Below are positions 1 through 64,000 of a stretch of DNA of 64,000 nt, one piece after another. The position numbers and the translations under genes are program-made. Below the pieces are notes generated by a model that saw only the letters and a program-made list of their open reading frames with translations, was not told the origin of the DNA and searched no databases. This stretch comes from Kutzneria kofuensis (GTDB taxonomy: Bacteria > Actinomycetota > Actinomycetes > Mycobacteriales > Pseudonocardiaceae), in NCBI RefSeq assembly GCF_014203355.1, contig NZ_JACHIR010000001.1, positions 7,318,038 through 7,382,037 on the forward strand, given 5' to 3'. Position 1 is the first letter of the stretch, and each line of letters starts with the position of its first letter.

Positions 1-2
1 TG

Positions 3-2648
3 TGGGACCACGCGCCGCCGACCGCGCCCAAGACGCTGCGCAGCCACGTCGCCCACATGCGCCGCGACCTGCGCGCCGCCGACGTGCTGAACATGATCGT
101 GACCCGGGATCCCGGGTATCTGCTGCGCATCCCGCCGTTCTCGGTGGACGTCGTGCGCTTCGAGTCGCTGGCTCGCCGCGGGCGTCAGGCGCTGTCCGGC
201 GGTGATCACCGAGCCGCCGCCGACCAGCTGCAGGCCGCGTTGGCGCTGTGGCGTGGGGACGCGCTGGGGGACTGCCGGCAGGGCCAGTGGGTACGGCAGG
301 AGGCGGCGCGGCTGGGGGATGCCCGGTTGGACGCCCAGGAGGACCTGATCGGGGCCGAGCTGGCGCTGGGCCGGCACGGCGAGGTGCTGGGGGAGCTGTC
401 CGGGCTGGTCGTGACCCATCCGTTCCGGGAACGGTTGTGGGAGCTGCTGATGCTGGCGCTGTACCGGTCCGGGCGGCAGGCGGAGGCGCTGGCGGCCTTC
501 CGCCGGGCGCGGTCGACGCTGGTCGAGCAGTTGGGCGTGGAGCCGGGGACCCGGTTGCGGCAGCTGGAGACCGCCATTCTCGCCGAGGAGCCGGTGCAGG
601 AACCTCCGGTGTCCTTGCAGGCCGTCGTCTCCGGCCTGCCGGCGGAGTTGACGAGCTTTGTCGGCCGTGAGGAGGAACTGGCCAAGCTCGGTGGGATGTT
701 CGCCGGCGGGCGGCTGGTGACCTTGGTCGGGACCGGTGGTGTCGGGAAGAGCCGGCTGGCACTGCGGTGTGCGGGTCAGCTGGGGGCGTCCGTGCACGGC
801 GGGGTGCGGTTGGTGGAGCTGGCCGGGCTGCGCGACCGGGCGCTCGTGCCGCATGCCGTGGCCGAGGCGCTCGGCGTGCGGGATCAGTCCGGCCGGCCCC
901 TCGCGGACGTTCTGGTCGACGTGCTGCGGGACCAGGATGTGTTGGTGGTGCTGGACAACTGCGAGCACCTGCTGGACGCCTGCGCCGACTTCGTCTCGGC
1001 GTTGCTGCGGGGTTGCCCGCGCCTGTTGATGCTGGTGACGAGCCGTCAGCCGCTGGGCGTCGAGGGTGAGCAGGTGCTGATCGTGCCGCCGATGCCCGTG
1101 GAGCACGCGGCGATGCGGCTGTTCGCGGAGCGGGCCCGTGCCGTGGTCGCCGACTTTGCCGTGACGGCCGACAATGTGCGGGTCGTGGAGAGCCTGTGCC
1201 GGCTGCTGGACGGCATTCCGCTGGCCATCGAGCTGGCGACCCTGGTGTTGCGGACCCTGTCGCCGGAGCAGATTCTGTCCCGTTTGGACGATCGCTTCGC
1301 GCTGCTGAGCGGGGCCCGGCGGGGCGTGATGGCCCGGCACCAGACGATGCGGGCCGCCGTGGAGTGGAGCTTCGAGCTGTGCACGCCGGCGGAACGCCAG
1401 TTGTGGAGCCAGTTGTCCGTGTTCGCCGGCAGCTTCGACCTGGAGGCCGTCGAGCAGGTGTGCGACGGTGATTTCGCCCAGGTGGCCCGGCTGGTCGACA
1501 AGTCCGTGCTGTCGTCGCGGACCGTCCGAGGTGTCGTGCGATACCGGCTGCTGGAGACGCTGCGGCAGTTCGGCGCGGAGCGACTGCTGGCCGATGGCTG
1601 CACGGAGTCGTTGCGGCGTAAGCATCTCGTCTGGTGCCAGCGGCTGGCGTCGTGGGGCGAGCGGGAGTGGTTCGGCCCCAACCAGGCGCTGGTGTTCTCC
1701 CGCATCCATGCCGACCGCGCCAATTTCCGTGCCGCGCTGGAGTTCTGCCTCGAATCCGATCCGGCCGCCGGCCTCCGGCTGGCCGGCACCCTGTGGTTCT
1801 ACTGGATCGGCTGCGGGGTGTTCGCCGAGGGCCGTCGCTGGCTCGACGCCCTGCTGCGGCTTCCCTTTCGTGGCGTCGAGCGGCACAAGGCGTTATGGGT
1901 CAACGGATACGTTGCCACCTTGCAGGGCGACACCGAAGCCGCCGTTGGTCTGCTCGACGAGTGTCGGGCCCAGTCCGACGACTTCGTGGCGCTGGCCTAC
2001 GCCACCTATGTCCGTGGCGCCGCTGCCGTCTTCGACGACGACCTGACCACCGGCTCCGACCTGCTCGCCGAGGCCAACCACGCCCTGACCCGCCTCGGCG
2101 AGCTCGACAGCAACGTCGTCATGACCAAGGTCGCCCTGGCGATCACCGCCGCCTTCGCCGGCGATCTTCCCTCCGCCGTCGCGCTGGCCCAGGAGGCCCA
2201 CGCCGTCGCCGAGCACCACGGCGAGCAGTGGGCCCTCGCCTACGCCCACTACGTGCTCGCCTTCGCCGCCTGCCTCCAGGGAGCGTTGGCTCAGGCCATC
2301 GCCCACGCCAAGAAGTGTCTCGCCGTCAAGCAGACCTTCAACGACCTGCTCGGCATCGCCGTCTCCGTTGAGCTTCTGGCTCTGCTCGCCACCATGTCCG
2401 GCGACCCCGACCGCGCCGCCACCCTGTTGGGCGCCGCCGCCAACATCTGGCCGCGTGTCGGCGTGCCGTTGTTCGGCTCCCGCAACTTCGCCGCTCCCCA
2501 CGAGCAGTGCGAACAGCTTGCCCGCCAAGCCCTCGGCGACCGCCGGTTCGAGCTGGCCTTCGTTGCCGGCACCCGCCTGTCCATCGACCAGGCCGTGGCC
2601 ACGGCCCTGAACTCCGGCGAGTCACGCTCTGGAGCACACCGAATGTAG
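3..2648 (+). CDS. AfsR/SARP-family transcriptional regulator with NB-ARC ATPase domain (5' truncated by window edge)
   Basis: The frame is open from the first bases, and residues before the first ATG (position 57) still read as the end of a SARP winged helix (…KTLRSHVAHMRRDL…), so the true start lies upstream. Next come a BTAD-type alpha-helical domain (about residues 40-185 of the visible part), an NB-ARC ATPase with P-loop GTGGVGKS (near nt 730-753) and Walker B VLVVLDNCEHL, then an Ala/Leu-rich TPR-like C-terminus. SARP proteins with this layout activate secondary-metabolite or developmental genes by direct promoter binding, with nucleotide-dependent control. Oddity: the last residues (ESRSGAHRM) and the TAG stop are encoded by the left arm of a dispersed palindromic repeat. 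The target genes cannot be told from this window. Confidence 0.9.
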   Translation, partial: WDHAPPTAPKTLRSHVAHMRRDLRAADVLNMIVTRDPGYLLRIPPFSVDVVRFESLARRGRQALSGGDHRAAADQLQAALALWRGDALGDCRQGQWVRQEAARLGDARLDAQEDLIGAELALGRHGEVLGELSGLVVTHPFRERLWELLMLALYRSGRQAEALAAFRRARSTLVEQLGVEPGTRLRQLETAILAEEPVQEPPVSLQAVVSGLPAELTSFVGREEELAKLGGMFAGGRLVTLVGTGGVGKSRLALRCAGQLGASVHGGVRLVELAGLRDRALVPHAVAEALGVRDQSGRPLADVLVDVLRDQDVLVVLDNCEHLLDACADFVSALLRGCPRLLMLVTSRQPLGVEGEQVLIVPPMPVEHAAMRLFAERARAVVADFAVTADNVRVVESLCRLLDGIPLAIELATLVLRTLSPEQILSRLDDRFALLSGARRGVMARHQTMRAAVEWSFELCTPAERQLWSQLSVFAGSFDLEAVEQVCDGDFAQVARLVDKSVLSSRTVRGVVRYRLLETLRQFGAERLLADGCTESLRRKHLVWCQRLASWGEREWFGPNQALVFSRIHADRANFRAALEFCLESDPAAGLRLAGTLWFYWIGCGVFAEGRRWLDALLRLPFRGVERHKALWVNGYVATLQGDTEAAVGLLDECRAQSDDFVALAYATYVRGAAAVFDDDLTTGSDLLAEANHALTRLGELDSNVVMTKVALAITAAFAGDLPSAVALAQEAHAVAEHHGEQWALAYAHYVLAFAACLQGALAQAIAHAKKCLAVKQTFNDLLGIAVSVELLALLATMSGDPDRAATLLGAAANIWPRVGVPLFGSRNFAAPHEQCEQLARQALGDRRFELAFVAGTRLSIDQAVATALNSGESRSGAHRM

Positions 2649-2701
2649 GTTTCGGGCATATGCCTCAGACTTACATTCGGTCTGCCTGAGAGCGTGACTC
2701 G
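2618..2701. repeat. 84-bp dispersed palindromic repeat, copy 1
   Basis: Outer arms CGAGTCACGCTCT (2618-2630) and AGAGCGTGACTCG (2689-2701) are perfect inverted repeats. Inner arms CCGAATGTA (2639-2647) and TACATTCGG (2672-2680) also pair. The element sits between the convergent SARP and TetR genes and carries the stop codon of each: TAG on the plus strand, TAA on the minus strand. Related copies lie at 20218-20301 and 31417-31522. It probably folds as a bidirectional terminator-like hairpin. Whether it is a mobile REP/MITE-type sequence is inference. Confidence 0.85.
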
Positions 2702-3246
2702 CGAGGGTTGGAGCGGGCCAGTAGGGCGGCGTCGACGACCCGGTCGGCGAAGGAGTGGTCGATGGGGGCGTGCCCGGTGAGCAGCCGGTAGTGCAGCGGC
2801 GCGAACACGAGGTCCAGCACCAGATCCGCATCGCCGTCCGTGATCAGCGCCCGCAGCGGCTCGCGCCGGGGCTCGAACCAGTGCTCGCGCAGTGCCGCAC
2901 CCAGCTCCGGATCCTGCTGCGCGGCCCCGATGAGCTCACGCAGCAACGTGCCGAGCCGCGTGCCGACGTAGAGGTCGACGAAGTGCCGGGCGTGGGCGCG
3001 CAACGCCTCCGCCAGGCCGACCGGGTTGCCGAGCGGCGGAGTGCTGCGCGCACGGGCCAGGAAGGCCTCCAGCGCAACGGCATTCTTGTTCGGCCACCAG
3101 CGGTAGATGGTGCGCTTGCCGACGCCCGCCTGCGCGGCGATGGCGTCGACGCTGACGGCCGGCCAGCCCCCGTCGACGAGAAGTTGCCACGTGGCGTCCA
3201 GAATCGCCTGGTGCACCTGGGGATTGCGGCGCGACTGGTCAGGCAC
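2671..3246 (-). CDS. TetR family transcriptional regulator
   Basis: This 191-residue protein has an N-terminal TetR helix-turn-helix (about residues 12-58, including VSVDAIAAQAGVGKRTIYRWW) and an all-helical ligand-binding C-terminal domain. It starts at a GTG that overlaps the end of the upstream glycosidase-like gene by 8 bp, so the two are co-transcribed. Its last residues (ESRSQADRM) and stop come from the right arm of the palindromic repeat. TetR proteins usually bind palindromes in their own operon promoter. The perfect 14-bp palindrome at 4265-4278 just upstream of this operon is the best candidate operator. The ligand is unknown, though a sugar-derived effector is plausible from the neighbours. 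Confidence 0.88.
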   Translation of the reverse strand: MPDQSRRNPQVHQAILDATWQLLVDGGWPAVSVDAIAAQAGVGKRTIYRWWPNKNAVALEAFLARARSTPPLGNPVGLAEALRAHARHFVDLYVGTRLGTLLRELIGAAQQDPELGAALREHWFEPRREPLRALITDGDADLVLDLVFAPLHYRLLTGHAPIDHSFADRVVDAALLARSNPRESRSQADRM

Positions 3247-4252
3247 GGCCGTTCACCTCCGCGATCCGCTCCACCAGCTCGGCGTACGGCTCGTCCCACG
3301 GATCCTTCAAACCGAAGCCCCGCTGCGGATTCTCCACGTAGCTGCACCAGTGCCAGCCGAGGATCCAGTCCTCGGCGGCGAACGTCGTCGCCAGCAGTTC
3401 GTAGCCGTCGGCCCGCGCCGCCTGGTCCGGCTCGCTGCCGGTCCGATGTGGACTCATCGTCGTCGGGCACCAGTTCCCCGTGTCCGCGATCAGCACCGGC
3501 AGCCCGGTTCGTTCGTGCCACCGGCCGATCGTCTCCATCGCCGGCTCCACCTTGCGGCCCGGGAACGTCTGCACCGACAACACATCCACATGTTCCGCCG
3601 CCGCGTCCAGCACCGCCTCCGGCGCACCGGCCTTGGTGCCGTACCGGTCCCCGAGGATCAGGTGGTTCGGGTCGTGCCGCCGTATCGCCTCCGTCGCCAC
3701 CCGGTAGTACGCCTGCGCCACCTCTCTCAGCGGCCCTGCCCACCCTCTCCCGCTGTGATGCCCCTCCCACGCCGGCCCGTCCACCAGGAAGTACCCGAGC
3801 AGCAACGGATCGTCCGGGCGGCAGATCGTGCGGGCCAGGTGGTCGCAGTACTCGGCGAAGTCCCGCGACCGCGGGTCCCGGTACGCCGGATGTCCGTTCC
3901 AGCTCTCGATTTCCGCCACCCGCAACGCCAGCGTGTACGGCATTCCGGCGCCGGCGAGGTCGTCGCCGGGGATGCCGGCGGAGTGTGGCAGGTCCACCGG
4001 CGTGCCCGAGGTGCCCAGGCCGGTGCCGCTGACGTACTCCGGCGTCCAGCCGATCGTGGTGAAGCCCCACGAGCGCAGGTCCGGCACGAGCCCCTCGCGC
4101 AGCCAGCGCCGCCGCGAACCGCCGTACCGCGAGCGCCAGACCTCCAGATTGTGCGGGTAGCGCAGGTTGGTGTCGTCGGCGTGCGAGATCCCGATGGACC
4201 GGAACGGGCGGCCGTCCGGCGAGGTCAGCCGGCCGTCGACGAGTCTGAACAT
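3239..4252 (-). CDS. TIM-barrel glycoside hydrolase-like protein (agarase-like)
   Basis: A 337-residue protein without a signal peptide, so probably cytosolic. The sequence resembles clan-A glycosidases of the beta-agarase type: aromatic- and acid-rich barrel strands (GFTTIGW, DPNHLILGDRY, ADTGNW, GWHWCSY). I could not assign the catalytic acids with certainty. The ATG at 4252 is preferred to the upstream GTG at 4288 because translation then begins at MFRLVDGRL and leaves the promoter palindrome outside the gene. It is the first gene of a two-gene operon with the TetR regulator and diverges from the sugar isomerase-oxidoreductase pair. That suggests a role in cutting a specific oligosaccharide, but the substrate is not known. 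Confidence 0.6.
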   Translation of the reverse strand: MFRLVDGRLTSPDGRPFRSIGISHADDTNLRYPHNLEVWRSRYGGSRRRWLREGLVPDLRSWGFTTIGWTPEYVSGTGLGTSGTPVDLPHSAGIPGDDLAGAGMPYTLALRVAEIESWNGHPAYRDPRSRDFAEYCDHLARTICRPDDPLLLGYFLVDGPAWEGHHSGRGWAGPLREVAQAYYRVATEAIRRHDPNHLILGDRYGTKAGAPEAVLDAAAEHVDVLSVQTFPGRKVEPAMETIGRWHERTGLPVLIADTGNWCPTTMSPHRTGSEPDQAARADGYELLATTFAAEDWILGWHWCSYVENPQRGFGLKDPWDEPYAELVERIAEVNGRA

Positions 4253-4264
4253 GGCACTGAGGAT

Positions 4265-4278
4265 ACGAACCGGTTCGT
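4265..4278. promoter_or_regulatory. Candidate TetR operator (perfect 14-bp palindrome)
   Basis: ACGAACCGGTTCGT is a perfect palindrome 12 bp upstream of the minus-strand glycosidase-like gene, within the divergent promoter region. Its size and symmetry fit a TetR-family operator. The regulator encoded in the same operon is the natural candidate protein; binding is inferred. Confidence 0.5.
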
Positions 4279-4305
4279 CTCCCCGCAAATCCTCTGGCGC
4301 AGATT

Positions 4306-4321
4306 TCTACCAACTGGTAGA
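4306..4321. promoter_or_regulatory. Candidate operator palindrome before the sugar isomerase operon
   Basis: TCTACCA-AC-TGGTAGA has perfect 7-bp arms and is bracketed by AGATTT on both sides. It lies 40 bp upstream of the plus-strand isomerase start, on the far side of the divergent promoter from the 4265 palindrome. The core ACCAACTGGT recurs upstream of the YcaO gene (50731-50740). Confidence 0.4.
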
Positions 4322-4361
4322 GATTTGGGGTGACGGCGGTCACCGACACCGAGGAGTTGGG

Positions 4362-5096
4362 ATGAGCGAGCTTTCCGTGCAGCTGTACACGGTCCGCGAC
4401 AAGTTCGCGGAGGATCCGGCCGCCGTGCTGGCGCGGCTGGCCGAGATCGGGTTCGAGCACGTGGAGCCGTACGGCGTGCTCGAGAACGTCGAGACGCTGC
4501 GCAAGGGCCTGCCGGCCAACGGGCTGACCGCGCCGACCGCGCACGCCCGGCTGATCGGCGCGGACCAGCAGGCGGTGTTCGCCGCGGCGGCCGAGCTGGG
4601 CATCGACGTGGTGATCGACCCCTTCGTCGGCGCCGAGCACTGGCAGAACGCCGACGACATCGGCGCCACCGCCGACGCGCTGAACGCCGCCGCGAAGCTC
4701 GCCGCCGAGCACGGCGTGCGCGTCGGCTACCACAACCACTGGTGGGAGCTGCAGTCCCGGCTCGACGGCCGCAGCGCCTTCGAGGTGTTCGCCGACCAGC
4801 TCGACCCCGCGCTCGTGCTCGAGGTCGACACGTACTGGGCGACCGCAGGCGGCGAGAACGCGCCGGAGCTGCTGCGCCGGCTCGGTGACCGGGTGCGGGC
4901 CATCCACGTCAAGGACGGCGGCCTGAACACCGACGCCACCGGCCAGGTTCCCGCCGGCCAGGGCCAGGTACCGGTGGCCGAGGTGCTCGCCGCGGCGCCG
5001 CAGGCGCTGCGCGTCGTCGAGTTCGACGCGTACGACGGCGACATCTACGAGGGCATCACCGCCAGCCGCGCCTTCGTGCTCGGGCTCGAGCCGTGA
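4362..5096 (+). CDS. Sugar phosphate isomerase/epimerase (xylose isomerase-like TIM barrel)
   Basis: The 244-residue protein belongs to the AP-endonuclease-2/xylose isomerase-like TIM-barrel family, with the start MSELSVQLYTVRD typical of these enzymes. Metal-binding acids are visible in strands such as VEPYG, YHNHWWE, EVDTYW and HVKDG. These enzymes isomerise or epimerise sugars or inositol derivatives using a divalent metal. The ATG at 4362 follows a GAGGAG ribosome-binding site. The stop overlaps the start of the next gene (GTGA), so the oxidoreductase is translationally coupled. The pairing suggests catabolism of a rare sugar or inositol; the exact substrate is unknown. Confidence 0.85.
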   Translation: MSELSVQLYTVRDKFAEDPAAVLARLAEIGFEHVEPYGVLENVETLRKGLPANGLTAPTAHARLIGADQQAVFAAAAELGIDVVIDPFVGAEHWQNADDIGATADALNAAAKLAAEHGVRVGYHNHWWELQSRLDGRSAFEVFADQLDPALVLEVDTYWATAGGENAPELLRRLGDRVRAIHVKDGGLNTDATGQVPAGQGQVPVAEVLAAAPQALRVVEFDAYDGDIYEGITASRAFVLGLEP

Positions 5097-6187
5097 CCGG
5101 GCCCATGGGCGTCGGCGTGATCGGCGCCGGCGTCATCAGCGACACGTACCTGACCAACCTCACCAGCTTCCCCGACGTGCGGGTCCTCGCCGTCGCCGAC
5201 CTCGACACCACCCGCGCCGCCGCCCAGGCGGCCAAGTTCGGCGTGCCGCGCTCCGGCACGGTCGTGGAGCTGCTCGCCGACCCCGCCATCGAGCTGGTCG
5301 TCAACCTGACCGTGCCCAGTGCCCACGTCGACGTCGGGCTGGCGGCGCTGGAGTCCGGCAAGCACGTGTGGGCCGAGAAGCCGCTCGCCCTGGACCGCCA
5401 GACGGGGCGGAAGCTGTTGGACCGGGCCCGGGAACGCGGCCTTCGCGTCGCCAGCGCGCCCGACACCGTCCTCGGCGCCGGGCTGCAGACCGCCCGCCGG
5501 GCCATCGACGCCGGCGCCATCGGCACCCCGCTGTCCGCGCTCGCCCTGTTCCAGGTGCCGGGTCCGGAGCTCTGGCACCCCTCGCCGGAGTTCCTCTACC
5601 AGCCCGGCGCCGGTCCGCTGCTCGACATGGGGCCGTACTACCTGACCACGCTCATCCAGCTGTTCGGTCCCATCCGGCGCGTCACCGGGGCCGGCGCCCG
5701 GGCCCGGGAGCGCCGGGTGATCGCCACCGGTCCCAAGGCCGGCACCGAATTCCCGGTGGACGTCCTCACCAACGTCACCGCGCTGATCGAGTTCGAACGC
5801 GGCGGCTCCGCCCAGGTCGTGTTCAGCTTCGACTCCGACCTGGTCCGCCGTGGGCTGCTGGAGGTCACCGGCAGTGCCGGCAGCGCCGTGCTGCCCGACC
5901 CCAACAGGTTCACCGGCAGCACCGTCCTGCATCTCGGCGCCGACCCCGAAGAGCTAGCCCCGCAAGGACATTCGGCGGAGCGTGGCACCGGCGCCCTGGA
6001 GTTGGCCCGCGCGATCCGTGCTGGCGTCCCGGAACGGGCCTCCGGCGAGCTCGCCTACCACGTCCTCGACGCCATGCTGGCCGTCGAGGAGTCGATCACG
6101 TTGCAGCATTCGGTGGAGGTGACCAGCACGGTGGAGGTGCCGCCCGCGCTGCCGGCGGAGTGGGATCCGCACGCCGCCACCCTGTGA
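5093..6187 (+). CDS. Gfo/Idh/MocA family NAD(P)-dependent oxidoreductase
   Basis: The 364-residue protein has an N-terminal Rossmann fold (VGVIGAGVISDTYL) and the family EKPLA motif (WAEKPLALDR, near residue 100) carrying the conserved lysine. The C-terminal alpha/beta substrate domain contains GPYYLTTL. Family members oxidise sugars, inositols or sugar derivatives with NAD(P). It starts at GTG 5093, four bases inside the isomerase gene, and is the second gene of a two-gene operon. The substrate cannot be read from the sequence. Confidence 0.9.
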   Translation: MTGPMGVGVIGAGVISDTYLTNLTSFPDVRVLAVADLDTTRAAAQAAKFGVPRSGTVVELLADPAIELVVNLTVPSAHVDVGLAALESGKHVWAEKPLALDRQTGRKLLDRARERGLRVASAPDTVLGAGLQTARRAIDAGAIGTPLSALALFQVPGPELWHPSPEFLYQPGAGPLLDMGPYYLTTLIQLFGPIRRVTGAGARARERRVIATGPKAGTEFPVDVLTNVTALIEFERGGSAQVVFSFDSDLVRRGLLEVTGSAGSAVLPDPNRFTGSTVLHLGADPEELAPQGHSAERGTGALELARAIRAGVPERASGELAYHVLDAMLAVEESITLQHSVEVTSTVEVPPALPAEWDPHAATL

Positions 6188-6389
6188 GTCGCGTATCACG
6201 GTGGCCGTAGGCCCCGTTCGTGCGTGACCGTATGGCCGGCGACCCATCGCCATCCACGCGCGAGGCGGGGGTGAAGTGGCCGGGGCAGCCGTTCGGCCAG
6301 CCCCGGCCCGTCGGGCCAGCCGCCGCAGTGCGGCGAGACGCCGCTGGCGTGTGCGACACACTCGTACCCGTGGTGGACATGTAGTGGGC

Positions 6390-6956
6390 ATGCGCAACCC
6401 TTCCCGTGGCCCGTGCCGCGAGGCCCGCTTCACGTCGCTGTACGAGGCGGCATACGCCGATCTGCTCCGCTTCGCGCAGCGCCGAGTGCATGCCACTCAC
6501 GCCGAGGACGTGGTCGCGGAGTCCTTTCTCGTGGCCTGGAGGCGCCTGGACGACCTCCCGTCGCGGCGGGACGACGCACGGGCCTGGCTCTTCGGCATCG
6601 CCCGCGGAGTCATCCTCAACACCCACCGCGGAGCGGAACGGCAGCGCGCACTCGCGGTGAAACTGGCGGACGTCCCGACCGGTTCCGCGGCCGACGCCGA
6701 CGCGGACCTCGTCGCCCGTCAGATAGACATCTCCCGCGCGTGGCAACGGCTGTCCGACGTGCACCAGGAAGCGCTGGCTTTGGCCGTACTCGATGGACTC
6801 AACGCGCCACAGGCGGCCGCGGTCCTGGGCGTCTCACCCCTCGCGTTCCGGCTGCGGCTGAGCCGGGCCCGCCACGCGCTGCGGCTCAGCCTCGACCATC
6901 CGGCCGGCTCCCCGGCCACGCCTGTCCGCACCTACGGAAGGACGCCATCGTCATGA
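6390..6956 (+). CDS. ECF RNA polymerase sigma factor (sigma-70 family)
   Basis: The 188-residue protein has sigma region 2 (LYEAAYADLLRFAQRR … EDVVAESFLVAWRRLDDLP) and sigma region 4 with its helix-turn-helix (HQEALALAVLDGLNAPQAAAVLGVS). There is no region 3, which fits ECF sigma factors. The frame opens at 6276, but the Arg-rich upstream stretch looks non-coding. I chose ATG 6390; GTG 6384 is also possible. The stop overlaps the ATG of the next gene, which encodes a membrane protein that is probably its anti-sigma partner. The controlling signal is unknown. Confidence 0.85.
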   Translation: MRNPSRGPCREARFTSLYEAAYADLLRFAQRRVHATHAEDVVAESFLVAWRRLDDLPSRRDDARAWLFGIARGVILNTHRGAERQRALAVKLADVPTGSAADADADLVARQIDISRAWQRLSDVHQEALALAVLDGLNAPQAAAVLGVSPLAFRLRLSRARHALRLSLDHPAGSPATPVRTYGRTPSS

Positions 6957-7756
6957 CTCGAACCACCGACATGTTCGTCACGCTGCGGACCCTCGACCCC
7001 GCCGACGCCGATGTCGACCCGCACAACCCACGCGCCCGCGCCGAACTCGAGCGCATTCTGGCCGTCGATCCCACGCTGCCCCTGGATCACACCCGGGCGA
7101 AGGCTCGGCGCCGCCGTGGCGTTCGCCTGGTGGCCGCCACCGCAACGGTCGTCACCGCCGCGGCGGCCCTGGTCATCCTTCCGTCGCTGACGAACGGCGA
7201 CCGCGCGTTCGCGTCGTGGACCAGCCGGCCGACCGGTCTGTCGGCACAGGCCGCCGCGGACGCGGGGACCGAATGCCGGGATGCCCAGCTGGATGGTCCC
7301 GGGGCCGGTCACCACGACGACCTCCAGCACACCGACACAGCCATCGCCGAACGGCGGGGCGAGTGGACCCTGGTGATCCTCGCCGGCGCCAACGGCTTCT
7401 CGGCCCTGTGCATCACCGATGAGTCGACCGTCCTGTTCCGGAGCTGGTTCGGTTCCCTCGGCACTCCGGTTGACCACGCCGCATCCGGTCCGCGTGACGT
7501 GGTGGCCACCGATCTGGGCACCGGCGCCATAGATGCCGGTGAGCTCTCGGTCGCCGCGGGGTACGCCGGCTCGGACGTGACCGGCGTGACGTACCACAGT
7601 GCCGGCCGCGGCCAAGTCGCGGCGACGGTCGCCAAGGGACGTTTCGCCCTTTGGCTGCCCGGCGACGAACTGAAGGACGCCAGCCGCGTGGGCGTCCAGG
7701 TCCAGGTGACCTACCGCGACGGCAGCACCGCTACGCGTCGACTCGACCTTCGATGA
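6953..7756 (+). CDS. Single-pass membrane protein, likely anti-sigma partner of the ECF factor
   Basis: The 267-residue protein has a charged cytosolic N-terminus (about residues 1-50, ending in a KARRRRG stop-transfer cluster), one transmembrane helix (about 55-72, Ala/Val-rich) and an extracytoplasmic domain of about 190 residues with two cysteines. It is translated from an ATG overlapping the sigma-factor stop (ATGA), the usual arrangement for sigma/anti-sigma pairs in actinobacteria. No zinc-binding HxxxCxxC motif is visible, so it is not a ZAS-type anti-sigma factor. The regulatory role is inferred from position and topology. Downstream (7757-7834) I see only a short palindrome, ATCGGCCGAT. 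Confidence 0.65.
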   Translation: MTRTTDMFVTLRTLDPADADVDPHNPRARAELERILAVDPTLPLDHTRAKARRRRGVRLVAATATVVTAAAALVILPSLTNGDRAFASWTSRPTGLSAQAAADAGTECRDAQLDGPGAGHHDDLQHTDTAIAERRGEWTLVILAGANGFSALCITDESTVLFRSWFGSLGTPVDHAASGPRDVVATDLGTGAIDAGELSVAAGYAGSDVTGVTYHSAGRGQVAATVAKGRFALWLPGDELKDASRVGVQVQVTYRDGSTATRRLDLR

Positions 7757-7834
7757 TCGGCCGATGATCGCACCGCAACCCCGACCGACCGGCGCCGAAC
7801 CGGGTACTGCTTCGTGGCGAACCTCGCCGAGGGG

Positions 7835-8230
7835 TCAGGCGGACAGGCGGCGGGCGATGGCCGGGATCACGATCGTGGCGGCGACCACGTGAGTCAGCAT
7901 CAGCAGGGCCTTGGTGGAGGTGGACGCGTCCGCGAGCACATCCGGCACCAGGGACAACGCGGTGAGCGCAATCGTGGCGCGGACGAACACCGGGCGCGGG
8001 CGGCGAGCCGTGCGGGCCAGCACGAGGGCGAGCACCAGGCCCACCACCGAGCAGATGGCGGTCAGCACGGCGAACCCCGGCACCGGGATCGGCTCACCGC
8101 CGACGGCGAGGCTGATCCCGGCGGCCTCGCCCGCCGCGGCGACGGCCGCGGTCGCCACGGCGGCGACGGCGGTGGCGGTCAGGCCGCCGATGACCAGCGG
8201 CTTTGCGGGAGCGGTGGTGATGACGGACAT
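7835..8230 (-). CDS. DUF6069-like four-helix membrane protein
   Basis: The 131-residue protein is almost entirely hydrophobic, with four predicted transmembrane helices (about residues 11-34, 50-70, 82-101 and 107-127). The sequence matches the actinobacterial DUF6069 pattern; no function is established. A good ribosome-binding site (GGAGG) precedes the ATG. It is transcribed alone on the minus strand. The 166 bp up to the next gene presumably hold its promoter, but I see no clear motif there. Confidence 0.75.
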   Translation of the reverse strand: MSVITTAPAKPLVIGGLTATAVAAVATAAVAAAGEAAGISLAVGGEPIPVPGFAVLTAICSVVGLVLALVLARTARRPRPVFVRATIALTALSLVPDVLADASTSTKALLMLTHVVAATIVIPAIARRLSA

Positions 8231-8396
8231 CGCGGGCCTCCGGTGAGTGGCGACCGGCCCGTTGCCGGCCTCTCACCTTGGCGACGAACGAGCCCGACGC
8301 CGATCGACACATCCGCGGAAAAATCTTGAAGACGTGGTCGGACCCTCGGAGCCGTCGACGAACGGACGGGTGGGCACGCCGCCGAAGCCGAAGCCC

Positions 8397-8999
8397 TCAG
8401 TCCAGCGGGACCGTCAGCAGCGACTGGAGGTAGAACCGCAGCGAGGCGACGAGGTCCACGGCGTCGGGGGTGGTGAGCCACTGCACCTGAAGGCCGTCCA
8501 TCAGCGCTATGAAGGTGACGGTGGCCTGGTCGGGGTCGATGCCGGGACGGAGTTCGCCGCTCTCGGCGAGCACGCGGAACGAGTCCCGGACACCGGAGCG
8601 GGCCTCGTCGTAGTGGCGCTTGAAGTACTCGTGGGCGGGGTGGTCGGGGGCGACGGCCTCGGCGGCGAGGCGGGTGTAGAGATCGACGATGCCGGGGTGG
8701 CGGACGTTGTGGGAGGCCAGCGCCAGGTAGTGGCGGAGAACCTCCAGCCCGGGCGGGGAGGCGAGCTGTTCGCGTTCGGCGTCCTCGGCGTCGCGACGCT
8801 CCAGGACGGCGGCGAGCAGGGCCTCCTTGGTGGGGAAGTAGTACAGCAAACCGGCATGGGACATGCCCACCCGCTTGGCGATCTCCCGCAGCGACGCCCC
8901 GTGGTAGCCGACCTCGCCGTACACGCCGGCCGCCGCGGAGATGATGTCCTCCCGGCGGATCCGACCCTTCAGGTAGCCCCCGGTGTCGACGGCGCGCAT
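8397..8999 (-). CDS. TetR family transcriptional regulator
   Basis: The 200-residue protein has the TetR helix-turn-helix near residues 15-60 (REDIISAAAGVYGEVGYHGASLREIAKRVGMSHAGLLYYFPTK in part) and a helical effector domain. The ATG at 8999 is the only sensible start: the long upstream extension of the same frame is a shadow of the plus-strand DeoR and MFS genes. It diverges from the DeoR-MFS operon, so it may regulate that efflux-type transporter. That is an inference from position. Confidence 0.85.
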   Translation of the reverse strand: MRAVDTGGYLKGRIRREDIISAAAGVYGEVGYHGASLREIAKRVGMSHAGLLYYFPTKEALLAAVLERRDAEDAEREQLASPPGLEVLRHYLALASHNVRHPGIVDLYTRLAAEAVAPDHPAHEYFKRHYDEARSGVRDSFRVLAESGELRPGIDPDQATVTFIALMDGLQVQWLTTPDAVDLVASLRFYLQSLLTVPLD

Positions 9000-9102
9000 G
9001 AAACCATCATGCCGCAGCGGCAAAAGCACAGACGGCGTGACAGATCGAACAACGAACTTGTGCGAATGACCGAGAGGTGGAAACATCCCAGGAGTGAGAG
9101 GG

Positions 9103-9861
9103 GTGGAACGGCAGCGGGTGATCGTCGAGCGGCTCAAGGGCGCGGCGCAGGTGACGGTCGCGGAGCTGGCGATGGTGACGGGCGCGTCCGAAATGACGGT
9201 GCGGCGCGACCTGGACGTGCTGGCGGCCCACGGCGTGCTGCGAAGGGTGCACGGCGGCGCGGTGTCGGCGACGCCGTCCGGGGTGGAACCGCCGTTCGCG
9301 GCGCGCGCGGTGTCGGCGACGGCGGCGAAACAAGCCATTGCCCAAGCCGCGGTCGAGCTGATCCGGGACGGCGAGACGATCGTGCTCGACAGCGGCACGA
9401 CGGCGCTGGAGGTGGCCCGCCGGCTGCGCGACCGGGCGGTGACAGTGCTGCCGCTCTCGTTGCACGCGGTGACGGAACTCCTTGACGCGCCAAGGGTTCG
9501 GCTGCTGATCCCGGGCGGCGAGCCGAGGCCGGGGGAACTGGCCATGGTGGGCCCGCTGACGTTGAACTCCCTGAAAGCCCTGAGATTCGACGTCGCCGTG
9601 CTGAGCCCGTGCGCGTTCAGCCTCGACGCCGGACTCACCGCGTTCGATCTGGACGACGCGGAGGTCAAGCAGCAGGCCCTGGCGGTGTCGGCGCGGACCC
9701 TGGCGCTGGTCGACGGCGCGAAGTGGAATCGCGCCGCGCTCGCCCACGTCTGCGCGGCCGACCGGCCCGACGTCGTCGTCACGGACCCGACCGCACCCGA
9801 GGACCAGCGCCAGGCGCTGGCCGAACGCGGCGTGCTGGTGCACGTCGCCGAGGAGCATTGA
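9103..9861 (+). CDS. DeoR/GlpR family transcriptional regulator
   Basis: An N-terminal DeoR helix-turn-helix (MERQRVIVERLKG … VTVAELAMVTGASEMTVRRDLDVL in part) is followed by the DeoR C-terminal sensor domain, with the DSGTTALEVARRL motif that binds sugar phosphates in this family. GTG 9103 is preferred to GTG 9094 because AGGAG at 9090-9094 lies 8 bp upstream of it, and MERQR is the usual start. The stop overlaps the MFS transporter start (TGATG), so the two are coupled. It probably represses its own operon in response to a phosphorylated sugar or nucleoside; this is inferred from the family. Confidence 0.87.
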   Translation: MERQRVIVERLKGAAQVTVAELAMVTGASEMTVRRDLDVLAAHGVLRRVHGGAVSATPSGVEPPFAARAVSATAAKQAIAQAAVELIRDGETIVLDSGTTALEVARRLRDRAVTVLPLSLHAVTELLDAPRVRLLIPGGEPRPGELAMVGPLTLNSLKALRFDVAVLSPCAFSLDAGLTAFDLDDAEVKQQALAVSARTLALVDGAKWNRAALAHVCAADRPDVVVTDPTAPEDQRQALAERGVLVHVAEEH

Positions 9862-11063
9862 TGCCAGACCGAATGACCCTGCCCCCGCGTGCCGCCCGGT
9901 TCGCGACCTTCCTCATCTTCGGCCTCAACGGGTTCGGCCTCGGCATGTGGCTGGTGCACCTGCCGAACGTCGAGCACGACATCGGCGTCCCGCACAGCGT
10001 GCTGGGCCTGCTGCTGCTCGTGCTCGGCGGCTCGGCGCTGGTCGGCATGCAGGTCGTCGGGCCGCTGGTGGACCGGATCGGCCCACGCCGGCTCACCCCG
10101 GCCGCGGCGGCGACGTTCGCGCTGTCGCTGACGGTGCCGGGTTGGCTGACGTCGTGGTGGTCGCTGGGCCTGATCCTGATCGTGATGGGCTTCGCCAACG
10201 GCGCGCTGGACGTGTCGATGAACGCGCACGCCGTGGTGGTGGAGCGCGGCTACGACCGGCCGATCATGGCGGCGTTCCACGCGATGTGGTCGGTCGGCGG
10301 CGCGCTCGCCGCGGTCGTCGGCGCGGCGGCGCTGAACGCGAACGTGCCGACCGGCGTCACGCTCGGCGTCACCGGCCTGTTCTGCGCGGCGCTGTCACTG
10401 TTCGCGGCCCGCTTCACGATCGACGCCGACCACCACCGCCGGACCGAGGAAACCGTTGCCACCGAGGCGAAGCCGGCCCCGAAGGGCCTGGTCTGGATCC
10501 TCGGCTTCCTCGCCCTGGCGCTGATGCTGTCCGAGGGTGTCGCCAACGACTGGGCGGCGTTGGAGCTCAAGGGCGTCCTCAACGCCTCGGCCAGTGAGGC
10601 CGCGCTCGGCTACGGCGCGTTCGCGGTGGCGATGACCGTCGGCCGCTTCGCCACGGACCGGGTCGCGGCGAAGATCGGCGCGACCCGGATCGTCCGCTAC
10701 GGGGCGGCGATCGCGGCGATCGGACTGACCATCGCGTCCATTGCCCCGTGGATTCCGTTGGCCCTGGTGGGATACGCGCTGTTCGGCATCGGGCTGTCCG
10801 GCGGCGTGCCGCAGTTGTTCACCGCCGCCGGCAACCTCGACCACCGCTCGGCCGGCGCCCTGATGGCCCGGGTCGTCGGCCTCGGCTACGTCGGCCTGCT
10901 CGCCGGGCCGGCCGTCATCGGCGGCCTGACCCGGCTGATGCCGCTGAACGCGGCCTTCGCGGTGCCGATCGTCCTGTGCGTGCTGACGGTCGTGTTCGCG
11001 TCCGCGCTCGATCCCCGTGAGGACAACGAACTCGTCGATCAGCGGCCGATGCGGAACGTGTAG
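9861..11063 (+). CDS. MFS transporter
   Basis: The 400-residue protein has about 12 hydrophobic helices. The loop-2 motif after helix 2 (GPLVDRIGPRR) and the helix 4-5 region (FANGALDVSMNAHAV) are like those of YbjJ/FucP-type major facilitator permeases. Translation is coupled to the DeoR gene. The last 25 bp overlap the convergent gene on the other strand. Import of a sugar or export of a metabolite are both possible; the DeoR partner favours a sugar-like compound. Confidence 0.85.
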   Translation: MPDRMTLPPRAARFATFLIFGLNGFGLGMWLVHLPNVEHDIGVPHSVLGLLLLVLGGSALVGMQVVGPLVDRIGPRRLTPAAAATFALSLTVPGWLTSWWSLGLILIVMGFANGALDVSMNAHAVVVERGYDRPIMAAFHAMWSVGGALAAVVGAAALNANVPTGVTLGVTGLFCAALSLFAARFTIDADHHRRTEETVATEAKPAPKGLVWILGFLALALMLSEGVANDWAALELKGVLNASASEAALGYGAFAVAMTVGRFATDRVAAKIGATRIVRYGAAIAAIGLTIASIAPWIPLALVGYALFGIGLSGGVPQLFTAAGNLDHRSAGALMARVVGLGYVGLLAGPAVIGGLTRLMPLNAAFAVPIVLCVLTVVFASALDPREDNELVDQRPMRNV

Positions 11064-12886
11064 TCCAGCCGGCGCCAGCCGCCCGTCACCTCGCGCCCGG
11101 CGGGCGGCTCGCCCTCGGCCTTCGGGAAGTCCACGATCAGGCCCTGCTTGACGCCGAACACCGTGTCGGAGTCCAGGTACTGGCCGCCCTTGACGAACAG
11201 CTGGGTGACCAGCTTGTGGTAGCCAGGGGCGTTGATCATGAAGTGCACGTGCGGCGCGCGGTACGGGTGCCGGTTGGTTCCGCCCAGCATCTGCCCGACC
11301 GGCCCGTCCTCGGGCACCGGGTACTCGCGGGGCAGAATCGTCCAGAACTCCAGCCTGCCCTGGTCGTCCGCGACGAACCGGGCGCGCAGCACGGGGCCGT
11401 CCAGGTCGGGCAGCTGCACGTCGTAGAAGCCGTCCTTGTCGGACTGCCACACGTCCACGATCGCGCCCGGCACCGGCTTGCCGTCCGTGTCGGTGATCTC
11501 GGTCGTGACCCACAGCGGCTCGCCGTCGAGGCCACCGGAGATGTCCGCACCCTGCTCCATCGCGGGCGGACCCTCCACGTAGAACGGTCCGAGCACCGCC
11601 GACGGTGTGGTGAGCGGGCTGCGCGAGTTGGTCAGCGCGTCGACGATGCTGGACACGCCGAGCGTGTCGGACAGCAGCACGAACTCCTTGCGCTTGTCGT
11701 CGCTGATCTGCCCGGTGCGAGTGAGGAAGTCGATGGCGAACAGCCACTCGTCCTCGGTCAGGTCGTTGTGCACGGCGAAGTGGTGCAGGTGCCGCACCAG
11801 GTCGGTGACCAGCTGCTTGAGCCGCTCGTCCGGGGTCTCGTCGAAGCTGCCGATGACCTGCGCGGTCAGCGCGCTCAGGTCGGGAGCGCCCTCCGGCCGC
11901 GTGCCGGCCCACGCCGCGCGCAGCACCGACGCCGGTTCGATGCCGTCCAAAGAGGACTCAGGAAGGCCCAGTTCTCGCAACGAGGTGGGGCCGCCGAGCG
12001 AGTGCACGAGGTCGTACACGGCGGACGCGGCATCCGGCACGTCGAGCGCCTCGGCCACGCGGGCCAGCGCCTCCGGCGCCTCCTTCTCCTTGTACGCCAT
12101 GACCTGCGGCAGCATCACCGTGTGCGTCTCGGCGTGCGGCAGATCGAACTGGCCGCCGAGCTGGTGGCAGAGCTTGTGGTGCAGGCCCATGCTGACCGAG
12201 GTCATGCAGGTCCCGGCCAGCCAGGCCGATTCGAGCAGCTCGGACCGGGCGTCCACATCGGACGGATTCGCCGCGACCAGTGGCAGCGAGCGCGCGATGC
12301 CGCGGATCGCCTGCACCGCAACGGCGTCGACCACCGGGTTGGCCTCCGGCGCGTACAGCGCCTCGACGGCGTGCGCCAGGGCGTTGACCGCGCTGGTCAC
12401 GGTGGTCGGGACCGGCAGGTCCAGCGTCAGGTCGACGTCGTAGATCACGGTCTCCGGCAGGATGTCCGGCGACCGGCGGGTGGTCTTCCGGCCGTTCTCG
12501 GTCTCGCCGAGCACCGGGGTCACCTCGGAGCCGGCGTAGGTCGTGGGCAGGATCACCTGCGGCACGCCGGTGCGCACCGCGAGGGCCTTGGCCAGCCCGG
12601 TGGTGGAGCCGCCGCCGACTGCGACGACGCAGTCCGCGGCGGCCGACTTCAACACGTCGAGCGCCTGCGCGGTGACCTCGACGGGGGTGTGCATGCGTGC
12701 CCCGTCGAACTGTGCGACGACCAGCTCACCGAGCGCCGCGGCGACCCGCTCGGCGTGCCGCGGCCGGGCCAGCAGCAGGACGCGGGAACCGCCCAGCCGC
12801 CGCACCTCCTCGGCGACCGAGGCGACCGTGCCGGCGCCGAATACGACCCTGGTGGGACTGGGGGAGTGCACGAAACCGCGCGTCAT
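11039..12886 (-). CDS. Fused maleylacetate reductase / hydroxyquinol 1,2-dioxygenase
   Basis: A 615-residue two-domain enzyme. Residues 1-345 form an iron-alcohol-dehydrogenase-type maleylacetate reductase (NAD-binding AVGGGSTTGLAKALA, PTTYAGSEVTPV, GLHHKLCH, LPHAETH). Residues 355-615 form an intradiol dioxygenase of the hydroxyquinol type. The Fe(III) ligands are visible as Tyr488, Tyr522, His546 and His548, with the spacing expected for the family. The dioxygenase opens hydroxyquinol (1,2,4-trihydroxybenzene) to maleylacetate, and the reductase converts this to 3-oxoadipate. One chain would thus do two consecutive steps. It lies 3 bp downstream of an FMN reductase gene in the same operon. 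No hydroxylase component lies within the operon as seen. Confidence 0.9.
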   Translation of the reverse strand: MTRGFVHSPSPTRVVFGAGTVASVAEEVRRLGGSRVLLLARPRHAERVAAALGELVVAQFDGARMHTPVEVTAQALDVLKSAAADCVVAVGGGSTTGLAKALAVRTGVPQVILPTTYAGSEVTPVLGETENGRKTTRRSPDILPETVIYDVDLTLDLPVPTTVTSAVNALAHAVEALYAPEANPVVDAVAVQAIRGIARSLPLVAANPSDVDARSELLESAWLAGTCMTSVSMGLHHKLCHQLGGQFDLPHAETHTVMLPQVMAYKEKEAPEALARVAEALDVPDAASAVYDLVHSLGGPTSLRELGLPESSLDGIEPASVLRAAWAGTRPEGAPDLSALTAQVIGSFDETPDERLKQLVTDLVRHLHHFAVHNDLTEDEWLFAIDFLTRTGQISDDKRKEFVLLSDTLGVSSIVDALTNSRSPLTTPSAVLGPFYVEGPPAMEQGADISGGLDGEPLWVTTEITDTDGKPVPGAIVDVWQSDKDGFYDVQLPDLDGPVLRARFVADDQGRLEFWTILPREYPVPEDGPVGQMLGGTNRHPYRAPHVHFMINAPGYHKLVTQLFVKGGQYLDSDTVFGVKQGLIVDFPKAEGEPPAGREVTGGWRRLDYTFRIGR

Positions 12887-12889
12887 GGC

Positions 12890-13444
12890 TCAGCCTCGGA
12901 TCTGGTCGTGCAGCGCGGTCAGCAGGTCGCGCAGCAGGTTGATGGTGGTCTCGTCGGTGATGTTGCCGGCGTCGTCGAACCGCTGCGCCGCGCCGAACAG
13001 CATCAGCTCGGGCTTGATGACCACGTGCGAGTGCGTCCACAGGAAGACCTGCCGCAGCGCCAACTGCGCCCGCACGGTGCCGAACTGGCTGGGCGAGGCG
13101 CCCATGATGGCGATGTGCTTGTGCCGCAGCACCGAGCTGGCGGCCGGGCGGGAGGCCCAGTCCAGCAGGTTCTTCAGGCCGCCCGGGATGGAGTAGTTGT
13201 ACTCCGGGGTGGCGATCAGCAGCCCGTCGGCGTCGGCGATGGCCAGCCGCAGCCGGGCCACCGCCTCGGGCAGCTGCTCGTCGTTGTCCAGGTCCTGATT
13301 GTAGTGCGGCAGCTCGCCGAGGCCCTCGTACACCGTCACGTTCATGCCGGCCGGCGCGTGCTTCTGCGCGTTGCGCAGCAGCGCCGTGTTGAACGAGCCG
13401 GCGCGCAGGCTGCCGGAGATGCCGAGGATGTTCAGGTCGGTCAC
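12890..13444 (-). CDS. NAD(P)H-dependent FMN reductase
   Basis: The 184-residue flavodoxin-fold protein has the FMN-phosphate loop GISGSLRAGSFN (residues 8-19) and the family motif TPEYNYSIPGGLKN (about 79-92). It reduces FMN with NADPH. It is the first gene of the hydroxyquinol operon, so it most likely supplies reduced flavin to a two-component aromatic hydroxylase that produces hydroxyquinol; that hydroxylase is not in the window. It could also act as a quinone reductase. Confidence 0.88.
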   Translation of the reverse strand: MTDLNILGISGSLRAGSFNTALLRNAQKHAPAGMNVTVYEGLGELPHYNQDLDNDEQLPEAVARLRLAIADADGLLIATPEYNYSIPGGLKNLLDWASRPAASSVLRHKHIAIMGASPSQFGTVRAQLALRQVFLWTHSHVVIKPELMLFGAAQRFDDAGNITDETTINLLRDLLTALHDQIRG

Positions 13445-13548
13445 AGGGGCTCCTCACGATTCGACAAGGTCCACCTAAACGCTATCGGGAACCCGGTGCC
13501 AGCCCCCATCGCGAGGTGGACCCATTCGGAAAGTTTCGGTGTCCCAGA

Positions 13549-14193
13549 TCACTCCTTGACCGCGCGGACCACCCAGCACGGCAGTGCCGGCCGCTCCCGC
13601 GGCGGCCGCCCCACCGCGTCGAAGTAGGCCACCATGGTCAGGCCGTTCGCGATGAGCGTGGCCTCGCCGAAGTCGGTGATGGTCCATCCGTTGTCGGACA
13701 ATGGCTTTCGAACGTCCTGTTCGGACTGGGGGAACGGCGACGGCAGGCCGTCCACCACCTGGTCGGAGAACGTCAGCAGGTGCAGGACGGCGCCGGGTCG
13801 GGTGGCGCGGCGCAGCGCGTGCAGGTGACGGATCCGGTCGGTGTCGTCCAGGCAGTGAAAGAGAGCACAGCTCAACACGGTGTCGAAAGAGGCAGCGTAG
13901 CCGGCCAGGTCGGTCGCGTCGGCCACGGCGAATCGGACTCCGCTGTCCGGAAAGCGCTGGCGGGCCTCGGCGATGGCGGTCGGGCTGCTGTCGACCGCCG
14001 TCACCCGGAGGCCCTGGCCCGCGACGAACGCCGCGTTGTCACCGAGTCCGCAACCGACGTCGAGCACGTCGCCGCGGAAGTCGAGGCCGGCGATCGCCGG
14101 CTGCGGCTGCGCGATGTCCCACGGGATGCCGTTGTGCCGCAGGCCCGGCGCGAGGGGTTCGCCCTGGTAGAAGGCTTCGAAGTCGTGGCTCAT
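13549..14193 (-). CDS. Class I SAM-dependent methyltransferase
   Basis: The 214-residue protein has the SAM-binding motif VLDVGCGLGDNAAF (about residues 43-56), an acidic residue ending strand 2 (VTAVDSS) and the motif VADATDL. The start at ATG 14193 gives MSHDFEAFYQGEPLAPG, a common beginning of this methyltransferase group. The substrate is unknown. It diverges from the Lrp/AsnC-type regulator, which may control it. Confidence 0.87.
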   Translation of the reverse strand: MSHDFEAFYQGEPLAPGLRHNGIPWDIAQPQPAIAGLDFRGDVLDVGCGLGDNAAFVAGQGLRVTAVDSSPTAIAEARQRFPDSGVRFAVADATDLAGYAASFDTVLSCALFHCLDDTDRIRHLHALRRATRPGAVLHLLTFSDQVVDGLPSPFPQSEQDVRKPLSDNGWTITDFGEATLIANGLTMVAYFDAVGRPPRERPALPCWVVRAVKE

Positions 14194-14265
14194 GGGCACC
14201 AGTCTGCGCCGTGCCCCGCGTATCGGCCTATGGAGATGGCATATTCCGGCGCTACCCTTCCTGCC

Positions 14266-15207
14266 GTGGCGGAATCTGTCGTTCTGGACGGCGTCGATCG
14301 CGGACTCCTGCACGCGCTGCAACTCGACGGTCGGGTGCCGTTCGCCCGCGTGGCCGATGTCCTGGGCGTCGCGGAGACGACCGTCGCGCGCCGGTACAAG
14401 CGGCTGCGGTCGGTCGCGGGGCTGCGGGTGGTCGGCGCGGTCAACGGCGTGCTGTTCGGCCGAACCGCGTGGACGCTGCGCCTGCGCTGCACGCCGGACG
14501 TCGCGTTGCCACTGGCCCGGGCGTTGGCGAAGCGCCCGGACGTGTCGTGGGTGCACGTGATGTCCGGCGGCGCGGAGATCTCCTGCCACGCCCAGCTGCC
14601 GCCCGGCGAGGAGACGATGCTGCTGGAGAAACTGCCGCGGGCCGGGCGGGTGCTCGACGTCCGGGCGCATTCGGTGCTGCACGGCTTCTCCTTGCCGTCG
14701 GACTGGTCGGGGCTGCGCTGGCTGGACGACGAGCAGGTCGAGCGGCTGCGGCCGGCGGAACCGCGGATTGCTCAAGTCGAGGTCGACGGCGCCGACCAGG
14801 CGTTGTTGGAGTTGCTCGCCGTCGACGGGCGAACCCCGTACGCGGAGCTGGCGGCTCGGACCCGGCTGTCGGAGTCGACCGTGCGGCGGCGGCTGGATCT
14901 GCTGCGGCACAACGGGGTTGTGTCGTACCAGGTCGACATCCCGGCGGCGGCTCTCGGGTTCGGCGCGCAGGCGCGGCTGTGGATGACGGTTCCGCCGCAC
15001 GCGCTGACCAAGGTCGGCGGCAGGCTCGCCGAGCACGAGGAGACGTCGTTCGTGGCGGCCACGACCGGGCCGACGAACCTGGTCGCCGTGGTGGCGTGCC
15101 GGGACAGCGGCGGGCTCTACCGGTACCTGACCGAGCGGGTGGGGGCGCTGCGCGAGATCACGTCACTGGAGACCGCCGTGCTGATGCGGACGGTCAAGCA
15201 GGGTTAG
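14266..15207 (+). CDS. Lrp/AsnC family transcriptional regulator, two-repeat form
   Basis: The 313-residue protein holds two Lrp-type units: two AsnC helix-turn-helix segments (DRGLLHALQLDGRVPFARVA … and LLELLAVDGRTPYAELAART …), each followed by a sensor-like alpha/beta region. Double-length Lrp proteins are common in actinobacteria. I chose GTG 14266, since the codons between ATG 14230 and here are unusually A/T-ending (TAT, GCT, CTT, CCT), unlike the gene body, and probably belong to the promoter. It diverges from the methyltransferase gene. The effector, possibly an amino acid, is unknown. Confidence 0.85.
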   Translation: MAESVVLDGVDRGLLHALQLDGRVPFARVADVLGVAETTVARRYKRLRSVAGLRVVGAVNGVLFGRTAWTLRLRCTPDVALPLARALAKRPDVSWVHVMSGGAEISCHAQLPPGEETMLLEKLPRAGRVLDVRAHSVLHGFSLPSDWSGLRWLDDEQVERLRPAEPRIAQVEVDGADQALLELLAVDGRTPYAELAARTRLSESTVRRRLDLLRHNGVVSYQVDIPAAALGFGAQARLWMTVPPHALTKVGGRLAEHEETSFVAATTGPTNLVAVVACRDSGGLYRYLTERVGALREITSLETAVLMRTVKQG

Positions 15208-15720
15208 CAGCGCCTCGGCCGCGCGGCGGGCCTGGCGGGCGGGCTCGACGCTGCCGCCGATCGCGGCCATCGTGATCGCCCCCTCGGCCAGCAGCGTGAT
15301 CTGGTCGCCGAGCTCGTCGTCGCCGACCAGGTCCCGGATCAGCTGCCGGAACGCCTCCTTGTGCCGACGGGCGACGTCGGCGACGGCGGCCGAGGTCCCG
15401 CCCAGCTCGCCGAACGAGTTCACGAAGGCGCAGCCGCGGAAGTCCGGTTCGGCGAACCACTCCGCCAGCCAGTCGAAGACGGCCAACACGTTGCCGGCCC
15501 TGAGCGCGTGCTCCCGCACCGAGGCCAGCCAGCGCTCGTCGCGGGCGGCCAGATAGTCCAGCACCAGCTGGTCCTTGGAGGGGAACAGCTGGTAGAGCCG
15601 CTTGAGCGAGACGCCGGCCGCGGCGCGCACCTGGTCCATGCCGACCTGCTGCACGCCCCGCTCGTAGAACAGCGTTTCCGCCGCCGCGAGCACGTCCGCC
15701 TGCTCGACCATCCCCGCCAT
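15163..15720 (-). CDS. TetR family transcriptional regulator
   Basis: A TetR-type helix-turn-helix at the N-terminus (VEQADVLAAAETLFYERG … VRAAAGVSLKRLYQLF) is followed by a helical effector domain. The start at ATG 15720 is chosen because GGGAAGG lies at proper distance upstream; GTG 15753 would add 11 residues. The 3' end overlaps the convergent Lrp gene by 45 bp. Two copies of a GGAGAAC-N4-GTTCTC palindrome lie between this gene and the divergent DUF1348 gene, so it very likely represses that gene and itself. Confidence 0.87.
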   Translation of the reverse strand: MAGMVEQADVLAAAETLFYERGVQQVGMDQVRAAAGVSLKRLYQLFPSKDQLVLDYLAARDERWLASVREHALRAGNVLAVFDWLAEWFAEPDFRGCAFVNSFGELGGTSAAVADVARRHKEAFRQLIRDLVGDDELGDQITLLAEGAITMAAIGGSVEPARQARRAAEALLTLLDRPHQHGGLQ

Positions 15721-15816
15721 CTCGACCTTCCCTGCCGCCTCGTCCGTCCCCACCCGCTGCTCGCCGGTCCGCGGCGCCCTCTTCCCGCACCGCCCCGTCA
15801 GGTCCCGCCCTTGCGC

Positions 15817-15863
15817 GGAGAACCGACGTTCTCCTAGGGTAACCCGGAGAACGCACGTTCTCT
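15817..15863. promoter_or_regulatory. Twin operator for the divergent TetR/DUF1348 promoter
   Basis: GGAGAAC-CGAC-GTTCTCC (15817-15834) and GGAGAAC-GCAC-GTTCTCT (15846-15863) are two near-identical palindromes whose starts are 29 bp apart. They sit between the TetR and DUF1348 genes, the second ending 17 bp before the plus-strand ATG. This is a typical layout for binding two TetR dimers; binding is inferred. Confidence 0.7.
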
Positions 15864-15880
15864 AGTGACAGGAGTCGATC

Positions 15881-16300
15881 ATGGCCGACCAGCGCCCGCC
15901 GCTGCCGCCGTTCACCGAGGAGACCGCCCGCGCCAAGGTGCAGGCGGCCGAGGACGCGTGGAACAGCCGCGACCCCGAGCGGGTGGCGCTCGCGTACACC
16001 GAGGACTCGGAGTGGCGCAATCGGGACACCTTCCTCAAGGGCCGGGACGAGATCCGCGAATTCCTCCGGCAGAAATGGGCGCGGGAGCTCGACTACAAGC
16101 TGCGCAAGGAACTCTGGGCGTTCACCGGCAACCGCATCGCCGTGCGCTTCGAGTACGAATCCCGTGACGCCGACGGCCAGTGGTGGCGCAGTTACGGCAA
16201 CGAGATGTGGGAGTTCGACGAGAACGGCCTGATGGCACGGCGTTATGCCAGCATTAACGACCTCAAGATCACCGCGGATGAGCGTCGGCTCGCTCTGTAG
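15881..16300 (+). CDS. DUF1348 family NTF2-like protein
   Basis: The 139-residue protein has the DUF1348 pattern: [21 protein letters not shown] at the N-terminus, then [25 protein letters not shown] and [12 protein letters not shown]. It has the cone-shaped NTF2/SnoaL fold, a pocket used by many small isomerases and cyclases. No enzymatic activity is firmly known for the family. The ATG follows AGGAG. Its promoter carries the twin TetR operator, so it is expected to be derepressed by a small molecule. Confidence 0.88.
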
Positions 16301-16311
16301 TGTTTCCAGGC

Positions 16312-17565
16312 ATGACCTCGGCGCGCGACCACGTGATGACGGGCCTGGACGACCTCCGGCCCGGCCTCGAAGACCTCTACCGGGACCTGCACGCGCACCC
16401 GGAGCTGGCCTTCGAGGAGCATCGCACCGCCGCCGAGGTCGCGAAGCGGGCGGAAGCGGCCGGCTACGAGGTCACCACGGGCGTCGGCCGCACCGGCGTG
16501 GTCGCCGTGCTGCGCAACGGACCCGGCCCGACCGTGCTGCTGCGGGCCGACATGGACGCGCTGCCGGTGGAGGAGCAGACCGACCTGCCGTACTCCTCGA
16601 CGGTGGACGGCGTGATGCACGCCTGTGGGCACGACATGCACACCGTGTGCCTGCTCGGGGCGCTGGACCTGTTGGCCCGCGGCCGCGACCGGTGGTCGGG
16701 GACGATCCTCGGTGTGTTCCAGCCGGCGGAGGAGCTGGCCACCGGCGCCGAGGCCATGGTCGACGACGGCCTCTACGACCGGTTCGGCCGGCCGGACATC
16801 ACGCTCGGCCAGCACCTCGCGCCGATCCCGGCCGGCTGGCTCGGCTGCCACGCCGGGCCGGCCTTCGCCGCCACCGACACCCTGGACGTCCGGCTGCACG
16901 GCAAGGGCGGTCACGGCTCCCGGCCGGAGACCACCGTCGACCCGGTGGTGCTGGCGGCGTCCACCGTGCTGCGCCTGCAGACCATCGTCTCCCGCGAGGT
17001 CGCGGCCAAGGACTCCGCGGTCGTCACCGTCGGCACCATTCACGGCGGCACCAAGGACAACATCATCCCCGACCACGTCGACCTGGGTGTGAACGTCCGC
17101 ACCTTCGACGACCAGGTGCGGACGAAGGTCCTGGCGGCGATCGAGCGGATCGTGCACGCCGAGGCCGTCGCCGCCGGAGCGCCCCAGGAGCCGGAGATCA
17201 CCCGGGTGAACGCCTTCCCGGTGCTGGTCAACGACGAGGAGGCGATGGCCCGGACGAAGGCGGCCTTCGACGAGGCGTTCCCGATGGTCATCGACCCCGG
17301 CCCGGTCACCGGCAGCGAGGACTTCGGCCACTTCGGCGCCGCCGCCGGCGTGCCCACGTGCTACTGGCTGTTCGGCGGCGAGGACCAGGAGCGCTTCGTC
17401 ACCGCCTACACCGGCGGCACCTTCGAGCGGGACATCCCGTCCAACCACTCGCCCAAGTTCGCGCCGCTGCTGCAGCCCACCCTGGACGGCGGCGTCACCG
17501 CGCTGGTGACCGCAGCCCTGGCGTGGCTGGGTTCCGCTCAGGGTGGCCCGTCACTGCATTCGTGA
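16312..17565 (+). CDS. M20 family metallopeptidase / amidohydrolase
   Basis: The M20D-type fold has metal-binding motifs LRADMDALPVEE and HACGHDMHT (about residues 74-105), the PAEE glutamate (GVFQPAEELATGA) and the C-terminal histidine in PSNHSPKF. Relatives hydrolyse N-acyl amino acids, hippurate or IAA conjugates using two divalent metals. ATG 16312 is preferred to GTG 16300, which overlaps the previous stop. Oddity: the last codons and the stop lie in the first unit of a 56-bp tandem repeat, so the C-terminal tail (ALAWLGSAQGG…) is repeat-derived. Confidence 0.88.
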   Translation: MTSARDHVMTGLDDLRPGLEDLYRDLHAHPELAFEEHRTAAEVAKRAEAAGYEVTTGVGRTGVVAVLRNGPGPTVLLRADMDALPVEEQTDLPYSSTVDGVMHACGHDMHTVCLLGALDLLARGRDRWSGTILGVFQPAEELATGAEAMVDDGLYDRFGRPDITLGQHLAPIPAGWLGCHAGPAFAATDTLDVRLHGKGGHGSRPETTVDPVVLAASTVLRLQTIVSREVAAKDSAVVTVGTIHGGTKDNIIPDHVDLGVNVRTFDDQVRTKVLAAIERIVHAEAVAAGAPQEPEITRVNAFPVLVNDEEAMARTKAAFDEAFPMVIDPGPVTGSEDFGHFGAAAGVPTCYWLFGGEDQERFVTAYTGGTFERDIPSNHSPKFAPLLQPTLDGGVTALVTAALAWLGSAQGGPSLHS

Positions 17566-17701
17566 CGGGTGCGCCGGCGTGGCTGGGTTCCGCCCGGGAC
17601 GGCCCGTCACTGCATCCGTCACCGATGCGCTGCGTGGCTGGATTCCGCTCAGGGCGGCCCGTCACTGCATTCGTGACCGGTGCGCCGGCGTGGACGGCTC
17701 C
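17521..17701. repeat. 56-bp tandem repeat, three units plus a partial
   Basis: Units start with GCGTGGCTGG at 17521, 17577 and 17632 (lengths 56, 55 and 56 bp). A fourth, partial unit begins at 17688. Each contains GGCCCGTCACTGCAT. The array spans the stop codon of the plus-strand amidohydrolase and supplies the stop codon of the minus-strand small protein that converges on it. It is likely to vary in copy number between strains. Confidence 0.85.
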
Positions 17702-17823
17702 GGCGTCGGCTCCTTCTTGCGAGGTTCCCCCAGCGCGACCTTGATCCGGCCGTCGGGCAGCATCACCCAGTGCAGGCCGCTGGCCGCGGCCAGCTGGTCG
17801 AAGATCGGAGTGCCTGGCGACAT
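17662..17823 (-). CDS. Small conserved-looking protein (53 aa), function unknown
   Basis: The reading frame has a strong ribosome-binding site (GGGAGGGAG) 9 bp before ATG 17823. The protein begins MSPGTPIFDQLAAASG and contains VMLPDGRIKVALGEPRKKE, followed by a Pro/Thr-rich tail. The composition and the good Shine-Dalgarno sequence argue that it is real. The stop codon and last residues fall in the 56-bp tandem repeat. A G-tract palindrome of CsoR type lies 66 bp upstream. I do not recognise a function. Confidence 0.55.
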   Translation of the reverse strand: MSPGTPIFDQLAAASGLHWVMLPDGRIKVALGEPRKKEPTPEPSTPAHRSRMQ

Positions 17824-17888
17824 CAGCGTGACTCCCTCCCCGTGCTGATGCCTGCCTACCAAACTCCGGGGACGGCCGAGGCGGAAAC

Positions 17889-17904
17889 TACCCCCACGGG
17901 GGTA
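17889..17904. promoter_or_regulatory. CsoR/FrmR-type G-tract palindrome
   Basis: TACCCCC-AC-GGGGGTA is a perfect palindrome between the end of the SRPBCC gene and the 53-aa gene, both on the minus strand. C/G-tract palindromes with TA ends are the hallmark of operators for CsoR/RcnR/FrmR/CstR repressors (copper, nickel, formaldehyde, persulfide). No such repressor is encoded in the window. It might instead be a hairpin after the SRPBCC gene. Confidence 0.4.
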
Positions 17905-17910
17905 ACCCGA

Positions 17911-18210
17911 TCAGGCTCTTTCCACGCGCCAGTACTGCCGGGTGGCCGGCGTGGTCAGCGGCGCGGACTCGACGAACTCCTTGAAGCGCAGCAGAATGCC
18001 GGCCGGCGTGGTGTCGGGGTCCGCTCGCAGCACCAGTCTCGTGGTGTGCGTGTCGAGGTAGTGGAACGTGACGCGGCCCCCCGGCCAGGCGATCAGCTCG
18101 TCCTGGCGCTGGGCGGTGACCGGCCGCGGTGAGGAGCTGTAACCGGCCCATTGCTCGTAGGCGGTGCGCAGGGGCACCGCGAGCTCGACCGTCTCCTCGA
18201 AGGTGTTCAT
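17911..18210 (-). CDS. Small SRPBCC/START-like protein
   Basis: The 99-residue protein starts MNTFEETVELAVPLRTAYEQW, the usual opening of polyketide-cyclase/dehydrase (SRPBCC) proteins. It carries the strand pairs expected for the family (VTFHYLDTHTTRLVLRAD, TRQYWRVERA) but is shorter than the usual 140-150 residues. It is probably a ligand-binding protein of unknown target. It is 21 bp downstream of the 160-aa hypothetical gene and likely co-transcribed. Confidence 0.7.
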   Translation of the reverse strand: MNTFEETVELAVPLRTAYEQWAGYSSSPRPVTAQRQDELIAWPGGRVTFHYLDTHTTRLVLRADPDTTPAGILLRFKEFVESAPLTTPATRQYWRVERA

Positions 18211-18231
18211 GTGGGGTGCTTCCTTTTCGTT

Positions 18232-18717
18232 CTAGCCGGCCGAGGATTCGACCAGCCAGTCCGGCGCCCGCGCGCCGCCCTCCCGACAGGCCGCGAGCAG
18301 GTCGGTGGTCCACAGCAGCAGGTGCATCAGGGCGACGGTGTCCTCCTCCGGATCGTGCCGGTCGAACACCAGGCCCAGCTGCATGTCCGCGGACTGCTCG
18401 TCGGAGTTCACCAGGGCCATCACCGCGCGGAAGCTCGCCCGCAGCGGCGGGTCGATGTCGTCGATCGGGATCTCGTTGCCCTCGGTGTCGCCGAGCTGCA
18501 TCTTGATCGGTGCACCATCCCCGACCTGCAAGCACAGGGACTTCAGCATGTCGGCCGAGGCGTCGGCGAGCACGTCGGCCGCCTCACGGGGACTGTGGTC
18601 GGCGCCCCGGTACAGCGCCGTCAACGCGTCCAGGGCGCCGTCGGGATCCGATTCCTGCATGCGGTTCACCGCGGTGCGCACCAGCAGGCGCACCATGCCG
18701 TCCTTGCGCTCGTCCAT
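18232..18717 (-). CDS. Conserved hypothetical protein (about 161 aa)
   Basis: An acidic soluble protein with no signal peptide or membrane segment. ATG 18717 follows a strong GGGAGGA ribosome-binding site and is preferred to the ATG at 18732. Recognisable segments are an alpha-helical N-terminus (LLVRTAVNRMQESDPDGALDALTALYRG) and a C-terminal helix (ALMHLLLWTTDLLAACREGG). I do not recognise a family of known function. It shares an operon with the SRPBCC-like gene. Confidence 0.7.
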   Translation of the reverse strand: MDERKDGMVRLLVRTAVNRMQESDPDGALDALTALYRGADHSPREAADVLADASADMLKSLCLQVGDGAPIKMQLGDTEGNEIPIDDIDPPLRASFRAVMALVNSDEQSADMQLGLVFDRHDPEEDTVALMHLLLWTTDLLAACREGGARAPDWLVESSAG

Positions 18718-18784
18718 CCGTCCTCCCCTCATCAGGCTCCGGGATTACCCGTTCCGGTTGATCTCAATCCTCCGTCCGGCAGAA

Positions 18785-20200
18785 CTAGGGATTTGTGGTG
18801 TTCAGCCGGTGGTGGACGGCCCGCAGCGCTTGGTGCGTTTCCACATACACTTCGTAAAGTTCGTTACTGGTCACCGGTTCGAAAGTGCGCTTGACCTCGA
18901 CTGTTGCCTCCGCGGCCGTCTCGGCGTCGGGGTAGATGCCGGCGCCGACCGCGCCCAGCAGGGCGGCCCCGAGCGCGGCGCTGTCGTGCACGCGGAGCTG
19001 GTGGACCGGACGTTGCAGGACATCGGCATGGATCTGCGCCCACAGGTCGCTGCGGGCGCCGCCGCCGCAGAAGGCAAGCGCTTTCAACGGGGTGTCGCAG
19101 GCCTTTTCGACGGCTTCCAGCACGTGCCGGCCCGACATCGCCACGCCCTCGAGCACGGCTCGGGACAGGTCGGCCCGGGTCGTCGCCGAGCTCACGTTGA
19201 GGAAGCTGGCCCGCAGGGTCGAGTCCCAGAGCGGGGCTCGCTCGCCGGCGAGGTAGGGCGTGAAAATCACGTGTGACCTGCCGTCGGCGGCGTCGGCGAA
19301 GACCTCGGGGATGCTGAGGCCGGTCGTCCGGCTCCACCAGCGGACCGCGTCACCGGCGGCCTGGGTGGGGCCGGCATGCACGTACAGGCCGGTGCGCGGT
19401 GGGAAGGTGACGATTCCGGCCGTGGGGACGTTCTCGGTGGACGCGCCCGCGACGACCAGGGAGGTCCCGCAGGAGATCATGCCGCGGCCGGGCCTGGTGG
19501 TGGCCGCGCCGAAGACCGCCCCGAAGGCGTCCATCGTGCCCACGACCAGCTCGGCGTCGAGACCCGTGACCGGGCCGAGGACGGCTTCCGGCGGCAGGAT
19601 CTCGGGGAGCCGCTCCCACAGGCCGTCGGTCACGGCGGCGGCTTCCGGGATGTAACCGCCCTCGTTGGCGATGCGGACGCCGGAGAGCAGGTCGGTGGCG
19701 ATACGGCCGGTCAGCTTGGCGCCGATGAAGTCCTTCGGACTCATGATCCAGCGGGCCCGGCCCCAGGCGTCGGGGACGTTGCGGGCGAACCACTCCGCCC
19801 GTGCGCCGACGAACGAGGCGTCCAGGACGATCGGCCCGCCCCAGACGCGGGTCTTGTCCGCCGCGGTGAACCGGGCGTCGATCTCGTGCGCGATGGCCGC
19901 GCAGCGCTGGTCCTGCCAGATGATCGCCGGGGTCAGCGGGTTCAGCTCCTCGTCCACGAGGACGTGCGTGTTGACCTGGCTGACGATGCCGGCGGCCCGG
20001 ACCGTGCCGGGACCGACGGCTTTCAGGCCCTCCTGGACACCGCGCCACCAGTCGTTGGCGTCCTGCTCGGCCCAGCCGGGGCGGGGCCGGTGGATCGGGT
20101 AGCCGACGGTGTGGGCGGCGAGTGGTTCGCCGCCGAGGCCGAAGGCGGCGACCTTGACCGCGGTGGTGCCGACGTCGATTCCGAGCATGACTTCCCGCAC
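18785..20200 (-). CDS. FGGY-family carbohydrate kinase (xylulokinase-like)
   Basis: The 471-residue protein has the N-terminal ATPase-fold phosphate-1 motif LGIDVGTTAVKV and the sugar-site region IIWQDQR. The C-terminal FGGY half contains LAGERAPLWDS, the adenosine motif AFCGGGARSDLW and DSAALGAALLG. These kinases phosphorylate xylulose, ribulose, glycerol or similar sugars. The exact substrate is not decided by the motifs, though the overall pattern is closest to xylulokinase. GTG 20200 is used; ATG 20188 is an alternative. A copy of the dispersed palindromic repeat lies 17 bp upstream of the start. Confidence 0.88.
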   Translation of the reverse strand: MREVMLGIDVGTTAVKVAAFGLGGEPLAAHTVGYPIHRPRPGWAEQDANDWWRGVQEGLKAVGPGTVRAAGIVSQVNTHVLVDEELNPLTPAIIWQDQRCAAIAHEIDARFTAADKTRVWGGPIVLDASFVGARAEWFARNVPDAWGRARWIMSPKDFIGAKLTGRIATDLLSGVRIANEGGYIPEAAAVTDGLWERLPEILPPEAVLGPVTGLDAELVVGTMDAFGAVFGAATTRPGRGMISCGTSLVVAGASTENVPTAGIVTFPPRTGLYVHAGPTQAAGDAVRWWSRTTGLSIPEVFADAADGRSHVIFTPYLAGERAPLWDSTLRASFLNVSSATTRADLSRAVLEGVAMSGRHVLEAVEKACDTPLKALAFCGGGARSDLWAQIHADVLQRPVHQLRVHDSAALGAALLGAVGAGIYPDAETAAEATVEVKRTFEPVTSNELYEVYVETHQALRAVHHRLNTTNP

Positions 20201-20217
20201 GCCCGCGACCCTATCGG

Positions 20218-20301
20218 CGAGTCACGCTCTCAGGCACACCGAATGTAAGCCTGAGGCATGTGCCGGAAACCTACATTCGGTGTGTCCCAGAGCGTGACTC
20301 G
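20218..20301. repeat. 84-bp dispersed palindromic repeat, copy 2
   Basis: It has the same outer arms as copy 1 (CGAGTCACGCTCT at 20218, AGAGCGTGACTCG at 20289-20301), the same inner CCGAATGTA/TACATTCGG arms and identical total length. It separates the minus-strand LuxC-like gene from the minus-strand kinase gene. It encodes the LuxC-like C-terminal residues (ESRSGTHRM) and its stop. Confidence 0.85.
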
Positions 20302-21605
20302 CCGGGGGTTCGGGCGACGGCCTTTGTTCGCATGAGGAAGTCCGACAGGTAGCTGTCGTGGGGGAGTTGTGGGTGGAAGTAGTGGGTGGGGCGGTTGCCC
20401 ACGTAGAGGTTGGCGATGGTGGGCTCGTCGAGCAGGTCGGCGATCAGTTCTTCGTCACGGGTGATGGCCGTGAGCACGAGGGTGTTGCGGAGCGGGGCGA
20501 TGTCCGCCCGATTCCAGGGGGCTACCCAGGCGCACGGGAAGGGGAGTTCGGCGCCTAGTTGTGGAGCGTCGGCCGACGGGAGCAGGTGCAGGGCGGGGCG
20601 GATGACCGCGGAGCCGTCTCCGAGATCGGTGACGAGTTGGTCGGCGCCGAGCAGCGGCTGAGTACCGGTCGCGCGCTTGGCCAGGTGGTCACGCAGCGCC
20701 AGGGCCCCGGCGAGGGGATAACGCGGCAGCACCGAGTCGGGGAGGGCGCTCAGACGTGCGGCCAAGGCGGTTGCCAGGGGAGCGGGGTCGCCTTCGATCA
20801 AAACCCCGGTGGCGTTGATGCAGCCGACGCCGCCGTGATGGGCAATGGACGACACGATGACGTCCAGCGCGGGCTCCCAGTCGTCGGTGACGAGCACCTT
20901 GGACCGGCCCGGCCCCTGCGGCAGCACCCGGGGATTCGACCCGTACTTGGCGATCACCTCGTCGCCGCCGTACACCATGCCGAGGTCGGCGCTGCGAAGG
21001 ATCTCGTCGGCGACGTCGTGCTCACACGGCAGCAGGACCACCTGGTCGTCGCCGAAACCGGCGGTCCGCAGCGCGGAGATCAACCGGTACGGGGTGAACG
21101 GCTCCCGCCGGGACGGCCGGACGGCAACCCGGTAGCCGAGGGCAAGTGCCTGCAGCCACAGGGAGTGCACGGCGGGATGGTTGCCGGCGGCGTGCACGGC
21201 GAACACGCTGCCCCGCCTGGTCCACACACCGCCTTCGTCCACAACAGACTCACATGCCCCGACGGGACGGCCTTGGCAAGCGGCCTCGTAGGCGGAACCG
21301 CACGCCTGGGCTACCGTCTCCGCGGCGAACTGGATGTCCGCGCGAGGCAGCCCGGACACCCGCGTCACCAGCTCCACGTAGTCGGCGGAATCCTCGGCGA
21401 ACAACGATCCCGCGATGGTCAGGGCCCGGCGACGGTCGGCCAGTGGCATCGCCGATGCCTTGTGCAGCGCGGACATCGTGCGCGTGACGAACAGCCGCGG
21501 CACGAGGCTCACCGACGCCACCTCGCCCCCGGTGACATCGGTGATCACCAGCTGCTTCCGGGCCCGATACGGACCGGACGGCCCCAGCGCGTCCACGGTG
21601 AACAT
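20271..21605 (-). CDS. LuxC-like fatty acyl-CoA / acyl-protein reductase
   Basis: The 444-residue protein has the aldehyde-dehydrogenase-like fold of the LuxC acyl-CoA reductase family: VHAAGNHPAVHSLWLQAL, VAVRPSRREPFTPYRL and the candidate catalytic cysteine in HHGGVGCINATG. LuxC reduces an activated fatty acid, passed from LuxE or as acyl-CoA, to an aldehyde with NADPH. Its ATG lies 2 bp after the stop of the LuxE-like gene, so the two act together. No luciferase genes (luxA/B) are near. The C-terminal ESRSGTHRM is encoded by the palindromic repeat. Confidence 0.82.
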   Translation of the reverse strand: MFTVDALGPSGPYRARKQLVITDVTGGEVASVSLVPRLFVTRTMSALHKASAMPLADRRRALTIAGSLFAEDSADYVELVTRVSGLPRADIQFAAETVAQACGSAYEAACQGRPVGACESVVDEGGVWTRRGSVFAVHAAGNHPAVHSLWLQALALGYRVAVRPSRREPFTPYRLISALRTAGFGDDQVVLLPCEHDVADEILRSADLGMVYGGDEVIAKYGSNPRVLPQGPGRSKVLVTDDWEPALDVIVSSIAHHGGVGCINATGVLIEGDPAPLATALAARLSALPDSVLPRYPLAGALALRDHLAKRATGTQPLLGADQLVTDLGDGSAVIRPALHLLPSADAPQLGAELPFPCAWVAPWNRADIAPLRNTLVLTAITRDEELIADLLDEPTIANLYVGNRPTHYFHPQLPHDSYLSDFLMRTKAVARTPGESRSGTHRM

Positions 21606-21607
21606 CG

Positions 21608-22759
21608 TCAATACACGCCCTCGATCACGGCCTCGTCGCCGAACACCTGCACCGGGGCCAGATCGGCCAGCGAGTCGCCGGGCTGCCCGGACGGGGCCGC
21701 CACACGGATCGCGGTGTCGCGCTCGAGGTTGTTGGGCAGCAGCATGGACTTGCTGACGTGGTTGGTCACGACCTGACCACGTGTCCCGTACGGCACCGGC
21801 TCCATCGTCGCCGGATCCACCACCCGGAACGTGATGTGCGGGCCGAAGCCGTCGAAGACGGGGAACTCGGTGTCGCCGAGCCGCTGGTTGGCGCCGCCCA
21901 TGATCATGGTGCTGCCGTACACGCCGTGCAGCGGGATGCCCGGGAACACCTCGTTGCGGAACAGGTCGTGGGTGTCGGCGTCCATGTGCGCGCCGCCCCA
22001 CATGATCAGCCGCACGCTCCGGGTGATCGCCGCCAGCAGGTCCTCCCGCCGGGCCAGCCGCTCCAGCATCGGCGGCGTGGTCATCAGCACCCCGACCTCC
22101 TGGCTGAGCAACACATGTGAGGACTGCTCGACCAGGTGTTCCACGTACGCGTCGGCCTGCGCCTGCTGCCCGGAGGCGATGAGCTTGCGGACCCAGCGCG
22201 GATCCATGTCCACTGTGTACATCAGGCCCCGTCGCGCCCGCGCCACCAGGCCGATGAAGTGCCCGACGGCATGGGGGCCGGTCGGCAGGATGCCCAGCCA
22301 GTTCAGGCCGAGCGGAATGCCCAGCCGGTCCAGCGGCTCCAGCATGTGCGTGATCATCCGCTGCAGCCAGTCGTTCAGGAACACCACGCGCTTGGGCGCG
22401 CCGGTGGTGCCGCCGCTGTCGTACACGCCGACGATCTCGGCGGAATCCCCGTAGCCGCGCGGGATCAGCTGCTCGACGCGGATGTCGCGGAGCTGGTCGA
22501 CGACGTTCGGGAACATCCGGAGGTCGTCGACCGAGCGGACGTCCGCGCGCGGGTCGAAGCCGAGCGAGGCCGCCTGGGCGAGCCAGAACGGCGATCCCGT
22601 CTCGGGGTCGAAGTGCCACCGCATGGCCTCGCGGATGTACGCGTCGGCATCGTTGCTGTCCAACACGTCTCTGAACATAACCCGGCGCATACCCGCGCGG
22701 AGTACATCTTCCGGGTATACCCCGGGCCCCGGCCCGGGGTAGCCGACGAACGGCAGCAT
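21608..22759 (-). CDS. LuxE/PaaK-like acyl-activating enzyme
   Basis: The 383-residue adenylate-forming enzyme has the P-loop-like motif YDSGGTTGAPKRVVF and MWGGAHMDADT, HGVYGSTM and YGTRGQVV, as in LuxE acyl-protein synthetases and phenylacetate-CoA ligases. It would activate a carboxylic acid with ATP and hand it to the downstream LuxC-like reductase. ATG 22759 lies inside one arm of a 17-bp inverted repeat, and a 24-bp perfect palindrome lies at 22718-22741 in its first codons. The ATG at 22690 (MRRVMFRD) is therefore a serious alternative start. Confidence 0.75.
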   Translation of the reverse strand: MLPFVGYPGPGPGVYPEDVLRAGMRRVMFRDVLDSNDADAYIREAMRWHFDPETGSPFWLAQAASLGFDPRADVRSVDDLRMFPNVVDQLRDIRVEQLIPRGYGDSAEIVGVYDSGGTTGAPKRVVFLNDWLQRMITHMLEPLDRLGIPLGLNWLGILPTGPHAVGHFIGLVARARRGLMYTVDMDPRWVRKLIASGQQAQADAYVEHLVEQSSHVLLSQEVGVLMTTPPMLERLARREDLLAAITRSVRLIMWGGAHMDADTHDLFRNEVFPGIPLHGVYGSTMIMGGANQRLGDTEFPVFDGFGPHITFRVVDPATMEPVPYGTRGQVVTNHVSKSMLLPNNLERDTAIRVAAPSGQPGDSLADLAPVQVFGDEAVIEGVY

Positions 22760-22793
22760 GACCCGGTCGGGGACCAGGTCATGCTGCCGTTCG
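22718..22793. repeat. Two palindromes around the LuxE-like start codon
   Basis: TACCCCGGGCC-CC-GGCCCGGGGTA (22718-22741) is perfect with 11-bp arms. A second pair, 17-bp arms at 22747-22763 and 22777-22793 (core GGCAGCATGACC / GGTCATGCTGCC) with a 13-nt loop, contains the presumed start ATG. They may be operators or an mRNA structure masking the start codon. The stretch up to the sialidase stop at 22894 holds nothing else evident. Confidence 0.6.
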
Positions 22794-22893
22794 GTCCAAG
22801 GGGCGTGGCCGTCTCCGCCCGCCGGGAGATGTCGACGCGGTAACGCTTCGGCCACGATCAACGACAGTCCACGACGGACAGTGGGCCCCGTTG

Positions 22894-24267
22894 CTACGAA
22901 GCGGTGAGGAACACGTCGGTCCGGTTGTCGGGCTGCCCGCTGTTGGTCTTCGCGAACACCGAGACGAAGCACGTGCCGGCGGCGGCCATGCCGTGGTAGT
23001 CGCCGACGTAGTACCGGCCGTCGCTGACGACCGGGGCGGTGGTGATGTCGAACGGCCCGGCCAACTTCGTTGCGTGCCAGGTGATTCCGTCGCCGGAGGT
23101 GGTCTGCCAGTAGCTCGTGCCGGTGCTGTCGAGCTGGTAGTAGGTGACGCCGACGACGCCGTCGGAGTTGACCGCCACCGCCGGCATGAACTGCTGCGCC
23201 GGCGAGGAGCCGACCGGAACCGGCGCGGACCAGGTGGCGCCGCCGTCGGTGGAGGTGGCCAGCACGGAGCCGTCGTGATCGCCGGCGAACTGCGAACCCT
23301 GCCACACGGCACGGAGTTCGCCGTGCGGGCCGGCCGCGAGCTGCCCGACGATGTCGCGACCGTCGCGCACGCCCTTGCCGCCCGGCAGCGTGGTGCCGAC
23401 CGACTTGATCGGCGCGACGACGGTCGGCGCGGACCACGTCTCGCCGCGGTCGGCCGAACGGATCGCCTGCCAGGACTGGTCGTAGGTGCCGTCCGGCTTC
23501 AGCTGGTAGTACGAGAAGAACGCGACCAGGTTGCCCTGGGCGGTGGCCAGTCGGATGCTGGAGGCGCCGTTGCCGTTGCCGTCGCCGAAGCCCACGACCT
23601 TGCGCGGGGCGCCCCAGGTCGTGCCGCCGTCGCCGCTGTGCGCCAGGTAGATCGGCGCCGTGCCGTCGGTGAGGTTGATCCGGTCCCACGCCACGTAGAC
23701 GTCCTTGCCCGTGGCGTAGACGGTCGGCAGGTCGTTCCAGATGTTCGAGGTGTCGCCGGTGCCCTCGCGGGTGATCGTCGTCGGCGCGCCCCAGGTGCGG
23801 CCACCGTCGCCGGACTTGACCACCAGCAGCGCGTGATCACCCTGCGGCGTGGTGGTGTTCATGCTCAGCGAGATCAGGTAGACCATGCCGTTCGGGGCGA
23901 TGCTCACCTGCGTGTCGGTGGCGCGGGCGAAACCGCCGCCGGAGCAGGTGGACACCGCCGGCGTGGCCTGCGTCCAGGTGCGGCCGCCGTCGAAGGTGGC
24001 CTTGGTGACCAGACCTTGGCCGCCGACGCCCGACCAGCGGTCCGTCTGCCAGGTGCCGACCATGTGCGCCGGGTTGCGCGGGTCGACCGCGATGTCCGGC
24101 TGCACCTCCGCGTTCGGGTAGTTGGTGCCGACCGGGTCCTTGTGGTCGCAGCCCGCCGGGAAGGGGCTGGGCCCCGAGATCAACGTGGCGGTGGACGTCG
24201 TGTCGGCGTGAGCTGTCGGGGCGAGCGCGAGTACGGCCACGACCGCCGTGACCAGGTACTTTTTCAT
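22894..24267 (-). CDS. Secreted sialidase/BNR-repeat glycosidase-like protein
   Basis: The 457-residue protein has a clear signal peptide (MKKYLVTAVVAVLALAPTAHA). Several Asp-box (BNR) repeats of the form S-x-D-x-G-x-T-W are visible: KSGDGGRTWGAP, HSGDGGTTWGAP, RSADRGETWSAP and TSTDGGATWSAP. This is the six-bladed beta-propeller of sialidases and related exo-glycosidases. The canonical Arg triad and FRIP motif of true sialidases are not obvious, so another substrate is possible. It is probably monocistronic, 134 bp upstream of the LuxE-like gene on the same strand. Confidence 0.75.
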   Translation of the reverse strand: MKKYLVTAVVAVLALAPTAHADTTSTATLISGPSPFPAGCDHKDPVGTNYPNAEVQPDIAVDPRNPAHMVGTWQTDRWSGVGGQGLVTKATFDGGRTWTQATPAVSTCSGGGFARATDTQVSIAPNGMVYLISLSMNTTTPQGDHALLVVKSGDGGRTWGAPTTITREGTGDTSNIWNDLPTVYATGKDVYVAWDRINLTDGTAPIYLAHSGDGGTTWGAPRKVVGFGDGNGNGASSIRLATAQGNLVAFFSYYQLKPDGTYDQSWQAIRSADRGETWSAPTVVAPIKSVGTTLPGGKGVRDGRDIVGQLAAGPHGELRAVWQGSQFAGDHDGSVLATSTDGGATWSAPVPVGSSPAQQFMPAVAVNSDGVVGVTYYQLDSTGTSYWQTTSGDGITWHATKLAGPFDITTAPVVSDGRYYVGDYHGMAAAGTCFVSVFAKTNSGQPDNRTDVFLTAS

Positions 24268-24304
24268 GTAGTTTTCCCCCCTGCCGGGTCGCAGGTTTCG
24301 GACC

Positions 24305-24970
24305 CTACCCCGGCTGCCGCTCGTCGAGGAAGAACAGCGCCAGTCCGGTCACGATCAGCAAATTCGCACCCCATGCCGCCATGTTCCCGACCAGTTCGGT
24401 GACGAGCGCCCCGACGCCCGCGCCGATGAGGAAGGACAGCACCACCAGGCCGAAGGTGCGGGCCTGCTGCGCCGCCCCCTCGTCGCGGCGGAACACCGCG
24501 CGGTAGGTCGCGCGGGCCGCCGTCCGCAGGTTGCCGGTGGTCATCGTCGTGTTCACCGACCACTCCCGCACCGTGCCGAAGGTGGCGTTCTGCAGCGCCG
24601 CCACGAACGCCACCGCCAGCACCACCGCGCTGCTCGCGAACCACGTCGGGATCGCGCCGACCACCAGCAGCACCGCTATCTCGATGACCAGCACCACCCG
24701 CACCGGCCGCCGCACCATCGGCGCCACCCGTGGGTGGGTGAGCGTCTCCGCCGCCGCCACGCCCAGTACGAAGGCGATCAGCGGCGGCACGTGCGCCAGC
24801 GCCCCCGCCACATCCCCGTGCGCCGCGTCGACGCCGAGCAGCACCACGTTGCCCGTCTGCGCGTTCGCGAACACACCACCGTGAGCCACGAACGTGAACG
24901 CGTCCAGGTACCCGCCGGCGACGCCCAGTAGGACGATCAGCCGGAGCGTCTTGGCAGTGATGACCTCCAT
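24305..24970 (-). CDS. YoaK/DUF1275 family membrane protein
   Basis: The 221-residue protein has about six hydrophobic helices and the family signature GYLDAFTFVAHGGVFANAQT near residues 20-40, followed by TGNVVLLG, plus FGTVREWSVNTTMTTGNLRT. DUF1275/YoaK proteins are widespread predicted transporters with no settled substrate. The ATG at 24970 begins MEVITAKTLRLIVLLG. No obvious functional tie to the neighbours. Confidence 0.85.
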   Translation of the reverse strand: MEVITAKTLRLIVLLGVAGGYLDAFTFVAHGGVFANAQTGNVVLLGVDAAHGDVAGALAHVPPLIAFVLGVAAAETLTHPRVAPMVRRPVRVVLVIEIAVLLVVGAIPTWFASSAVVLAVAFVAALQNATFGTVREWSVNTTMTTGNLRTAARATYRAVFRRDEGAAQQARTFGLVVLSFLIGAGVGALVTELVGNMAAWGANLLIVTGLALFFLDERQPG

Positions 24971-25056
24971 GGCGCACCAGTCTGCCGGGCCGCCGGCAAA
25001 CCGCCTTCACGGCGCGACCTCGCGGGCGCTGCCACCACTCGGAGCCTGGTGCCGAA

Positions 25057-26412
25057 TCAGAGCCGGCGGGCGCTGGCCCGGCCGCAGAAGTGGAGGTACG
25101 GGGAGCCGTCGGCCAGGGTGTAGAAGCTCACGGGCAGCCAGTGGTCGCTGCCGGTCAGCGGTACCAAGTAGACATCCGGTTCGAAAGCCACCATGGGCAG
25201 CTCCTCGACCGGATCGGACACGTACTCGGCGAGCTTGCCCAGCGTCGTCACCCGCAGCACGGGCTTGCCGTCGTCGATGACGACCTCGGTGCGTTGCCCG
25301 GCCCGCTCGTACACGCCGACGTAGTCGGTCGGCAACAGTCCCAGCGGCTCCGCCGGCGGCACGGGCTGGCGGGCCATCTCCACGCCGGCCAGCTCCGCGA
25401 AGATCTCACGGAAGAGATCCTCGTACAGGTGAGGCGTGCGCCGGTTGGTCAGCAGCGCCACGGCCAGCCCCTGCGACGGCAGCATGACGAGGTGCGACTG
25501 CTGGCCGATGGTGGAACCGTCGTGGCCGATCAGGGTCTGGCCGTCCCACGCCAGCCGCATCCAGCCGAGCCCCCACGTGTCGGCGAGCGAGTACTTGGCG
25601 TCGACCCGGACCTGCTCGGCCTGCATCTGCTCCACTGACGACGTTGTCAGGAGCTCCCCGCCGCCGTCCAGATGGAGGCGAGCGAACGTCAACAGGTCCG
25701 AGACCGTGGACGCGATGAGGCCGGCGGGGCCGATGGAACGGGGAAGTTGCCACTGCCGCACGGGAATCGTCCGACCATCCTCGACCGTGTGGCCGACGGC
25801 GGTCGACCGCAGCAGCGCATCCTCCGGAAGGGTGAGGGTGTCGGCCAACCCCAAGGGGTCGAAGACGAGGTCCTTCATGGCGGCGTCCCACACCTGCCCG
25901 GTCACCTGTTCGACGACCCGGCCGGCGAGGCTGAATCCCGAGTTGCAGTATGACCAGGTCGCGCCAAGTGGCGAATTCTGGGCAACGTCGGCGAGCTGGG
26001 CGACGTAGCGGGCGATGCAGTCGTCGCCGCGCCCGGTGTCCACGAAGACGTCGCCGTCGATGCCGCTGGTGTGGGTGAGCAGGTGACGAAGGCTCACCCG
26101 ATCGGTCACTTCCGCGTCGCCGAGCGCGAGTTCCGGCAAGACGGCCGAAACCGGCTTGTCCAGGTCCAGCCGGCCGTCCTGGACCAGCCGCATGATGGCC
26201 GTGGTGAGGAAGACCTTGGTGATGGATCCCAGGTGGAACACGGAATCCGGGCGCACGGCCGCCCCGGTTCTCGAGTTGCACACGCCGGTCGCGGCCACCC
26301 CGCTCCAGCCGGGGGAGGAGATCCCCAGTACGGCGCCCGGCACGCCGTGCCGCCGGGCCAGTTCGTCGAGCCTGCTCTGCCAGTGCTCCATCCGCTGCAC
26401 CGGACGGAGCAT
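25057..26412 (-). CDS. Serine hydrolase of the class C beta-lactamase family
   Basis: The 451-residue protein has the SxxK nucleophile motif at Ser63-Ile-Thr-Lys66, the YxN motif in WSYCNSG (near residue 155) and a HDGSTIG segment in place of the third KTG-type motif. A lipocalin-like C-terminal part of about 100 residues follows. Relatives are esterases, D-aminopeptidases or penicillin-binding-like enzymes. No signal peptide is visible, so it may be cytosolic. ATG 26391 (MEHWQSRL) is an alternative start, and neither start has a clear ribosome-binding site. A terminator hairpin of the chitinase operon lies immediately upstream. Confidence 0.85.
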   Translation of the reverse strand: MLRPVQRMEHWQSRLDELARRHGVPGAVLGISSPGWSGVAATGVCNSRTGAAVRPDSVFHLGSITKVFLTTAIMRLVQDGRLDLDKPVSAVLPELALGDAEVTDRVSLRHLLTHTSGIDGDVFVDTGRGDDCIARYVAQLADVAQNSPLGATWSYCNSGFSLAGRVVEQVTGQVWDAAMKDLVFDPLGLADTLTLPEDALLRSTAVGHTVEDGRTIPVRQWQLPRSIGPAGLIASTVSDLLTFARLHLDGGGELLTTSSVEQMQAEQVRVDAKYSLADTWGLGWMRLAWDGQTLIGHDGSTIGQQSHLVMLPSQGLAVALLTNRRTPHLYEDLFREIFAELAGVEMARQPVPPAEPLGLLPTDYVGVYERAGQRTEVVIDDGKPVLRVTTLGKLAEYVSDPVEELPMVAFEPDVYLVPLTGSDHWLPVSFYTLADGSPYLHFCGRASARRL

Positions 26413-26414
26413 AC

Positions 26415-26442
26415 GGACGGCGCGGGTCGCCCCGCGCCGTCC
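26415..26442 (-). terminator. GC-rich hairpin after the chitinase operon
   Basis: GGACGGCGCGGG / CCCGCGCCGTCC form a perfect 12-bp stem with a 4-nt loop. It begins 13 bp past the chitinase stop codon. There is no U-tract, as is common in actinobacteria. It probably ends transcription of the three-gene glycosidase operon. Confidence 0.7.
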
Positions 26443-26454
26443 TGTCAGGTCACC

Positions 26455-27825
26455 TCACCCCTTGTACTGTGCGAACGTCCGGGTGAAATCCCAGGCGTTC
26501 TGCGACACACCGGAGCACGTGTCGTCGTTCGGGTAGGCGCCCGGGCACGGCCGGTCCCGGTTGGCCGACCAGAACGTGAACCGGCCCAGGTGGTGCTGGT
26601 TGGCGTAGCCCACCATGGTCTGGGCGTTGGCCACCGTCACCCGCTCGTTGTTGTCGGTGATGCCGTTCATCGACGACAGGCCGCTGTGCCGGTAGGCCAC
26701 GTCGTCGCTGTAGTGGTACGCGTCCCGCACCGCCCGCTCCAGGCCGTCGGTGGCCTGCGCGGTGAGCCGGGCCATGTCCTGGCCGGCGCCGCCGAAGTCG
26801 AACGGCATGATCGTCCACACGTCCACGGTCAGCCCGGAGTTGGCCGCCCGGGTGATCAGGTCGTTGCCCGGGCCGTTCTGGCCGCTGCCGATCGTGATGT
26901 ACACGGTGATGCCGGGGTTGTTGGCCTTGATGATCTTCAGCGCGTCGACCAGCCGCTGCTGGATGGTGCCGTTGCCGTAGATGTCGCCCTCGAAGTCGAG
27001 GTCGATCGCCTTCAGCCCGTAGGTGTTGATCACCTTCTGGTAGGCCCCGGCCAGGTCGTTGGCGTTGTTGCAGGAGGCCTCCAGCTTGTTGCCGTTGGCC
27101 CCGCCGAAGGACGGCACCACGTCACCGCCCGCGGACCGGATGGTGTTGATGGTGTTCTGGTCCACGCCGCCGGTCAGCGGCCGGCCGCCGTCCCACATCG
27201 GGGTGCAGTACCCGTTGTTGAGCACGAACGCCATCGTGAACCACTTGACGCCGGTCGCGTTCATGATCGTGCGCGGATCCGGCGGGTTGCCCCAGCCGTT
27301 GTAGTAGTACGGCGCGACGGCCATCGCCCCGTTCGGGGGCGGGGGCGGCGGCGGGGGAGTGGTGCCGCCGCCGGGGGCCGCCCAGGTCTGGTTGCCCGAA
27401 CCGGCGCAGTCCCAGATCTGCAGCGGGGTCCCGTTGGCGGAGCTGTTGTTGGTGGCGTCCAGGCACTTGCCCAGCGCGCGGATCGAGCCGTCGGAACCGA
27501 TCGTCCACTGCTGCGCGGCGGTGCCGTTGCAGTCCCAGATCTGGACCTTGGTGCCGTTGGCGGGGTTCGCGCCGGCCACGTCCATGCACTTGCCCAGCGC
27601 CTGCAGGCTGCCGTCGGAACCGACGGTCCACTGCTGGGCGGCGGTGCCGTTGCAGTCGTAGAGCTGGACGGCGGTGCCGTTGGCGCTGTTGGCCCCGGCG
27701 ACGTCGACGCACTTGCCGCCGAAACCGGTGATCGCACCGGTCGCCGCGTACGCGGTCGCCGGCAGCACCGCCATCGCCGCCAGGCCGAGGACGCCGGTCA
27801 GCGCCGCGACGGACTTCGAGATCAT
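26455..27825 (-). CDS. Secreted GH18 chitinase with N-terminal CBM13 (ricin-type) domain
   Basis: Layout: signal peptide (residues 1-28, cleaved near AYA-A), a CBM13 beta-trefoil of three QxW-type repeats (about 30-150, GKCVDVAGANSANGT…), a Pro-rich linker (about 157-166) and a GH18 barrel. The barrel carries AIDLDFEG, in which Glu279 is the catalytic acid and Asp275/Asp277 precede it. The first Asp of the usual DxxDxDxE motif is Lys here, as I recall for some actinobacterial GH18 enzymes. It hydrolyses chitin beta-1,4 bonds outside the cell. Its ATG overlaps the stop of the chitosanase gene (ATGA). Confidence 0.9.
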   Translation of the reverse strand: MISKSVAALTGVLGLAAMAVLPATAYAATGAITGFGGKCVDVAGANSANGTAVQLYDCNGTAAQQWTVGSDGSLQALGKCMDVAGANPANGTKVQIWDCNGTAAQQWTIGSDGSIRALGKCLDATNNSSANGTPLQIWDCAGSGNQTWAAPGGGTTPPPPPPPPNGAMAVAPYYYNGWGNPPDPRTIMNATGVKWFTMAFVLNNGYCTPMWDGGRPLTGGVDQNTINTIRSAGGDVVPSFGGANGNKLEASCNNANDLAGAYQKVINTYGLKAIDLDFEGDIYGNGTIQQRLVDALKIIKANNPGITVYITIGSGQNGPGNDLITRAANSGLTVDVWTIMPFDFGGAGQDMARLTAQATDGLERAVRDAYHYSDDVAYRHSGLSSMNGITDNNERVTVANAQTMVGYANQHHLGRFTFWSANRDRPCPGAYPNDDTCSGVSQNAWDFTRTFAQYKG

Positions 27826-28886
27826 GCGACCGTCCACTTCTGGTTGGCGGAACCGGCGCAGTCCCAGATCTGCAGCCGGGTTCCGTTGGCGGAGCTGTTG
27901 TTGGTGGCGTCCAGGCACTTGCCCAGCGCCCGAATCGAACCGTCGCCCGGACGGGACCAGTTCTGCGCCGTGCTGCCGTTGCAGTCCCACAGCTGGACCT
28001 TGGTTCCGTTGGCGGGGTTCGCGCCGGCGACGTCGAGACACTTGCCGAGGGCGCGGATGGTGCCGTCCGAGCCGACGGTCCACTGCTGGGCGGCGGTGCC
28101 GTTGCAGTCGTAGAGCTGGACGGCGGTGCCGTTGGCGCTGTTGGCCCCGGCCACGTCGACGCACTTGCCGCCGATGCCGGTGATCGTGCCCGCACCCGGG
28201 GGCGGCGGGTTGCCACCGCCGCCACCGACGAACTGGGTGGCGAGCTGCTGGCCCAGGGAGACCGCGCTGCTGTGGCTCTCGATCGGGTTCACCCGAGAGT
28301 GCGGGAACACGATGTAGGTGACGCCGCTGTCGGTGCCGCCGTTGCGCGGGTCGGGGTTGATGCCCAGCGACTGCGCCGTGGCGTAGGAGGATTCACCGAT
28401 GATGCCGGTCGGACCGGTGTCGCCGACGACCGCATAGGTCACCTGGTTGTTGTAGATCACGGCGACGACCGCGCCGCCGTCGATGCCGGCCGTCCGGTAG
28501 TCCCAGGTGCCCGACGGGCTGGGCAGCACGATGTACGGCAGCTTCGCGGCGTCCAGCGGCTGGTCGGTGGACGTGTGGAAGGCAGTGTCCGGGTAGAAGC
28601 AGCAGTCGGTCTGCTCGTTGCACTGGGTGGTCCGGACGCCGTCGCAGTCGACGTCCATGTCCGCCTTGAAGAACACGGCGCCATCGGCCTGGCAGACCGG
28701 GATCGTCGCGGCCTGGCCCTCGTCCGTGGCGTAGCGGCCGTTGGAGATCTGCTGGCAGTTGGTCACCTTGGCCAGCAGTTGGCTCGCCGAGGGGCCGCCG
28801 GGGTCCGACGCCATCGCCGGCGTCGCGCCGAACATCGGCAGCGCCAACAGGAAACCGGCGAGAACGACCAGGATTCGTCTTCTCAT
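27822..28886 (-). CDS. Secreted GH75 chitosanase with C-terminal CBM13
   Basis: The 354-residue protein has a signal peptide (1-27, …TPAMAS) and a GH75-type catalytic domain (about 30-220, with FFKADMDVDCDG and TDCCFYPDTAFHTS). A Gly/Pro linker and a CBM13 trefoil (about 232-354) follow. GH75 enzymes are endo-chitosanases that split beta-1,4-glucosamine polymers. The start is coupled to the upstream GH16 gene (TGATG) and the stop to the downstream chitinase gene. The CBM13 cassette is almost identical to those of both neighbours. Confidence 0.85.
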   Translation of the reverse strand: MRRRILVVLAGFLLALPMFGATPAMASDPGGPSASQLLAKVTNCQQISNGRYATDEGQAATIPVCQADGAVFFKADMDVDCDGVRTTQCNEQTDCCFYPDTAFHTSTDQPLDAAKLPYIVLPSPSGTWDYRTAGIDGGAVVAVIYNNQVTYAVVGDTGPTGIIGESSYATAQSLGINPDPRNGGTDSGVTYIVFPHSRVNPIESHSSAVSLGQQLATQFVGGGGGNPPPPGAGTITGIGGKCVDVAGANSANGTAVQLYDCNGTAAQQWTVGSDGTIRALGKCLDVAGANPANGTKVQLWDCNGSTAQNWSRPGDGSIRALGKCLDATNNSSANGTRLQIWDCAGSANQKWTVA

Positions 28887-30121
28887 CAGCTGTTCACCGT
28901 CCACTTCTGGTTGGCCGAACCGGCGCAGTCCCAGATCTGGAGCTGGTTGCCGTTGGCGGAGCTGTTGTTCGTCGCGTCGAGACACTTGCCCAGCGCCCGG
29001 ATGGTTCCGTCGCCCGGACGGGACCACTGCTGTGCGCCGGTGCCGTTGCAGTCGTAGAGCTGGACCTTGGTGCCGTTGGCGGGGTTCGCGCCGGCGATGT
29101 CGAGGCACTTGCCCAGCGCCCGGATGGTTCCGTCGCCCGGACGGGACCACTGCTGTGCGCCGGTGCCGTTGCAGTCGTACAGCTGCACCGGGGTTCCGTT
29201 GGCGCTGTTGGCGCCGGCCACGTCGACGCACTTGCCGCCGAGGCCGGTGATCGTGCCGCCACCGCCCGGCGGAGGCCCGCTGTCACCCGTGGTCACGTGT
29301 ACGTAGTCCACGACCAGGCGGCCCGGGAACGGCGTGCTGCCGTCGGGGTTGCCCGGCCAGTAGCCGCCGACCGCGAGGTTCATGATGATGAAGAACGGGT
29401 GGTCGAACACCCAACGGTTGCCGTTGATGTCGGCCGGAGTCCTTGTCTCGTAGGCGTTTCCGTCCACGGACCAGGTGATCCGGTTGGGCGACCAGTCGAT
29501 CGCGAAGGTGTGGAAGCCGTCGGCGAAGGCCTGGCCGCCGGGCAGTGAGTAGCCGGCGCCGACACCCCCGGAGCCCGAGTAGCCGGGGCCGTGGATGGTG
29601 CCGTGCACGGTGTTCGGCTCGAAACCGACGTTCTCCATGATGTCGATCTCGCCGCTGGCCGGCCACCCGACGTTCGGGTCGCCGATGTTGTCGCCCAGCA
29701 TCCAGAACGCCGGCCACATGCCCTGGCCGCGCGGGATCTGCATGCGGGCCTCGAAGTGACCGTAGGCCTGGGTGAACCGCTGCGCGGTGTTCAGCCGCGC
29801 GGAGGTGTACTCGCACGGGCCGTACCAGCAGTTGTGGCCGCCCTCGCGCTTGGCCGTGATGACCAGGTGGCCCTGGCCGTCCAGCGCGCCGTTGGCGGCG
29901 CCGGAGGTGTACCACTGGAGCTCGTGGTTGTTGACGTTGTCGCCGGTCTCGTACTGCCACTTGCCGCCGTCGGCGGGGCTGCCGGCGGGGCCGTCGAAGT
30001 CGTCGCTGAAGGTGGTGGTGGCCGTCGGCGCGGCGGGGGCGGCCGACGCCGACAGTCCCAAGGGGACGATCGTGGCCGCCGCGAGCACCGCGGCCAACAG
30101 CGTGTTGCGTTTTCTGCGCAT
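28886..30121 (-). CDS. Secreted GH16 endo-beta-1,3-glucanase with C-terminal CBM13
   Basis: The 411-residue protein has a signal peptide (about 1-27), then a GH16 jelly-roll domain (about 35-275) with catalytic motif GEIDIMENVG (E-x-D-x-x-E) and WYGPCEYTSARL, MWPAFWMLG and DWSPNRITW. A linker and a CBM13 trefoil (about 288-411) follow. GH16 members of this type hydrolyse beta-1,3-glucans such as laminarin or fungal wall glucan. It heads the three-gene operon GH16-GH75-GH18, a set able to attack fungal cell walls. It is a close paralogue of the next GH16 gene, which lacks CBM13. Confidence 0.92.
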   Translation of the reverse strand: MRRKRNTLLAAVLAAATIVPLGLSASAAPAAPTATTTFSDDFDGPAGSPADGGKWQYETGDNVNNHELQWYTSGAANGALDGQGHLVITAKREGGHNCWYGPCEYTSARLNTAQRFTQAYGHFEARMQIPRGQGMWPAFWMLGDNIGDPNVGWPASGEIDIMENVGFEPNTVHGTIHGPGYSGSGGVGAGYSLPGGQAFADGFHTFAIDWSPNRITWSVDGNAYETRTPADINGNRWVFDHPFFIIMNLAVGGYWPGNPDGSTPFPGRLVVDYVHVTTGDSGPPPGGGGTITGLGGKCVDVAGANSANGTPVQLYDCNGTGAQQWSRPGDGTIRALGKCLDIAGANPANGTKVQLYDCNGTGAQQWSRPGDGTIRALGKCLDATNNSSANGNQLQIWDCAGSANQKWTVNS

Positions 30122-30291
30122 GTGGGGTCACGCCTCTCGGGGAACGGCAGTTCGCACCGCAGGAGGCACCGGCCGAGGGCGGATCCCGGCTGGGTGCGGC
30201 GGTTTTCCTTGCAGGGTCGCGGAATCGGTCTATGGCAGGGGTCGAAATCCAGCGGGCACAGGGGTTTACCCGCCGGCGCGTCGAGTATCGG

Positions 30292-30363
30292 AGGTATAGA
30301 CCAGATTTGGCAATGGGTTGACGGGAGTTTGGCCAAGACTAGGAACAAGTCCCGCCACGTCAA
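30292..30363 (-). promoter_or_regulatory. Candidate promoter and dre-like (DasR) site for the fungal-wall hydrolase operon
   Basis: Reading the minus strand, TTGACG (30363-30358) and TAGTCT (30341-30336) are separated by 16 bp and could be -35 and -10 boxes. AGGTATAGACCA (30292-30303) matches 10 of 12 positions of the DasR half-palindrome pair TGGTCTAGACCA, which controls chitin genes in streptomycetes. The rest of the 310-bp gap shows nothing clear. Both assignments are tentative. Confidence 0.35.
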
Positions 30364-30385
30364 GATCGACTAGGGCGCGCGCCGG

Positions 30386-30413
30386 CCCGCCCGGCGCGGA
30401 AACGCCGGGCGGG
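30386..30413 (-). terminator. GC-rich hairpin after the second GH16 gene
   Basis: CCCGCCCGGCG (30386-30396) and CGCCGGGCGGG (30403-30413) form a perfect 11-bp stem with a 6-nt loop, starting 20 bp past the stop of the minus-strand GH16 gene. A terminator is the simplest reading. Confidence 0.65.
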
Positions 30414-30432
30414 AACGGAAAACGCCTATCCG

Positions 30433-31269
30433 TCAGCCAGTGGTGACATGCACGTAGTCGACGACCAGCTTGGCCGGGAACGGCGTGCTGCCGTTCGGGT
30501 CGCCCGGCCAGTAGCCGCCGACCGCCAGGTTGAGAATGATGTAGAAGGGGTGGTTGAACGCCCACGCGTTGCCGTGCACGTCCGCGGGCGTGCGCGTCTC
30601 GTAGACATGCCCGTCCACCGACCACTTGATGGAGTTCGGCGCCCAGTCGACGGCGTAGGTGTGGAAACCGTCCGCGAAGACCGGGCCGCTGTAGGCGGCG
30701 CCGATGCCACCGGAGCCGGAGTAGCCGGGGCCGTGGATGGTGCCGTGCACGGTGTTCGGCTCGAAACCGACGTTCTCCATGATGTCGATCTCGCCGCACT
30801 TGGGCCAGCCGACGTTCGGATCGCCGATGTTCGTGCCGAGCATCCAGAACGCCGGCCACATGCCCTGGCCGCGCGGGATCTGCATGCGCGCCTCGACGTG
30901 ACCGTACTGAGCGCTGAACTTGTTGGCCGTCGTCAGGCGGGCCGACGTGTACTGGCACGGGCCGTACCAGCAGTTGTGGCCGCCCTCCTTCTTGGCCGTG
31001 ATCACGAGGTGGCCGTTGCCGTCCAGGGCGCCGTTGGCGGCGCCGGACGTGTACCACTGGCGCTCGTGGTTGTTGACGTTGTCGCCGGTCTCGTAGTTCC
31101 ACCGGCTGCCGTTGGCCGCGCTGCCGGCCGAGCCGTTGAAGTCCTCGGTGAAGGTGGCGGTCAGCTGCGGCTGGGCGGTGGCCGTCGCCGAGGTCACGCA
31201 GGACAGCACCGCCGCGGCGGCGGCCGCCACGGCGACCGCAACCCGGCGGGATCGGGCAAGTGACGTCAT
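30433..31269 (-). CDS. Secreted GH16 endo-beta-1,3-glucanase (single domain)
   Basis: The 278-residue protein consists of a signal peptide (about 1-32, ending ATA) and one GH16 domain with GEIDIMENVG, WYGPCQYTSARL and MWPAFWMLG. It is highly similar to the GH16 part of the adjacent CBM13-linked enzyme and lacks any binding domain, so the pair arose by tandem duplication followed by gain or loss of CBM13. A strong GGAGGCGAC ribosome-binding site precedes the ATG. It is transcribed separately from the downstream operon, being followed by a terminator hairpin. Confidence 0.92.
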   Translation of the reverse strand: MTSLARSRRVAVAVAAAAAAVLSCVTSATATAQPQLTATFTEDFNGSAGSAANGSRWNYETGDNVNNHERQWYTSGAANGALDGNGHLVITAKKEGGHNCWYGPCQYTSARLTTANKFSAQYGHVEARMQIPRGQGMWPAFWMLGTNIGDPNVGWPKCGEIDIMENVGFEPNTVHGTIHGPGYSGSGGIGAAYSGPVFADGFHTYAVDWAPNSIKWSVDGHVYETRTPADVHGNAWAFNHPFYIILNLAVGGYWPGDPNGSTPFPAKLVVDYVHVTTG

Positions 31270-31416
31270 TGTCGCCTCCAGGTCGAACCAACGACCCGTC
31301 GTAGGAGGCGGCGGCGGCTCACGGTGCGCGAGCTGCCCACGACGTGTCGTGCAGGGGAGTCCACCGTAGCAACGGACATACTTCACGGCTAGATGCAAGG
31401 TGTGATGAAAACCCCA

Positions 31417-31522
31417 CGAGTCACGCTCACAGACACACCGAATGTCGGAACGGAGCAGAACTGAGCCCCGAGGCTCACTTCTGCCCGAAACCGGCATTCG
31501 GTGTGCCGCAGAGCGTGACTCG
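31417..31522. repeat. Dispersed palindromic repeat, copy 3 (106 bp)
   Basis: Outer arms CGAGTCACGCTC (31417-31428) and GAGCGTGACTCG (31511-31522) and inner ACACCGAATG / CATTCGGTGT arms match copies 1 and 2. The central loop is about 22 bp longer and different. It sits 6 bp downstream of the ROK gene stop. Here ATGTAG/ATGTAA is changed to ATGTCG, so no stop codon is supplied. Confidence 0.8.
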
Positions 31523-31528
31523 CCGGGG

Positions 31529-32755
31529 TCAGGCGACGCTGCGGGGGGTTTCGCGGGGGTCGCCGCCGGCGTCCAGGAGCGCCGCCACCGGCAGGGTGGC
31601 CGCGCCGACGGCGACGGCGTCCGGGCCCAGCCGGCACAGCTCTATCGAGGTTTGCTCATACGGGTGCCGCAGCGCGTGCTCGGCGGTGGACTTCTTCACC
31701 ACCTCCAGCCACTGCTCGCCCATCGCCAGCCCGGCCCAGCCGCCGATCACGATGCGCTCCGGGTTGAACAGGTTGACCAGATTGGCGATGCCGGCGCCGA
31801 CGTAGCCCGCGGTGTCGTCGAGCACCTTGGCGGCGGTCTTGGAGCTGTCGGCGGCGGCGACGAGCGCGGCCAGCGCCGCCTGCTCGTCGGTGTCGACCGT
31901 GCCCCGGCCCCCGCGCGCCTTGCGGTAGCGGTCGAGGATGCCCTCCGCGCCGACGTACGCCTCCAGGCAACCCCGCGCGCCGCAGCGGCACTGCCGGCCG
32001 CCGTAGACGATGGTGGTGTGCCCCCACTCGCCGGCGCTGCTGCTGTAGCCGGCGTAGGTCTGGCCGTCGGTGATCACGGCCGCGCCGACGCCGGAGCCGA
32101 CGAGCACGATCACCGCGTGCCGCGCGCCCCGGCCGGCGCCGAACCACATCTCGGCCTGGCCCTGCGTCTTGGCCCCGTTGTCGAGGAACAGCGGCAGCCG
32201 GATGCCCTGGTCGCGCAGCATCGACGGCAGCGGCACCGCGTCCCAGCCGATGGTCTGGGCGTGCACCAGCGTGCGGGTGCCCTTCTCCACGGTGCCCGGC
32301 ACGCCGATGCCGACGCCCAGCACGCCGCTCTCGGTCACGCCGGCGGCCTCGATCACCTCGCGCAGCCCGTCGGCGGTCCGCTGCACCACCTCGGCCGGAT
32401 CCGGTTCCACGGAACGCAGCTGCAGGTCGGCCGCGGCCAGCCGGGTCATCGCCAGGTCGAACAGCTCCACCTTGACGCCGGTCTCGCCGACGTCGATGCC
32501 GACCACGTGCGCGTACTTCGGGTCGACCCGCAGCAGCACCCGCGGCCGCCCGCCGTCGGACTCCACCAGGCCCGCCTCCACGATCAGCCGATCCTCGACC
32601 AGCTCGGCGGTCACGTTGCTGACGGTCGCCGCGGACAGGCCGGTGAGCTGGCTCAGCTCGTGCCGGCTCAGCGGCCCGTCGAAGAACAGCTTCGACAGCA
32701 GCGTGGACCTGTTGTGGCGGCGAAGGTCGCGAACCGTGGTGCGCTTTGGTTCCAT
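31529..32755 (-). CDS. ROK family transcriptional repressor
   Basis: The 408-residue protein has an N-terminal MarR-like winged helix (RHELSQLTGLSAATVSNVTAEL) and a ROK sugar-kinase-like domain with GIDVGETGVKVELF and the zinc motif CRCGARGCLE. Such repressors respond to glucose, xylose or oligosaccharides. It diverges from the ABC importer-GH1 operon, so it most likely represses that operon and itself. Two A/T-rich elements in the shared 489-bp intergenic region are candidate operators. ATG 32755 gives the standard start MEPKRTTVRDLRRHNR. Confidence 0.9.
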   Translation of the reverse strand: MEPKRTTVRDLRRHNRSTLLSKLFFDGPLSRHELSQLTGLSAATVSNVTAELVEDRLIVEAGLVESDGGRPRVLLRVDPKYAHVVGIDVGETGVKVELFDLAMTRLAAADLQLRSVEPDPAEVVQRTADGLREVIEAAGVTESGVLGVGIGVPGTVEKGTRTLVHAQTIGWDAVPLPSMLRDQGIRLPLFLDNGAKTQGQAEMWFGAGRGARHAVIVLVGSGVGAAVITDGQTYAGYSSSAGEWGHTTIVYGGRQCRCGARGCLEAYVGAEGILDRYRKARGGRGTVDTDEQAALAALVAAADSSKTAAKVLDDTAGYVGAGIANLVNLFNPERIVIGGWAGLAMGEQWLEVVKKSTAEHALRHPYEQTSIELCRLGPDAVAVGAATLPVAALLDAGGDPRETPRSVA

Positions 32756-32805
32756 GGGGTGCCCATCGACGGTGGGGACGTCTGCGTGACAGGATGCCGG
32801 ACGGA

Positions 32806-32830
32806 CTAAGTTAGCGCCATAATTTAACAC
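32806..32830. promoter_or_regulatory. A/T-rich element near the ROK promoter
   Basis: The segment from CTAAGTTAGCGCC to AATTTAACAC is a conspicuous A/T island in very GC-rich DNA, 51 bp upstream of the ROK start. Read on the minus strand it contains TTAAATTATGG, which resembles TTAAATTTAGG at 33111-33130. It is a candidate ROK operator. Confidence 0.45.
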
Positions 32831-33110
32831 CGCAAGAAACCCTGTCGGGCCAACGCGCCGACGCGGATCACCCTGACGTGTCCGGCAACCCGAGGCTAAC
32901 CCACGGTTCACAACCGTGGATGTTCGAGCCCGGCCGATCCGGCCGGCTTACCCCGTTCGTCAGCGTGCGCTGACCCGTTCACGTGGCCGAACGGACCGCG
33001 AAGTCGGCACTCTGGGTACTGACCCGATCGCGCTGGGTGCGGCTAGGCTGCCGGATGTCCCGGTGGTGGCACGGCCGGGCGACCGCCCCGGCCAGGGTTT
33101 TTGTTCAAGG

Positions 33111-33130
33111 CTTAAATTTAGGGTTAATTT
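33111..33130. promoter_or_regulatory. A/T-rich element near the ABC-importer promoter
   Basis: CTTAAATTTAGGGTTAATTT lies 114 bp upstream of the substrate-binding protein start. It shares the TTAAATT-N2-GG core with the element beside the ROK gene. Apart from these two elements, the gap 32756-33244 shows only a strong GGAGG ribosome-binding site at its end. Confidence 0.45.
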
Positions 33131-33244
33131 TGTGACCGCTCCGTTATTGACGTGAGCTGTGACACGCAGGTTGACTCTGCCGCAACACGCGCCGCGCGGG
33201 CGGCGTACACGGTCCACCCTCCTCGCAGACGACAAGGAGGACCC

Positions 33245-34915
33245 ATGCGCGTCAGTCGCAGAGTGGTCTTCGCCGTAGCCGGCAGCATCATGGCGGCCAC
33301 CGCCCTCACCGCGTGCGGTGGCGGCGGTTCGACCGCGAAGAGCAACGCGAACGGCGTGCTCAACATCGGCATGCCGAACGGGCCCCAGACGGACAACAAC
33401 AACCCGTACCTGTCCAGTTCGGCGGCCAACTCGCTCGGCTACAAGAACGTAATCTTCGAGCCGCTGGCGATGATCAACCGGGTCAAGCCGACCGACCCGG
33501 CCCAGCCCTGGCTGGCCACCAAGTTCGACTGGTCGAACAACTACCAGACGCTGACGCTGTCGGTCCGCGACAACGTCAAGTGGTCCGACGGCCAGGCGTT
33601 CACCGCCGACGACGTCAAGTACACGTTCGACCTGCTCAAGGCCACCCCCGGCCTGAACCACAACGCGATCCCGTTCGGTGACACCACGGTGTCGGGCAAC
33701 CAGGTGACCGCCACGTTCACCAGCCCGCAGTTCGTGAACGAGTACAAGATCCTCACCGACACGCCGATCGTGCCCAAGCACCAGTGGTCGACGTTCAAGG
33801 ACCCGGCCACCGACGCGGTCAAGGACCCGGTGGGCACCGGCCCGTTCAAGCTGAAGACCTTCACGCCGCAGACCGTCACCCTCGACGTGCGCGACGACTA
33901 CTGGCAGGACAAGGGCCAGGTGAAGGAGCTGCGCTACACCTCCTACACCGACAACAACGCGCAGGCCACCGCGCTGTCCACCGGCGCGTGCGAGTGGGCC
34001 TTCGCCTACATCCCGAACGCCAAGCAGGTCTTCGTGGCCAAGGACCCGGCCCACTACCAGCTGTTCTTCCCGGCCGACATGGCGTTGCACGGCCTGTGGT
34101 TCAACACCCAGAAGGCGCCGTTCAACGACCCGGCGCTGCGCCAGGCGATCAACATGGTGGTCAACCGCCAGGACATCTTCAACCAGGGTGAGTCCGGCTA
34201 CTTCTACCCGGCGGTCACCAACATCACCGGCATCCCGACCCCGGCCGGCGACTCGTTCATCGCGCCGGAGTACAAGGGCAAGGACGTCAAGGTCGACGTG
34301 GACGGGGCCAAGGCCAAGCTGACCCAGGCCGGCTACACCTTCGACGGCAACACGCTCAAGGACAAGACCGGCCAGCCGGTCAAGCTGACCCTGAGCGACC
34401 CGGCCGGCTGGTCCGACTACCAGACCGACCTGGAGATCATCAAGGACAACGTGGCCAAGATCGGCATCACCGCGACGGTCGACAAGGCCAACCAGGACAC
34501 CTGGACCAAGGACGTCGACACGGGCAACTTCGACGCCGTGATGCACTGGACCGACGGTGGCGCCACCCCGTACCAGCTGTACAAGTCCATTATGGACGGT
34601 GACCTGTACAAGCCGGTCGGCACCCCGGGCGTGAACGGCAACTACGGCCGCTTCCAGAGCCCCGAGGCCACCGCCGCGCTCAAGGCCTACGCGGCCGCCG
34701 CCGACGACGCGGGCCGCACCGCGGCGCTGAACACGATCCAGAAGATCTTCGTCGACAACATGCCGATCATCGCGACGTCCGCGGCCAACCTCGGTGGCGA
34801 GTTCAGCACCAAGAACTGGACGGGCTGGCCGACCACGGACAACGCGTACGCCGCGGGACAGCCGACCCAGCCCACCGCGCTCTCCGTGATCCTGAAGTTG
34901 AGGCCGGCTGCCTGA
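33245..34915 (+). CDS. ABC transporter substrate-binding lipoprotein (family 5, oligopeptide/oligosaccharide type)
   Basis: The 556-residue protein has a lipoprotein signal peptide with lipobox LTAC (Cys about residue 25) followed by a Gly-rich spacer. The SBP_bac_5 fold follows, with [36 protein letters not shown] and [12 protein letters not shown]. Family-5 binding proteins capture peptides, nickel or beta-linked oligosaccharides at the outer face of the membrane. The downstream GH1 gene and upstream ROK regulator favour a beta-gluco-oligosaccharide. GGAGG lies 5 bp before the ATG. It is the first gene of a six-gene operon. Confidence 0.92.
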
Positions 34916-34916
34916 G

Positions 34917-35948
34917 ATGACTGACAAGACCGGCGAGGTCGTCCTGGAAGTAGACGGTCTCAGCAAGCACTTCCCGGTGCGCAGGAAAGGCCGGGAGCTA
35001 CTGACCCGCAAGGCACGCAGTGTGCACGCGGTCGACGACGTCAGCTTCACGCTGCGCCGCGGCCACGTGACGGCGATGGTGGGCGAGTCCGGTTCGGGCA
35101 AGTCCACCGTGGCCAGACTGCTGGCCCAGCTGCACCACCCCACCTCGGGCGAGATCCGCTTGCACGGCAAGCCGGTCAACGTCAAGGCGGGGCGCCGGTT
35201 CCGGGAGTACGTCCGGCAGGTGCAGATGATCTTCCAGGACCCCTTCGGCTCCTTGAACCCCGTGCACACGGTGCGCTACCACCTGACCAGGTCGCTGCGC
35301 ATCCACGGCAATGCCAACGGGAATCTCGAGGAGGCGCTGCGTGAGCTGCTGACCCGGGTGCAGCTCACGCCACCGGAGCGCTACATCGACAAGTTCCCGC
35401 ACGAGCTGTCCGGCGGGCAGCGCCAGCGCGTGGCCATCGCCCGCGCGCTGGGCGCCAACCCGGAGGCGCTGCTGGCCGACGAGCCGGTGTCCATGTTGGA
35501 CGTCTCCATCCGGCTCGGCGTGCTGAACTTGTTGCGGGACCTCAAGGAACGCCTCGATCTGGCGATCCTGTACATCACGCACGACATCGCGTCGGCCCGC
35601 TACTTCGCCGACGAGACGGTGGTCATGTACGCGGGCCGGATGGTGGAGGGCGGCGACAGCGAGACCGTCACCCAGAAGCCGGCCCACCCGTACACCCAGC
35701 TGCTGATCGACTCGGCCCCCGACCCCGACCGGCCCGCCCGGGCCGACGAGGTCGGGGGCGAGCCGCCCAGCCTGATCCGCCCGCCGGCCGGCTGCCGGTT
35801 CAACCCGCGCTGCCCGCACGTGATGGAGCGGTGCAAGACGGAACTGCCGCCACGGCTGGAGATCGGGGACGAGCCCGGCCACTGGGCCGCGTGCTGGCTC
35901 TACGCCGACAAGTCCGCGGCGGTGGCGAGCGGGGAGGCGGCCGGATGA
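34917..35948 (+). CDS. ABC transporter ATP-binding protein (OppF/DppF-like)
   Basis: The 343-residue ATPase has Walker [11 protein letters not shown]-loop [12 protein letters not shown], signature [15 protein letters not shown] and Walker B ALLADEP. The C-terminal oligopeptide-transporter extension has the Cys cluster [14 protein letters not shown] found in the OppD/F group. It powers import with the second ATPase at the end of the operon. It starts 1 bp after the binding-protein stop, and its own stop overlaps the first permease start. Confidence 0.93.
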
Positions 35949-36925
35949 GCTATCTCCTGCGGCGGATCGCGTTCTACGTCTTCACGGCGTGGGCCGCGAT
36001 CACCATCAACTTCTTCGTGCCGCGGCTGATGCCCGGCGACCCGGTGCAGGCGCTGATCGCCAAGGAGCAGGGCCAGCTGTCCACCGACGCCGTGCACTCG
36101 CTGTACGTCCTGTTCGGACTGGACAAGCAGCAGCCGCTGTGGCAGCAGTACCTCGACTACTGGGGCCAGCTGCTGCACGGCGACCTCGGCCTGTCGTTCA
36201 CCTTCTTCCCGACGCCGGTGACGGACGTGATCAGCTCCAGCGTGCCGTGGACGCTGGCTCTGGTCGGCGTCACCACCGTGGTCAGCTTCATGCTCGGCAC
36301 CGGCCTGGGGGTGGTGGCCGGCTGGCGCCGGGGCAGCTGGGTCGACCTGGTGCTGCCGGTGACGACCTTCCTGTCCTCGGTGCCGTACTTCTGGTTCGGC
36401 CTGATCATGATCGAGCTGTTGGCCGGCCCGAACAGCATCTTCCCGTCCTCCGGCGGCTACGACCCCGGTGTCGTGCCCGGCTGGGACATCGACTTCATCG
36501 GCAGCGCGGTGCAGCACAGCCTGCTGCCGGCGCTGACCATCCTCATCTCCTCGATGAGCGGCTGGATCCTGTCCATGCGCAACATGATGGTGACGGTGTC
36601 GTCGGAGGACTACATCACCGTCGCGCACGCCAAGGGCCTGTCCGACCGCCGGGTGATGCTCAGCTACGCCGCCCGCAACGCGTTGCTGCCCAACGTCTCC
36701 GGCTTCGCCTTGTCGCTCGGCCTCATCGTCGGCGGCACGCTGCTGGTGGAGATCGTGTTCTCCTACCCGGGCGTGGGCTTCCAGCTGTTCCAGGCGGTCG
36801 GAGCCAAGGACTACCCGCTGATGCAGGGCATCTTCCTGATCATCACGCTGTCCGTGCTCGCCGCCAACTTCCTCGCCGACCTGGCCTACCTGGTGCTCGA
36901 CCCGCGCACCCGCAAGGAGGGCTGA
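35945..36925 (+). CDS. ABC transporter permease (DppB-like)
   Basis: The 326-residue membrane protein has six predicted helices. The N-terminal segment ([30 protein letters not shown]) is typical of DppB/OppB, and the cytoplasmic EAA loop ([22 protein letters not shown]) contacts the ATPases. It forms the membrane channel with the following DppC-like subunit. It overlaps the upstream ATPase gene by 4 bp. Confidence 0.93.
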
Positions 36926-36928
36926 GCC

Positions 36929-38910
<1,982 letters not shown>

Positions 38911-38938
38911 CCCGCGTACCGACACTGGAGGAGAATCG

Positions 38939-40339
<1,401 letters not shown>

Positions 40340-40402
40340 CCCGGAGGGCCGGGTGCGGTGGTGGCGGCCGCCGCACCCGGGCAAACCCCCGCGTCTCGAC
40401 TT

Positions 40403-40451
40403 CACGTGAGTGGCTCACGTGGCTCTGCTGGCCAAGTGAGCCACTCACGTG
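40403..40451. terminator. 16-bp inverted repeat after the GH1 gene
   Basis: CACGTGAGTGGCTCAC (40403-40418) and its exact reverse complement (40436-40451) flank a 17-nt loop, 63 bp past the beta-glucosidase stop. It can act as a terminator for the importer-GH1 operon. The CACGTG ends and length also suggest a dispersed repeat, but no second copy is present in this window. The rest of the gap 40340-40531 shows nothing evident. Confidence 0.6.
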
Positions 40452-40531
40452 CGGCGAAGCCCGACAATCCGTTACCTCGATCGGGTGAGAGGTGGGGGTC
40501 GGGCGGCCCACTGGCCTGGTTCACTTCCTCC

Positions 40532-41701
40532 ATGACCTGGGGAACCCTTGCCGCCGCGGCGGCGCTCACCGCCAGCCTGGCGGCGCCGGCGAACGCCCTG
40601 CCGGCGCCGGTCTGGATGTGCCACGACTCGTGCGGGCCGACGACGGCTACGTACCCGGCGAGCCACGACCAAGTACCCCTCGACACCACGGACGTCACCG
40701 GCGGCCCGGCGGGCACGGCGGCTCCGCAGGTGGACTGCTTCTACGTCTACCCGACCGTCGACAACCTGCCGAACCTGGTGCCGGTGCCGACCGACGAGGA
40801 GTTCGCGCAGTCGATCGCGCAGGTGGGGATGCTGGCGCCGAGGTGCCGGATCTTCGCCCCGACGTACCGGCAGCGGACGTTGCCGGAGCTGGCGTTGTCG
40901 CTGATCACGAAGATCCCGCCGGACTACTCGACGGGCATCGGCGATGTGGAGCAGGCGTTCCAGTACTACTGGGACCACGACAACACGGACCCGACCACGG
41001 GCAGGCGGCGCGGAGTGGTGCTGCTGGGGCATTCCCAGGGGGCGGCGGTGCTGGCGGCGCTGATCCGGCACAACTTCGACAACAACGCGGACATGAGGAA
41101 GTACCTCGTCTCGGCGATCCTGCTCGGCGGTCACATCGTGGTCCCGACGGGCCGGCCGGACGGCGGCGGCAGCGACCCGGCGGCGACGTTCCAGCACGTC
41201 CCGGCCTGCCGGCACGCCACGGACACGGGCTGCGTGGTCGCCTACTCCAGCTACAAACCGGGCGGGCAGGTGCCGAGCAGCGACGCCGACCTGGTCCGCG
41301 TCGTCGACGACCCGCGGCACCAGGTGCTCTGCGTGAACCCGGCGGCCCTGCTCGAAGGAACCGACGAGGCCCCGCTGGACACGATCCTGTACACGCGCAA
41401 GCTGGTCGGCGGCAACGACTTCAACCCGTACGGCCGGATCAGCTCCCTGGGCCAGTCACTGACGGTGCCGAACTACCCGACCGGCTTCGCCCGCTACCAC
41501 GGCACGCTGACCGGCCGGTGCAAGCAGACCCTGGACGGCCGGAGCACGGTCTCCTGGCTGGACGTCACGGGCGGTGACAACCTGGTCGGCCTGCCGCAGC
41601 CGAACTTCTACGGCCTGCACGCGGTGGACTTCAACCTCACCGCGGGCGACCTGAAGGAGCTCATCGGCCGGCAGGCGGCGGCCTGGTCGGCGGGTACGTA
41701 A
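40532..41701 (+). CDS. DUF3089 family secreted alpha/beta-hydrolase-like protein
   Basis: The 389-residue protein has a signal peptide (about residues 1-25, AAPANA). It carries the DUF3089 pattern, with FYVYPTVDNL, APTYRQRTL and the nucleophile elbow LGHSQGA (Ser near residue 172). Members are predicted lipases/esterases with a lid. The frame extends 58 codons upstream, but the signal peptide fixes ATG 40532. It stands alone between the GH1 operon and the biosynthetic cluster. The 64 bp downstream hold the promoter of the cluster, with no clear boxes. Confidence 0.82.
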   Translation: MTWGTLAAAAALTASLAAPANALPAPVWMCHDSCGPTTATYPASHDQVPLDTTDVTGGPAGTAAPQVDCFYVYPTVDNLPNLVPVPTDEEFAQSIAQVGMLAPRCRIFAPTYRQRTLPELALSLITKIPPDYSTGIGDVEQAFQYYWDHDNTDPTTGRRRGVVLLGHSQGAAVLAALIRHNFDNNADMRKYLVSAILLGGHIVVPTGRPDGGGSDPAATFQHVPACRHATDTGCVVAYSSYKPGGQVPSSDADLVRVVDDPRHQVLCVNPAALLEGTDEAPLDTILYTRKLVGGNDFNPYGRISSLGQSLTVPNYPTGFARYHGTLTGRCKQTLDGRSTVSWLDVTGGDNLVGLPQPNFYGLHAVDFNLTAGDLKELIGRQAAAWSAGT

Positions 41702-41765
41702 CTTCGCCGGCGCACGCCGATTACGTACCGGATCGCGTTGTCCGGTTCCCGCGGCCGCCGCCAGC

Positions 41766-42038
41766 ATGGATCGCATGGACGTGATTGCACGGGCGGAGAG
41801 CTGCTGGGGCATTCCGCATGGCGAGTGCCACGAGGACCCCGTCACGATCACCGAGCAGGCGGTGGCGGCGCTGAAGGAACTGGCCGCCCGGGAACCGGAC
41901 AACACCGACCACTCGCAGAAGCTGTCCTGGGCGTTGATCAACCTGGCCCAGCTGCTCTCGGCCCGCCGCGAGCACGCACGGGCGGACGAGGCGGCGCTGG
42001 AGAGCGTCGCGATCATGCGCCGGGCGCTGGCCCGATGA
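41766..42038 (+). CDS. TPR-like small protein at the head of the biosynthetic cluster
   Basis: The 90-residue protein has an N-terminal segment with two Cys (ESCWGIPHGEC, residues 11-21) and helical repeats resembling one TPR unit (SWALINLAQLLSARREHARADEAALESVAIMRRAL). It overlaps the methyltransferase-like gene by 4 bp (ATGA), so it belongs to the cluster. ATG 41775 is an alternative start. A scaffold or a shortened TPR regulator remnant is possible. It does not look like a classical RiPP precursor, but the CxxxxxxxxC head near the start is worth noting given the YcaO gene in the cluster. Confidence 0.6.
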   Translation: MDRMDVIARAESCWGIPHGECHEDPVTITEQAVAALKELAAREPDNTDHSQKLSWALINLAQLLSARREHARADEAALESVAIMRRALAR

Positions 42039-42898
42039 CGGCGGCGCTGCTGGGCCTGCACCGCGCGGCCGCCACGCTGTCGGCGTATTCGGCGGCGGTG
42101 CAGCTGGGTCTGATCGACCAGATCGACCGCACGCCGGCGACGGTCGAGGACCTCGCGATGACCTGTGGCGCAAGCGTTCGCGGCGTCCGAGTGGTCCTCG
42201 CGACGCTGGCGGACAGCGGCCTGGTGCAGCTGCGCGCCGACGGCCGCTACGAGCCGGCGACGACCGGTCTGGCCGGCGTGCACTCGCTGCTGCCGTGGCG
42301 CGACCAGGTCACCGACTCGGTCCGTACCGGTCTGCCGGCCCGCGAGGCGGAGCGGGACGTGATCACGACCCTGCTGCACGGGATGCGAGCGGACGTCGTC
42401 ACCGAACTGCCGGCCGCCAAGCGCGTCCTGGACGCCAGCGTGGACGGGGCGCCGTGCGGGGCGGCGCTGGCCGCCCGCGACCCGCAGTGCCGCGTGAGTG
42501 TGTTGGACGTGCCGGCGAACCGCCGCGCCAACCGGTGCCGGCAGTTCGACTTCCTGACCGGCGGCCTGTTCGACGCCCAGCCGACCGCCGGCACGTACGA
42601 CCTGGTCATGCTGCCCGGCGTCTGCCACCTGCTGGACGCCGACTGCGCCGCCGAGCTGATCCGCCGCTACGTGCCGGCGCTGCGCCCGGGCGGCACGCTG
42701 GCCGTGATCGACACGCTCGCGGGCTCGCAGGGTGCGGCCACGCACGAGCTGTCCCTGCTGCTCCGCACTCGTAGCGGCACCATCCACGATCCGGCGGACT
42801 ACCGCCGCTGGCTGGCCGAAGCCGGACTGAGTGCATTGAGGAGGGTCGACGTGGGCCGGCAGCCCACACTGACGGTGCTGACCGGGCTCAAACCCTGA
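42035..42898 (+). CDS. O-methyltransferase-fold protein with degenerate SAM loop
   Basis: The 287-residue protein has the N-terminal winged-helix dimerisation part of small-molecule O-methyltransferases (SAYSAAVQLGLIDQID … DLAMTCGASVRGVRVVLATL) and a Rossmann-like C-terminal half (RYVPALRPGGTLAVIDTL). The glycine-rich SAM motif, normally VxDxGGGxG, reads VLDASVDGAPCG near residues 130-141. SAM binding may therefore be altered or lost, as in fold members that do other chemistry. It is coupled to the TPR-like gene. Substrate unknown. Confidence 0.7.
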   Translation: MTAALLGLHRAAATLSAYSAAVQLGLIDQIDRTPATVEDLAMTCGASVRGVRVVLATLADSGLVQLRADGRYEPATTGLAGVHSLLPWRDQVTDSVRTGLPAREAERDVITTLLHGMRADVVTELPAAKRVLDASVDGAPCGAALAARDPQCRVSVLDVPANRRANRCRQFDFLTGGLFDAQPTAGTYDLVMLPGVCHLLDADCAAELIRRYVPALRPGGTLAVIDTLAGSQGAATHELSLLLRTRSGTIHDPADYRRWLAEAGLSALRRVDVGRQPTLTVLTGLKP

Positions 42899-42972
42899 GC
42901 AGCCGCCCGAAGGATCACACGAAGTGCGCTCGCCGCCGGTGCCGATGCCGTGTTCCGCAACAGAATTGAGCC

Positions 42973-43803
42973 ATGGCAAAGCAGGGCGTGCTGGTCACGG
43001 GCGGCTCAACCGGCATCGGCCGGGCGCTGGTCCGCCGGTTCGCGCGCGGCGGGCACCGGGTGTGGTTCACCTATCACTCCAACCGCCGGCCCGCCGAGAC
43101 GCTGGCGGCCGAGCTGGCCGGCGAGGGAGCCGAGGTCGAGGCGTTCGAGTTCGACCAGGGCGATTGGGACAGCCACGTGGAGCTGCACGACCGGCTGCCC
43201 GGCCCGGTCGACATCCTGGTCAACAACGCCGCGGTCGGCTCGCAGACCGTGCGACGTTATGTCGACGGCACCCCCGAACAGTGCGACGCCGCGTTCCTCC
43301 AGGTGAACAGCGTCGGTCCATTGTGGCTGGTCCGCTCGGTGCTGCCGGGCATGCTCGACCGCGGCCACGGCAAGATCGTCAACGTGGCCAGCGTCGGCGG
43401 CGGGGTCGCCACCTTCCCCGACTTCCACATCGCCGACGGCATGAGCAAGGCGGCGCTGGTCTACCTCACCAAGCACCTGGCCGCCGAGTTGGCGCACCGA
43501 CCGGTGGACGTGTTCGCGGTCTGCCCCGGCGCGGTGCGGACCCCGATGTTGCAGGCCAGCCTGCTGGACGGCCTGGCCGGCGCCGAACTGGACGACCTGA
43601 TCCGCCGGCTGCCGGGCGAAAGGCTGATCCAACCCGAGGAGATCGCCGACCTGGTCTGGTGGCTGTGCCGCGACGAGGCCTCGGTGCTGCGCGGCGCGGT
43701 TCTCGATGCCTCTCTCGGGCTTGGTGTGCATCCAGGTTTGCTCACCGGACCCGGTGCCGCCATGGGGCATGCCAGCAGCACCGCCGCGAGGAGCGTTGCG
43801 TGA
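42973..43803 (+). CDS. SDR-family oxidoreductase with altered active site
   Basis: The 276-residue Rossmann protein has the cofactor motif TGGSTGIG (about residues 9-16), the NNAA motif (VDILVNNAAVGS) and the SKAAL segment. The catalytic tetrad is unusual: the YxxxK tyrosine position is Asp (ADGMSK), while Lys and an upstream Ser are present. A C-terminal tail of about 25 residues exceeds most SDRs. Classical reductase activity is therefore doubtful. The stop overlaps the aminotransferase start (TGATG). Confidence 0.82.
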   Translation: MAKQGVLVTGGSTGIGRALVRRFARGGHRVWFTYHSNRRPAETLAAELAGEGAEVEAFEFDQGDWDSHVELHDRLPGPVDILVNNAAVGSQTVRRYVDGTPEQCDAAFLQVNSVGPLWLVRSVLPGMLDRGHGKIVNVASVGGGVATFPDFHIADGMSKAALVYLTKHLAAELAHRPVDVFAVCPGAVRTPMLQASLLDGLAGAELDDLIRRLPGERLIQPEEIADLVWWLCRDEASVLRGAVLDASLGLGVHPGLLTGPGAAMGHASSTAARSVA

Positions 43804-45011
43804 TGGTGTCCCGCCGAGCCGCGGCGCTGACCGCGCATGCCCCGGCCATCGCCGCCGCGCACCTGCGCGTCGAGCGTGATCCCTATGACCCGCAACGCAA
43901 TCCCGGCGGTTACCTGAACCTGGGCACCGCGGAGAACCGGCTGGTATGGGACCTGCTCGCCGACAAGGTGACCGCGGCGCGGAACATCGAGCCTCGGGAC
44001 GTGCGGTACGGCCCGTTGCACGGCTCACCGCAGCTTCGGGCCGCGACTTCGCGCCTGCTGTCGAAGACCTGGCACGCGAAGGTGGATCCCGACCATCTGG
44101 TCGTGGTGAGCGGCGCAAGCGCCGCGTTGGACATCGTGGCCAGCGTGCTGTGCGACCCGGGCGAGGCGATCGTGGTGGCCGCGCCGTACTACAGCGCGCT
44201 GGACGTGCTGCTGACCGGCCGGTCCGGGGCGCGGCTGATCCCGGCGCCGCTGTCCGGCGCGACGGGCTTCAGCCTCGACGCCAGAGCGGTCGAGCGGGCG
44301 ATCGACCAGGCCCGCAAGGACGGCGTCACGGTGCGCGCGGTCGCGATCACCTCACCCTGCAACCCGACCGGGAACGTGCATTCCTTGGCGGCACTGAGGG
44401 ACGTGCTCGCGGTTGCCGAGCGGCACGACCTCGACGTGATCGCCGACGAGATCTACGCCAACTCGGTGTTCGGTGACGAGCCGTTCGTCAGCGTGCTCGA
44501 TCCCCGGCTGCGCGGCGGCAATCGGGTGCACGTGATCTGGGGATTCGCCAAGGACTTCGGCCTGTCCGGGCTGAAGGTCGGCGTGTTGCACACCGAGCAC
44601 CCCGAGGTGCTCGAGGCGGCGACGGCGCTCGCCTACTTCGCCCCGGTCTCCACCGACACCCAGGCGCTGCTGACGAACCTGCTCGCCGATCACGAGTGGG
44701 TGGACGGGTTCCTCAAGGAGAACCGGGCACGGCTGGCCGACTCGTACCGCAACGCCGCCGCCTGCCTGGCCGAGCAGGGGATTCCGCATGTGCGGCCGGG
44801 CGCCGGTTTCACGGTCTGGACCGACCTGAGCCGGTGGCTGGGAGAGGGAACGGAAAACCAGCTCTGGCACCGCGTTCTGGACGAGGCCAGGGTGAACCTC
44901 ATCCCCGGCACGGCGTTCGGGAGTCCCGCGCCCGGCTGGTTCCGGCTCTGCCACACCACGGATCCCGGCCACGTCCACGAGGCGCTGCGTCGCGTCGGCG
45001 GGCTGTCATGA
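43803..45011 (+). CDS. PLP-dependent aminotransferase, class I/II (ACC-synthase-like)
   Basis: The 402-residue fold-type I enzyme has the PLP lysine at Lys250 (IWGFAKDFGLSGLKVG), the asparagine motif SPCNPTGNVHS, the Asp-containing DEIYANSVF and the C-terminal FRLCHTT arginine. The N-terminal motif NLGTAENRLVWDLL resembles the 1-aminocyclopropane-1-carboxylate synthase / MalY-like group, which can do elimination as well as transamination. It is coupled to both neighbours by overlapping start and stop codons. In the cluster it probably acts on an amino acid precursor; the substrate is unknown. Confidence 0.88.
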   Translation: MVSRRAAALTAHAPAIAAAHLRVERDPYDPQRNPGGYLNLGTAENRLVWDLLADKVTAARNIEPRDVRYGPLHGSPQLRAATSRLLSKTWHAKVDPDHLVVVSGASAALDIVASVLCDPGEAIVVAAPYYSALDVLLTGRSGARLIPAPLSGATGFSLDARAVERAIDQARKDGVTVRAVAITSPCNPTGNVHSLAALRDVLAVAERHDLDVIADEIYANSVFGDEPFVSVLDPRLRGGNRVHVIWGFAKDFGLSGLKVGVLHTEHPEVLEAATALAYFAPVSTDTQALLTNLLADHEWVDGFLKENRARLADSYRNAAACLAEQGIPHVRPGAGFTVWTDLSRWLGEGTENQLWHRVLDEARVNLIPGTAFGSPAPGWFRLCHTTDPGHVHEALRRVGGLS

Positions 45012-45934
45012 CCATGGACCGCTGGTACGAGCAGGCCGGGATACGCAACGGCGTCCGGCGGATCTTCCACGAGGAGTCCGAGGCGGGCAAGGTGTTCTTC
45101 CCGCACCGGCTGGTGCCGTACCTGTCCCACGAGGCCGTCCGCGACCTGCCCGCCGAGCGGCACCGGGAGCTGGCGGTGCGCCACCTCTACCAGTTCCTGC
45201 TGTCCACCGCGCACCTGGAGACCAGGGTGGTCAACCGGGGCGCGGAGCTCATCGCCAACGGCCGCAGCGGGATCGAACTGCCGATGTCCAGCCGGCTGGA
45301 CGCGTTCAAGGTGTACTGCGACGAGGGCTACCACTCGCTGTACAGCCTCGACCTCGCCGACCAGATCGGCGCGGTGACGGGTGTCCCGGTGCCCCGCTGG
45401 AACTACGGCGGGTTCGTCGACCAACTCGCCGACGCGGTCGACCGAACCCTGCCCGACCATCCCGAACTGGCCGTCCTGCTGCAGGTGGTCGTGTTCGAGA
45501 CGCTGATCACCGCCGTGCTGAACGAGATCCCCCACGACGACACGGTGGTCACCACGGTGAGGGAAACGGTGCGCGACCACGCGAAGGACGAGGGCCGGCA
45601 CCACCACTACTTCACCGGGTTCTTCCACGAACTGTGGCACCAGCTGGACGCCCCGACCCGGGTCGACGTCGCGTTCGCGATGCCCGCCCTGATCCGCAGC
45701 TGCCTGCTGTGGGACGTGGAACCGGTCCGCTCCTCCCTGGTGCTGGCCGGACTCGACGACACCACGGCGACCGCCGTGGTCCGGGACTGCTACGGCGGCG
45801 ATCCCGGGAACGAGCGGATCAGGGCGATCTGCCGGGCCAGCCTGCGGATGTGTGAGTCGGCGGGCGTGCTCGCGGTGCCCGGTGCGGCGGAGCAGTTCGC
45901 CGCGCACGGTTTGATCGACGGGAGTGGTCGATAA
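45008..45934 (+). CDS. AurF-family diiron N-oxygenase
   Basis: The 308-residue helical protein carries all ligands of the AurF (p-aminobenzoate N-oxygenase) diiron site: Glu71 (HLET), Glu106 and His109 (DEGYH), Glu164 (VFET), His191, Glu195 and His198 (DHAKDEGRH). AurF-type enzymes oxidise an amine to hydroxylamine, nitroso or nitro, and some relatives catalyse other oxidations. The gene overlaps the aminotransferase by 4 bp and the dioxygenase-like gene by 1 bp (TAATG). This points to a product with an oxidised nitrogen, which is inference. Confidence 0.88.
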   Translation: MTMDRWYEQAGIRNGVRRIFHEESEAGKVFFPHRLVPYLSHEAVRDLPAERHRELAVRHLYQFLLSTAHLETRVVNRGAELIANGRSGIELPMSSRLDAFKVYCDEGYHSLYSLDLADQIGAVTGVPVPRWNYGGFVDQLADAVDRTLPDHPELAVLLQVVVFETLITAVLNEIPHDDTVVTTVRETVRDHAKDEGRHHHYFTGFFHELWHQLDAPTRVDVAFAMPALIRSCLLWDVEPVRSSLVLAGLDDTTATAVVRDCYGGDPGNERIRAICRASLRMCESAGVLAVPGAAEQFAAHGLIDGSGR

Positions 45935-46677
45935 TGCCGGCTTACGGAGCCTACCTGCAACTCCCCGCGCTGTTGGACCGCCAGCGCCCGCACGCCGACG
46001 CGCACGACGAGCTGCTGTTCATCACGGTGCACCAGGTCTTCGAGCTGTGGTTCAAGCAACTGCTGTTCGAGCTGGGCGACGCGCGTGACCGGATGCTCGC
46101 GGGCGAGAGCTACCTGCCCCGCAAGCGGTTGGAGCGGGCGGTGGTGATCCAGCGCGCGCTGCTGGGCCAGTTCGACGTGCTCGACACCATGGAGCCGCAG
46201 GACTTCAACGAGTTCCGCACCGCGCTGGGCACCGGCAACGGCGGCCAGTCCGCCCAGTTCTGGGAGATCGCACTGCTGTCCGGCTCGCGGGACGCCAGTT
46301 ATCTCGACCGGCCCTGGTACACCAAGCAGGAACGCGCGCGGTTGCGTCGGCGGTACGAGGAACCCTCGCTCTGGGAGGGATTCCTGGCCCTGCTGGCCGA
46401 CGCCGGCTTCGACGTCGCCACCAGGTCCTGCCGCGCCGACGCCTGCCGGCAGCTCGCCGCGCGCACCGACCGGTACCGGCAGCTGTGGGACCTCGCGGAG
46501 GCCCTGATCGCGCACGACCAGGCGTGGGCGTCGTGGCAGAGCCGGCACCTGCTGACCGTGCAGCGGCAGATCGGTCGCAAGCGCGGCACCGGCGGCAGCG
46601 CCGGTGCGGCGCATCTGAAGTCCCACCTGGACAATCGGTTCTACCCGGAGCTGTGGGAACTGCGCGCCACGCTGTAG
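45934..46677 (+). CDS. Tryptophan 2,3-dioxygenase-superfamily haem protein
   Basis: The 247-residue protein shows the TDO pattern: AYLQLPALLDRQ, HDELLFITVHQVFELWFK (distal His33), FRTALGTGNGG, the proximal haem histidine His205 in SRHLLTVQRQIG and GTGGS (218-222). True TDOs convert L-Trp to N-formylkynurenine. Here the segment usually reading GFQS-QYR, whose Tyr/Arg hold the substrate carboxylate, is GGQSAQFW, so the substrate may differ. Related cluster-borne haem enzymes hydroxylate or oxygenate modified Trp or Tyr. It is the last gene of the coupled run. Confidence 0.85.
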   Translation: MPAYGAYLQLPALLDRQRPHADAHDELLFITVHQVFELWFKQLLFELGDARDRMLAGESYLPRKRLERAVVIQRALLGQFDVLDTMEPQDFNEFRTALGTGNGGQSAQFWEIALLSGSRDASYLDRPWYTKQERARLRRRYEEPSLWEGFLALLADAGFDVATRSCRADACRQLAARTDRYRQLWDLAEALIAHDQAWASWQSRHLLTVQRQIGRKRGTGGSAGAAHLKSHLDNRFYPELWELRATL

Positions 46678-46790
46678 GCCCGTCGCCTGGTGCAGCTGGT
46701 GGCGCTGCTCGGGCCGCCCGCTGGGCGGGACCGGCGGCTCGCAGCGGCCTGACGGCGCTGGTTTAGTCCGATTGGTGCATACTCGGACGA

Positions 46791-49412
46791 GTGGAGTCGA
46801 GGCTGGTTGGCCGTGATCGCGAACTGGGGGTCATCGACCGGGCGATCGGGGCGGTCCGTGGCGGCGAGCGCCGCATCCTGCTGGTGTCCGGTCAGGCCGG
46901 CATCGGCAAGTCGCGGCTGGCGGTCAGCTCGCTGCGCAGGGCCAAGGAGCACGACTTCGCGGTGCTGATGGGCTCGTCGAGCCCGCTGCAGGCCGGCCTG
47001 GCCTACGCGCCGGTGGTGGAGGCGCTGCGCCGCTACCTCGGCACGCTGCCCGAGCCGGAGTCGGCCGAACTGCTGGACGGCCTGCACGACATCGCCGGCC
47101 TGATCGCGGATCCGCGCCTGTCGCCGGCCCCGCCGACCGGCGATCCCGAGCTCGAACGCACCAGGATGTTCGAGGCCGTGCTGCGCCTGGTCGAGCGGAT
47201 CACGGCGCGACGACCGGCCTTGTTCGTCGTGGACGACCTGCACTGGGCCGACCGCGGCACGATCGAGCTGCTGCACCACCTCGGCCGGGGGAGCAGGCGA
47301 CGGCGGCTGCTGCTGTGGTGCGGCTATCGCAGCGCTGAGCCGGGCGGGCCACTGACGGCGTTGGCGATGACCGTGCGACGCGACGAGTCCGGCGTCGAGC
47401 TGGCGCTGGAACCGTTGTCGGACAACGCAGTGGGCGAACTCGTCGGCGATCTGCTCGGTGCACCGCCGCGCGCCGAGCTGCTCAGCAAGGTCACCGCACG
47501 TGCCCAGGGCGTCCCGCTGTTCGTCACGGCCCTGGTCGGCGGCGGCGAGATCCCCGACGGCCTGCCGGTGATCGTCCGCGATGTCGTGCTGGATCGCCTG
47601 CAGCGCTTGGACGATCGAGCGCGGCGGCTGCTGGAGCTGATCGCCGTCGCCGGCGCCGGCGGCTCGCCGCGGTTGCTGCGCACGGTGTGGGCCGAGGACG
47701 GGTTCGACGTGGTGCTGCGGCAACTGTTCCAGCAGGGCTTGGTCGAGGAGTTGGTGGACGGCCCGGCGCTGACGTATCGCGTGTCGCATCCGTTGTACGC
47801 GGAGGTCGCGTACGCGGAACTCACGGTGGGGCAACGGCGTTCGCTGCATGCGGCGATCGCCGCCGCGCTGGACCGCACCGACGTGCTCGAGGCCGCCCCG
47901 CACTACCGGGACGCCGGTGATCTTGTCGACCCGGCGCGGGCGTGTGAAGTCCTTGGCGCGGCGGGACAACGTGCGCTGGACGTCCACGACGCGCAGGAGG
48001 CGGTCAACTACCTCAGCGTGGCCCTGCACCACGCCCAGTCGATCGAACACGCCGACGTGATCCCGGAACTGATGGACGGCCTGGCCCGCGCGCTGCAGGC
48101 CAACGGCCGGCTCGACGACGCCGCGTCGCTCTGGAACCACGCGGATGCCTTGGCGCGGAGCCGGGGTGATTCGCCGCGGCAGCGCATTCTCGGCTACTAC
48201 CGGTCGATTCTGGAGGCCGAGCGCGGCAACGTGAGCACGCCGATGCTGCCGGTGCCGTTCGAGTCCGAGGACCCGCCGATCGGGCTGGTGGTGCACTGGC
48301 TCATCGCCGTTCGGGCCAACGACCTGACCCGGCTGTGGCTGGTGCTGGACGCGATGATCGGCCTGACCGAGCACCAGGACACGGCCGAGGCACGGACCGT
48401 CGCGCACTTCGGCGCGAGTGTCGCGGCGCGGATCGGCGGTGACTACGCGGGCGCGTACACGCAGAACCAGATCGCCATCGAGGCCAGCCGAGCGATCGGC
48501 GCCGAGTCGCGTGAACACTATGCCTACGCGGTGAAACTGCAGCATCCGGGACTGTCGATCCTGCGTGGCGACGTCGCCGCCGCCCTGCGGGCCACCGGCA
48601 ACCCCGGCGCGTCGCAGGTGCAGTTCCACCTGCCCGGGGCCGTGCACTACGTCGAGTACGTGAAGGTGTGGGCCACCTACATCTCCGGCGACCTGGCCGC
48701 CGCGCTCGCCGTCGCCGACGACAGCCTCGCCCTCGCCGAACAGGTCGGCCAGGACCGCCTGACCGGCCGCGCCCTCGCCGCCCGAGCCTTCCTGTTGCTG
48801 GAGAACGGAAACATCGCCCGCGCCGAGGCGGACCTGAAGGCAGCGCGGGAATGCTACGACGCCACTCACGACGACCTCGTCATGGTCACCGATCTCGCCG
48901 AGACCGCCTACGCGCTGCGGACCGGTGCCGCCGTCGACGCCACCGCTTACCGGCCGCCGCGCCCGCTCGGGGACCTGCTCGTCGACTGGCTGCGGGTGGC
49001 GTACTCCGGCTACCTGGCCGTCGCTCGCAAGGATCAGCCTGCGGCCCAACAGGTTCTGCAGCACCTCCGGGTCGCCGGCAAGACCTCGCCGTTCCTCGAC
49101 GCGCTCGCCCTCCGCCAGGAGGGACTGATGCTCGACGACCCCGAGCTGCTCCAGCAGGCCGCGGCGAGGCTCGACGCGATGGGCGCCCGTCTCTCCGTAC
49201 CCAAGGCGCTCACCGGCGCGCAGCCGTTGAGCAAGCGGGAACGGGAGGTCGTGCAGCTGGTCGGCAAGGGGCTGACCAACGCCCAGATCGCCGAGCGGCT
49301 CTTCCTCAGCGAGCGGACCATCGAGACGCACCTGCACAACAGCTACAAGAAGCTGCGGCTGACCACCCGCCCGGCGCTCACCCGGTGGGCGCTTGAGCAC
49401 GCCGACGACTGA
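46791..49412 (+). CDS. LAL-type LuxR family transcriptional regulator
   Basis: The 873-residue protein has an N-terminal AAA/STAND ATPase with Walker A SGQAGIGKSRLAV (about residues 35-47) and Walker B FVVDDLHWAD. A long TPR-like middle is followed by a C-terminal LuxR helix-turn-helix (LSKREREVVQLVGKGLTNAQIAERLFLSERTIETHL in part). Large ATP-binding LuxR regulators are usual pathway-specific activators in actinomycete biosynthetic clusters. The GTG start is preceded by TCCGA…TCGGA arms (from about 46767). It probably activates the upstream enzyme genes and overlaps the convergent YcaO gene by 35 bp. The gap 46678-46790 holds only a short GC hairpin (46714-46728). Confidence 0.9.
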   Translation: MESRLVGRDRELGVIDRAIGAVRGGERRILLVSGQAGIGKSRLAVSSLRRAKEHDFAVLMGSSSPLQAGLAYAPVVEALRRYLGTLPEPESAELLDGLHDIAGLIADPRLSPAPPTGDPELERTRMFEAVLRLVERITARRPALFVVDDLHWADRGTIELLHHLGRGSRRRRLLLWCGYRSAEPGGPLTALAMTVRRDESGVELALEPLSDNAVGELVGDLLGAPPRAELLSKVTARAQGVPLFVTALVGGGEIPDGLPVIVRDVVLDRLQRLDDRARRLLELIAVAGAGGSPRLLRTVWAEDGFDVVLRQLFQQGLVEELVDGPALTYRVSHPLYAEVAYAELTVGQRRSLHAAIAAALDRTDVLEAAPHYRDAGDLVDPARACEVLGAAGQRALDVHDAQEAVNYLSVALHHAQSIEHADVIPELMDGLARALQANGRLDDAASLWNHADALARSRGDSPRQRILGYYRSILEAERGNVSTPMLPVPFESEDPPIGLVVHWLIAVRANDLTRLWLVLDAMIGLTEHQDTAEARTVAHFGASVAARIGGDYAGAYTQNQIAIEASRAIGAESREHYAYAVKLQHPGLSILRGDVAAALRATGNPGASQVQFHLPGAVHYVEYVKVWATYISGDLAAALAVADDSLALAEQVGQDRLTGRALAARAFLLLENGNIARAEADLKAARECYDATHDDLVMVTDLAETAYALRTGAAVDATAYRPPRPLGDLLVDWLRVAYSGYLAVARKDQPAAQQVLQHLRVAGKTSPFLDALALRQEGLMLDDPELLQQAAARLDAMGARLSVPKALTGAQPLSKREREVVQLVGKGLTNAQIAERLFLSERTIETHLHNSYKKLRLTTRPALTRWALEHADD

Positions 49413-50577
49413 CTCGCAGCCGCCGGTAGTCCGTCGACCGGTCCAGTCCCGGCACGAACACGTTGACCACGGCGAGGTTCCGGGTCGAGTACTGCTCCCG
49501 CGCGTACGGCGTGAACCCCTTGCTGTGCAACAGGTCGACCAGGTGGTCGAGGTGTTGGCGCGGGGTGGCCGGCGCGCAGGTGGCCACGAAGCCGACCTCG
49601 GCCGCGTCCGGCAGCCGGCCGGAGAAGTCCGGCAGCTGCCGGCCGGTCGCCGTGCTCTGGAACTGGATCAGCTCGGTCAGCGCCCGGCTGGCCGCGACCC
49701 GGCTGGACAGCGCCGCCGCGCTGCCGGCCGCCACCGGCCGGCAGCCCGGCTCGGGCGCCTGGAACGCGTAGAACGCGGGCACGTCGAGGTCGGAGGTCAT
49801 ATCGATCAGGTGCACCGAGCGCCCGGACCGGTCCGCCGCCGTGATCAGCAGGTCGGCCAGGTCGTCCGGCAGCGACGCCGGATCGACCACCCGCAGCGCC
49901 CGCGCGTGGTCGCTGATCAGCTGCTCGGCGACCAACTGCGCCAGGGCGTCCCGCTCGACCGTCTCGTTGACGGCATGCACCAGGGCCTCCGCCGCATAGG
50001 AGCCAGCCGCCCAACCAGATGCCTCGACGCGGGCGCCGGTCGTCGAATAGTCGTAGAAGTCCTCGATGGTGAGCCGCGCCGGCTCACCCTGCGCGCCGCC
50101 GTACTCGGGGATCGTCAGGAACACCGGCACGTCCACGTCGTCGCTGCCGTCAAGCGCCTGGTAGCGCATGCAGCCGAGCTCGCGGGCCGGGCCTTCGGCC
50201 AGCCGCGCGACCAGCGGGTCCGCAGCCAGCGGGCCGGTCGCCACCTCGTGCGCCTCGCGCAGCCGGACCTGCCGGTTGCGCAGGCCGTCCAGGCCGCTCA
50301 GGTAGTTCTCCAACGCCTCGAACAGCGCCCCGACCCGGGCGGTCTCACGGTCGCCGCGGCCCAGGCCATCGGCTGCCGGCATCTGGACACCGGTGCAGTG
50401 CAGCGAGCACTGCCAGCTGCCCGGATCCGCGTCCAGCAGCGGCGTGAAGTGCGCGCTGAGCCCGAGTTCTCCGGCCGCCGCGAGGCCGCGCGCGAGCGCG
50501 TTGTCGAGGGGCAGGCCCCGTTCGGCCGGTACCGGCATCACGTGCAAGGTCAACTCCGTCCTGCTGGACGCGCCCAC
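49378..50577 (-). CDS. Stand-alone YcaO-domain protein
   Basis: The 399-residue protein has YcaO-type ATP/Mg-binding segments: RETARVGALFEALENYLSG, AEALVHAVNETVERDALAQ and SRALTELIQFQS, with the conserved Glu/Arg pairs. There is no fused E1-like or TOMM partner domain. YcaO enzymes activate an amide with ATP to form azolines, thioamides or amidines, usually on a peptide. The C-terminus is short and Arg-rich rather than the PxPxP of azoline-forming members. The start is GTG 50577, with ATG 50538 possible. No peptide substrate gene is evident nearby. It converges with the LAL gene. Confidence 0.82.
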   Translation of the reverse strand: MGASSRTELTLHVMPVPAERGLPLDNALARGLAAAGELGLSAHFTPLLDADPGSWQCSLHCTGVQMPAADGLGRGDRETARVGALFEALENYLSGLDGLRNRQVRLREAHEVATGPLAADPLVARLAEGPARELGCMRYQALDGSDDVDVPVFLTIPEYGGAQGEPARLTIEDFYDYSTTGARVEASGWAAGSYAAEALVHAVNETVERDALAQLVAEQLISDHARALRVVDPASLPDDLADLLITAADRSGRSVHLIDMTSDLDVPAFYAFQAPEPGCRPVAAGSAAALSSRVAASRALTELIQFQSTATGRQLPDFSGRLPDAAEVGFVATCAPATPRQHLDHLVDLLHSKGFTPYAREQYSTRNLAVVNVFVPGLDRSTDYRRLRVSRRRAQAPTG

Positions 50578-50646
50578 GGTCTTGGACTGCAGGAGTGATC
50601 CGCGGGTGCTCCAGATACGACAACGCTGACATCGGTGCCGTCTTTT

Positions 50647-50798
50647 ACCAAGTGGTGTAGTAAGCCCTGCTCAGCTTTTGGTCCGAACGGGCAGCGGTTG
50701 GCGGCCCGAGCGGACACACCTCGGATGTTGACCAACTGGTTGGTCAGACAATGAGATCGTGTCGCACTTCGCCAGGTCGCGGGCACAACCAGTGGTTG
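50647..50798. promoter_or_regulatory. Cluster of ACCA-TGGT palindromes upstream of the YcaO gene
   Basis: Three related palindromes occur: ACCA-AG-TGGT (50647-50656), TGACCAAC-TG-GTTGGTCA (50729-50746) and CAACCA-G-TGGTTG (50786-50798). They lie in the 392-bp gap between the YcaO gene and the GlxA-type regulator. Repeated half-sites suggest a regulator-binding region for the YcaO promoter. Which protein binds is unknown. Confidence 0.45.
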
Positions 50799-50908
50799 AT
50801 ACACCGGATATCACCGCACGTCCCGGATGCGTACGCCACACGCTAAAGCTCGCACTGCCGAACTGTTGCTCCCTGCAAGTCCGATTCGCCACTGAGTGCC
50901 AACCTGGA

Positions 50909-50963
50909 TGCCGCATGCGCTTCCCGTTTACGCCCTGATGCCACATGGGAAGCGCATGCGGCA
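50909..50963 (-). terminator. 17-bp inverted repeat after the GlxA-type regulator gene
   Basis: Arms TGCCGCATGCGCTTCCC (50909-50925) and the exact reverse complement (50947-50963) enclose a 21-nt loop. It lies 6 bp past the stop of the minus-strand regulator gene, so it is a likely terminator. The palindromic GCATGC core within each arm is unusual. Confidence 0.65.
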
Positions 50964-50969
50964 GAAAAG

Positions 50970-51866
50970 TCAGGGGCGGGCGCGGAGGCGGCGCAGCATC
51001 CGGGCGTCCTCGAAGCCGACGGCGTGGGCGGCGCTCTCGACGGTCGCGCCCTGCCCGATCAGGTGCTCGGCCCGTTCGAGCCGCAGCAGCTGCTGGTAGC
51101 GCAGCGGCGTGAGGCCCGTGGCCCGGGTGAACAGGCGGGTGACGGTCCGCTCGCTGCACCCGACGGCGCGGGCGAGCTCGGCGAGGGGGAGTCGGGCCGT
51201 GTAGTGGCCGTCGATGTGGTCCTGCAGGCGGTGCACGGTGTCGTTGATGTGCGAGCGGTGTCGCAGCATGGCGCTGGCCTGTCGGTCGTCGCCGTTGCGC
51301 CGGGCGTAGATGACCATCTCGCGGGCGATCCGGGCGGCGATGGCCGGCCCGTGCGCGGTGGCGACGAGATGCAGCGCGAGGTCGATGCCGGAGGCGATGC
51401 CGGCGGAGGTGACGATCCGGCCGTCGATCACGTAGAGCACGTCGTGCACGACGGTGGCGGCCGGATACCGCCGGGCGAGCTCGTCCTGGAGCTCGTGGTG
51501 GGTGGTGCAGCGCCGCCCGTCGAGCAGGCCGGCGCGGCCGAGGTGCTCGGCGCCGGAGCAGACGCTGGCGACGGTGCCGGGGAACTCCCGCAGCAACGTC
51601 ATCAGCGCCGGCCCGAGCCGCGGGGTGCGGGTCAGCCGGTCGCCGGCGCACCCCGGCACCACGATCATGTCGCCGGCGTCGAGCGCCGGGATCTCCGTCG
51701 TCGCCTGCACGGTCAGCCCCTGCGCGGTCGGCACCGTGTCGGTGTCGGCGAGGTAGCACAGCCGGTAGTCGAGGCCCTGCTTGGCGGCCGCGGAGAACAC
51801 CTGCGCCGGCCCGGCGAGGTCGAGCAGGTGCAGGTTCGGGGTCAGCAGGAAGGCGACGGTCGGCAC
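50970..51866 (-). CDS. GlxA-family regulator (DJ-1/PfpI domain plus AraC helix-turn-helix)
   Basis: The 298-residue protein has an N-terminal class I glutamine amidotransferase-like domain (about residues 1-165) with the nucleophile-elbow cysteine in ASVCSGAEHLG. A C-terminal AraC DNA-binding domain follows (LAELARAVGCSERTVTRLFTRATGLTP in part). Such GlxA/FtrA-like regulators sense small metabolites, often amino-acid-related or NAD-derived. It starts at GTG 51866, 7 bp after the isochorismatase-like gene in the same operon. Confidence 0.9.
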   Translation of the reverse strand: MPTVAFLLTPNLHLLDLAGPAQVFSAAAKQGLDYRLCYLADTDTVPTAQGLTVQATTEIPALDAGDMIVVPGCAGDRLTRTPRLGPALMTLLREFPGTVASVCSGAEHLGRAGLLDGRRCTTHHELQDELARRYPAATVVHDVLYVIDGRIVTSAGIASGIDLALHLVATAHGPAIAARIAREMVIYARRNGDDRQASAMLRHRSHINDTVHRLQDHIDGHYTARLPLAELARAVGCSERTVTRLFTRATGLTPLRYQQLLRLERAEHLIGQGATVESAAHAVGFEDARMLRRLRARP

Positions 51867-51873
51867 GATCTGG

Positions 51874-52422
51874 TCAGCCTACGGCCAGCTCCGCGATGGT
51901 GCTGATGGTGGCGAACCGGCCGGCCAGCGCGTATTCCGTGCGCTCGATGATCTCCTCGACGCCGAGCTCGCCGACGCCGCTGCGGTGCGGGATCGGGAAG
52001 GTGGCCGTCGCCTCGGTCACGTATGTGACGTCGAAGCCGAGATCAGCCCCCACCCGGGCGGTGGTCTCGCAGCACTGCTCGGTCTGGATGCCGCAGATCA
52101 CCAGCTCCCGAATGCCCCGCTCGGTGAGGACCTGCTGCAGGTTGGTGGTGGTGAAGGCGTTGCGGGAGGTCTTGGTCAGCACCGGCTCGCCCGGCTCCGG
52201 CTCCAGGCCGTCCATCAGCCGCACGTGGCCGCTGGCCGGGTCGAACGTGGTGTCGCTGCCGGGCTCGGTGTGCAGCACCCACACCACCAGGTCCCCGGCT
52301 CCGCGGGCGATGCCGACCAGCTCCTCGGTCTTGGCGACGATGTCCGGAGCGGACACACGCTGCCAGTTTTCCCGCTGGCGGAACGATTCCTGTACGTCGA
52401 TCACGAGCAATGCCTTGGTCAC
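51874..52422 (-). CDS. Isochorismatase-like cysteine hydrolase
   Basis: The 182-residue protein has the catalytic triad of the family: Asp in LLVIDVQESF (residue 9), Lys in LTKTSRNAF and Cys in GIQTEQCCETT. A non-Pro cis-peptide turn precedes the cysteine. Relatives hydrolyse nicotinamide, N-carbamoyl compounds or isochorismate. It is paired with a GlxA-type regulator, a recurrent combination. The 69 bp to the CopC-CopD gene contain nothing notable. Confidence 0.88.
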   Translation of the reverse strand: MTKALLVIDVQESFRQRENWQRVSAPDIVAKTEELVGIARGAGDLVVWVLHTEPGSDTTFDPASGHVRLMDGLEPEPGEPVLTKTSRNAFTTTNLQQVLTERGIRELVICGIQTEQCCETTARVGADLGFDVTYVTEATATFPIPHRSGVGELGVEEIIERTEYALAGRFATISTIAELAVG

Positions 52423-52491
52423 GACCTCGATCGTGCCCGGCGGCGCGGAGCGTCGACAGGCACGGTCTCGTCGTCATGCGGAACGATCTGG

Positions 52492-54123
52492 TCAGGACAC
52501 CTGCCACATGCCGACGGCGGTCGTCTCGTCGATGTCGGAGGTGCGCACGGTCACCGCGACCTGCCACGCGCCCGCGAGCGGGATCTGGGCCTCGGCGGCG
52601 CGGTAGCGGCCGGTGCCGACGTGCTGCACGTCGATCTTCAGCGGGCCGACGTCGCGGTCCTTCTGGGTGAGGGCGACGGTGAGCTCGGGGACGTCCTCGG
52701 CCCGGCCGGACAGGTCCTCGACGGTGACGTCCAGCAGGTTGGGACCGGTGTGCGCGGGCGTGATGTAGATCTTCAGGTTGCCCTTGCCACCCGGTCCGCC
52801 GGTGTCGAACGGCAGGGTCTGGCCGTCCGGCGTGGCCTGCACGACGGGCGTGGTGGCGGCTTCGGCGGTGCGGGCCGGTTCGGCGTTGACCAGGGCGGCG
52901 GTGAGCCCGAGAACGATGACAGCGCCGGCGGTTTCGACCAGGACGGGCCGGCGCAGCTTGCCGACGTGAGAGCGGACCCACCGGCGGGAGAAGTAGGCGG
53001 CGCCGAGCACCACCAGCACGCCGGCGATCTTGAGCAGCAGCAGGCGGCCGTACTCGGTGTCGAAGAAGCCGGCCCAGCTGCCGAGCTGCCGCCAGCTCTG
53101 GTACGTGCCGGTCGCCACCAGCACGCCGACACACGCGAAAGCGACCTGCGAGAACCGCTGCACGGCGGCTTGCGGCGGCTTGGCCCGCCACAACACGACG
53201 AGCCCGCCGAGCCAGATGCCCATGGCGTCCAGGTGCAGCACGTCGACCGGCAGCGCGAGATCGGCCTGCAGACCGGCGGCGGCGTGCCCGGACATCGACC
53301 ACGTCCACGCCAGGCCGTTGAGCAGCACCACGCCGATGCCCCCGAACACCGCCCGGCGATTCGGCGTCCACTCCTCGGTCGCCAGGATTTCGGCGATGTA
53401 CGGGGCCGCCAACGCGAGCAGCACGATGCGCACGATCACGCCCGTGCCCAATGCAATGTCCAATGTGGACGAGAACAGGTCCCCGTCGAAGAGGCGGTCG
53501 AGGCCGGCCCCAGCGCCGTAAGGACCTTGCAGCAACGCGCCCGCGACCGTGGCCAGCAGCAACGTCAGCCACGAACCGCCGATCAACCGCCGCACGCCGC
53601 GATTCACCGCGCCTTGCGGCCAGCACCAGAACACGAACGCCACGGCGCCGATGAGCAGCGCGAACGACGCGTATTCGAGGCCACGAGCCGTCCAGTACAC
53701 AATGGACACCGCCAGGCTGCCGGCGGAAGGCGCGGCAACGGGGGCGGCGGCCGAAGCGTGGCCGACGGAGAAGGTGAAGGCGCCGGAAATCGGGTGCGAG
53801 TCGGCGGAAACCACGTGCCAGGACACGGTGTACGTGCCCTGGGCGGTCGAAGTCAGCTGCACGCCAACGGTGTTGCCGCGGCCGTCGATGTGGTCGGCCT
53901 TGCCGTTGTCGGCCGACGAGCCGTCCGGGGCGATCACGTGCACACCGTCCGGCTCGACCTGCACGGATTCCCCGAACGTCAACGTGACCCGACTGGGCGC
54001 GGACTGCACCAGCGAGCCGTTGGACGGTGCGGAGGATTCCAGCACGGCGTGCGCGGACGCCTGGCCGGCTGTCACGGCCATCGCCGCGAACACGCCGGCC
54101 AGCACCAGCAGCAGCGTCCTCAT
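52492..54123 (-). CDS. CopC-CopD fusion copper-transport protein
   Basis: The 543-residue protein starts with a signal peptide ending SAHA and a CopC domain (about residues 25-120), whose N-terminal His (HAVLESSAPSNGS) is the usual Cu(II) ligand and which has VSADSHPISGAF. A Pro/Ala linker is followed by a CopD membrane domain of eight or so helices (about 140-420) and a C-terminal extracytoplasmic domain. Such proteins bind copper outside the cell and help its uptake. Translation is coupled to the upstream YcnI frame (ATGA overlap). Confidence 0.9.
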   Translation of the reverse strand: MRTLLLVLAGVFAAMAVTAGQASAHAVLESSAPSNGSLVQSAPSRVTLTFGESVQVEPDGVHVIAPDGSSADNGKADHIDGRGNTVGVQLTSTAQGTYTVSWHVVSADSHPISGAFTFSVGHASAAAPVAAPSAGSLAVSIVYWTARGLEYASFALLIGAVAFVFWCWPQGAVNRGVRRLIGGSWLTLLLATVAGALLQGPYGAGAGLDRLFDGDLFSSTLDIALGTGVIVRIVLLALAAPYIAEILATEEWTPNRRAVFGGIGVVLLNGLAWTWSMSGHAAAGLQADLALPVDVLHLDAMGIWLGGLVVLWRAKPPQAAVQRFSQVAFACVGVLVATGTYQSWRQLGSWAGFFDTEYGRLLLLKIAGVLVVLGAAYFSRRWVRSHVGKLRRPVLVETAGAVIVLGLTAALVNAEPARTAEAATTPVVQATPDGQTLPFDTGGPGGKGNLKIYITPAHTGPNLLDVTVEDLSGRAEDVPELTVALTQKDRDVGPLKIDVQHVGTGRYRAAEAQIPLAGAWQVAVTVRTSDIDETTAVGMWQVS

Positions 54124-54800
54124 TCGGTGGCCCGCCCGCGTCGCAGCGCCACCATCGCCAGCGCGCCCGCCCCGAGACCGATGACAATGCCCACGATGCC
54201 GAAGACCAGCGGCAGCGTACTGTCCGAAGTGGAGCTCGTGGCCGCCGTCGGCACGACCGCGGCCGCGGCCGACTTCGGGGTCAGCTGCACGGTCGGCGCC
54301 GGGTGCTCGGCCTCCGGGCCACCGGCCCCCGAGGTGTCGATCCACCGCACCACGTCGCCGTTGTCGTAGGTCTGCACGGCCTTGAACACCAGCTTGTCCG
54401 TGTCGGTGGGCAGCGGGCCGAGCGACACCTCGAACTCCTCGAAGGTGTCCGGCCCGATCTTGCCGCCGGTCCAGGTGATCTTGGAGACCGCCTCGGTGAT
54501 CGGCCCGTCGTCGGACTTCAGCGGCGTCGCCCGCTTCGACTTCTCGACCTGCGCCGTCCAGCCCGGCACCGACTTCGTCTCCACCGACGCGATCGGATGG
54601 TCGGCCGGGAACGTGACCTCCAGCTTCACCGTCGAGGCGTTGTCCTCCTCGTTCGGCACCCGGAAGGCGATCTTCGAGTAGCTGCCCTGCGTCGCGGTGC
54701 TCGGCTGCGCCGTCACGTGCGCGTAGGCGCTGCCCGTCACCGCGAGCAGGCCGCCCAGCACGATCGAGCCGAGCACGCCGAGCCGCTTCGCTGTCCTCAT
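54120..54800 (-). CDS. ycnI: YcnI-family copper-binding membrane protein (internal-start form)
   Basis: Starting at ATG 54800, which has a strong GGAGGT ribosome-binding site, this 226-residue protein has a signal peptide (…GSAYA). The mature N-terminus is HVTAQPS, whose His1 is the Cu(II) ligand of YcnI/DUF1775. The domain contains PNEEDNASTVKLEVTFP, and a C-terminal transmembrane helix (…LVFGIVGIVIGLGAGALAMVAL) anchors it. It is a membrane-held copper metallochaperone working with the coupled CopC-CopD protein. The frame continues upstream without a stop; see the longer entry ending at 55505. Confidence 0.85.
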   Translation of the reverse strand: MRTAKRLGVLGSIVLGGLLAVTGSAYAHVTAQPSTATQGSYSKIAFRVPNEEDNASTVKLEVTFPADHPIASVETKSVPGWTAQVEKSKRATPLKSDDGPITEAVSKITWTGGKIGPDTFEEFEVSLGPLPTDTDKLVFKAVQTYDNGDVVRWIDTSGAGGPEAEHPAPTVQLTPKSAAAAVVPTAATSSTSDSTLPLVFGIVGIVIGLGAGALAMVALRRGRATE

Positions 54801-55505
54801 CGGGAACCTCCATGTCCGTCGGGCCGTCGCTGTACCGGTCGTTCCCGAGTGCGAGTTGGTTCCCAGCAGTGCCACCAGAATCAGGCCGGCCGCCAGCGGG
54901 ATGTGCGTCACCAGCCGGCTCCAGCCGACCGCGTGCGCACCGAGGTCGAAGGTCGACACCAGCACCAGCACCCCCACCACGCTGCCCAGCAACGGCAGCT
55001 GCGCCCGTGCCCGGCGTGGATCGACGGCGACGATGGCCAGCACCACCCCGAGCGCGAAGTTGAAGGCCGACGTCTCGTGCTCCATGTGCCCGGCCATCAT
55101 CATCGGATCGTCCTGGCCCAGCAGTTCGACGACGGCGACGGCGGCCTGCGCCAAGGCGGCGAACAGCAGCCCGACCCGCACCACTGCCGAGGGAACGGAA
55201 ATCCGGCGCGGCGAGGGAGAAGCAGGCCCGCGCCCGCCACCGGCAAGCTCCTGGCCGCCGGCGAGTTCCGGCCCGCCGGCGGGGGACAGCGCCGCCGCCC
55301 GCCCCAGCACCTCGTCCACCAGGTCCCGCTCTTCACTCGCGGGCGACAACACGGTCAGCCGGTTGATCCGGGCCGCCCGGTCCTGCCAGCTCGCGCAGGC
55401 GCCACAGCCCTGCACGTGCCGGTCCACGTCCGTCATGGCCACGCCGGGAACAGCCTCCCCGTCCATGGCCGCCGAGAGCGCTTCGCGCGCGATGCCGCAG
55501 TCCAC
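54120..55505 (-). CDS. zf-HC2 membrane (anti-sigma-like) protein in one frame with YcnI
   Basis: From GTG 55505 the frame runs 461 codons without a stop. The first part (about 235 residues) is a zinc-finger protein with HVQGCGAC (HxxxCxxC, ZAS-type) and four predicted helices; the second is YcnI. In related loci, as I understand them, these are separate genes. Either the stop of the first gene was lost, giving a real fusion, or most YcnI is made from ATG 54800. Topology fits a fusion: an N-terminal finger inside, four helices, a positive cytosolic linker (ARRTWRFPMRTAKR), then the YcnI signal helix leading outside. It diverges from the ECF sigma gene, the presumed target of the finger. Confidence 0.65.
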   Translation of the reverse strand: MDCGIAREALSAAMDGEAVPGVAMTDVDRHVQGCGACASWQDRAARINRLTVLSPASEERDLVDEVLGRAAALSPAGGPELAGGQELAGGGRGPASPSPRRISVPSAVVRVGLLFAALAQAAVAVVELLGQDDPMMMAGHMEHETSAFNFALGVVLAIVAVDPRRARAQLPLLGSVVGVLVLVSTFDLGAHAVGWSRLVTHIPLAAGLILVALLGTNSHSGTTGTATARRTWRFPMRTAKRLGVLGSIVLGGLLAVTGSAYAHVTAQPSTATQGSYSKIAFRVPNEEDNASTVKLEVTFPADHPIASVETKSVPGWTAQVEKSKRATPLKSDDGPITEAVSKITWTGGKIGPDTFEEFEVSLGPLPTDTDKLVFKAVQTYDNGDVVRWIDTSGAGGPEAEHPAPTVQLTPKSAAAAVVPTAATSSTSDSTLPLVFGIVGIVIGLGAGALAMVALRRGRATE

Positions 55506-55543
55506 GTGGAGCCAGGTCGTCGGCGACAGCCGGAAAGTTCCCG

Positions 55544-55571
55544 TGAACCCGTCAGGCGCGGCTGGCGTATC
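55544..55571 (+). promoter_or_regulatory. Putative ECF-type promoter for the sigma gene (leaderless)
   Basis: TGAACC (55544-55549), a 16-bp spacer and CGTATC (55566-55571) resemble ECF -35 and -10 elements. The -10 box ends 8 bp before GTG 55580 and there is no Shine-Dalgarno sequence, so transcription probably begins at or next to the start codon. Autoregulation by the encoded sigma factor is likely. Confidence 0.5.
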
Positions 55572-55579
55572 TGCCGGGC

Positions 55580-56107
55580 GTGGACGCCGAGATCACCCAG
55601 TTCGCCCTGGCCGCGCAGCGCGGCGACCGGGCGGCTGCCGCCGAGTTCGTCCGTTCGACGCAACGACAGCTGCGCCGACTGATGGCCTACCTCGGCGACC
55701 CGGGCCAGGCCGACGATCTCGCGCAGGAGACCTACCTGCGGGCGTTCGCCGCGCTGCCCCGCTACGAGGGCCGCTCACCGGCCCGGATGTGGCTGCTGGC
55801 CATCGCCCGCCGCGTCGCCGCCGACCACGTCCGCACCGCTCAGCGCTCGCCCCGCACCACCAGCGTCGACGGCTGGCTGGACACCGAGGTCGCGGGCCCC
55901 GAGGGACTGGTCGCGCTGCGTGCCGCCATCGACGCCCTGGACCCGGAGCGCCGCGAGGCGTTCGTGCTGACCAGGGTCGTCGGCCTGTCCTACGCCGAGG
56001 CCGCCGAGGTCTGCGACTGCCCGGTCGGCACGATCCGCTCCCGCGTGTTCCGTGCCCGCAACGAACTCGTCGACGCCCTGGACACCCGGCTGGAGATCGC
56101 CCGCTGA
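55580..56107 (+). CDS. ECF sigma factor, copper-locus associated
   Basis: The 175-residue protein has sigma region 2 (FVRSTQRQLRRLMAYLGDPGQADDLAQETYLRAF in part) and region 4 (PERREAFVLTRVVGLSYAEAAEVCDCPVGTIRSRV in part). It is divergent from the zf-HC2/YcnI/CopC-CopD genes, the layout of copper-responsive ECF modules in actinobacteria. The zinc-finger protein is its likely anti-sigma factor and the copper genes its likely regulon. The GTG start appears leaderless. Confidence 0.9.
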   Translation: MDAEITQFALAAQRGDRAAAAEFVRSTQRQLRRLMAYLGDPGQADDLAQETYLRAFAALPRYEGRSPARMWLLAIARRVAADHVRTAQRSPRTTSVDGWLDTEVAGPEGLVALRAAIDALDPERREAFVLTRVVGLSYAEAAEVCDCPVGTIRSRVFRARNELVDALDTRLEIAR

Positions 56108-56203
56108 GGCCGGCGGCGACACGCCCCACCATGATCACCCGTTCGGCTCAAACGGACCGGTAGGCTGCGGCCACCCGTTGCCAGATCCCGTGAGGACCGA
56201 TCC

Positions 56204-56926
56204 ATGGCCGAGGCGGCCCCGAAGATCACCGTTGTCGTGCCCACGTACAACGAGCGCGAGAACCTGCCCGTGCTGGTGGCCAAGCTGCGCGAGCTGGACC
56301 TTCCCGGCCTGCACGTGCTGGTGGTCGACGACAACTCGCCGGACGGCACCGGCGACGTAGCCGACGGCCTGGCCGGCGACGACCTCGGCGTGCTGCACCG
56401 CACCGAGAAGGACGGCCTGGGCCGGGCCTACATCGCCGGCATCAGTCGCGCGCTGGACGAGGGCGCGGACGTCGTGATCCAGATGGACGCCGACCTCTCG
56501 CACCCGGTCGACCGCGTCCCGGCGCTGGTGGAGAAGCTGCTCGGCACCGATGCCGGCGTGGTGCTGGGTTCCCGTTACGTCGAGGGCGGGCGGACGGCGT
56601 CGGAGTGGCCGTGGCACCGCAAGGCGTTGTCGGCGTGGGCGAACTTCTACGTGAACGCGATCCTGCACCTGAGGGTCAAGGACGCCACCGCCGGCTTCAA
56701 GGCGTGGCGGGCGGCGACGCTGCGGGCCATCGACCTGCCGACGATCCGCAGCAACGGCTACTCGTTCCAGGTCGAGATGAACTACCGCACCGTCAAGCGG
56801 GGCCTGCGCATCCTGGAGGTGCCGATCGTGTTCGAGGAACGCGCCGAGGGCGCCTCCAAGATGACCTTCGCCGTGCAGCTGGAGTCCGCGATCACGCCCT
56901 GGAAGCTGCTTTTCGGGCGGATGTAG
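56204..56926 (+). CDS. Polyprenol monophosphomannose synthase
   Basis: The 240-residue GT2 glycosyltransferase has the opening VVVPTYNERENLP, the nucleotide/metal DxD-type motif QMDADLSHP (about residue 90), DATAGFKAWR and the QVEMNYR-EVPIVFEER block of dolichol-phosphate mannose synthases. It moves mannose from GDP-mannose to polyprenyl phosphate on the inner membrane face for glycolipid and protein mannosylation. There is no fused acyltransferase (Lnt) or membrane anchor domain. The 3' end overlaps the convergent kinase gene by 35 bp. Confidence 0.93.
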   Translation: MAEAAPKITVVVPTYNERENLPVLVAKLRELDLPGLHVLVVDDNSPDGTGDVADGLAGDDLGVLHRTEKDGLGRAYIAGISRALDEGADVVIQMDADLSHPVDRVPALVEKLLGTDAGVVLGSRYVEGGRTASEWPWHRKALSAWANFYVNAILHLRVKDATAGFKAWRAATLRAIDLPTIRSNGYSFQVEMNYRTVKRGLRILEVPIVFEERAEGASKMTFAVQLESAITPWKLLFGRM

Positions 56927-58874
56927 CCCACACCGTCGACACCGCCGCCAGCACGCCCGCCGCCGCGCAGCCGATTCCGTACGGCAGCGCCGGTTCGTGC
57001 TCGGCCAGCACCGCCACCAGCAGCCACCCGCCGAGTCCGAACAGCGCCCCCAGCGGCACCGCCGTGACGTACTTGCCCGGCCCTGTCCGTCCACGTCGGA
57101 CGGTTCGGAGCGTGGATTCCAGGTACGCCAACGAGAACAGGCAGGCCAGCAGACTGCCCGCCCCCATCGCGCTGGCCAGCGGGAACTGCTGCGCCACGGC
57201 CGGGAATTCCTGTGTGCCGGCAGCGGACTGCAGCCTGCCGGTCACCGCTCCACCCACCAGCCACCGCGTGATGGCCGGGAACGCCACCGAGTCCTGCCCG
57301 GCCGCACTGGCGATCTGGATGCCCGCGAACGACAACGACATCGTCGCCGGTCCGCCCGTGATCGGCACCGGGATGCTCAGATCGACGCTGGCCGGCTGGC
57401 CGGGCCCGGTGCCGAGGACCGCGAGCTGAGTGACGGCGACCCGCGGACCGGGTGTCGGGGCGACGAAGGCGAGAACCACCATGGCGATGAGGGAGATGGC
57501 GGCGATCAGTCCCGGCAGCAACGCGGACCTACGAGCCGGCGGTGCTTCGGAGCGGCCCGACCGGCCGCCCCCGAACTGGTCCGCCTGTTCCCGATCGAAC
57601 CGGCCCGGCTGCCTTTCGCCCCGGCCCGGCTGCCCGCCGTCGAAGCGGTCCGGCCGGGTCTCCCCAGTCCGGCCCGGCTCGAACCGATCCGGCTGCGTTT
57701 CCCCGAGCCGGCAGGATTGCCCGAACCGGCCTGGCTGCCGTTCGCCTGGCCGGTCCCGATCGAATTGCCCCGGCTGCGTTTCCCCGAGCCGGCCCGACTG
57801 TCCGAACCGGCCCGGCTGGTCTTCCCCCGACCGGCCCGGCCGACCCCGATCGAAGCGGTCCAGCTGGTCTTCCCTGAACTGGTCGGACTGTTCCCCGTCG
57901 AACCAGGCCGCCCTTGTCCCCTCCTCGAACTGCGTCGCCCGGAGCGTCGGCCTCGGCGCCGCGATCGGGCGGGGCCCCGATCCGCTGCCGGCCACGCGGG
58001 GTGTGAGGTGCACCGGAATCCCGGACCGCTGCAGCCACCCGGACCCGAAGGTGGCCTCCGCGGCGGTGGCGAGGTCGGCGGCGAAAGCCTCGGCGTCGCG
58101 GTAGCGGTGGTTGGTTTCCCTTGCCAGGGAACACATCACAACTTCGGCCAGCGGCGCGGGAACGCCGGTGATGGGGCGAGGATCGCCGAAGATGTGTTGC
58201 CGCATCATGCTCAGCGCCCCGCGGTCGGTCGCGAAGGGGAGCGTGCCGGACAGCAGTTCGTAAAGGACGGTGCCGGCGGAGTAGACGTCGGCGGCGGGCG
58301 TGAGGGGGTTGCCGGAGGCCTGCTCGGGTGAGATGTAGGCGGGCGTGCCGAGCACCTCACCGCCGTGAGTCACCAGCGTCGCACCCTCGCTGATCACCTG
58401 CGCGACGCCGAAGTCGGCGACCTTGAGCACGCCTTGCCTGGTGAACAACAGGTTCTTCGGCTTGACGTCCAGGTGCAGGACGCCGGCGGTGTGGGCGGCG
58501 TGCAGGCCGGCGAGGGTGGCCAGCGTGATGGCGCAGGCGGCGTCGGGCGTGATGCCGTGGGTGTGGAAGCGGTCGAAAACCGTGCCACCATCGAGCTTTT
58601 CCATCACCAGCAGGCTGTCGCGGCCGGTCTGCACGTAGTCGTACACCGGCACGATGTGCGGATGGTCAAGGCTGGCAAGGACTTTCGCCTCGCGGTCGAA
58701 CCGGCTGCCCATGCCCGGCTTGTCCAGCAGCTCGGCCGGCAACTGCTTGATCGCCACGTGCCGGCCGAGCGACCGGTGCACGCCGGCGTACACCACGCCC
58801 ATGCCGCCGGCCCCGATCATCGACCCGACCTGGTACTGCGGCAACGCATTGACGACGTTGGCGGGGGCAGTCAC
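56892..58874 (-). CDS. Transmembrane serine/threonine protein kinase with repetitive linker
   Basis: The 660-residue protein has a kinase domain (about residues 10-270) with glycine loop IGAGGMGVVY, VAIK lysine, catalytic loop HLDVKPKN (Leu replaces the Arg of HRD), DFG and GTPAYISPEQ. Then comes a juxtamembrane linker (about 330-450) of imperfect repeats such as QPGRFGQSGRLGET, a first transmembrane helix (LLPGLIAAISLIAMVVLAFV), an extracellular domain and three more helices. It starts at GTG 58874, overlapping the upstream gene by 4 bp. The HLD loop suggests a non-RD kinase, perhaps not controlled by activation-loop phosphorylation. Confidence 0.88.
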   Translation of the reverse strand: MTAPANVVNALPQYQVGSMIGAGGMGVVYAGVHRSLGRHVAIKQLPAELLDKPGMGSRFDREAKVLASLDHPHIVPVYDYVQTGRDSLLVMEKLDGGTVFDRFHTHGITPDAACAITLATLAGLHAAHTAGVLHLDVKPKNLLFTRQGVLKVADFGVAQVISEGATLVTHGGEVLGTPAYISPEQASGNPLTPAADVYSAGTVLYELLSGTLPFATDRGALSMMRQHIFGDPRPITGVPAPLAEVVMCSLARETNHRYRDAEAFAADLATAAEATFGSGWLQRSGIPVHLTPRVAGSGSGPRPIAAPRPTLRATQFEEGTRAAWFDGEQSDQFREDQLDRFDRGRPGRSGEDQPGRFGQSGRLGETQPGQFDRDRPGERQPGRFGQSCRLGETQPDRFEPGRTGETRPDRFDGGQPGRGERQPGRFDREQADQFGGGRSGRSEAPPARRSALLPGLIAAISLIAMVVLAFVAPTPGPRVAVTQLAVLGTGPGQPASVDLSIPVPITGGPATMSLSFAGIQIASAAGQDSVAFPAITRWLVGGAVTGRLQSAAGTQEFPAVAQQFPLASAMGAGSLLACLFSLAYLESTLRTVRRGRTGPGKYVTAVPLGALFGLGGWLLVAVLAEHEPALPYGIGCAAAGVLAAVSTVWATSARKAASRA

Positions 58875-59647
58875 CCGGTCACCTCGTGGGTCAGCGGCAT
58901 GCGGGTGGTCTCCGGCTCGACGACTTGCGGCAGCGGGTGCGGCGTGAGGTAACCGAGCACGAGCCCGATCACGGTGGTCCCGACGACGATCGGGATCTCC
59001 ACGCTCGGTTCCGGCGGAATCACGCGCAGTACGGACAACGTCACGACGGCGACCAAGCCGGTGCCGAAACCGGCGGGCATGAAGCGCAGGGCCCGGCGCA
59101 AGCGATTGGCGGGGAGGCGATGGCGGGCCAGGGCGAGCAGACACGTCACCCAGGCGGCGATGGTGAGCAGCAGCACCGCGATGCCGAAAACGCCGTACAC
59201 GGAAAGGATCGAGCCCCGGACGTCGGTGACGGTGTCCACCGCGGCGAGTTCGTTGCGGCCCACATCGAACAGTTCGACCGACGCCGGCAACAGGCCGATC
59301 GCCTGCCCGTCGAGGTCCGCGAGGTCGAGACCGAAGGTGCGGGTGGCCCGGCCGTGGGCGGCGATGTCGAACGGCAAAGTCGTGTCGTAGGCGAAGAACG
59401 TGAGCGCGAGGGCCGTGCCGGACAACCGGATGCTGCGGACGTGAACCGGGCTGGGGCCGTTGTTCGTGACGGTCACCGACAGCTGCACCGGGCGGCGCGG
59501 CGTGACCACCATGGTGTGGCCGGCGATGTCCTGGCCGTCCAGTGTGGCCGTGAGCGTCAGCGGATCATCCGACGCCTGCGCCGGGGTCGTGCCGGCCAGA
59601 ATCATGCCGGCTGCCAGGGCAACCGCGACACCGGTGAGACGTCCCAT
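58871..59647 (-). CDS. Exported/membrane protein of unknown function, coupled to the kinase
   Basis: The 258-residue protein has a signal peptide (about 1-25, ending AQA), an Ig-like beta domain (about 26-135, with VTVTNNGPSPVHVRSIRLSG) and then three to four helices (about 148-245). A good GGGAG ribosome-binding site lies before ATG 59647. Its stop overlaps the kinase GTG, so the two may form a signalling unit with this protein as sensor or substrate. No known family was recognised. Confidence 0.7.
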   Translation of the reverse strand: MGRLTGVAVALAAGMILAGTTPAQASDDPLTLTATLDGQDIAGHTMVVTPRRPVQLSVTVTNNGPSPVHVRSIRLSGTALALTFFAYDTTLPFDIAAHGRATRTFGLDLADLDGQAIGLLPASVELFDVGRNELAAVDTVTDVRGSILSVYGVFGIAVLLLTIAAWVTCLLALARHRLPANRLRRALRFMPAGFGTGLVAVVTLSVLRVIPPEPSVEIPIVVGTTVIGLVLGYLTPHPLPQVVEPETTRMPLTHEVTG

Positions 59648-59740
59648 CGAGAACTCCCAGTTGAGCCGGGCTTGACTGGCGGGAGATGCTACCGCCGGCC
59701 GGCCGCGCATGGGCTGAACGAACCACAGTGGATGGGGACG

Positions 59741-60592
59741 ATGCGGTTTCTTGTTCGGACAGTGACGTTGCTGGCGCTCTGCGTGGGCATCCTGGCACCG
59801 GTGACGGCGATGGCCGCGACGGCGCCGGTCGTGTCGGTGACGCCGACGAGCGGGCCGGCCGGGAGCCAGTTCACGATCCACTGGAGCGGTTTCACCCAGT
59901 GCCGCGTGATCACGTTCACCTGGGCGGGAGCGCCGCTGGCGAGCGGATCGCCCGGCACGCAGGGAAGTGTGGTGGCGACCGCTCCGGCCGACGCCAAGGC
60001 CGGCACGTACGCGATCAACGCGACCTGCGGCAAGGAAACGGGGCTGACCCGCTTCACCGTTACGGTGACAACAACCACAGTCACCAGCGCGCCGCCGCCC
60101 ACGACAACAACGCCACCGGTTGTCACGACAACGACGCCGCGCGTGACGACCACAACCCCGTCGCCCGTCACGACAACGACGGCCACGACCACCACGACGA
60201 CCGTTGTCACCACAACAACATCCGCGCCGCCGCCGGTGACCGACGAGCCGAAGACCGACGGCGGCCTGAAGCTGGATCACAGCAGCATCCAGCCCGGCGA
60301 CACGCTGTCCGCGTCCGGAACCGGTTGCGAACCGGGTCATGACGTGACACTGACCGCGGACGGGGAGCGGGTCGGTGAGGCGAAGGCGGACGGCGGTGGC
60401 TCCTTCACCGCGCCGGTGCAGTTCACCAAGATCGAGCCGGGCCGGCACACGATCATGGCCAGCTGCGGGGTGGAGCTCACCGGGGTGGTGGACCAGGCGC
60501 TGACCAGCTCCAGCGGCGACTACTCGTCGACGTTGATCGTGCTGGTGTTCTTCGTGCTTGGGGGGATCGTGTTCGTGCGGTTCGCTTATTAG
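59741..60592 (+). CDS. Cell-surface protein with Thr-rich stalk and C-terminal membrane anchor
   Basis: The 283-residue protein has a signal peptide (about 1-25), an Ig/IPT-like domain with two Cys (about 28-108), and a Thr/Pro-rich low-complexity stalk (about 110-165). A second Ig-like domain with two Cys (about 172-250) is followed by a C-terminal helix (TLIVLVFFVLGGIVFVRF). ATG 59741 follows GGGGACG; ATG 59732 is also possible. The stalk is a likely O-mannosylation region, a plausible link to the nearby polyprenol-phosphate mannose synthase. Function unknown. Confidence 0.7.
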   Translation: MRFLVRTVTLLALCVGILAPVTAMAATAPVVSVTPTSGPAGSQFTIHWSGFTQCRVITFTWAGAPLASGSPGTQGSVVATAPADAKAGTYAINATCGKETGLTRFTVTVTTTTVTSAPPPTTTTPPVVTTTTPRVTTTTPSPVTTTTATTTTTTVVTTTTSAPPPVTDEPKTDGGLKLDHSSIQPGDTLSASGTGCEPGHDVTLTADGERVGEAKADGGGSFTAPVQFTKIEPGRHTIMASCGVELTGVVDQALTSSSGDYSSTLIVLVFFVLGGIVFVRFAY

Positions 60593-60666
60593 GCGGGTGT
60601 CGGTGATGGCGGGTGGTGGTGGGGTGGGTTTTTGCGGTGGGGGTCGCGTGGGCGCACTTGTGGGTC

Positions 60667-60786
60667 GCGTGGATTTTGTGTGGAGCCTCTGGACGATGGC
60701 CTCCGAGGGGCAATTCCGGGGCAGGCTCCGCCTGCCCCTCGCGCGGAGAGCTTAGGCCATCGTCCACCTCCACACAAAATCCACGC
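60667..60786. repeat. 120-bp palindromic element A (inverted partner of element B)
   Basis: Perfect 19-bp terminal inverted repeats (GCGTGGATTTTGTGTGGAG at 60667-60685 and its complement at 60768-60786) enclose a further long imperfect hairpin (GGACGATGGCCT / AGGCCATCGTCC, GGGGCAGG / CCTGCCCC). It matches element B at 62131-62250 in inverted orientation almost base for base over the inner 108 bp. The outer 6 bp differ between copies, yet each copy is self-complementary. It lies 74 bp downstream of the surface-protein gene. Confidence 0.9.
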
Positions 60787-60823
60787 TTAGGTGTTCGGTG
60801 TCGACGCTGAGGTGGCGGCGGCG

Positions 60824-60868
60824 CGATTATGCATGAAACACCAGGGTGCGCCGATTATGCATGAAACA
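60824..60868. repeat. 17-bp direct repeat pair upstream of the HNH gene
   Basis: CGATTATGCATGAAACA occurs at 60824-60840 and again at 60852-60868, 28 bp apart, 52 bp before the DUF222/HNH start. The A/T-rich, iteron-like sequence in GC-rich DNA suggests a binding site for a regulator or for the encoded protein itself. Confidence 0.75.
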
Positions 60869-60919
60869 ATCACCCGTTAGTGATTCGAGTTCGATCTTCG
60901 CCGCGCGTATTCTGGACAC

Positions 60920-62062
60920 ATGAAAGAACTCACCCGTGAACTAGAGAATCGGGAACCCAGTGGGGACCTGTTCGATGTGATCATGGGTGTGGACTGGGCG
61001 AGGCTGGACGCCGACCAGTTGGTGACGGTGTCCATTCTCGCCCGGAAGATCAAGGCCTTTGCCGAGTGGGTCGAGCTGGCCGCCTTGCGCCGGGTCGAGG
61101 ACATCACCGAGTTGGCCATGGCCCTCACCGAGCCGGAGCAGACCGTGGCTCGGCGCAAGGAAGCCGCCACGGTGCTGGACACGCTGCCCCGGTTGGCCGA
61201 GCTGCTACGGCGCGGCGAGTTGGACTTCCGCCGGCTCGACGCCGTGCGGGAACGGGTCCAGCACCTGTCCCCCGACCTGGTCGCCCAGGTCGAAGACGCC
61301 CTGGTCGGTGTGGCCGCCGGGTTGAACCGCACCCAGCTGTGCCGCAAGACCACCGCCCTGGTCGCCCACGCCGACCCCGACGGCTATGAGACCCGCTGCC
61401 GCAAAGCCACCAAAGACCGCCGAGTCGAGTTCGCCCCGCTCCCCGATGGCATGGCCAAGCTGACCTGGATCCTGCCCGCCGCCGAAGCCCACCTCGTGTT
61501 CCAGCAACTCTGCAAAGACGCCAAGGCACTTCCCGCCGACGATCGCACCACCGACCAGAAACGGTCCGATGCCCTACTCGACCGGTTGCGGGGCGCGTCC
61601 CGGGACTGGAACGTCCGAACCTTCGTCACCCTCTCCATGGAAACCCTGATGGGCCTGATCAACGACCCCGGCCACCTCGCCGGCTACGGCCCCATCGCCG
61701 CCGACACCGCCCGCGAGTTGGCCATGCACGGCCCCTGGCGCGGCATCCTCCTCGACCAGTACCGGCATGCCACCGCCATCACCACCGATACCTACCGCCC
61801 GACTGCGTTGATGAAGGAATTCGGCCATGTGTCCGCCGGTGGGACTTGTACTGCCCCCGGTTGCGCCAGCCCCATCCAGGAATACGACCACATCACCCCC
61901 TGGCCAACCGGCCACACCAAACCCGCCAATCTCCAGGGCCTCTGCCGGTGGCACCACCACCGCAAACACGACAACTACACCGTGACCAGAGACCCTAACG
62001 GCACCTCACACTGGACCACCCCCACCGGCCGCCACTACACGACCCACCCCACCGAATACTGA
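60920..62062 (+). CDS. DUF222/HNH endonuclease (13E12-repeat family) protein
   Basis: The 380-residue protein has an N-terminal DUF222 helical region (about residues 20-280) and a C-terminal HNH nuclease with the zinc pair CTAPGC, DHITPW and LCRWHHHRKH (about 318-355). These proteins are multi-copy in mycobacteria and Pseudonocardiaceae and resemble REP13E12 elements; their biological role is unsettled. The gene is bracketed by two inverted 120-bp palindromic elements, and iteron-like direct repeats precede it. Together they look like one mobile or genome-structuring unit of about 1.6 kb. Confidence 0.9.
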   Translation: MKELTRELENREPSGDLFDVIMGVDWARLDADQLVTVSILARKIKAFAEWVELAALRRVEDITELAMALTEPEQTVARRKEAATVLDTLPRLAELLRRGELDFRRLDAVRERVQHLSPDLVAQVEDALVGVAAGLNRTQLCRKTTALVAHADPDGYETRCRKATKDRRVEFAPLPDGMAKLTWILPAAEAHLVFQQLCKDAKALPADDRTTDQKRSDALLDRLRGASRDWNVRTFVTLSMETLMGLINDPGHLAGYGPIAADTARELAMHGPWRGILLDQYRHATAITTDTYRPTALMKEFGHVSAGGTCTAPGCASPIQEYDHITPWPTGHTKPANLQGLCRWHHHRKHDNYTVTRDPNGTSHWTTPTGRHYTTHPTEY

Positions 62063-62130
62063 CCGCCCCGGTTCTTTGACAATTCCACAGCGACCAACAA
62101 CCGCCAACTCACCGCCCTCTCCGCAAGCTT

Positions 62131-62250
62131 GGGCCGATTTTGTGTGGAGGTGGACGATGGCCTAAGCTCTCCGCGCGAGGGGCAGGCGGAGCCTGCCCCG
62201 GAATTGCCCCTCGTAGGCCATCGTCCAGAGGCTCCACACAAAATCGGCCC
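62131..62250. repeat. 120-bp palindromic element B (inverted partner of element A)
   Basis: Terminal inverted repeats GGGCCGATTTTGTGTGGAG (62131-62149) and its complement (62232-62250) are perfect. The inner 108 bp are the reverse complement of element A with about one visible difference. The outer arms (GGGCCG/CGGCCC) differ from element A (GCGTGG/CCACGC) but still pair. It begins 68 bp after the HNH stop and ends 15 bp before the insertion sequence. Confidence 0.9.
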
Positions 62251-62265
62251 ACCCAACAGCGCTAA

Positions 62266-63691
62266 TACTACAGCCGCACGGTGTGATACTTGTCGGCGTG
62301 TCGTGTTCACGGAGACCGCCGATGCGTGATCGACTTGGGTGTGCCGGACATGGAGCAGGACCTCACGGCCCTACCGGAGACGAACGCGGACGATCGCCTG
62401 GCGCGGTGGCGGGCAGGGTTCGAGGACATGTTCGCGCTGGTCGCAGGCCGGTTCGCACAGGCAGACTCACGCCACCGGGCCAGGATGTACCTGCTGGGCT
62501 TGCTGTCGGGCGCCGAGCGCAAGAACTCCTGGACGATCGCCGAGCAGGCCGGTGACCTGGCCCCTGACGGCATGCAGCGCCTGCTGAACTTCTACCGCTG
62601 GGACGCCGACGCGGTCCGAGACGACCTGCGGGACTACGTGCTGGACCAGATCACTGATCCCACCGGGGTCGTGGTCGCCGACGAGACCGGATTCCTCAAG
62701 AAAGGCACCAAATCCGCCGGTGTCCAACGGCAGTACTCCGGCACCGCCGGTCGGATCGAGAACTGCCAACTCGGCGTGTTCTTGACCTACGTGTCGGCCC
62801 GGGGGCGGGCGTTGATCGACCGCGAGCTCTACCTGCCCGCGTCCTGGACCGACGACCGCGAGCGCTGCGCGGAGGCCGGGATCGACGAGGATGTGGAGTT
62901 CGCGACCAAGCCCGTGCTGGCCCAACACATGCTGGCTCGCCTGCTGGAGGCGGGAAGGGACATCGACTGGTTCACCGCGGACGAGGCATACGGCGACAAT
63001 CCCGGCCTGCGAACCTGGCTAGAAGACAACGACATCGACTACGTCATGGCCGTTTCCTGCGATCAGCGCTTCACCACCCCGAAAGGCGCTGTGCGGGCGG
63101 ATGCGTTGGCTCGCAGCGCACCGCGCAAGGGCTGGCAACGCCTGTCGGCCGGTGAGGGCAGCAAGGGGCGCCGGCTGTATGACTGGCTGCTGCTGGACCC
63201 GGGCGCGGACGAGCACCTTCTCGTGGTGCGCCGGTCGATCAGCAAGCCGGACGAGTTGGCGTACTACATCTGCCACACCCGCCGTCCCGTGCCGTTGGCA
63301 GAACTTGTCCGGGTCGCCGGCAGTCGTTGGGGTGTCGAGGAAACCTTCCAGTTCGCCAAGAACGAGACCGGCTTGGACCACTACCAGGTCCGCAAGTATC
63401 AGGCGTGGTACCGACATGTCACGCTGTCGATGCTGGCCGCCGCGTTCCTGGCCGTGACCGCGTCCGCTGAACGCGACCGCGACGCAAAGGGGGCGTCACA
63501 GCCGGCCACGAGTGTTTGATCCCGTTGTCGTGCAACGAGATCAGACGTTTGTGGGCCATCCTGACGCGACCGACGCACCCCCGAGCGCACACTGATCGAT
63601 GGTCGGACTGGCGGCGACTTCATCAGACCCACGCCCGGCGATGCCACTACCAGCGGCAACACCGCAAACATCACAGCCTGCGGCTGTAGTA
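62266..63691. mobile_element. Intact IS701-like insertion sequence
   Basis: Terminal inverted repeats begin TACTACAGCCGCA at 62266 and match 20 of 22 positions of the reverse complement of 63670-63691. A 4-bp direct repeat CTAA (62262-62265 and 63692-63695) flanks them, which fits the YTAR-type 4-bp target duplication of this family. The element is about 1.43 kb with one intact transposase gene. The segment 63520-63669 after the transposase holds no further gene. Confidence 0.85.
62350..63519 (+). CDS. IS701-family DDE transposase
   Basis: The 389-residue transposase (from ATG 62350) has the IS701/DDE_5 layout: LGLLSGAERKNSWTIAE near the N-terminus, the first catalytic Asp in VVADETGFLKKGTKS, the second in WFTADEAYGDNPGL and the Glu region WGVEETFQFAKNETGLDHYQVR. 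The frame opens at 62290, so a GTG start at 62341 or earlier is possible. No frameshift or stop interrupts it, and it lies between intact terminal repeats, so it may be active. Confidence 0.92.
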   Translation: MEQDLTALPETNADDRLARWRAGFEDMFALVAGRFAQADSRHRARMYLLGLLSGAERKNSWTIAEQAGDLAPDGMQRLLNFYRWDADAVRDDLRDYVLDQITDPTGVVVADETGFLKKGTKSAGVQRQYSGTAGRIENCQLGVFLTYVSARGRALIDRELYLPASWTDDRERCAEAGIDEDVEFATKPVLAQHMLARLLEAGRDIDWFTADEAYGDNPGLRTWLEDNDIDYVMAVSCDQRFTTPKGAVRADALARSAPRKGWQRLSAGEGSKGRRLYDWLLLDPGADEHLLVVRRSISKPDELAYYICHTRRPVPLAELVRVAGSRWGVEETFQFAKNETGLDHYQVRKYQAWYRHVTLSMLAAAFLAVTASAERDRDAKGASQPATSV

Positions 63692-63747
63692 CTAAATACG
63701 CCCCTCACATCGGCCCAACCCAACACCTCTGGCTACCAGCCACCCCC

Positions 63748-64000
63748 TCACCGGCATTGCTCACCCAGCCCCGGCCCCGGTCGCACAACCTCCCGCGCCG
63801 CCGCCCGGCTTGCGTTCCACTCACGGGCGTCGTCGATCGGCAATGGACGCCACGGCATCGCGCACGCCTTCAATCCGTCCGGCAACCCGTCCAGCGCCGG
63901 CAGGATGTCCACCGACAGTCCTGACAGGTACAGCGAATCCAACCGCTGCGTCTGCTGCCACCGCTGCACATCCTGCCGTGCCACCAGGTATTCCGGATTG
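63748..64000 (-). CDS. C-terminal part of an unidentified protein (runs off the window edge)
   Basis: The minus-strand frame is open to the last base, and its codons before the first possible GTG (63984) still read sensibly (…NPEYLVARQDVQRWQQTQRLDSLYLSG…). The start is therefore beyond the window. At least 83 residues are visible, rich in charged and Leu residues, with no recognised motif. It ends about 50 bp from the right end of the insertion sequence. Function unknown. Confidence 0.55.
   Translation of the reverse strand, partial: NPEYLVARQDVQRWQQTQRLDSLYLSGLSVDILPALDGLPDGLKACAMPWRPLPIDDAREWNASRAAAREVVRPGPGLGEQCR

Follow-up and report, generated by a model that had tools for sequence, protein, structure and literature searches.

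A rare SDR–PLP–AurF–TDO cassette, probably directed at tryptophan, within an unrelated gene block conserved in Kutzneria

The window, a stretch of 64,000 nucleotides of the Kutzneria kofuensis genome, contains eight genes between positions 41766 and 50577, all but the last on the forward strand. The first two encode a TPR-like small protein (41766–42038) and a protein with the O-methyltransferase fold (42035–42898). They are followed by the genes of an SDR-fold protein (42973–43803), a fold-type I PLP enzyme of class I, ACC-synthase type (43803–45011, with GTG at 43800 as an alternative start), an AurF-type diiron protein predicted to be an arylamine N-oxygenase (45008–45934, PF11583), and a predicted tryptophan 2,3-dioxygenase, TDO (45934–46677, PF03301). 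The gene of a LAL regulator (46791–49412) comes next, and a convergent YcaO gene (49378–50577, reverse strand, PF02624) overlaps it tail-to-tail by 35 bp. The first six genes overlap their neighbours by 4 bp or 1 bp, apart from a single 74-bp gap at 42899–42972, before the SDR gene. All eight proteins exceed the Pfam gathering cut-offs except the TPR-like one, with 19.5 of the required 27.5 bits. Gene positions, packing, the downstream LAL gene, and the convergent YcaO gene thus agree with an earlier sequence-only reading of this DNA, and so do its domain calls, of which the TPR call alone lies below cut-off. The same reading had assigned all eight genes to one biosynthetic cluster, which did not survive comparison with related genomes.

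YcaO orthologues were searched for in 297 genomes of the window's family, and 20 kb around each match was compared. They are present at 79–85% identity in four congeneric genomes (G142, G057, G109, and G126), all of which share the gene order of the window: GH1, DUF3089, TPR, methyltransferase, LAL, YcaO, AraC, isochorismatase, with a gap of about 7 kb separating YcaO from AraC in G126. In each of the four the methyltransferase gene directly precedes LAL, and the cassette of SDR, PLP, AurF, and TDO genes is missing at that site; this position of LAL was established from DNA, a single-piece protein alignment covering half of LAL in G057. DNA homology to the four genomes ends at 42894–42896 and restarts at 46763–46764. 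The additional 3,868 bp (42896–46763, forward strand) fall at the methyltransferase stop codon, between the CCC and the TAG of the gene end, bring a new TGA stop, and consist of a 74-bp leader, the SDR, PLP, AurF, and TDO genes, and an 86-bp tail. Because the DNA homology to the four congeners breaks there, the 74-bp gap represents the left seam of the insertion. With the insert in place, LAL stands next to the TDO end of the cassette (46791 vs 46677). On parsimony, the extra DNA is read as an insertion; loss of the cassette in four lineages is the less economical, formally admissible alternative.

Two of the four congeners carry the cassette elsewhere. In G142 (C1) YcaO is located at 9.32 Mb and the cassette at 0.63 Mb, and in G057 at 4.11 Mb and 3.10 Mb, respectively; the long distances in G142 are less sure because its assembly is a scaffold of many contigs (534 according to PMC10232511). 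Genomes G109, G126, and G019 gave no AurF match at E 1e-30, and G087 contains an AurF match of 41% only, with the other cassette genes missing. The DNA common to the window and the cassettes of two congeners comprises the leader and the four genes only (42907–46675 in the comparison with L038 and 42914–46667 in that with L025), and the flanks differ. The left flank of the G057 cassette is present, cassette-free, in G142, up to about 50 bp before the cassette, with the right flank not adjoining there; as to the G142 cassette, the gene on its left has other copies, which blurs the empty-site comparison. The insert in the window is devoid of any mobility gene, and its ends show no convincing terminal inverted repeats or target duplication, the best direct match being 8 bp. 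A foreign base composition of the cassette was considered and rejected, the GC3 of its four genes being 0.90–0.94, like that of the flanks. The GH1-DUF3089-TPR-methyltransferase-LAL-YcaO block seems to be the older neighbourhood, and YcaO seems not to be part of the pathway. Genes that adjacency in a single genome presents as one cluster may belong to two unrelated modules; here the empty site of the congeners separates these almost to the base pair.

The distribution of the cassette was followed in two collections. Among the 297 genomes of the family, AurF at 60–85% identity was found in six further genomes, all with the order SDR-PLP-AurF-TDO, one TDO being cut by a contig end. An SDR profile search of contigs from 84,980 species genomes yielded 18 loci, and the SDR identity was at least 56% in 15. 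With the window included and duplicates (L026/L038, L030/L045, L029/L046) removed, 19 cassette-type loci were obtained, in which SDR is present in 19 (by construction), PLP in 17, TDO in 16, AurF in 15, and a formamidase-like hydrolase in 9. All 15 AurF loci, that is the window and 14 other actinomycete loci, carry SDR-PLP-AurF-TDO in this order, the TDO of Actinokineospora being the one interrupted by a contig end. The hosts of the full cassette belong to Kutzneria, Amycolatopsis, Sphaerisporangium, Allonocardiopsis, Actinophytocola, Actinokineospora, Streptomyces, and Kitasatospora, together with two further genomes of the window's family. The four cassette proteins diverge together: their pairwise distances across 14 loci correlate with r of 0.62–0.90, and for each of the six pairs none of 999 permutations reached as high a value. 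The Actinomadura livida locus lacks AurF and PLP, and its TDO is divergent and lies on the opposite strand. In a locus from Myxococcaceae (L051) the same SDR is paired with a PLP decarboxylase, a pair that would fit an SDR acting on an amino-acid-derived ketone or amine. The AurF search also gave eight weaker matches at 31–38% (L017–L021, L023, L024, and one in the L032 stretch). AurF relatives at 36–44% identity (L031–L037) were dropped, having no SDR, PLP, or TDO of the cassette kind alongside, as were L053–L055 from the SDR search, which contain other SDRs at 26–31%. Plasmids contributed eight records with AurF relatives, each below 60% identity. In a sample of the phylum searched at E 1e-60, one of 396 genomes, the source genome itself, gave a match. 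The cassette is rare and self-contained.

The other genes of the window do not follow it. Neither YcaO nor TPR was found beside any of the 18 other cassette-type loci, in stretches of up to about 10 kb per side; the methyltransferase gave a single weak match, in one Amycolatopsis (25%, E 7e-5), and LAL gave weak partial matches in 4 of the 18 (G057 and three others). YcaO, LAL, methyltransferase, and TPR were consequently rejected as cluster members, their block being colinear without the cassette in all four congeners, and the eight genes of the window are two modules, not one unit. Conservation and synteny, which the sequence-only reading had proposed as a check, were found for the SDR-PLP-AurF-TDO core alone, in 14 other loci. 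By the criterion that this reading had itself named, YcaO and the enzyme run nowhere else being neighbours, its inclusion of YcaO fails, the YcaO orthologues lying in congeners in which the cassette is far off (G142, G057) or AurF gave no match at E 1e-30 (G109, G126). The amidine or thioamide group that it had envisaged is unsupported, because YcaO is not linked to the cassette across genomes. The core by itself, stripped of YcaO, LAL, methyltransferase, and TPR, is still best explained as making a small tryptophan-derived molecule that bears an oxidised nitrogen.

The TDO scores 159.9 bits against the cut-off of 34.9 for PF03301 and stays below the equivalog cut-off of NCBIfam TIGR03036 (204.6 vs 390.7 bits), as does the housekeeping TDO of the host (358.7 bits). 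Its nearest relative is an enzyme that we take to be from Xanthomonas. In an alignment of 16 rows, of which full cassettes contributed 14, the carboxylate-binding Arg95 and the haem His205 are invariant, and the loop GTGG is present in 13 rows, with GSGG or GTAG in the remaining 3. The distal His33 is replaced by Gln in the Allonocardiopsis TDO and by Thr in the host housekeeping TDO, and the TDOs of G088, G223, and AkiI are strongly diverged. MarE of maremycin, likewise a TDO-fold enzyme that serves secondary metabolism, differs in its substrate loop, having SLGGR where TDO has GTGGS (PMC11904535); judged from its residues, the cassette loop is of the TDO type, not of the MarE type. The actinomycin and mycemycin clusters are also reported to employ a TDO-fold enzyme in secondary metabolism, as the cassette would.

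The AurF-type protein exceeds the PF11583 cut-off (76.0 vs 29.6 bits) and falls below that of NCBIfam NF045603, the 4-aminobenzoate N-oxygenase (19.5 vs 620 bits). Residues E71, E106, H109, E164, H191, E195, and H198 are invariant in 15 of 15 sequences; four of these seven diiron ligand positions align with AurF and the other three were assigned by spacing, relative to the AurF numbering. A search of the PDB with the single sequence gave no match, and that with the profile returned AurF and CmlI entries only. The structural model (pLDDT 87.9) is also nearest to CmlI and AurF, at 16–19% identity to solved structures. The cassette protein shares the fold and the diiron ligand positions with these arylamine N-oxygenases, known from the aureothin and chloramphenicol pathways, but the companion enzymes of the cassette suggest an amine of the kynurenine type and not of the p-aminobenzoate type. 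The substrates of AurF-type enzymes are free arylamines. To our knowledge, the maremycin, actinomycin, and mycemycin clusters contain no AurF.

The PLP enzyme, previously termed an aminotransferase, is better described as an ACC-synthase type. Its profile scores 305 bits to tomato ACC synthase compared with 136 bits to the best aspartate aminotransferase, and its model (pLDDT 88.9) has a TM score of 0.90 to apple ACC synthase, with ACC synthases filling the first 14 places. The plant ACC synthases (1b8g, 1iax) are its closest relatives by both profile and model, at 29–32% identity. The best NCBIfam match is GntC, a PLP cyclodehydratase, yet at 177.5 bits it stays below the GntC cut-off of 415. 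Lys250, which binds PLP, is invariant in 17 of 17 sequences. The Tyr of FQDYHG and the Arg residues of NRDLRWR, ACC-synthase-specific positions that we take to be active-site residues, are not kept in the profile, and because of this SAM is an unlikely substrate. In the SDR-fold protein, the TGxxxGIG and NNA motifs are invariant in the seven aligned sequences, and the catalytic Tyr of YxxxK is replaced by Asp, the stretch reading ADGMSK, in 19 of 19 relatives; as a control, this Tyr is kept in five of five other SDRs from the same loci.

A formamidase-like alpha/beta hydrolase with the motif HGG[YF]W lies beside 8 of the 15 full cassettes, and a hydrolase of another type lies beside a ninth; the Actinophytocola formamidase is located at L045:9182–9985. 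The best NCBIfam model for the HGG[YF]W type is a hormone-sensitive lipase family, below cut-off. No formamidase-type match was found in the stretch examined in the window, Kutzneria 744, G057, StrI45, or G223, and in StrMP the sole such match is located about 6 kb away. The host genome has a TDO-kynureninase-formamidase operon (L064) around its housekeeping TDO; the hydrolase of this operon carries the same HGG[YF]W motif and is distant from the cassette-type formamidase (25%, E 3.5e-4), for which the best match in the host's own genome is weak (E 1.4e-10). Kynureninase is absent from all 19 cassette-type loci. The cassette therefore has in common with the kynurenine pathway the TDO and, in over half of the cassettes, the formamidase-type hydrolase, whereas AurF, SDR-fold, and ACC-synthase-type proteins adjoin the TDO in place of kynureninase.

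We infer the following reactions, their order, and their product. TDO would open L-tryptophan to N-formylkynurenine, and a formamidase, here probably supplied by the host kynurenine operon, would free the aniline of kynurenine. TDO and formamidase together would provide a free arylamine, which suits enzymes of the AurF type, and AurF may then N-oxygenate this aniline, which would become a hydroxylamine, nitroso, or nitro group. Subsequent reworking of the amino-acid side chain would fall to the remaining two proteins, the ACC-synthase-type PLP enzyme and the SDR-fold protein, the latter lacking its catalytic Tyr. One guess is reduction of the gamma-ketone, followed by gamma-elimination, the ring closing at the aniline nitrogen or at the oxygen that it carries; gamma-elimination is known for GntC and ACC synthase. 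Another guess is transamination, which could give an N-hydroxyquinolone. Plausible end products would be an N-oxidised quinoline or quinolone, a benzisoxazoline, or a nitroaryl amino acid. There are good grounds for the tryptophan origin of the core product and moderate grounds for the N-oxidation of kynurenine by the core. On balance, it is probable that the window contains a relocatable, self-contained four-gene cassette for a tryptophan-derived metabolite made via TDO, formamidase, AurF, SDR, and PLP enzymes, inserted into an unrelated genus-conserved block. More tentatively, this may be a compact mobile pathway in which the ACC-synthase-type PLP enzyme and the Asp-for-Tyr SDR convert N-oxygenated kynurenine, by a so far undescribed transformation, into an N–O heterocycle or an aryl-cyclopropane amino acid. 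If true, it would be a dedicated route through AurF chemistry that starts from tryptophan, and the first such, as far as we know and as far as the literature was searched, the open-licence literature having yielded nothing that joins AurF with kynurenine or with ACC synthase. A four-enzyme pathway is small enough to be rebuilt in vitro, two of its enzymes have active sites deviating from their families, and it would offer direct access to new N-oxidised tryptophan chemistry.

Possibly, although we doubt it, the four enzymes do not make the final product, the cassette supplying an N-oxidised kynurenine derivative as a building block for loading or decoration by other clusters. The varied contexts speak for this: the G088 cassette adjoins ketosynthase- and ACP-like genes (named by eye), and that of Amycolatopsis L039 adjoins methyltransferase, EthD, TDO-like, and FAD hydroxylase genes. 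Against it, the neighbours in Allonocardiopsis, Streptomyces Isolate_45, and Kutzneria 744 look unrelated by eye, which argues that the cassette may stand alone. It is improbable that the TDO-fold enzyme is a MarE-like monooxygenase, or acts on a tryptophan derivative coming from the SDR and PLP enzymes, with AurF oxidising a different amine. The score at about half of the NCBIfam equivalog cut-off would allow it, and relatives in the HDAO superfamily perform monooxygenation (PMC11904535). Against it stand the predominant GTGG loop and the kept Arg and haem His, and the hydrolase of formamidase-like kind that adjoins 9 of 15 cassettes points to N-formylkynurenine. Ordinary tryptophan degradation, of which TDO and formamidase are the start, is very unlikely in a host that already has its own TDO-kynureninase-formamidase operon and with kynureninase missing from every cassette-type locus. 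We know of no place for AurF in catabolism. A single eight-gene cluster, with YcaO adding an azoline, amidine, or thioamide and LAL controlling all genes, is hardly credible: seven genes are adjacent on the same strand, and LAL, with its weak matches in 4 of 18 other loci, could have been recruited after the insertion, but methyltransferase, LAL, and YcaO are colinear without the cassette in four of four congeners, two of which carry it elsewhere, and YcaO and TPR accompany none of the 18.

Methylation or control by LAL is possible, because methyltransferases (in L039, of the same Pfam families, and in G057) and weak LAL-like matches lie near other cassettes. The cassette is probably transcribed from a promoter that it carries itself. 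The leader contains a conserved element, CRCACGRAGTR (42916–42926, forward strand), a candidate operator or upstream promoter element, which is the sole match to this pattern on both strands of the 64-kb window. The pattern was drawn after the leaders had been viewed; it occurs 57–60 bp upstream of the SDR start in 7 of the 19 loci, with two further matches inside another gene in two Amycolatopsis loci. A -10-like hexamer, CAGAAT (42961–42966, forward strand), recognised by eye, is located 6 nt before the ATG, which suggests a leaderless mRNA. In six of the seven element-bearing loci CAGAAT, GAGAAT, or CACAAT is found, also by eye, 6–7 nt before the start, and GAAGAT in the seventh.

Three Amycolatopsis loci carrying the SDR-PLP-AurF-TDO cassette, L039, L041, and L042, share a common set of adjoining genes at about 13700–18600 in their local coordinates, encoding a methyltransferase, a TDO-like protein of 410 aa, and a SnoaL-ankyrin protein; among these three loci, the protein families of the cassette neighbours were scanned in L039 alone. 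Of the cassette, Saccharothrix sp. ST-888 (L048, 9834–11929) and Kitasatospora sp. GP82 (L049, 8809–11088) retain the SDR-PLP pair alone, and neither AurF nor TDO was found in the examined stretches of these loci. The Actinomadura livida locus (L043, 9018–11649) combines an Asp-type SDR, in which Asp replaces the catalytic Tyr of YxxxK, with a formamidase and a TDO that is divergent in sequence and also divergently transcribed; its examined stretch contains neither AurF nor a PLP enzyme. Yet another Asp-type SDR gene, present in a Myxococcaceae MAG (L051, 9968–12255), overlaps a PLP decarboxylase gene (PF00282).

The K. kofuensis genome itself carries a housekeeping TDO-kynureninase-formamidase operon (contig positions 335000–337630; L064, 5001–7631), adjoined, as judged by eye, by an AsnC-type regulator; in its TDO the distal His position is occupied by Thr. 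Another tryptophan-type cluster of this genome (contig positions 7866635–7874248; L065, 5636–13249) encodes TDO-like proteins of 417 aa and 245 aa, a PLP protein of SufS/kynureninase-like type, an FAD hydroxylase, and an arylformamidase-like protein scoring below the cut-off, as well as aminotransferase-like and ATP-grasp-like genes called by eye.

Elsewhere in the window, three adjacent genes (26455–30121) have in common lectin-like tails that appear very similar by eye. The LAL and YcaO genes overlap tail-to-tail by 35 bp (49378–49412), an arrangement also present in four congeners.
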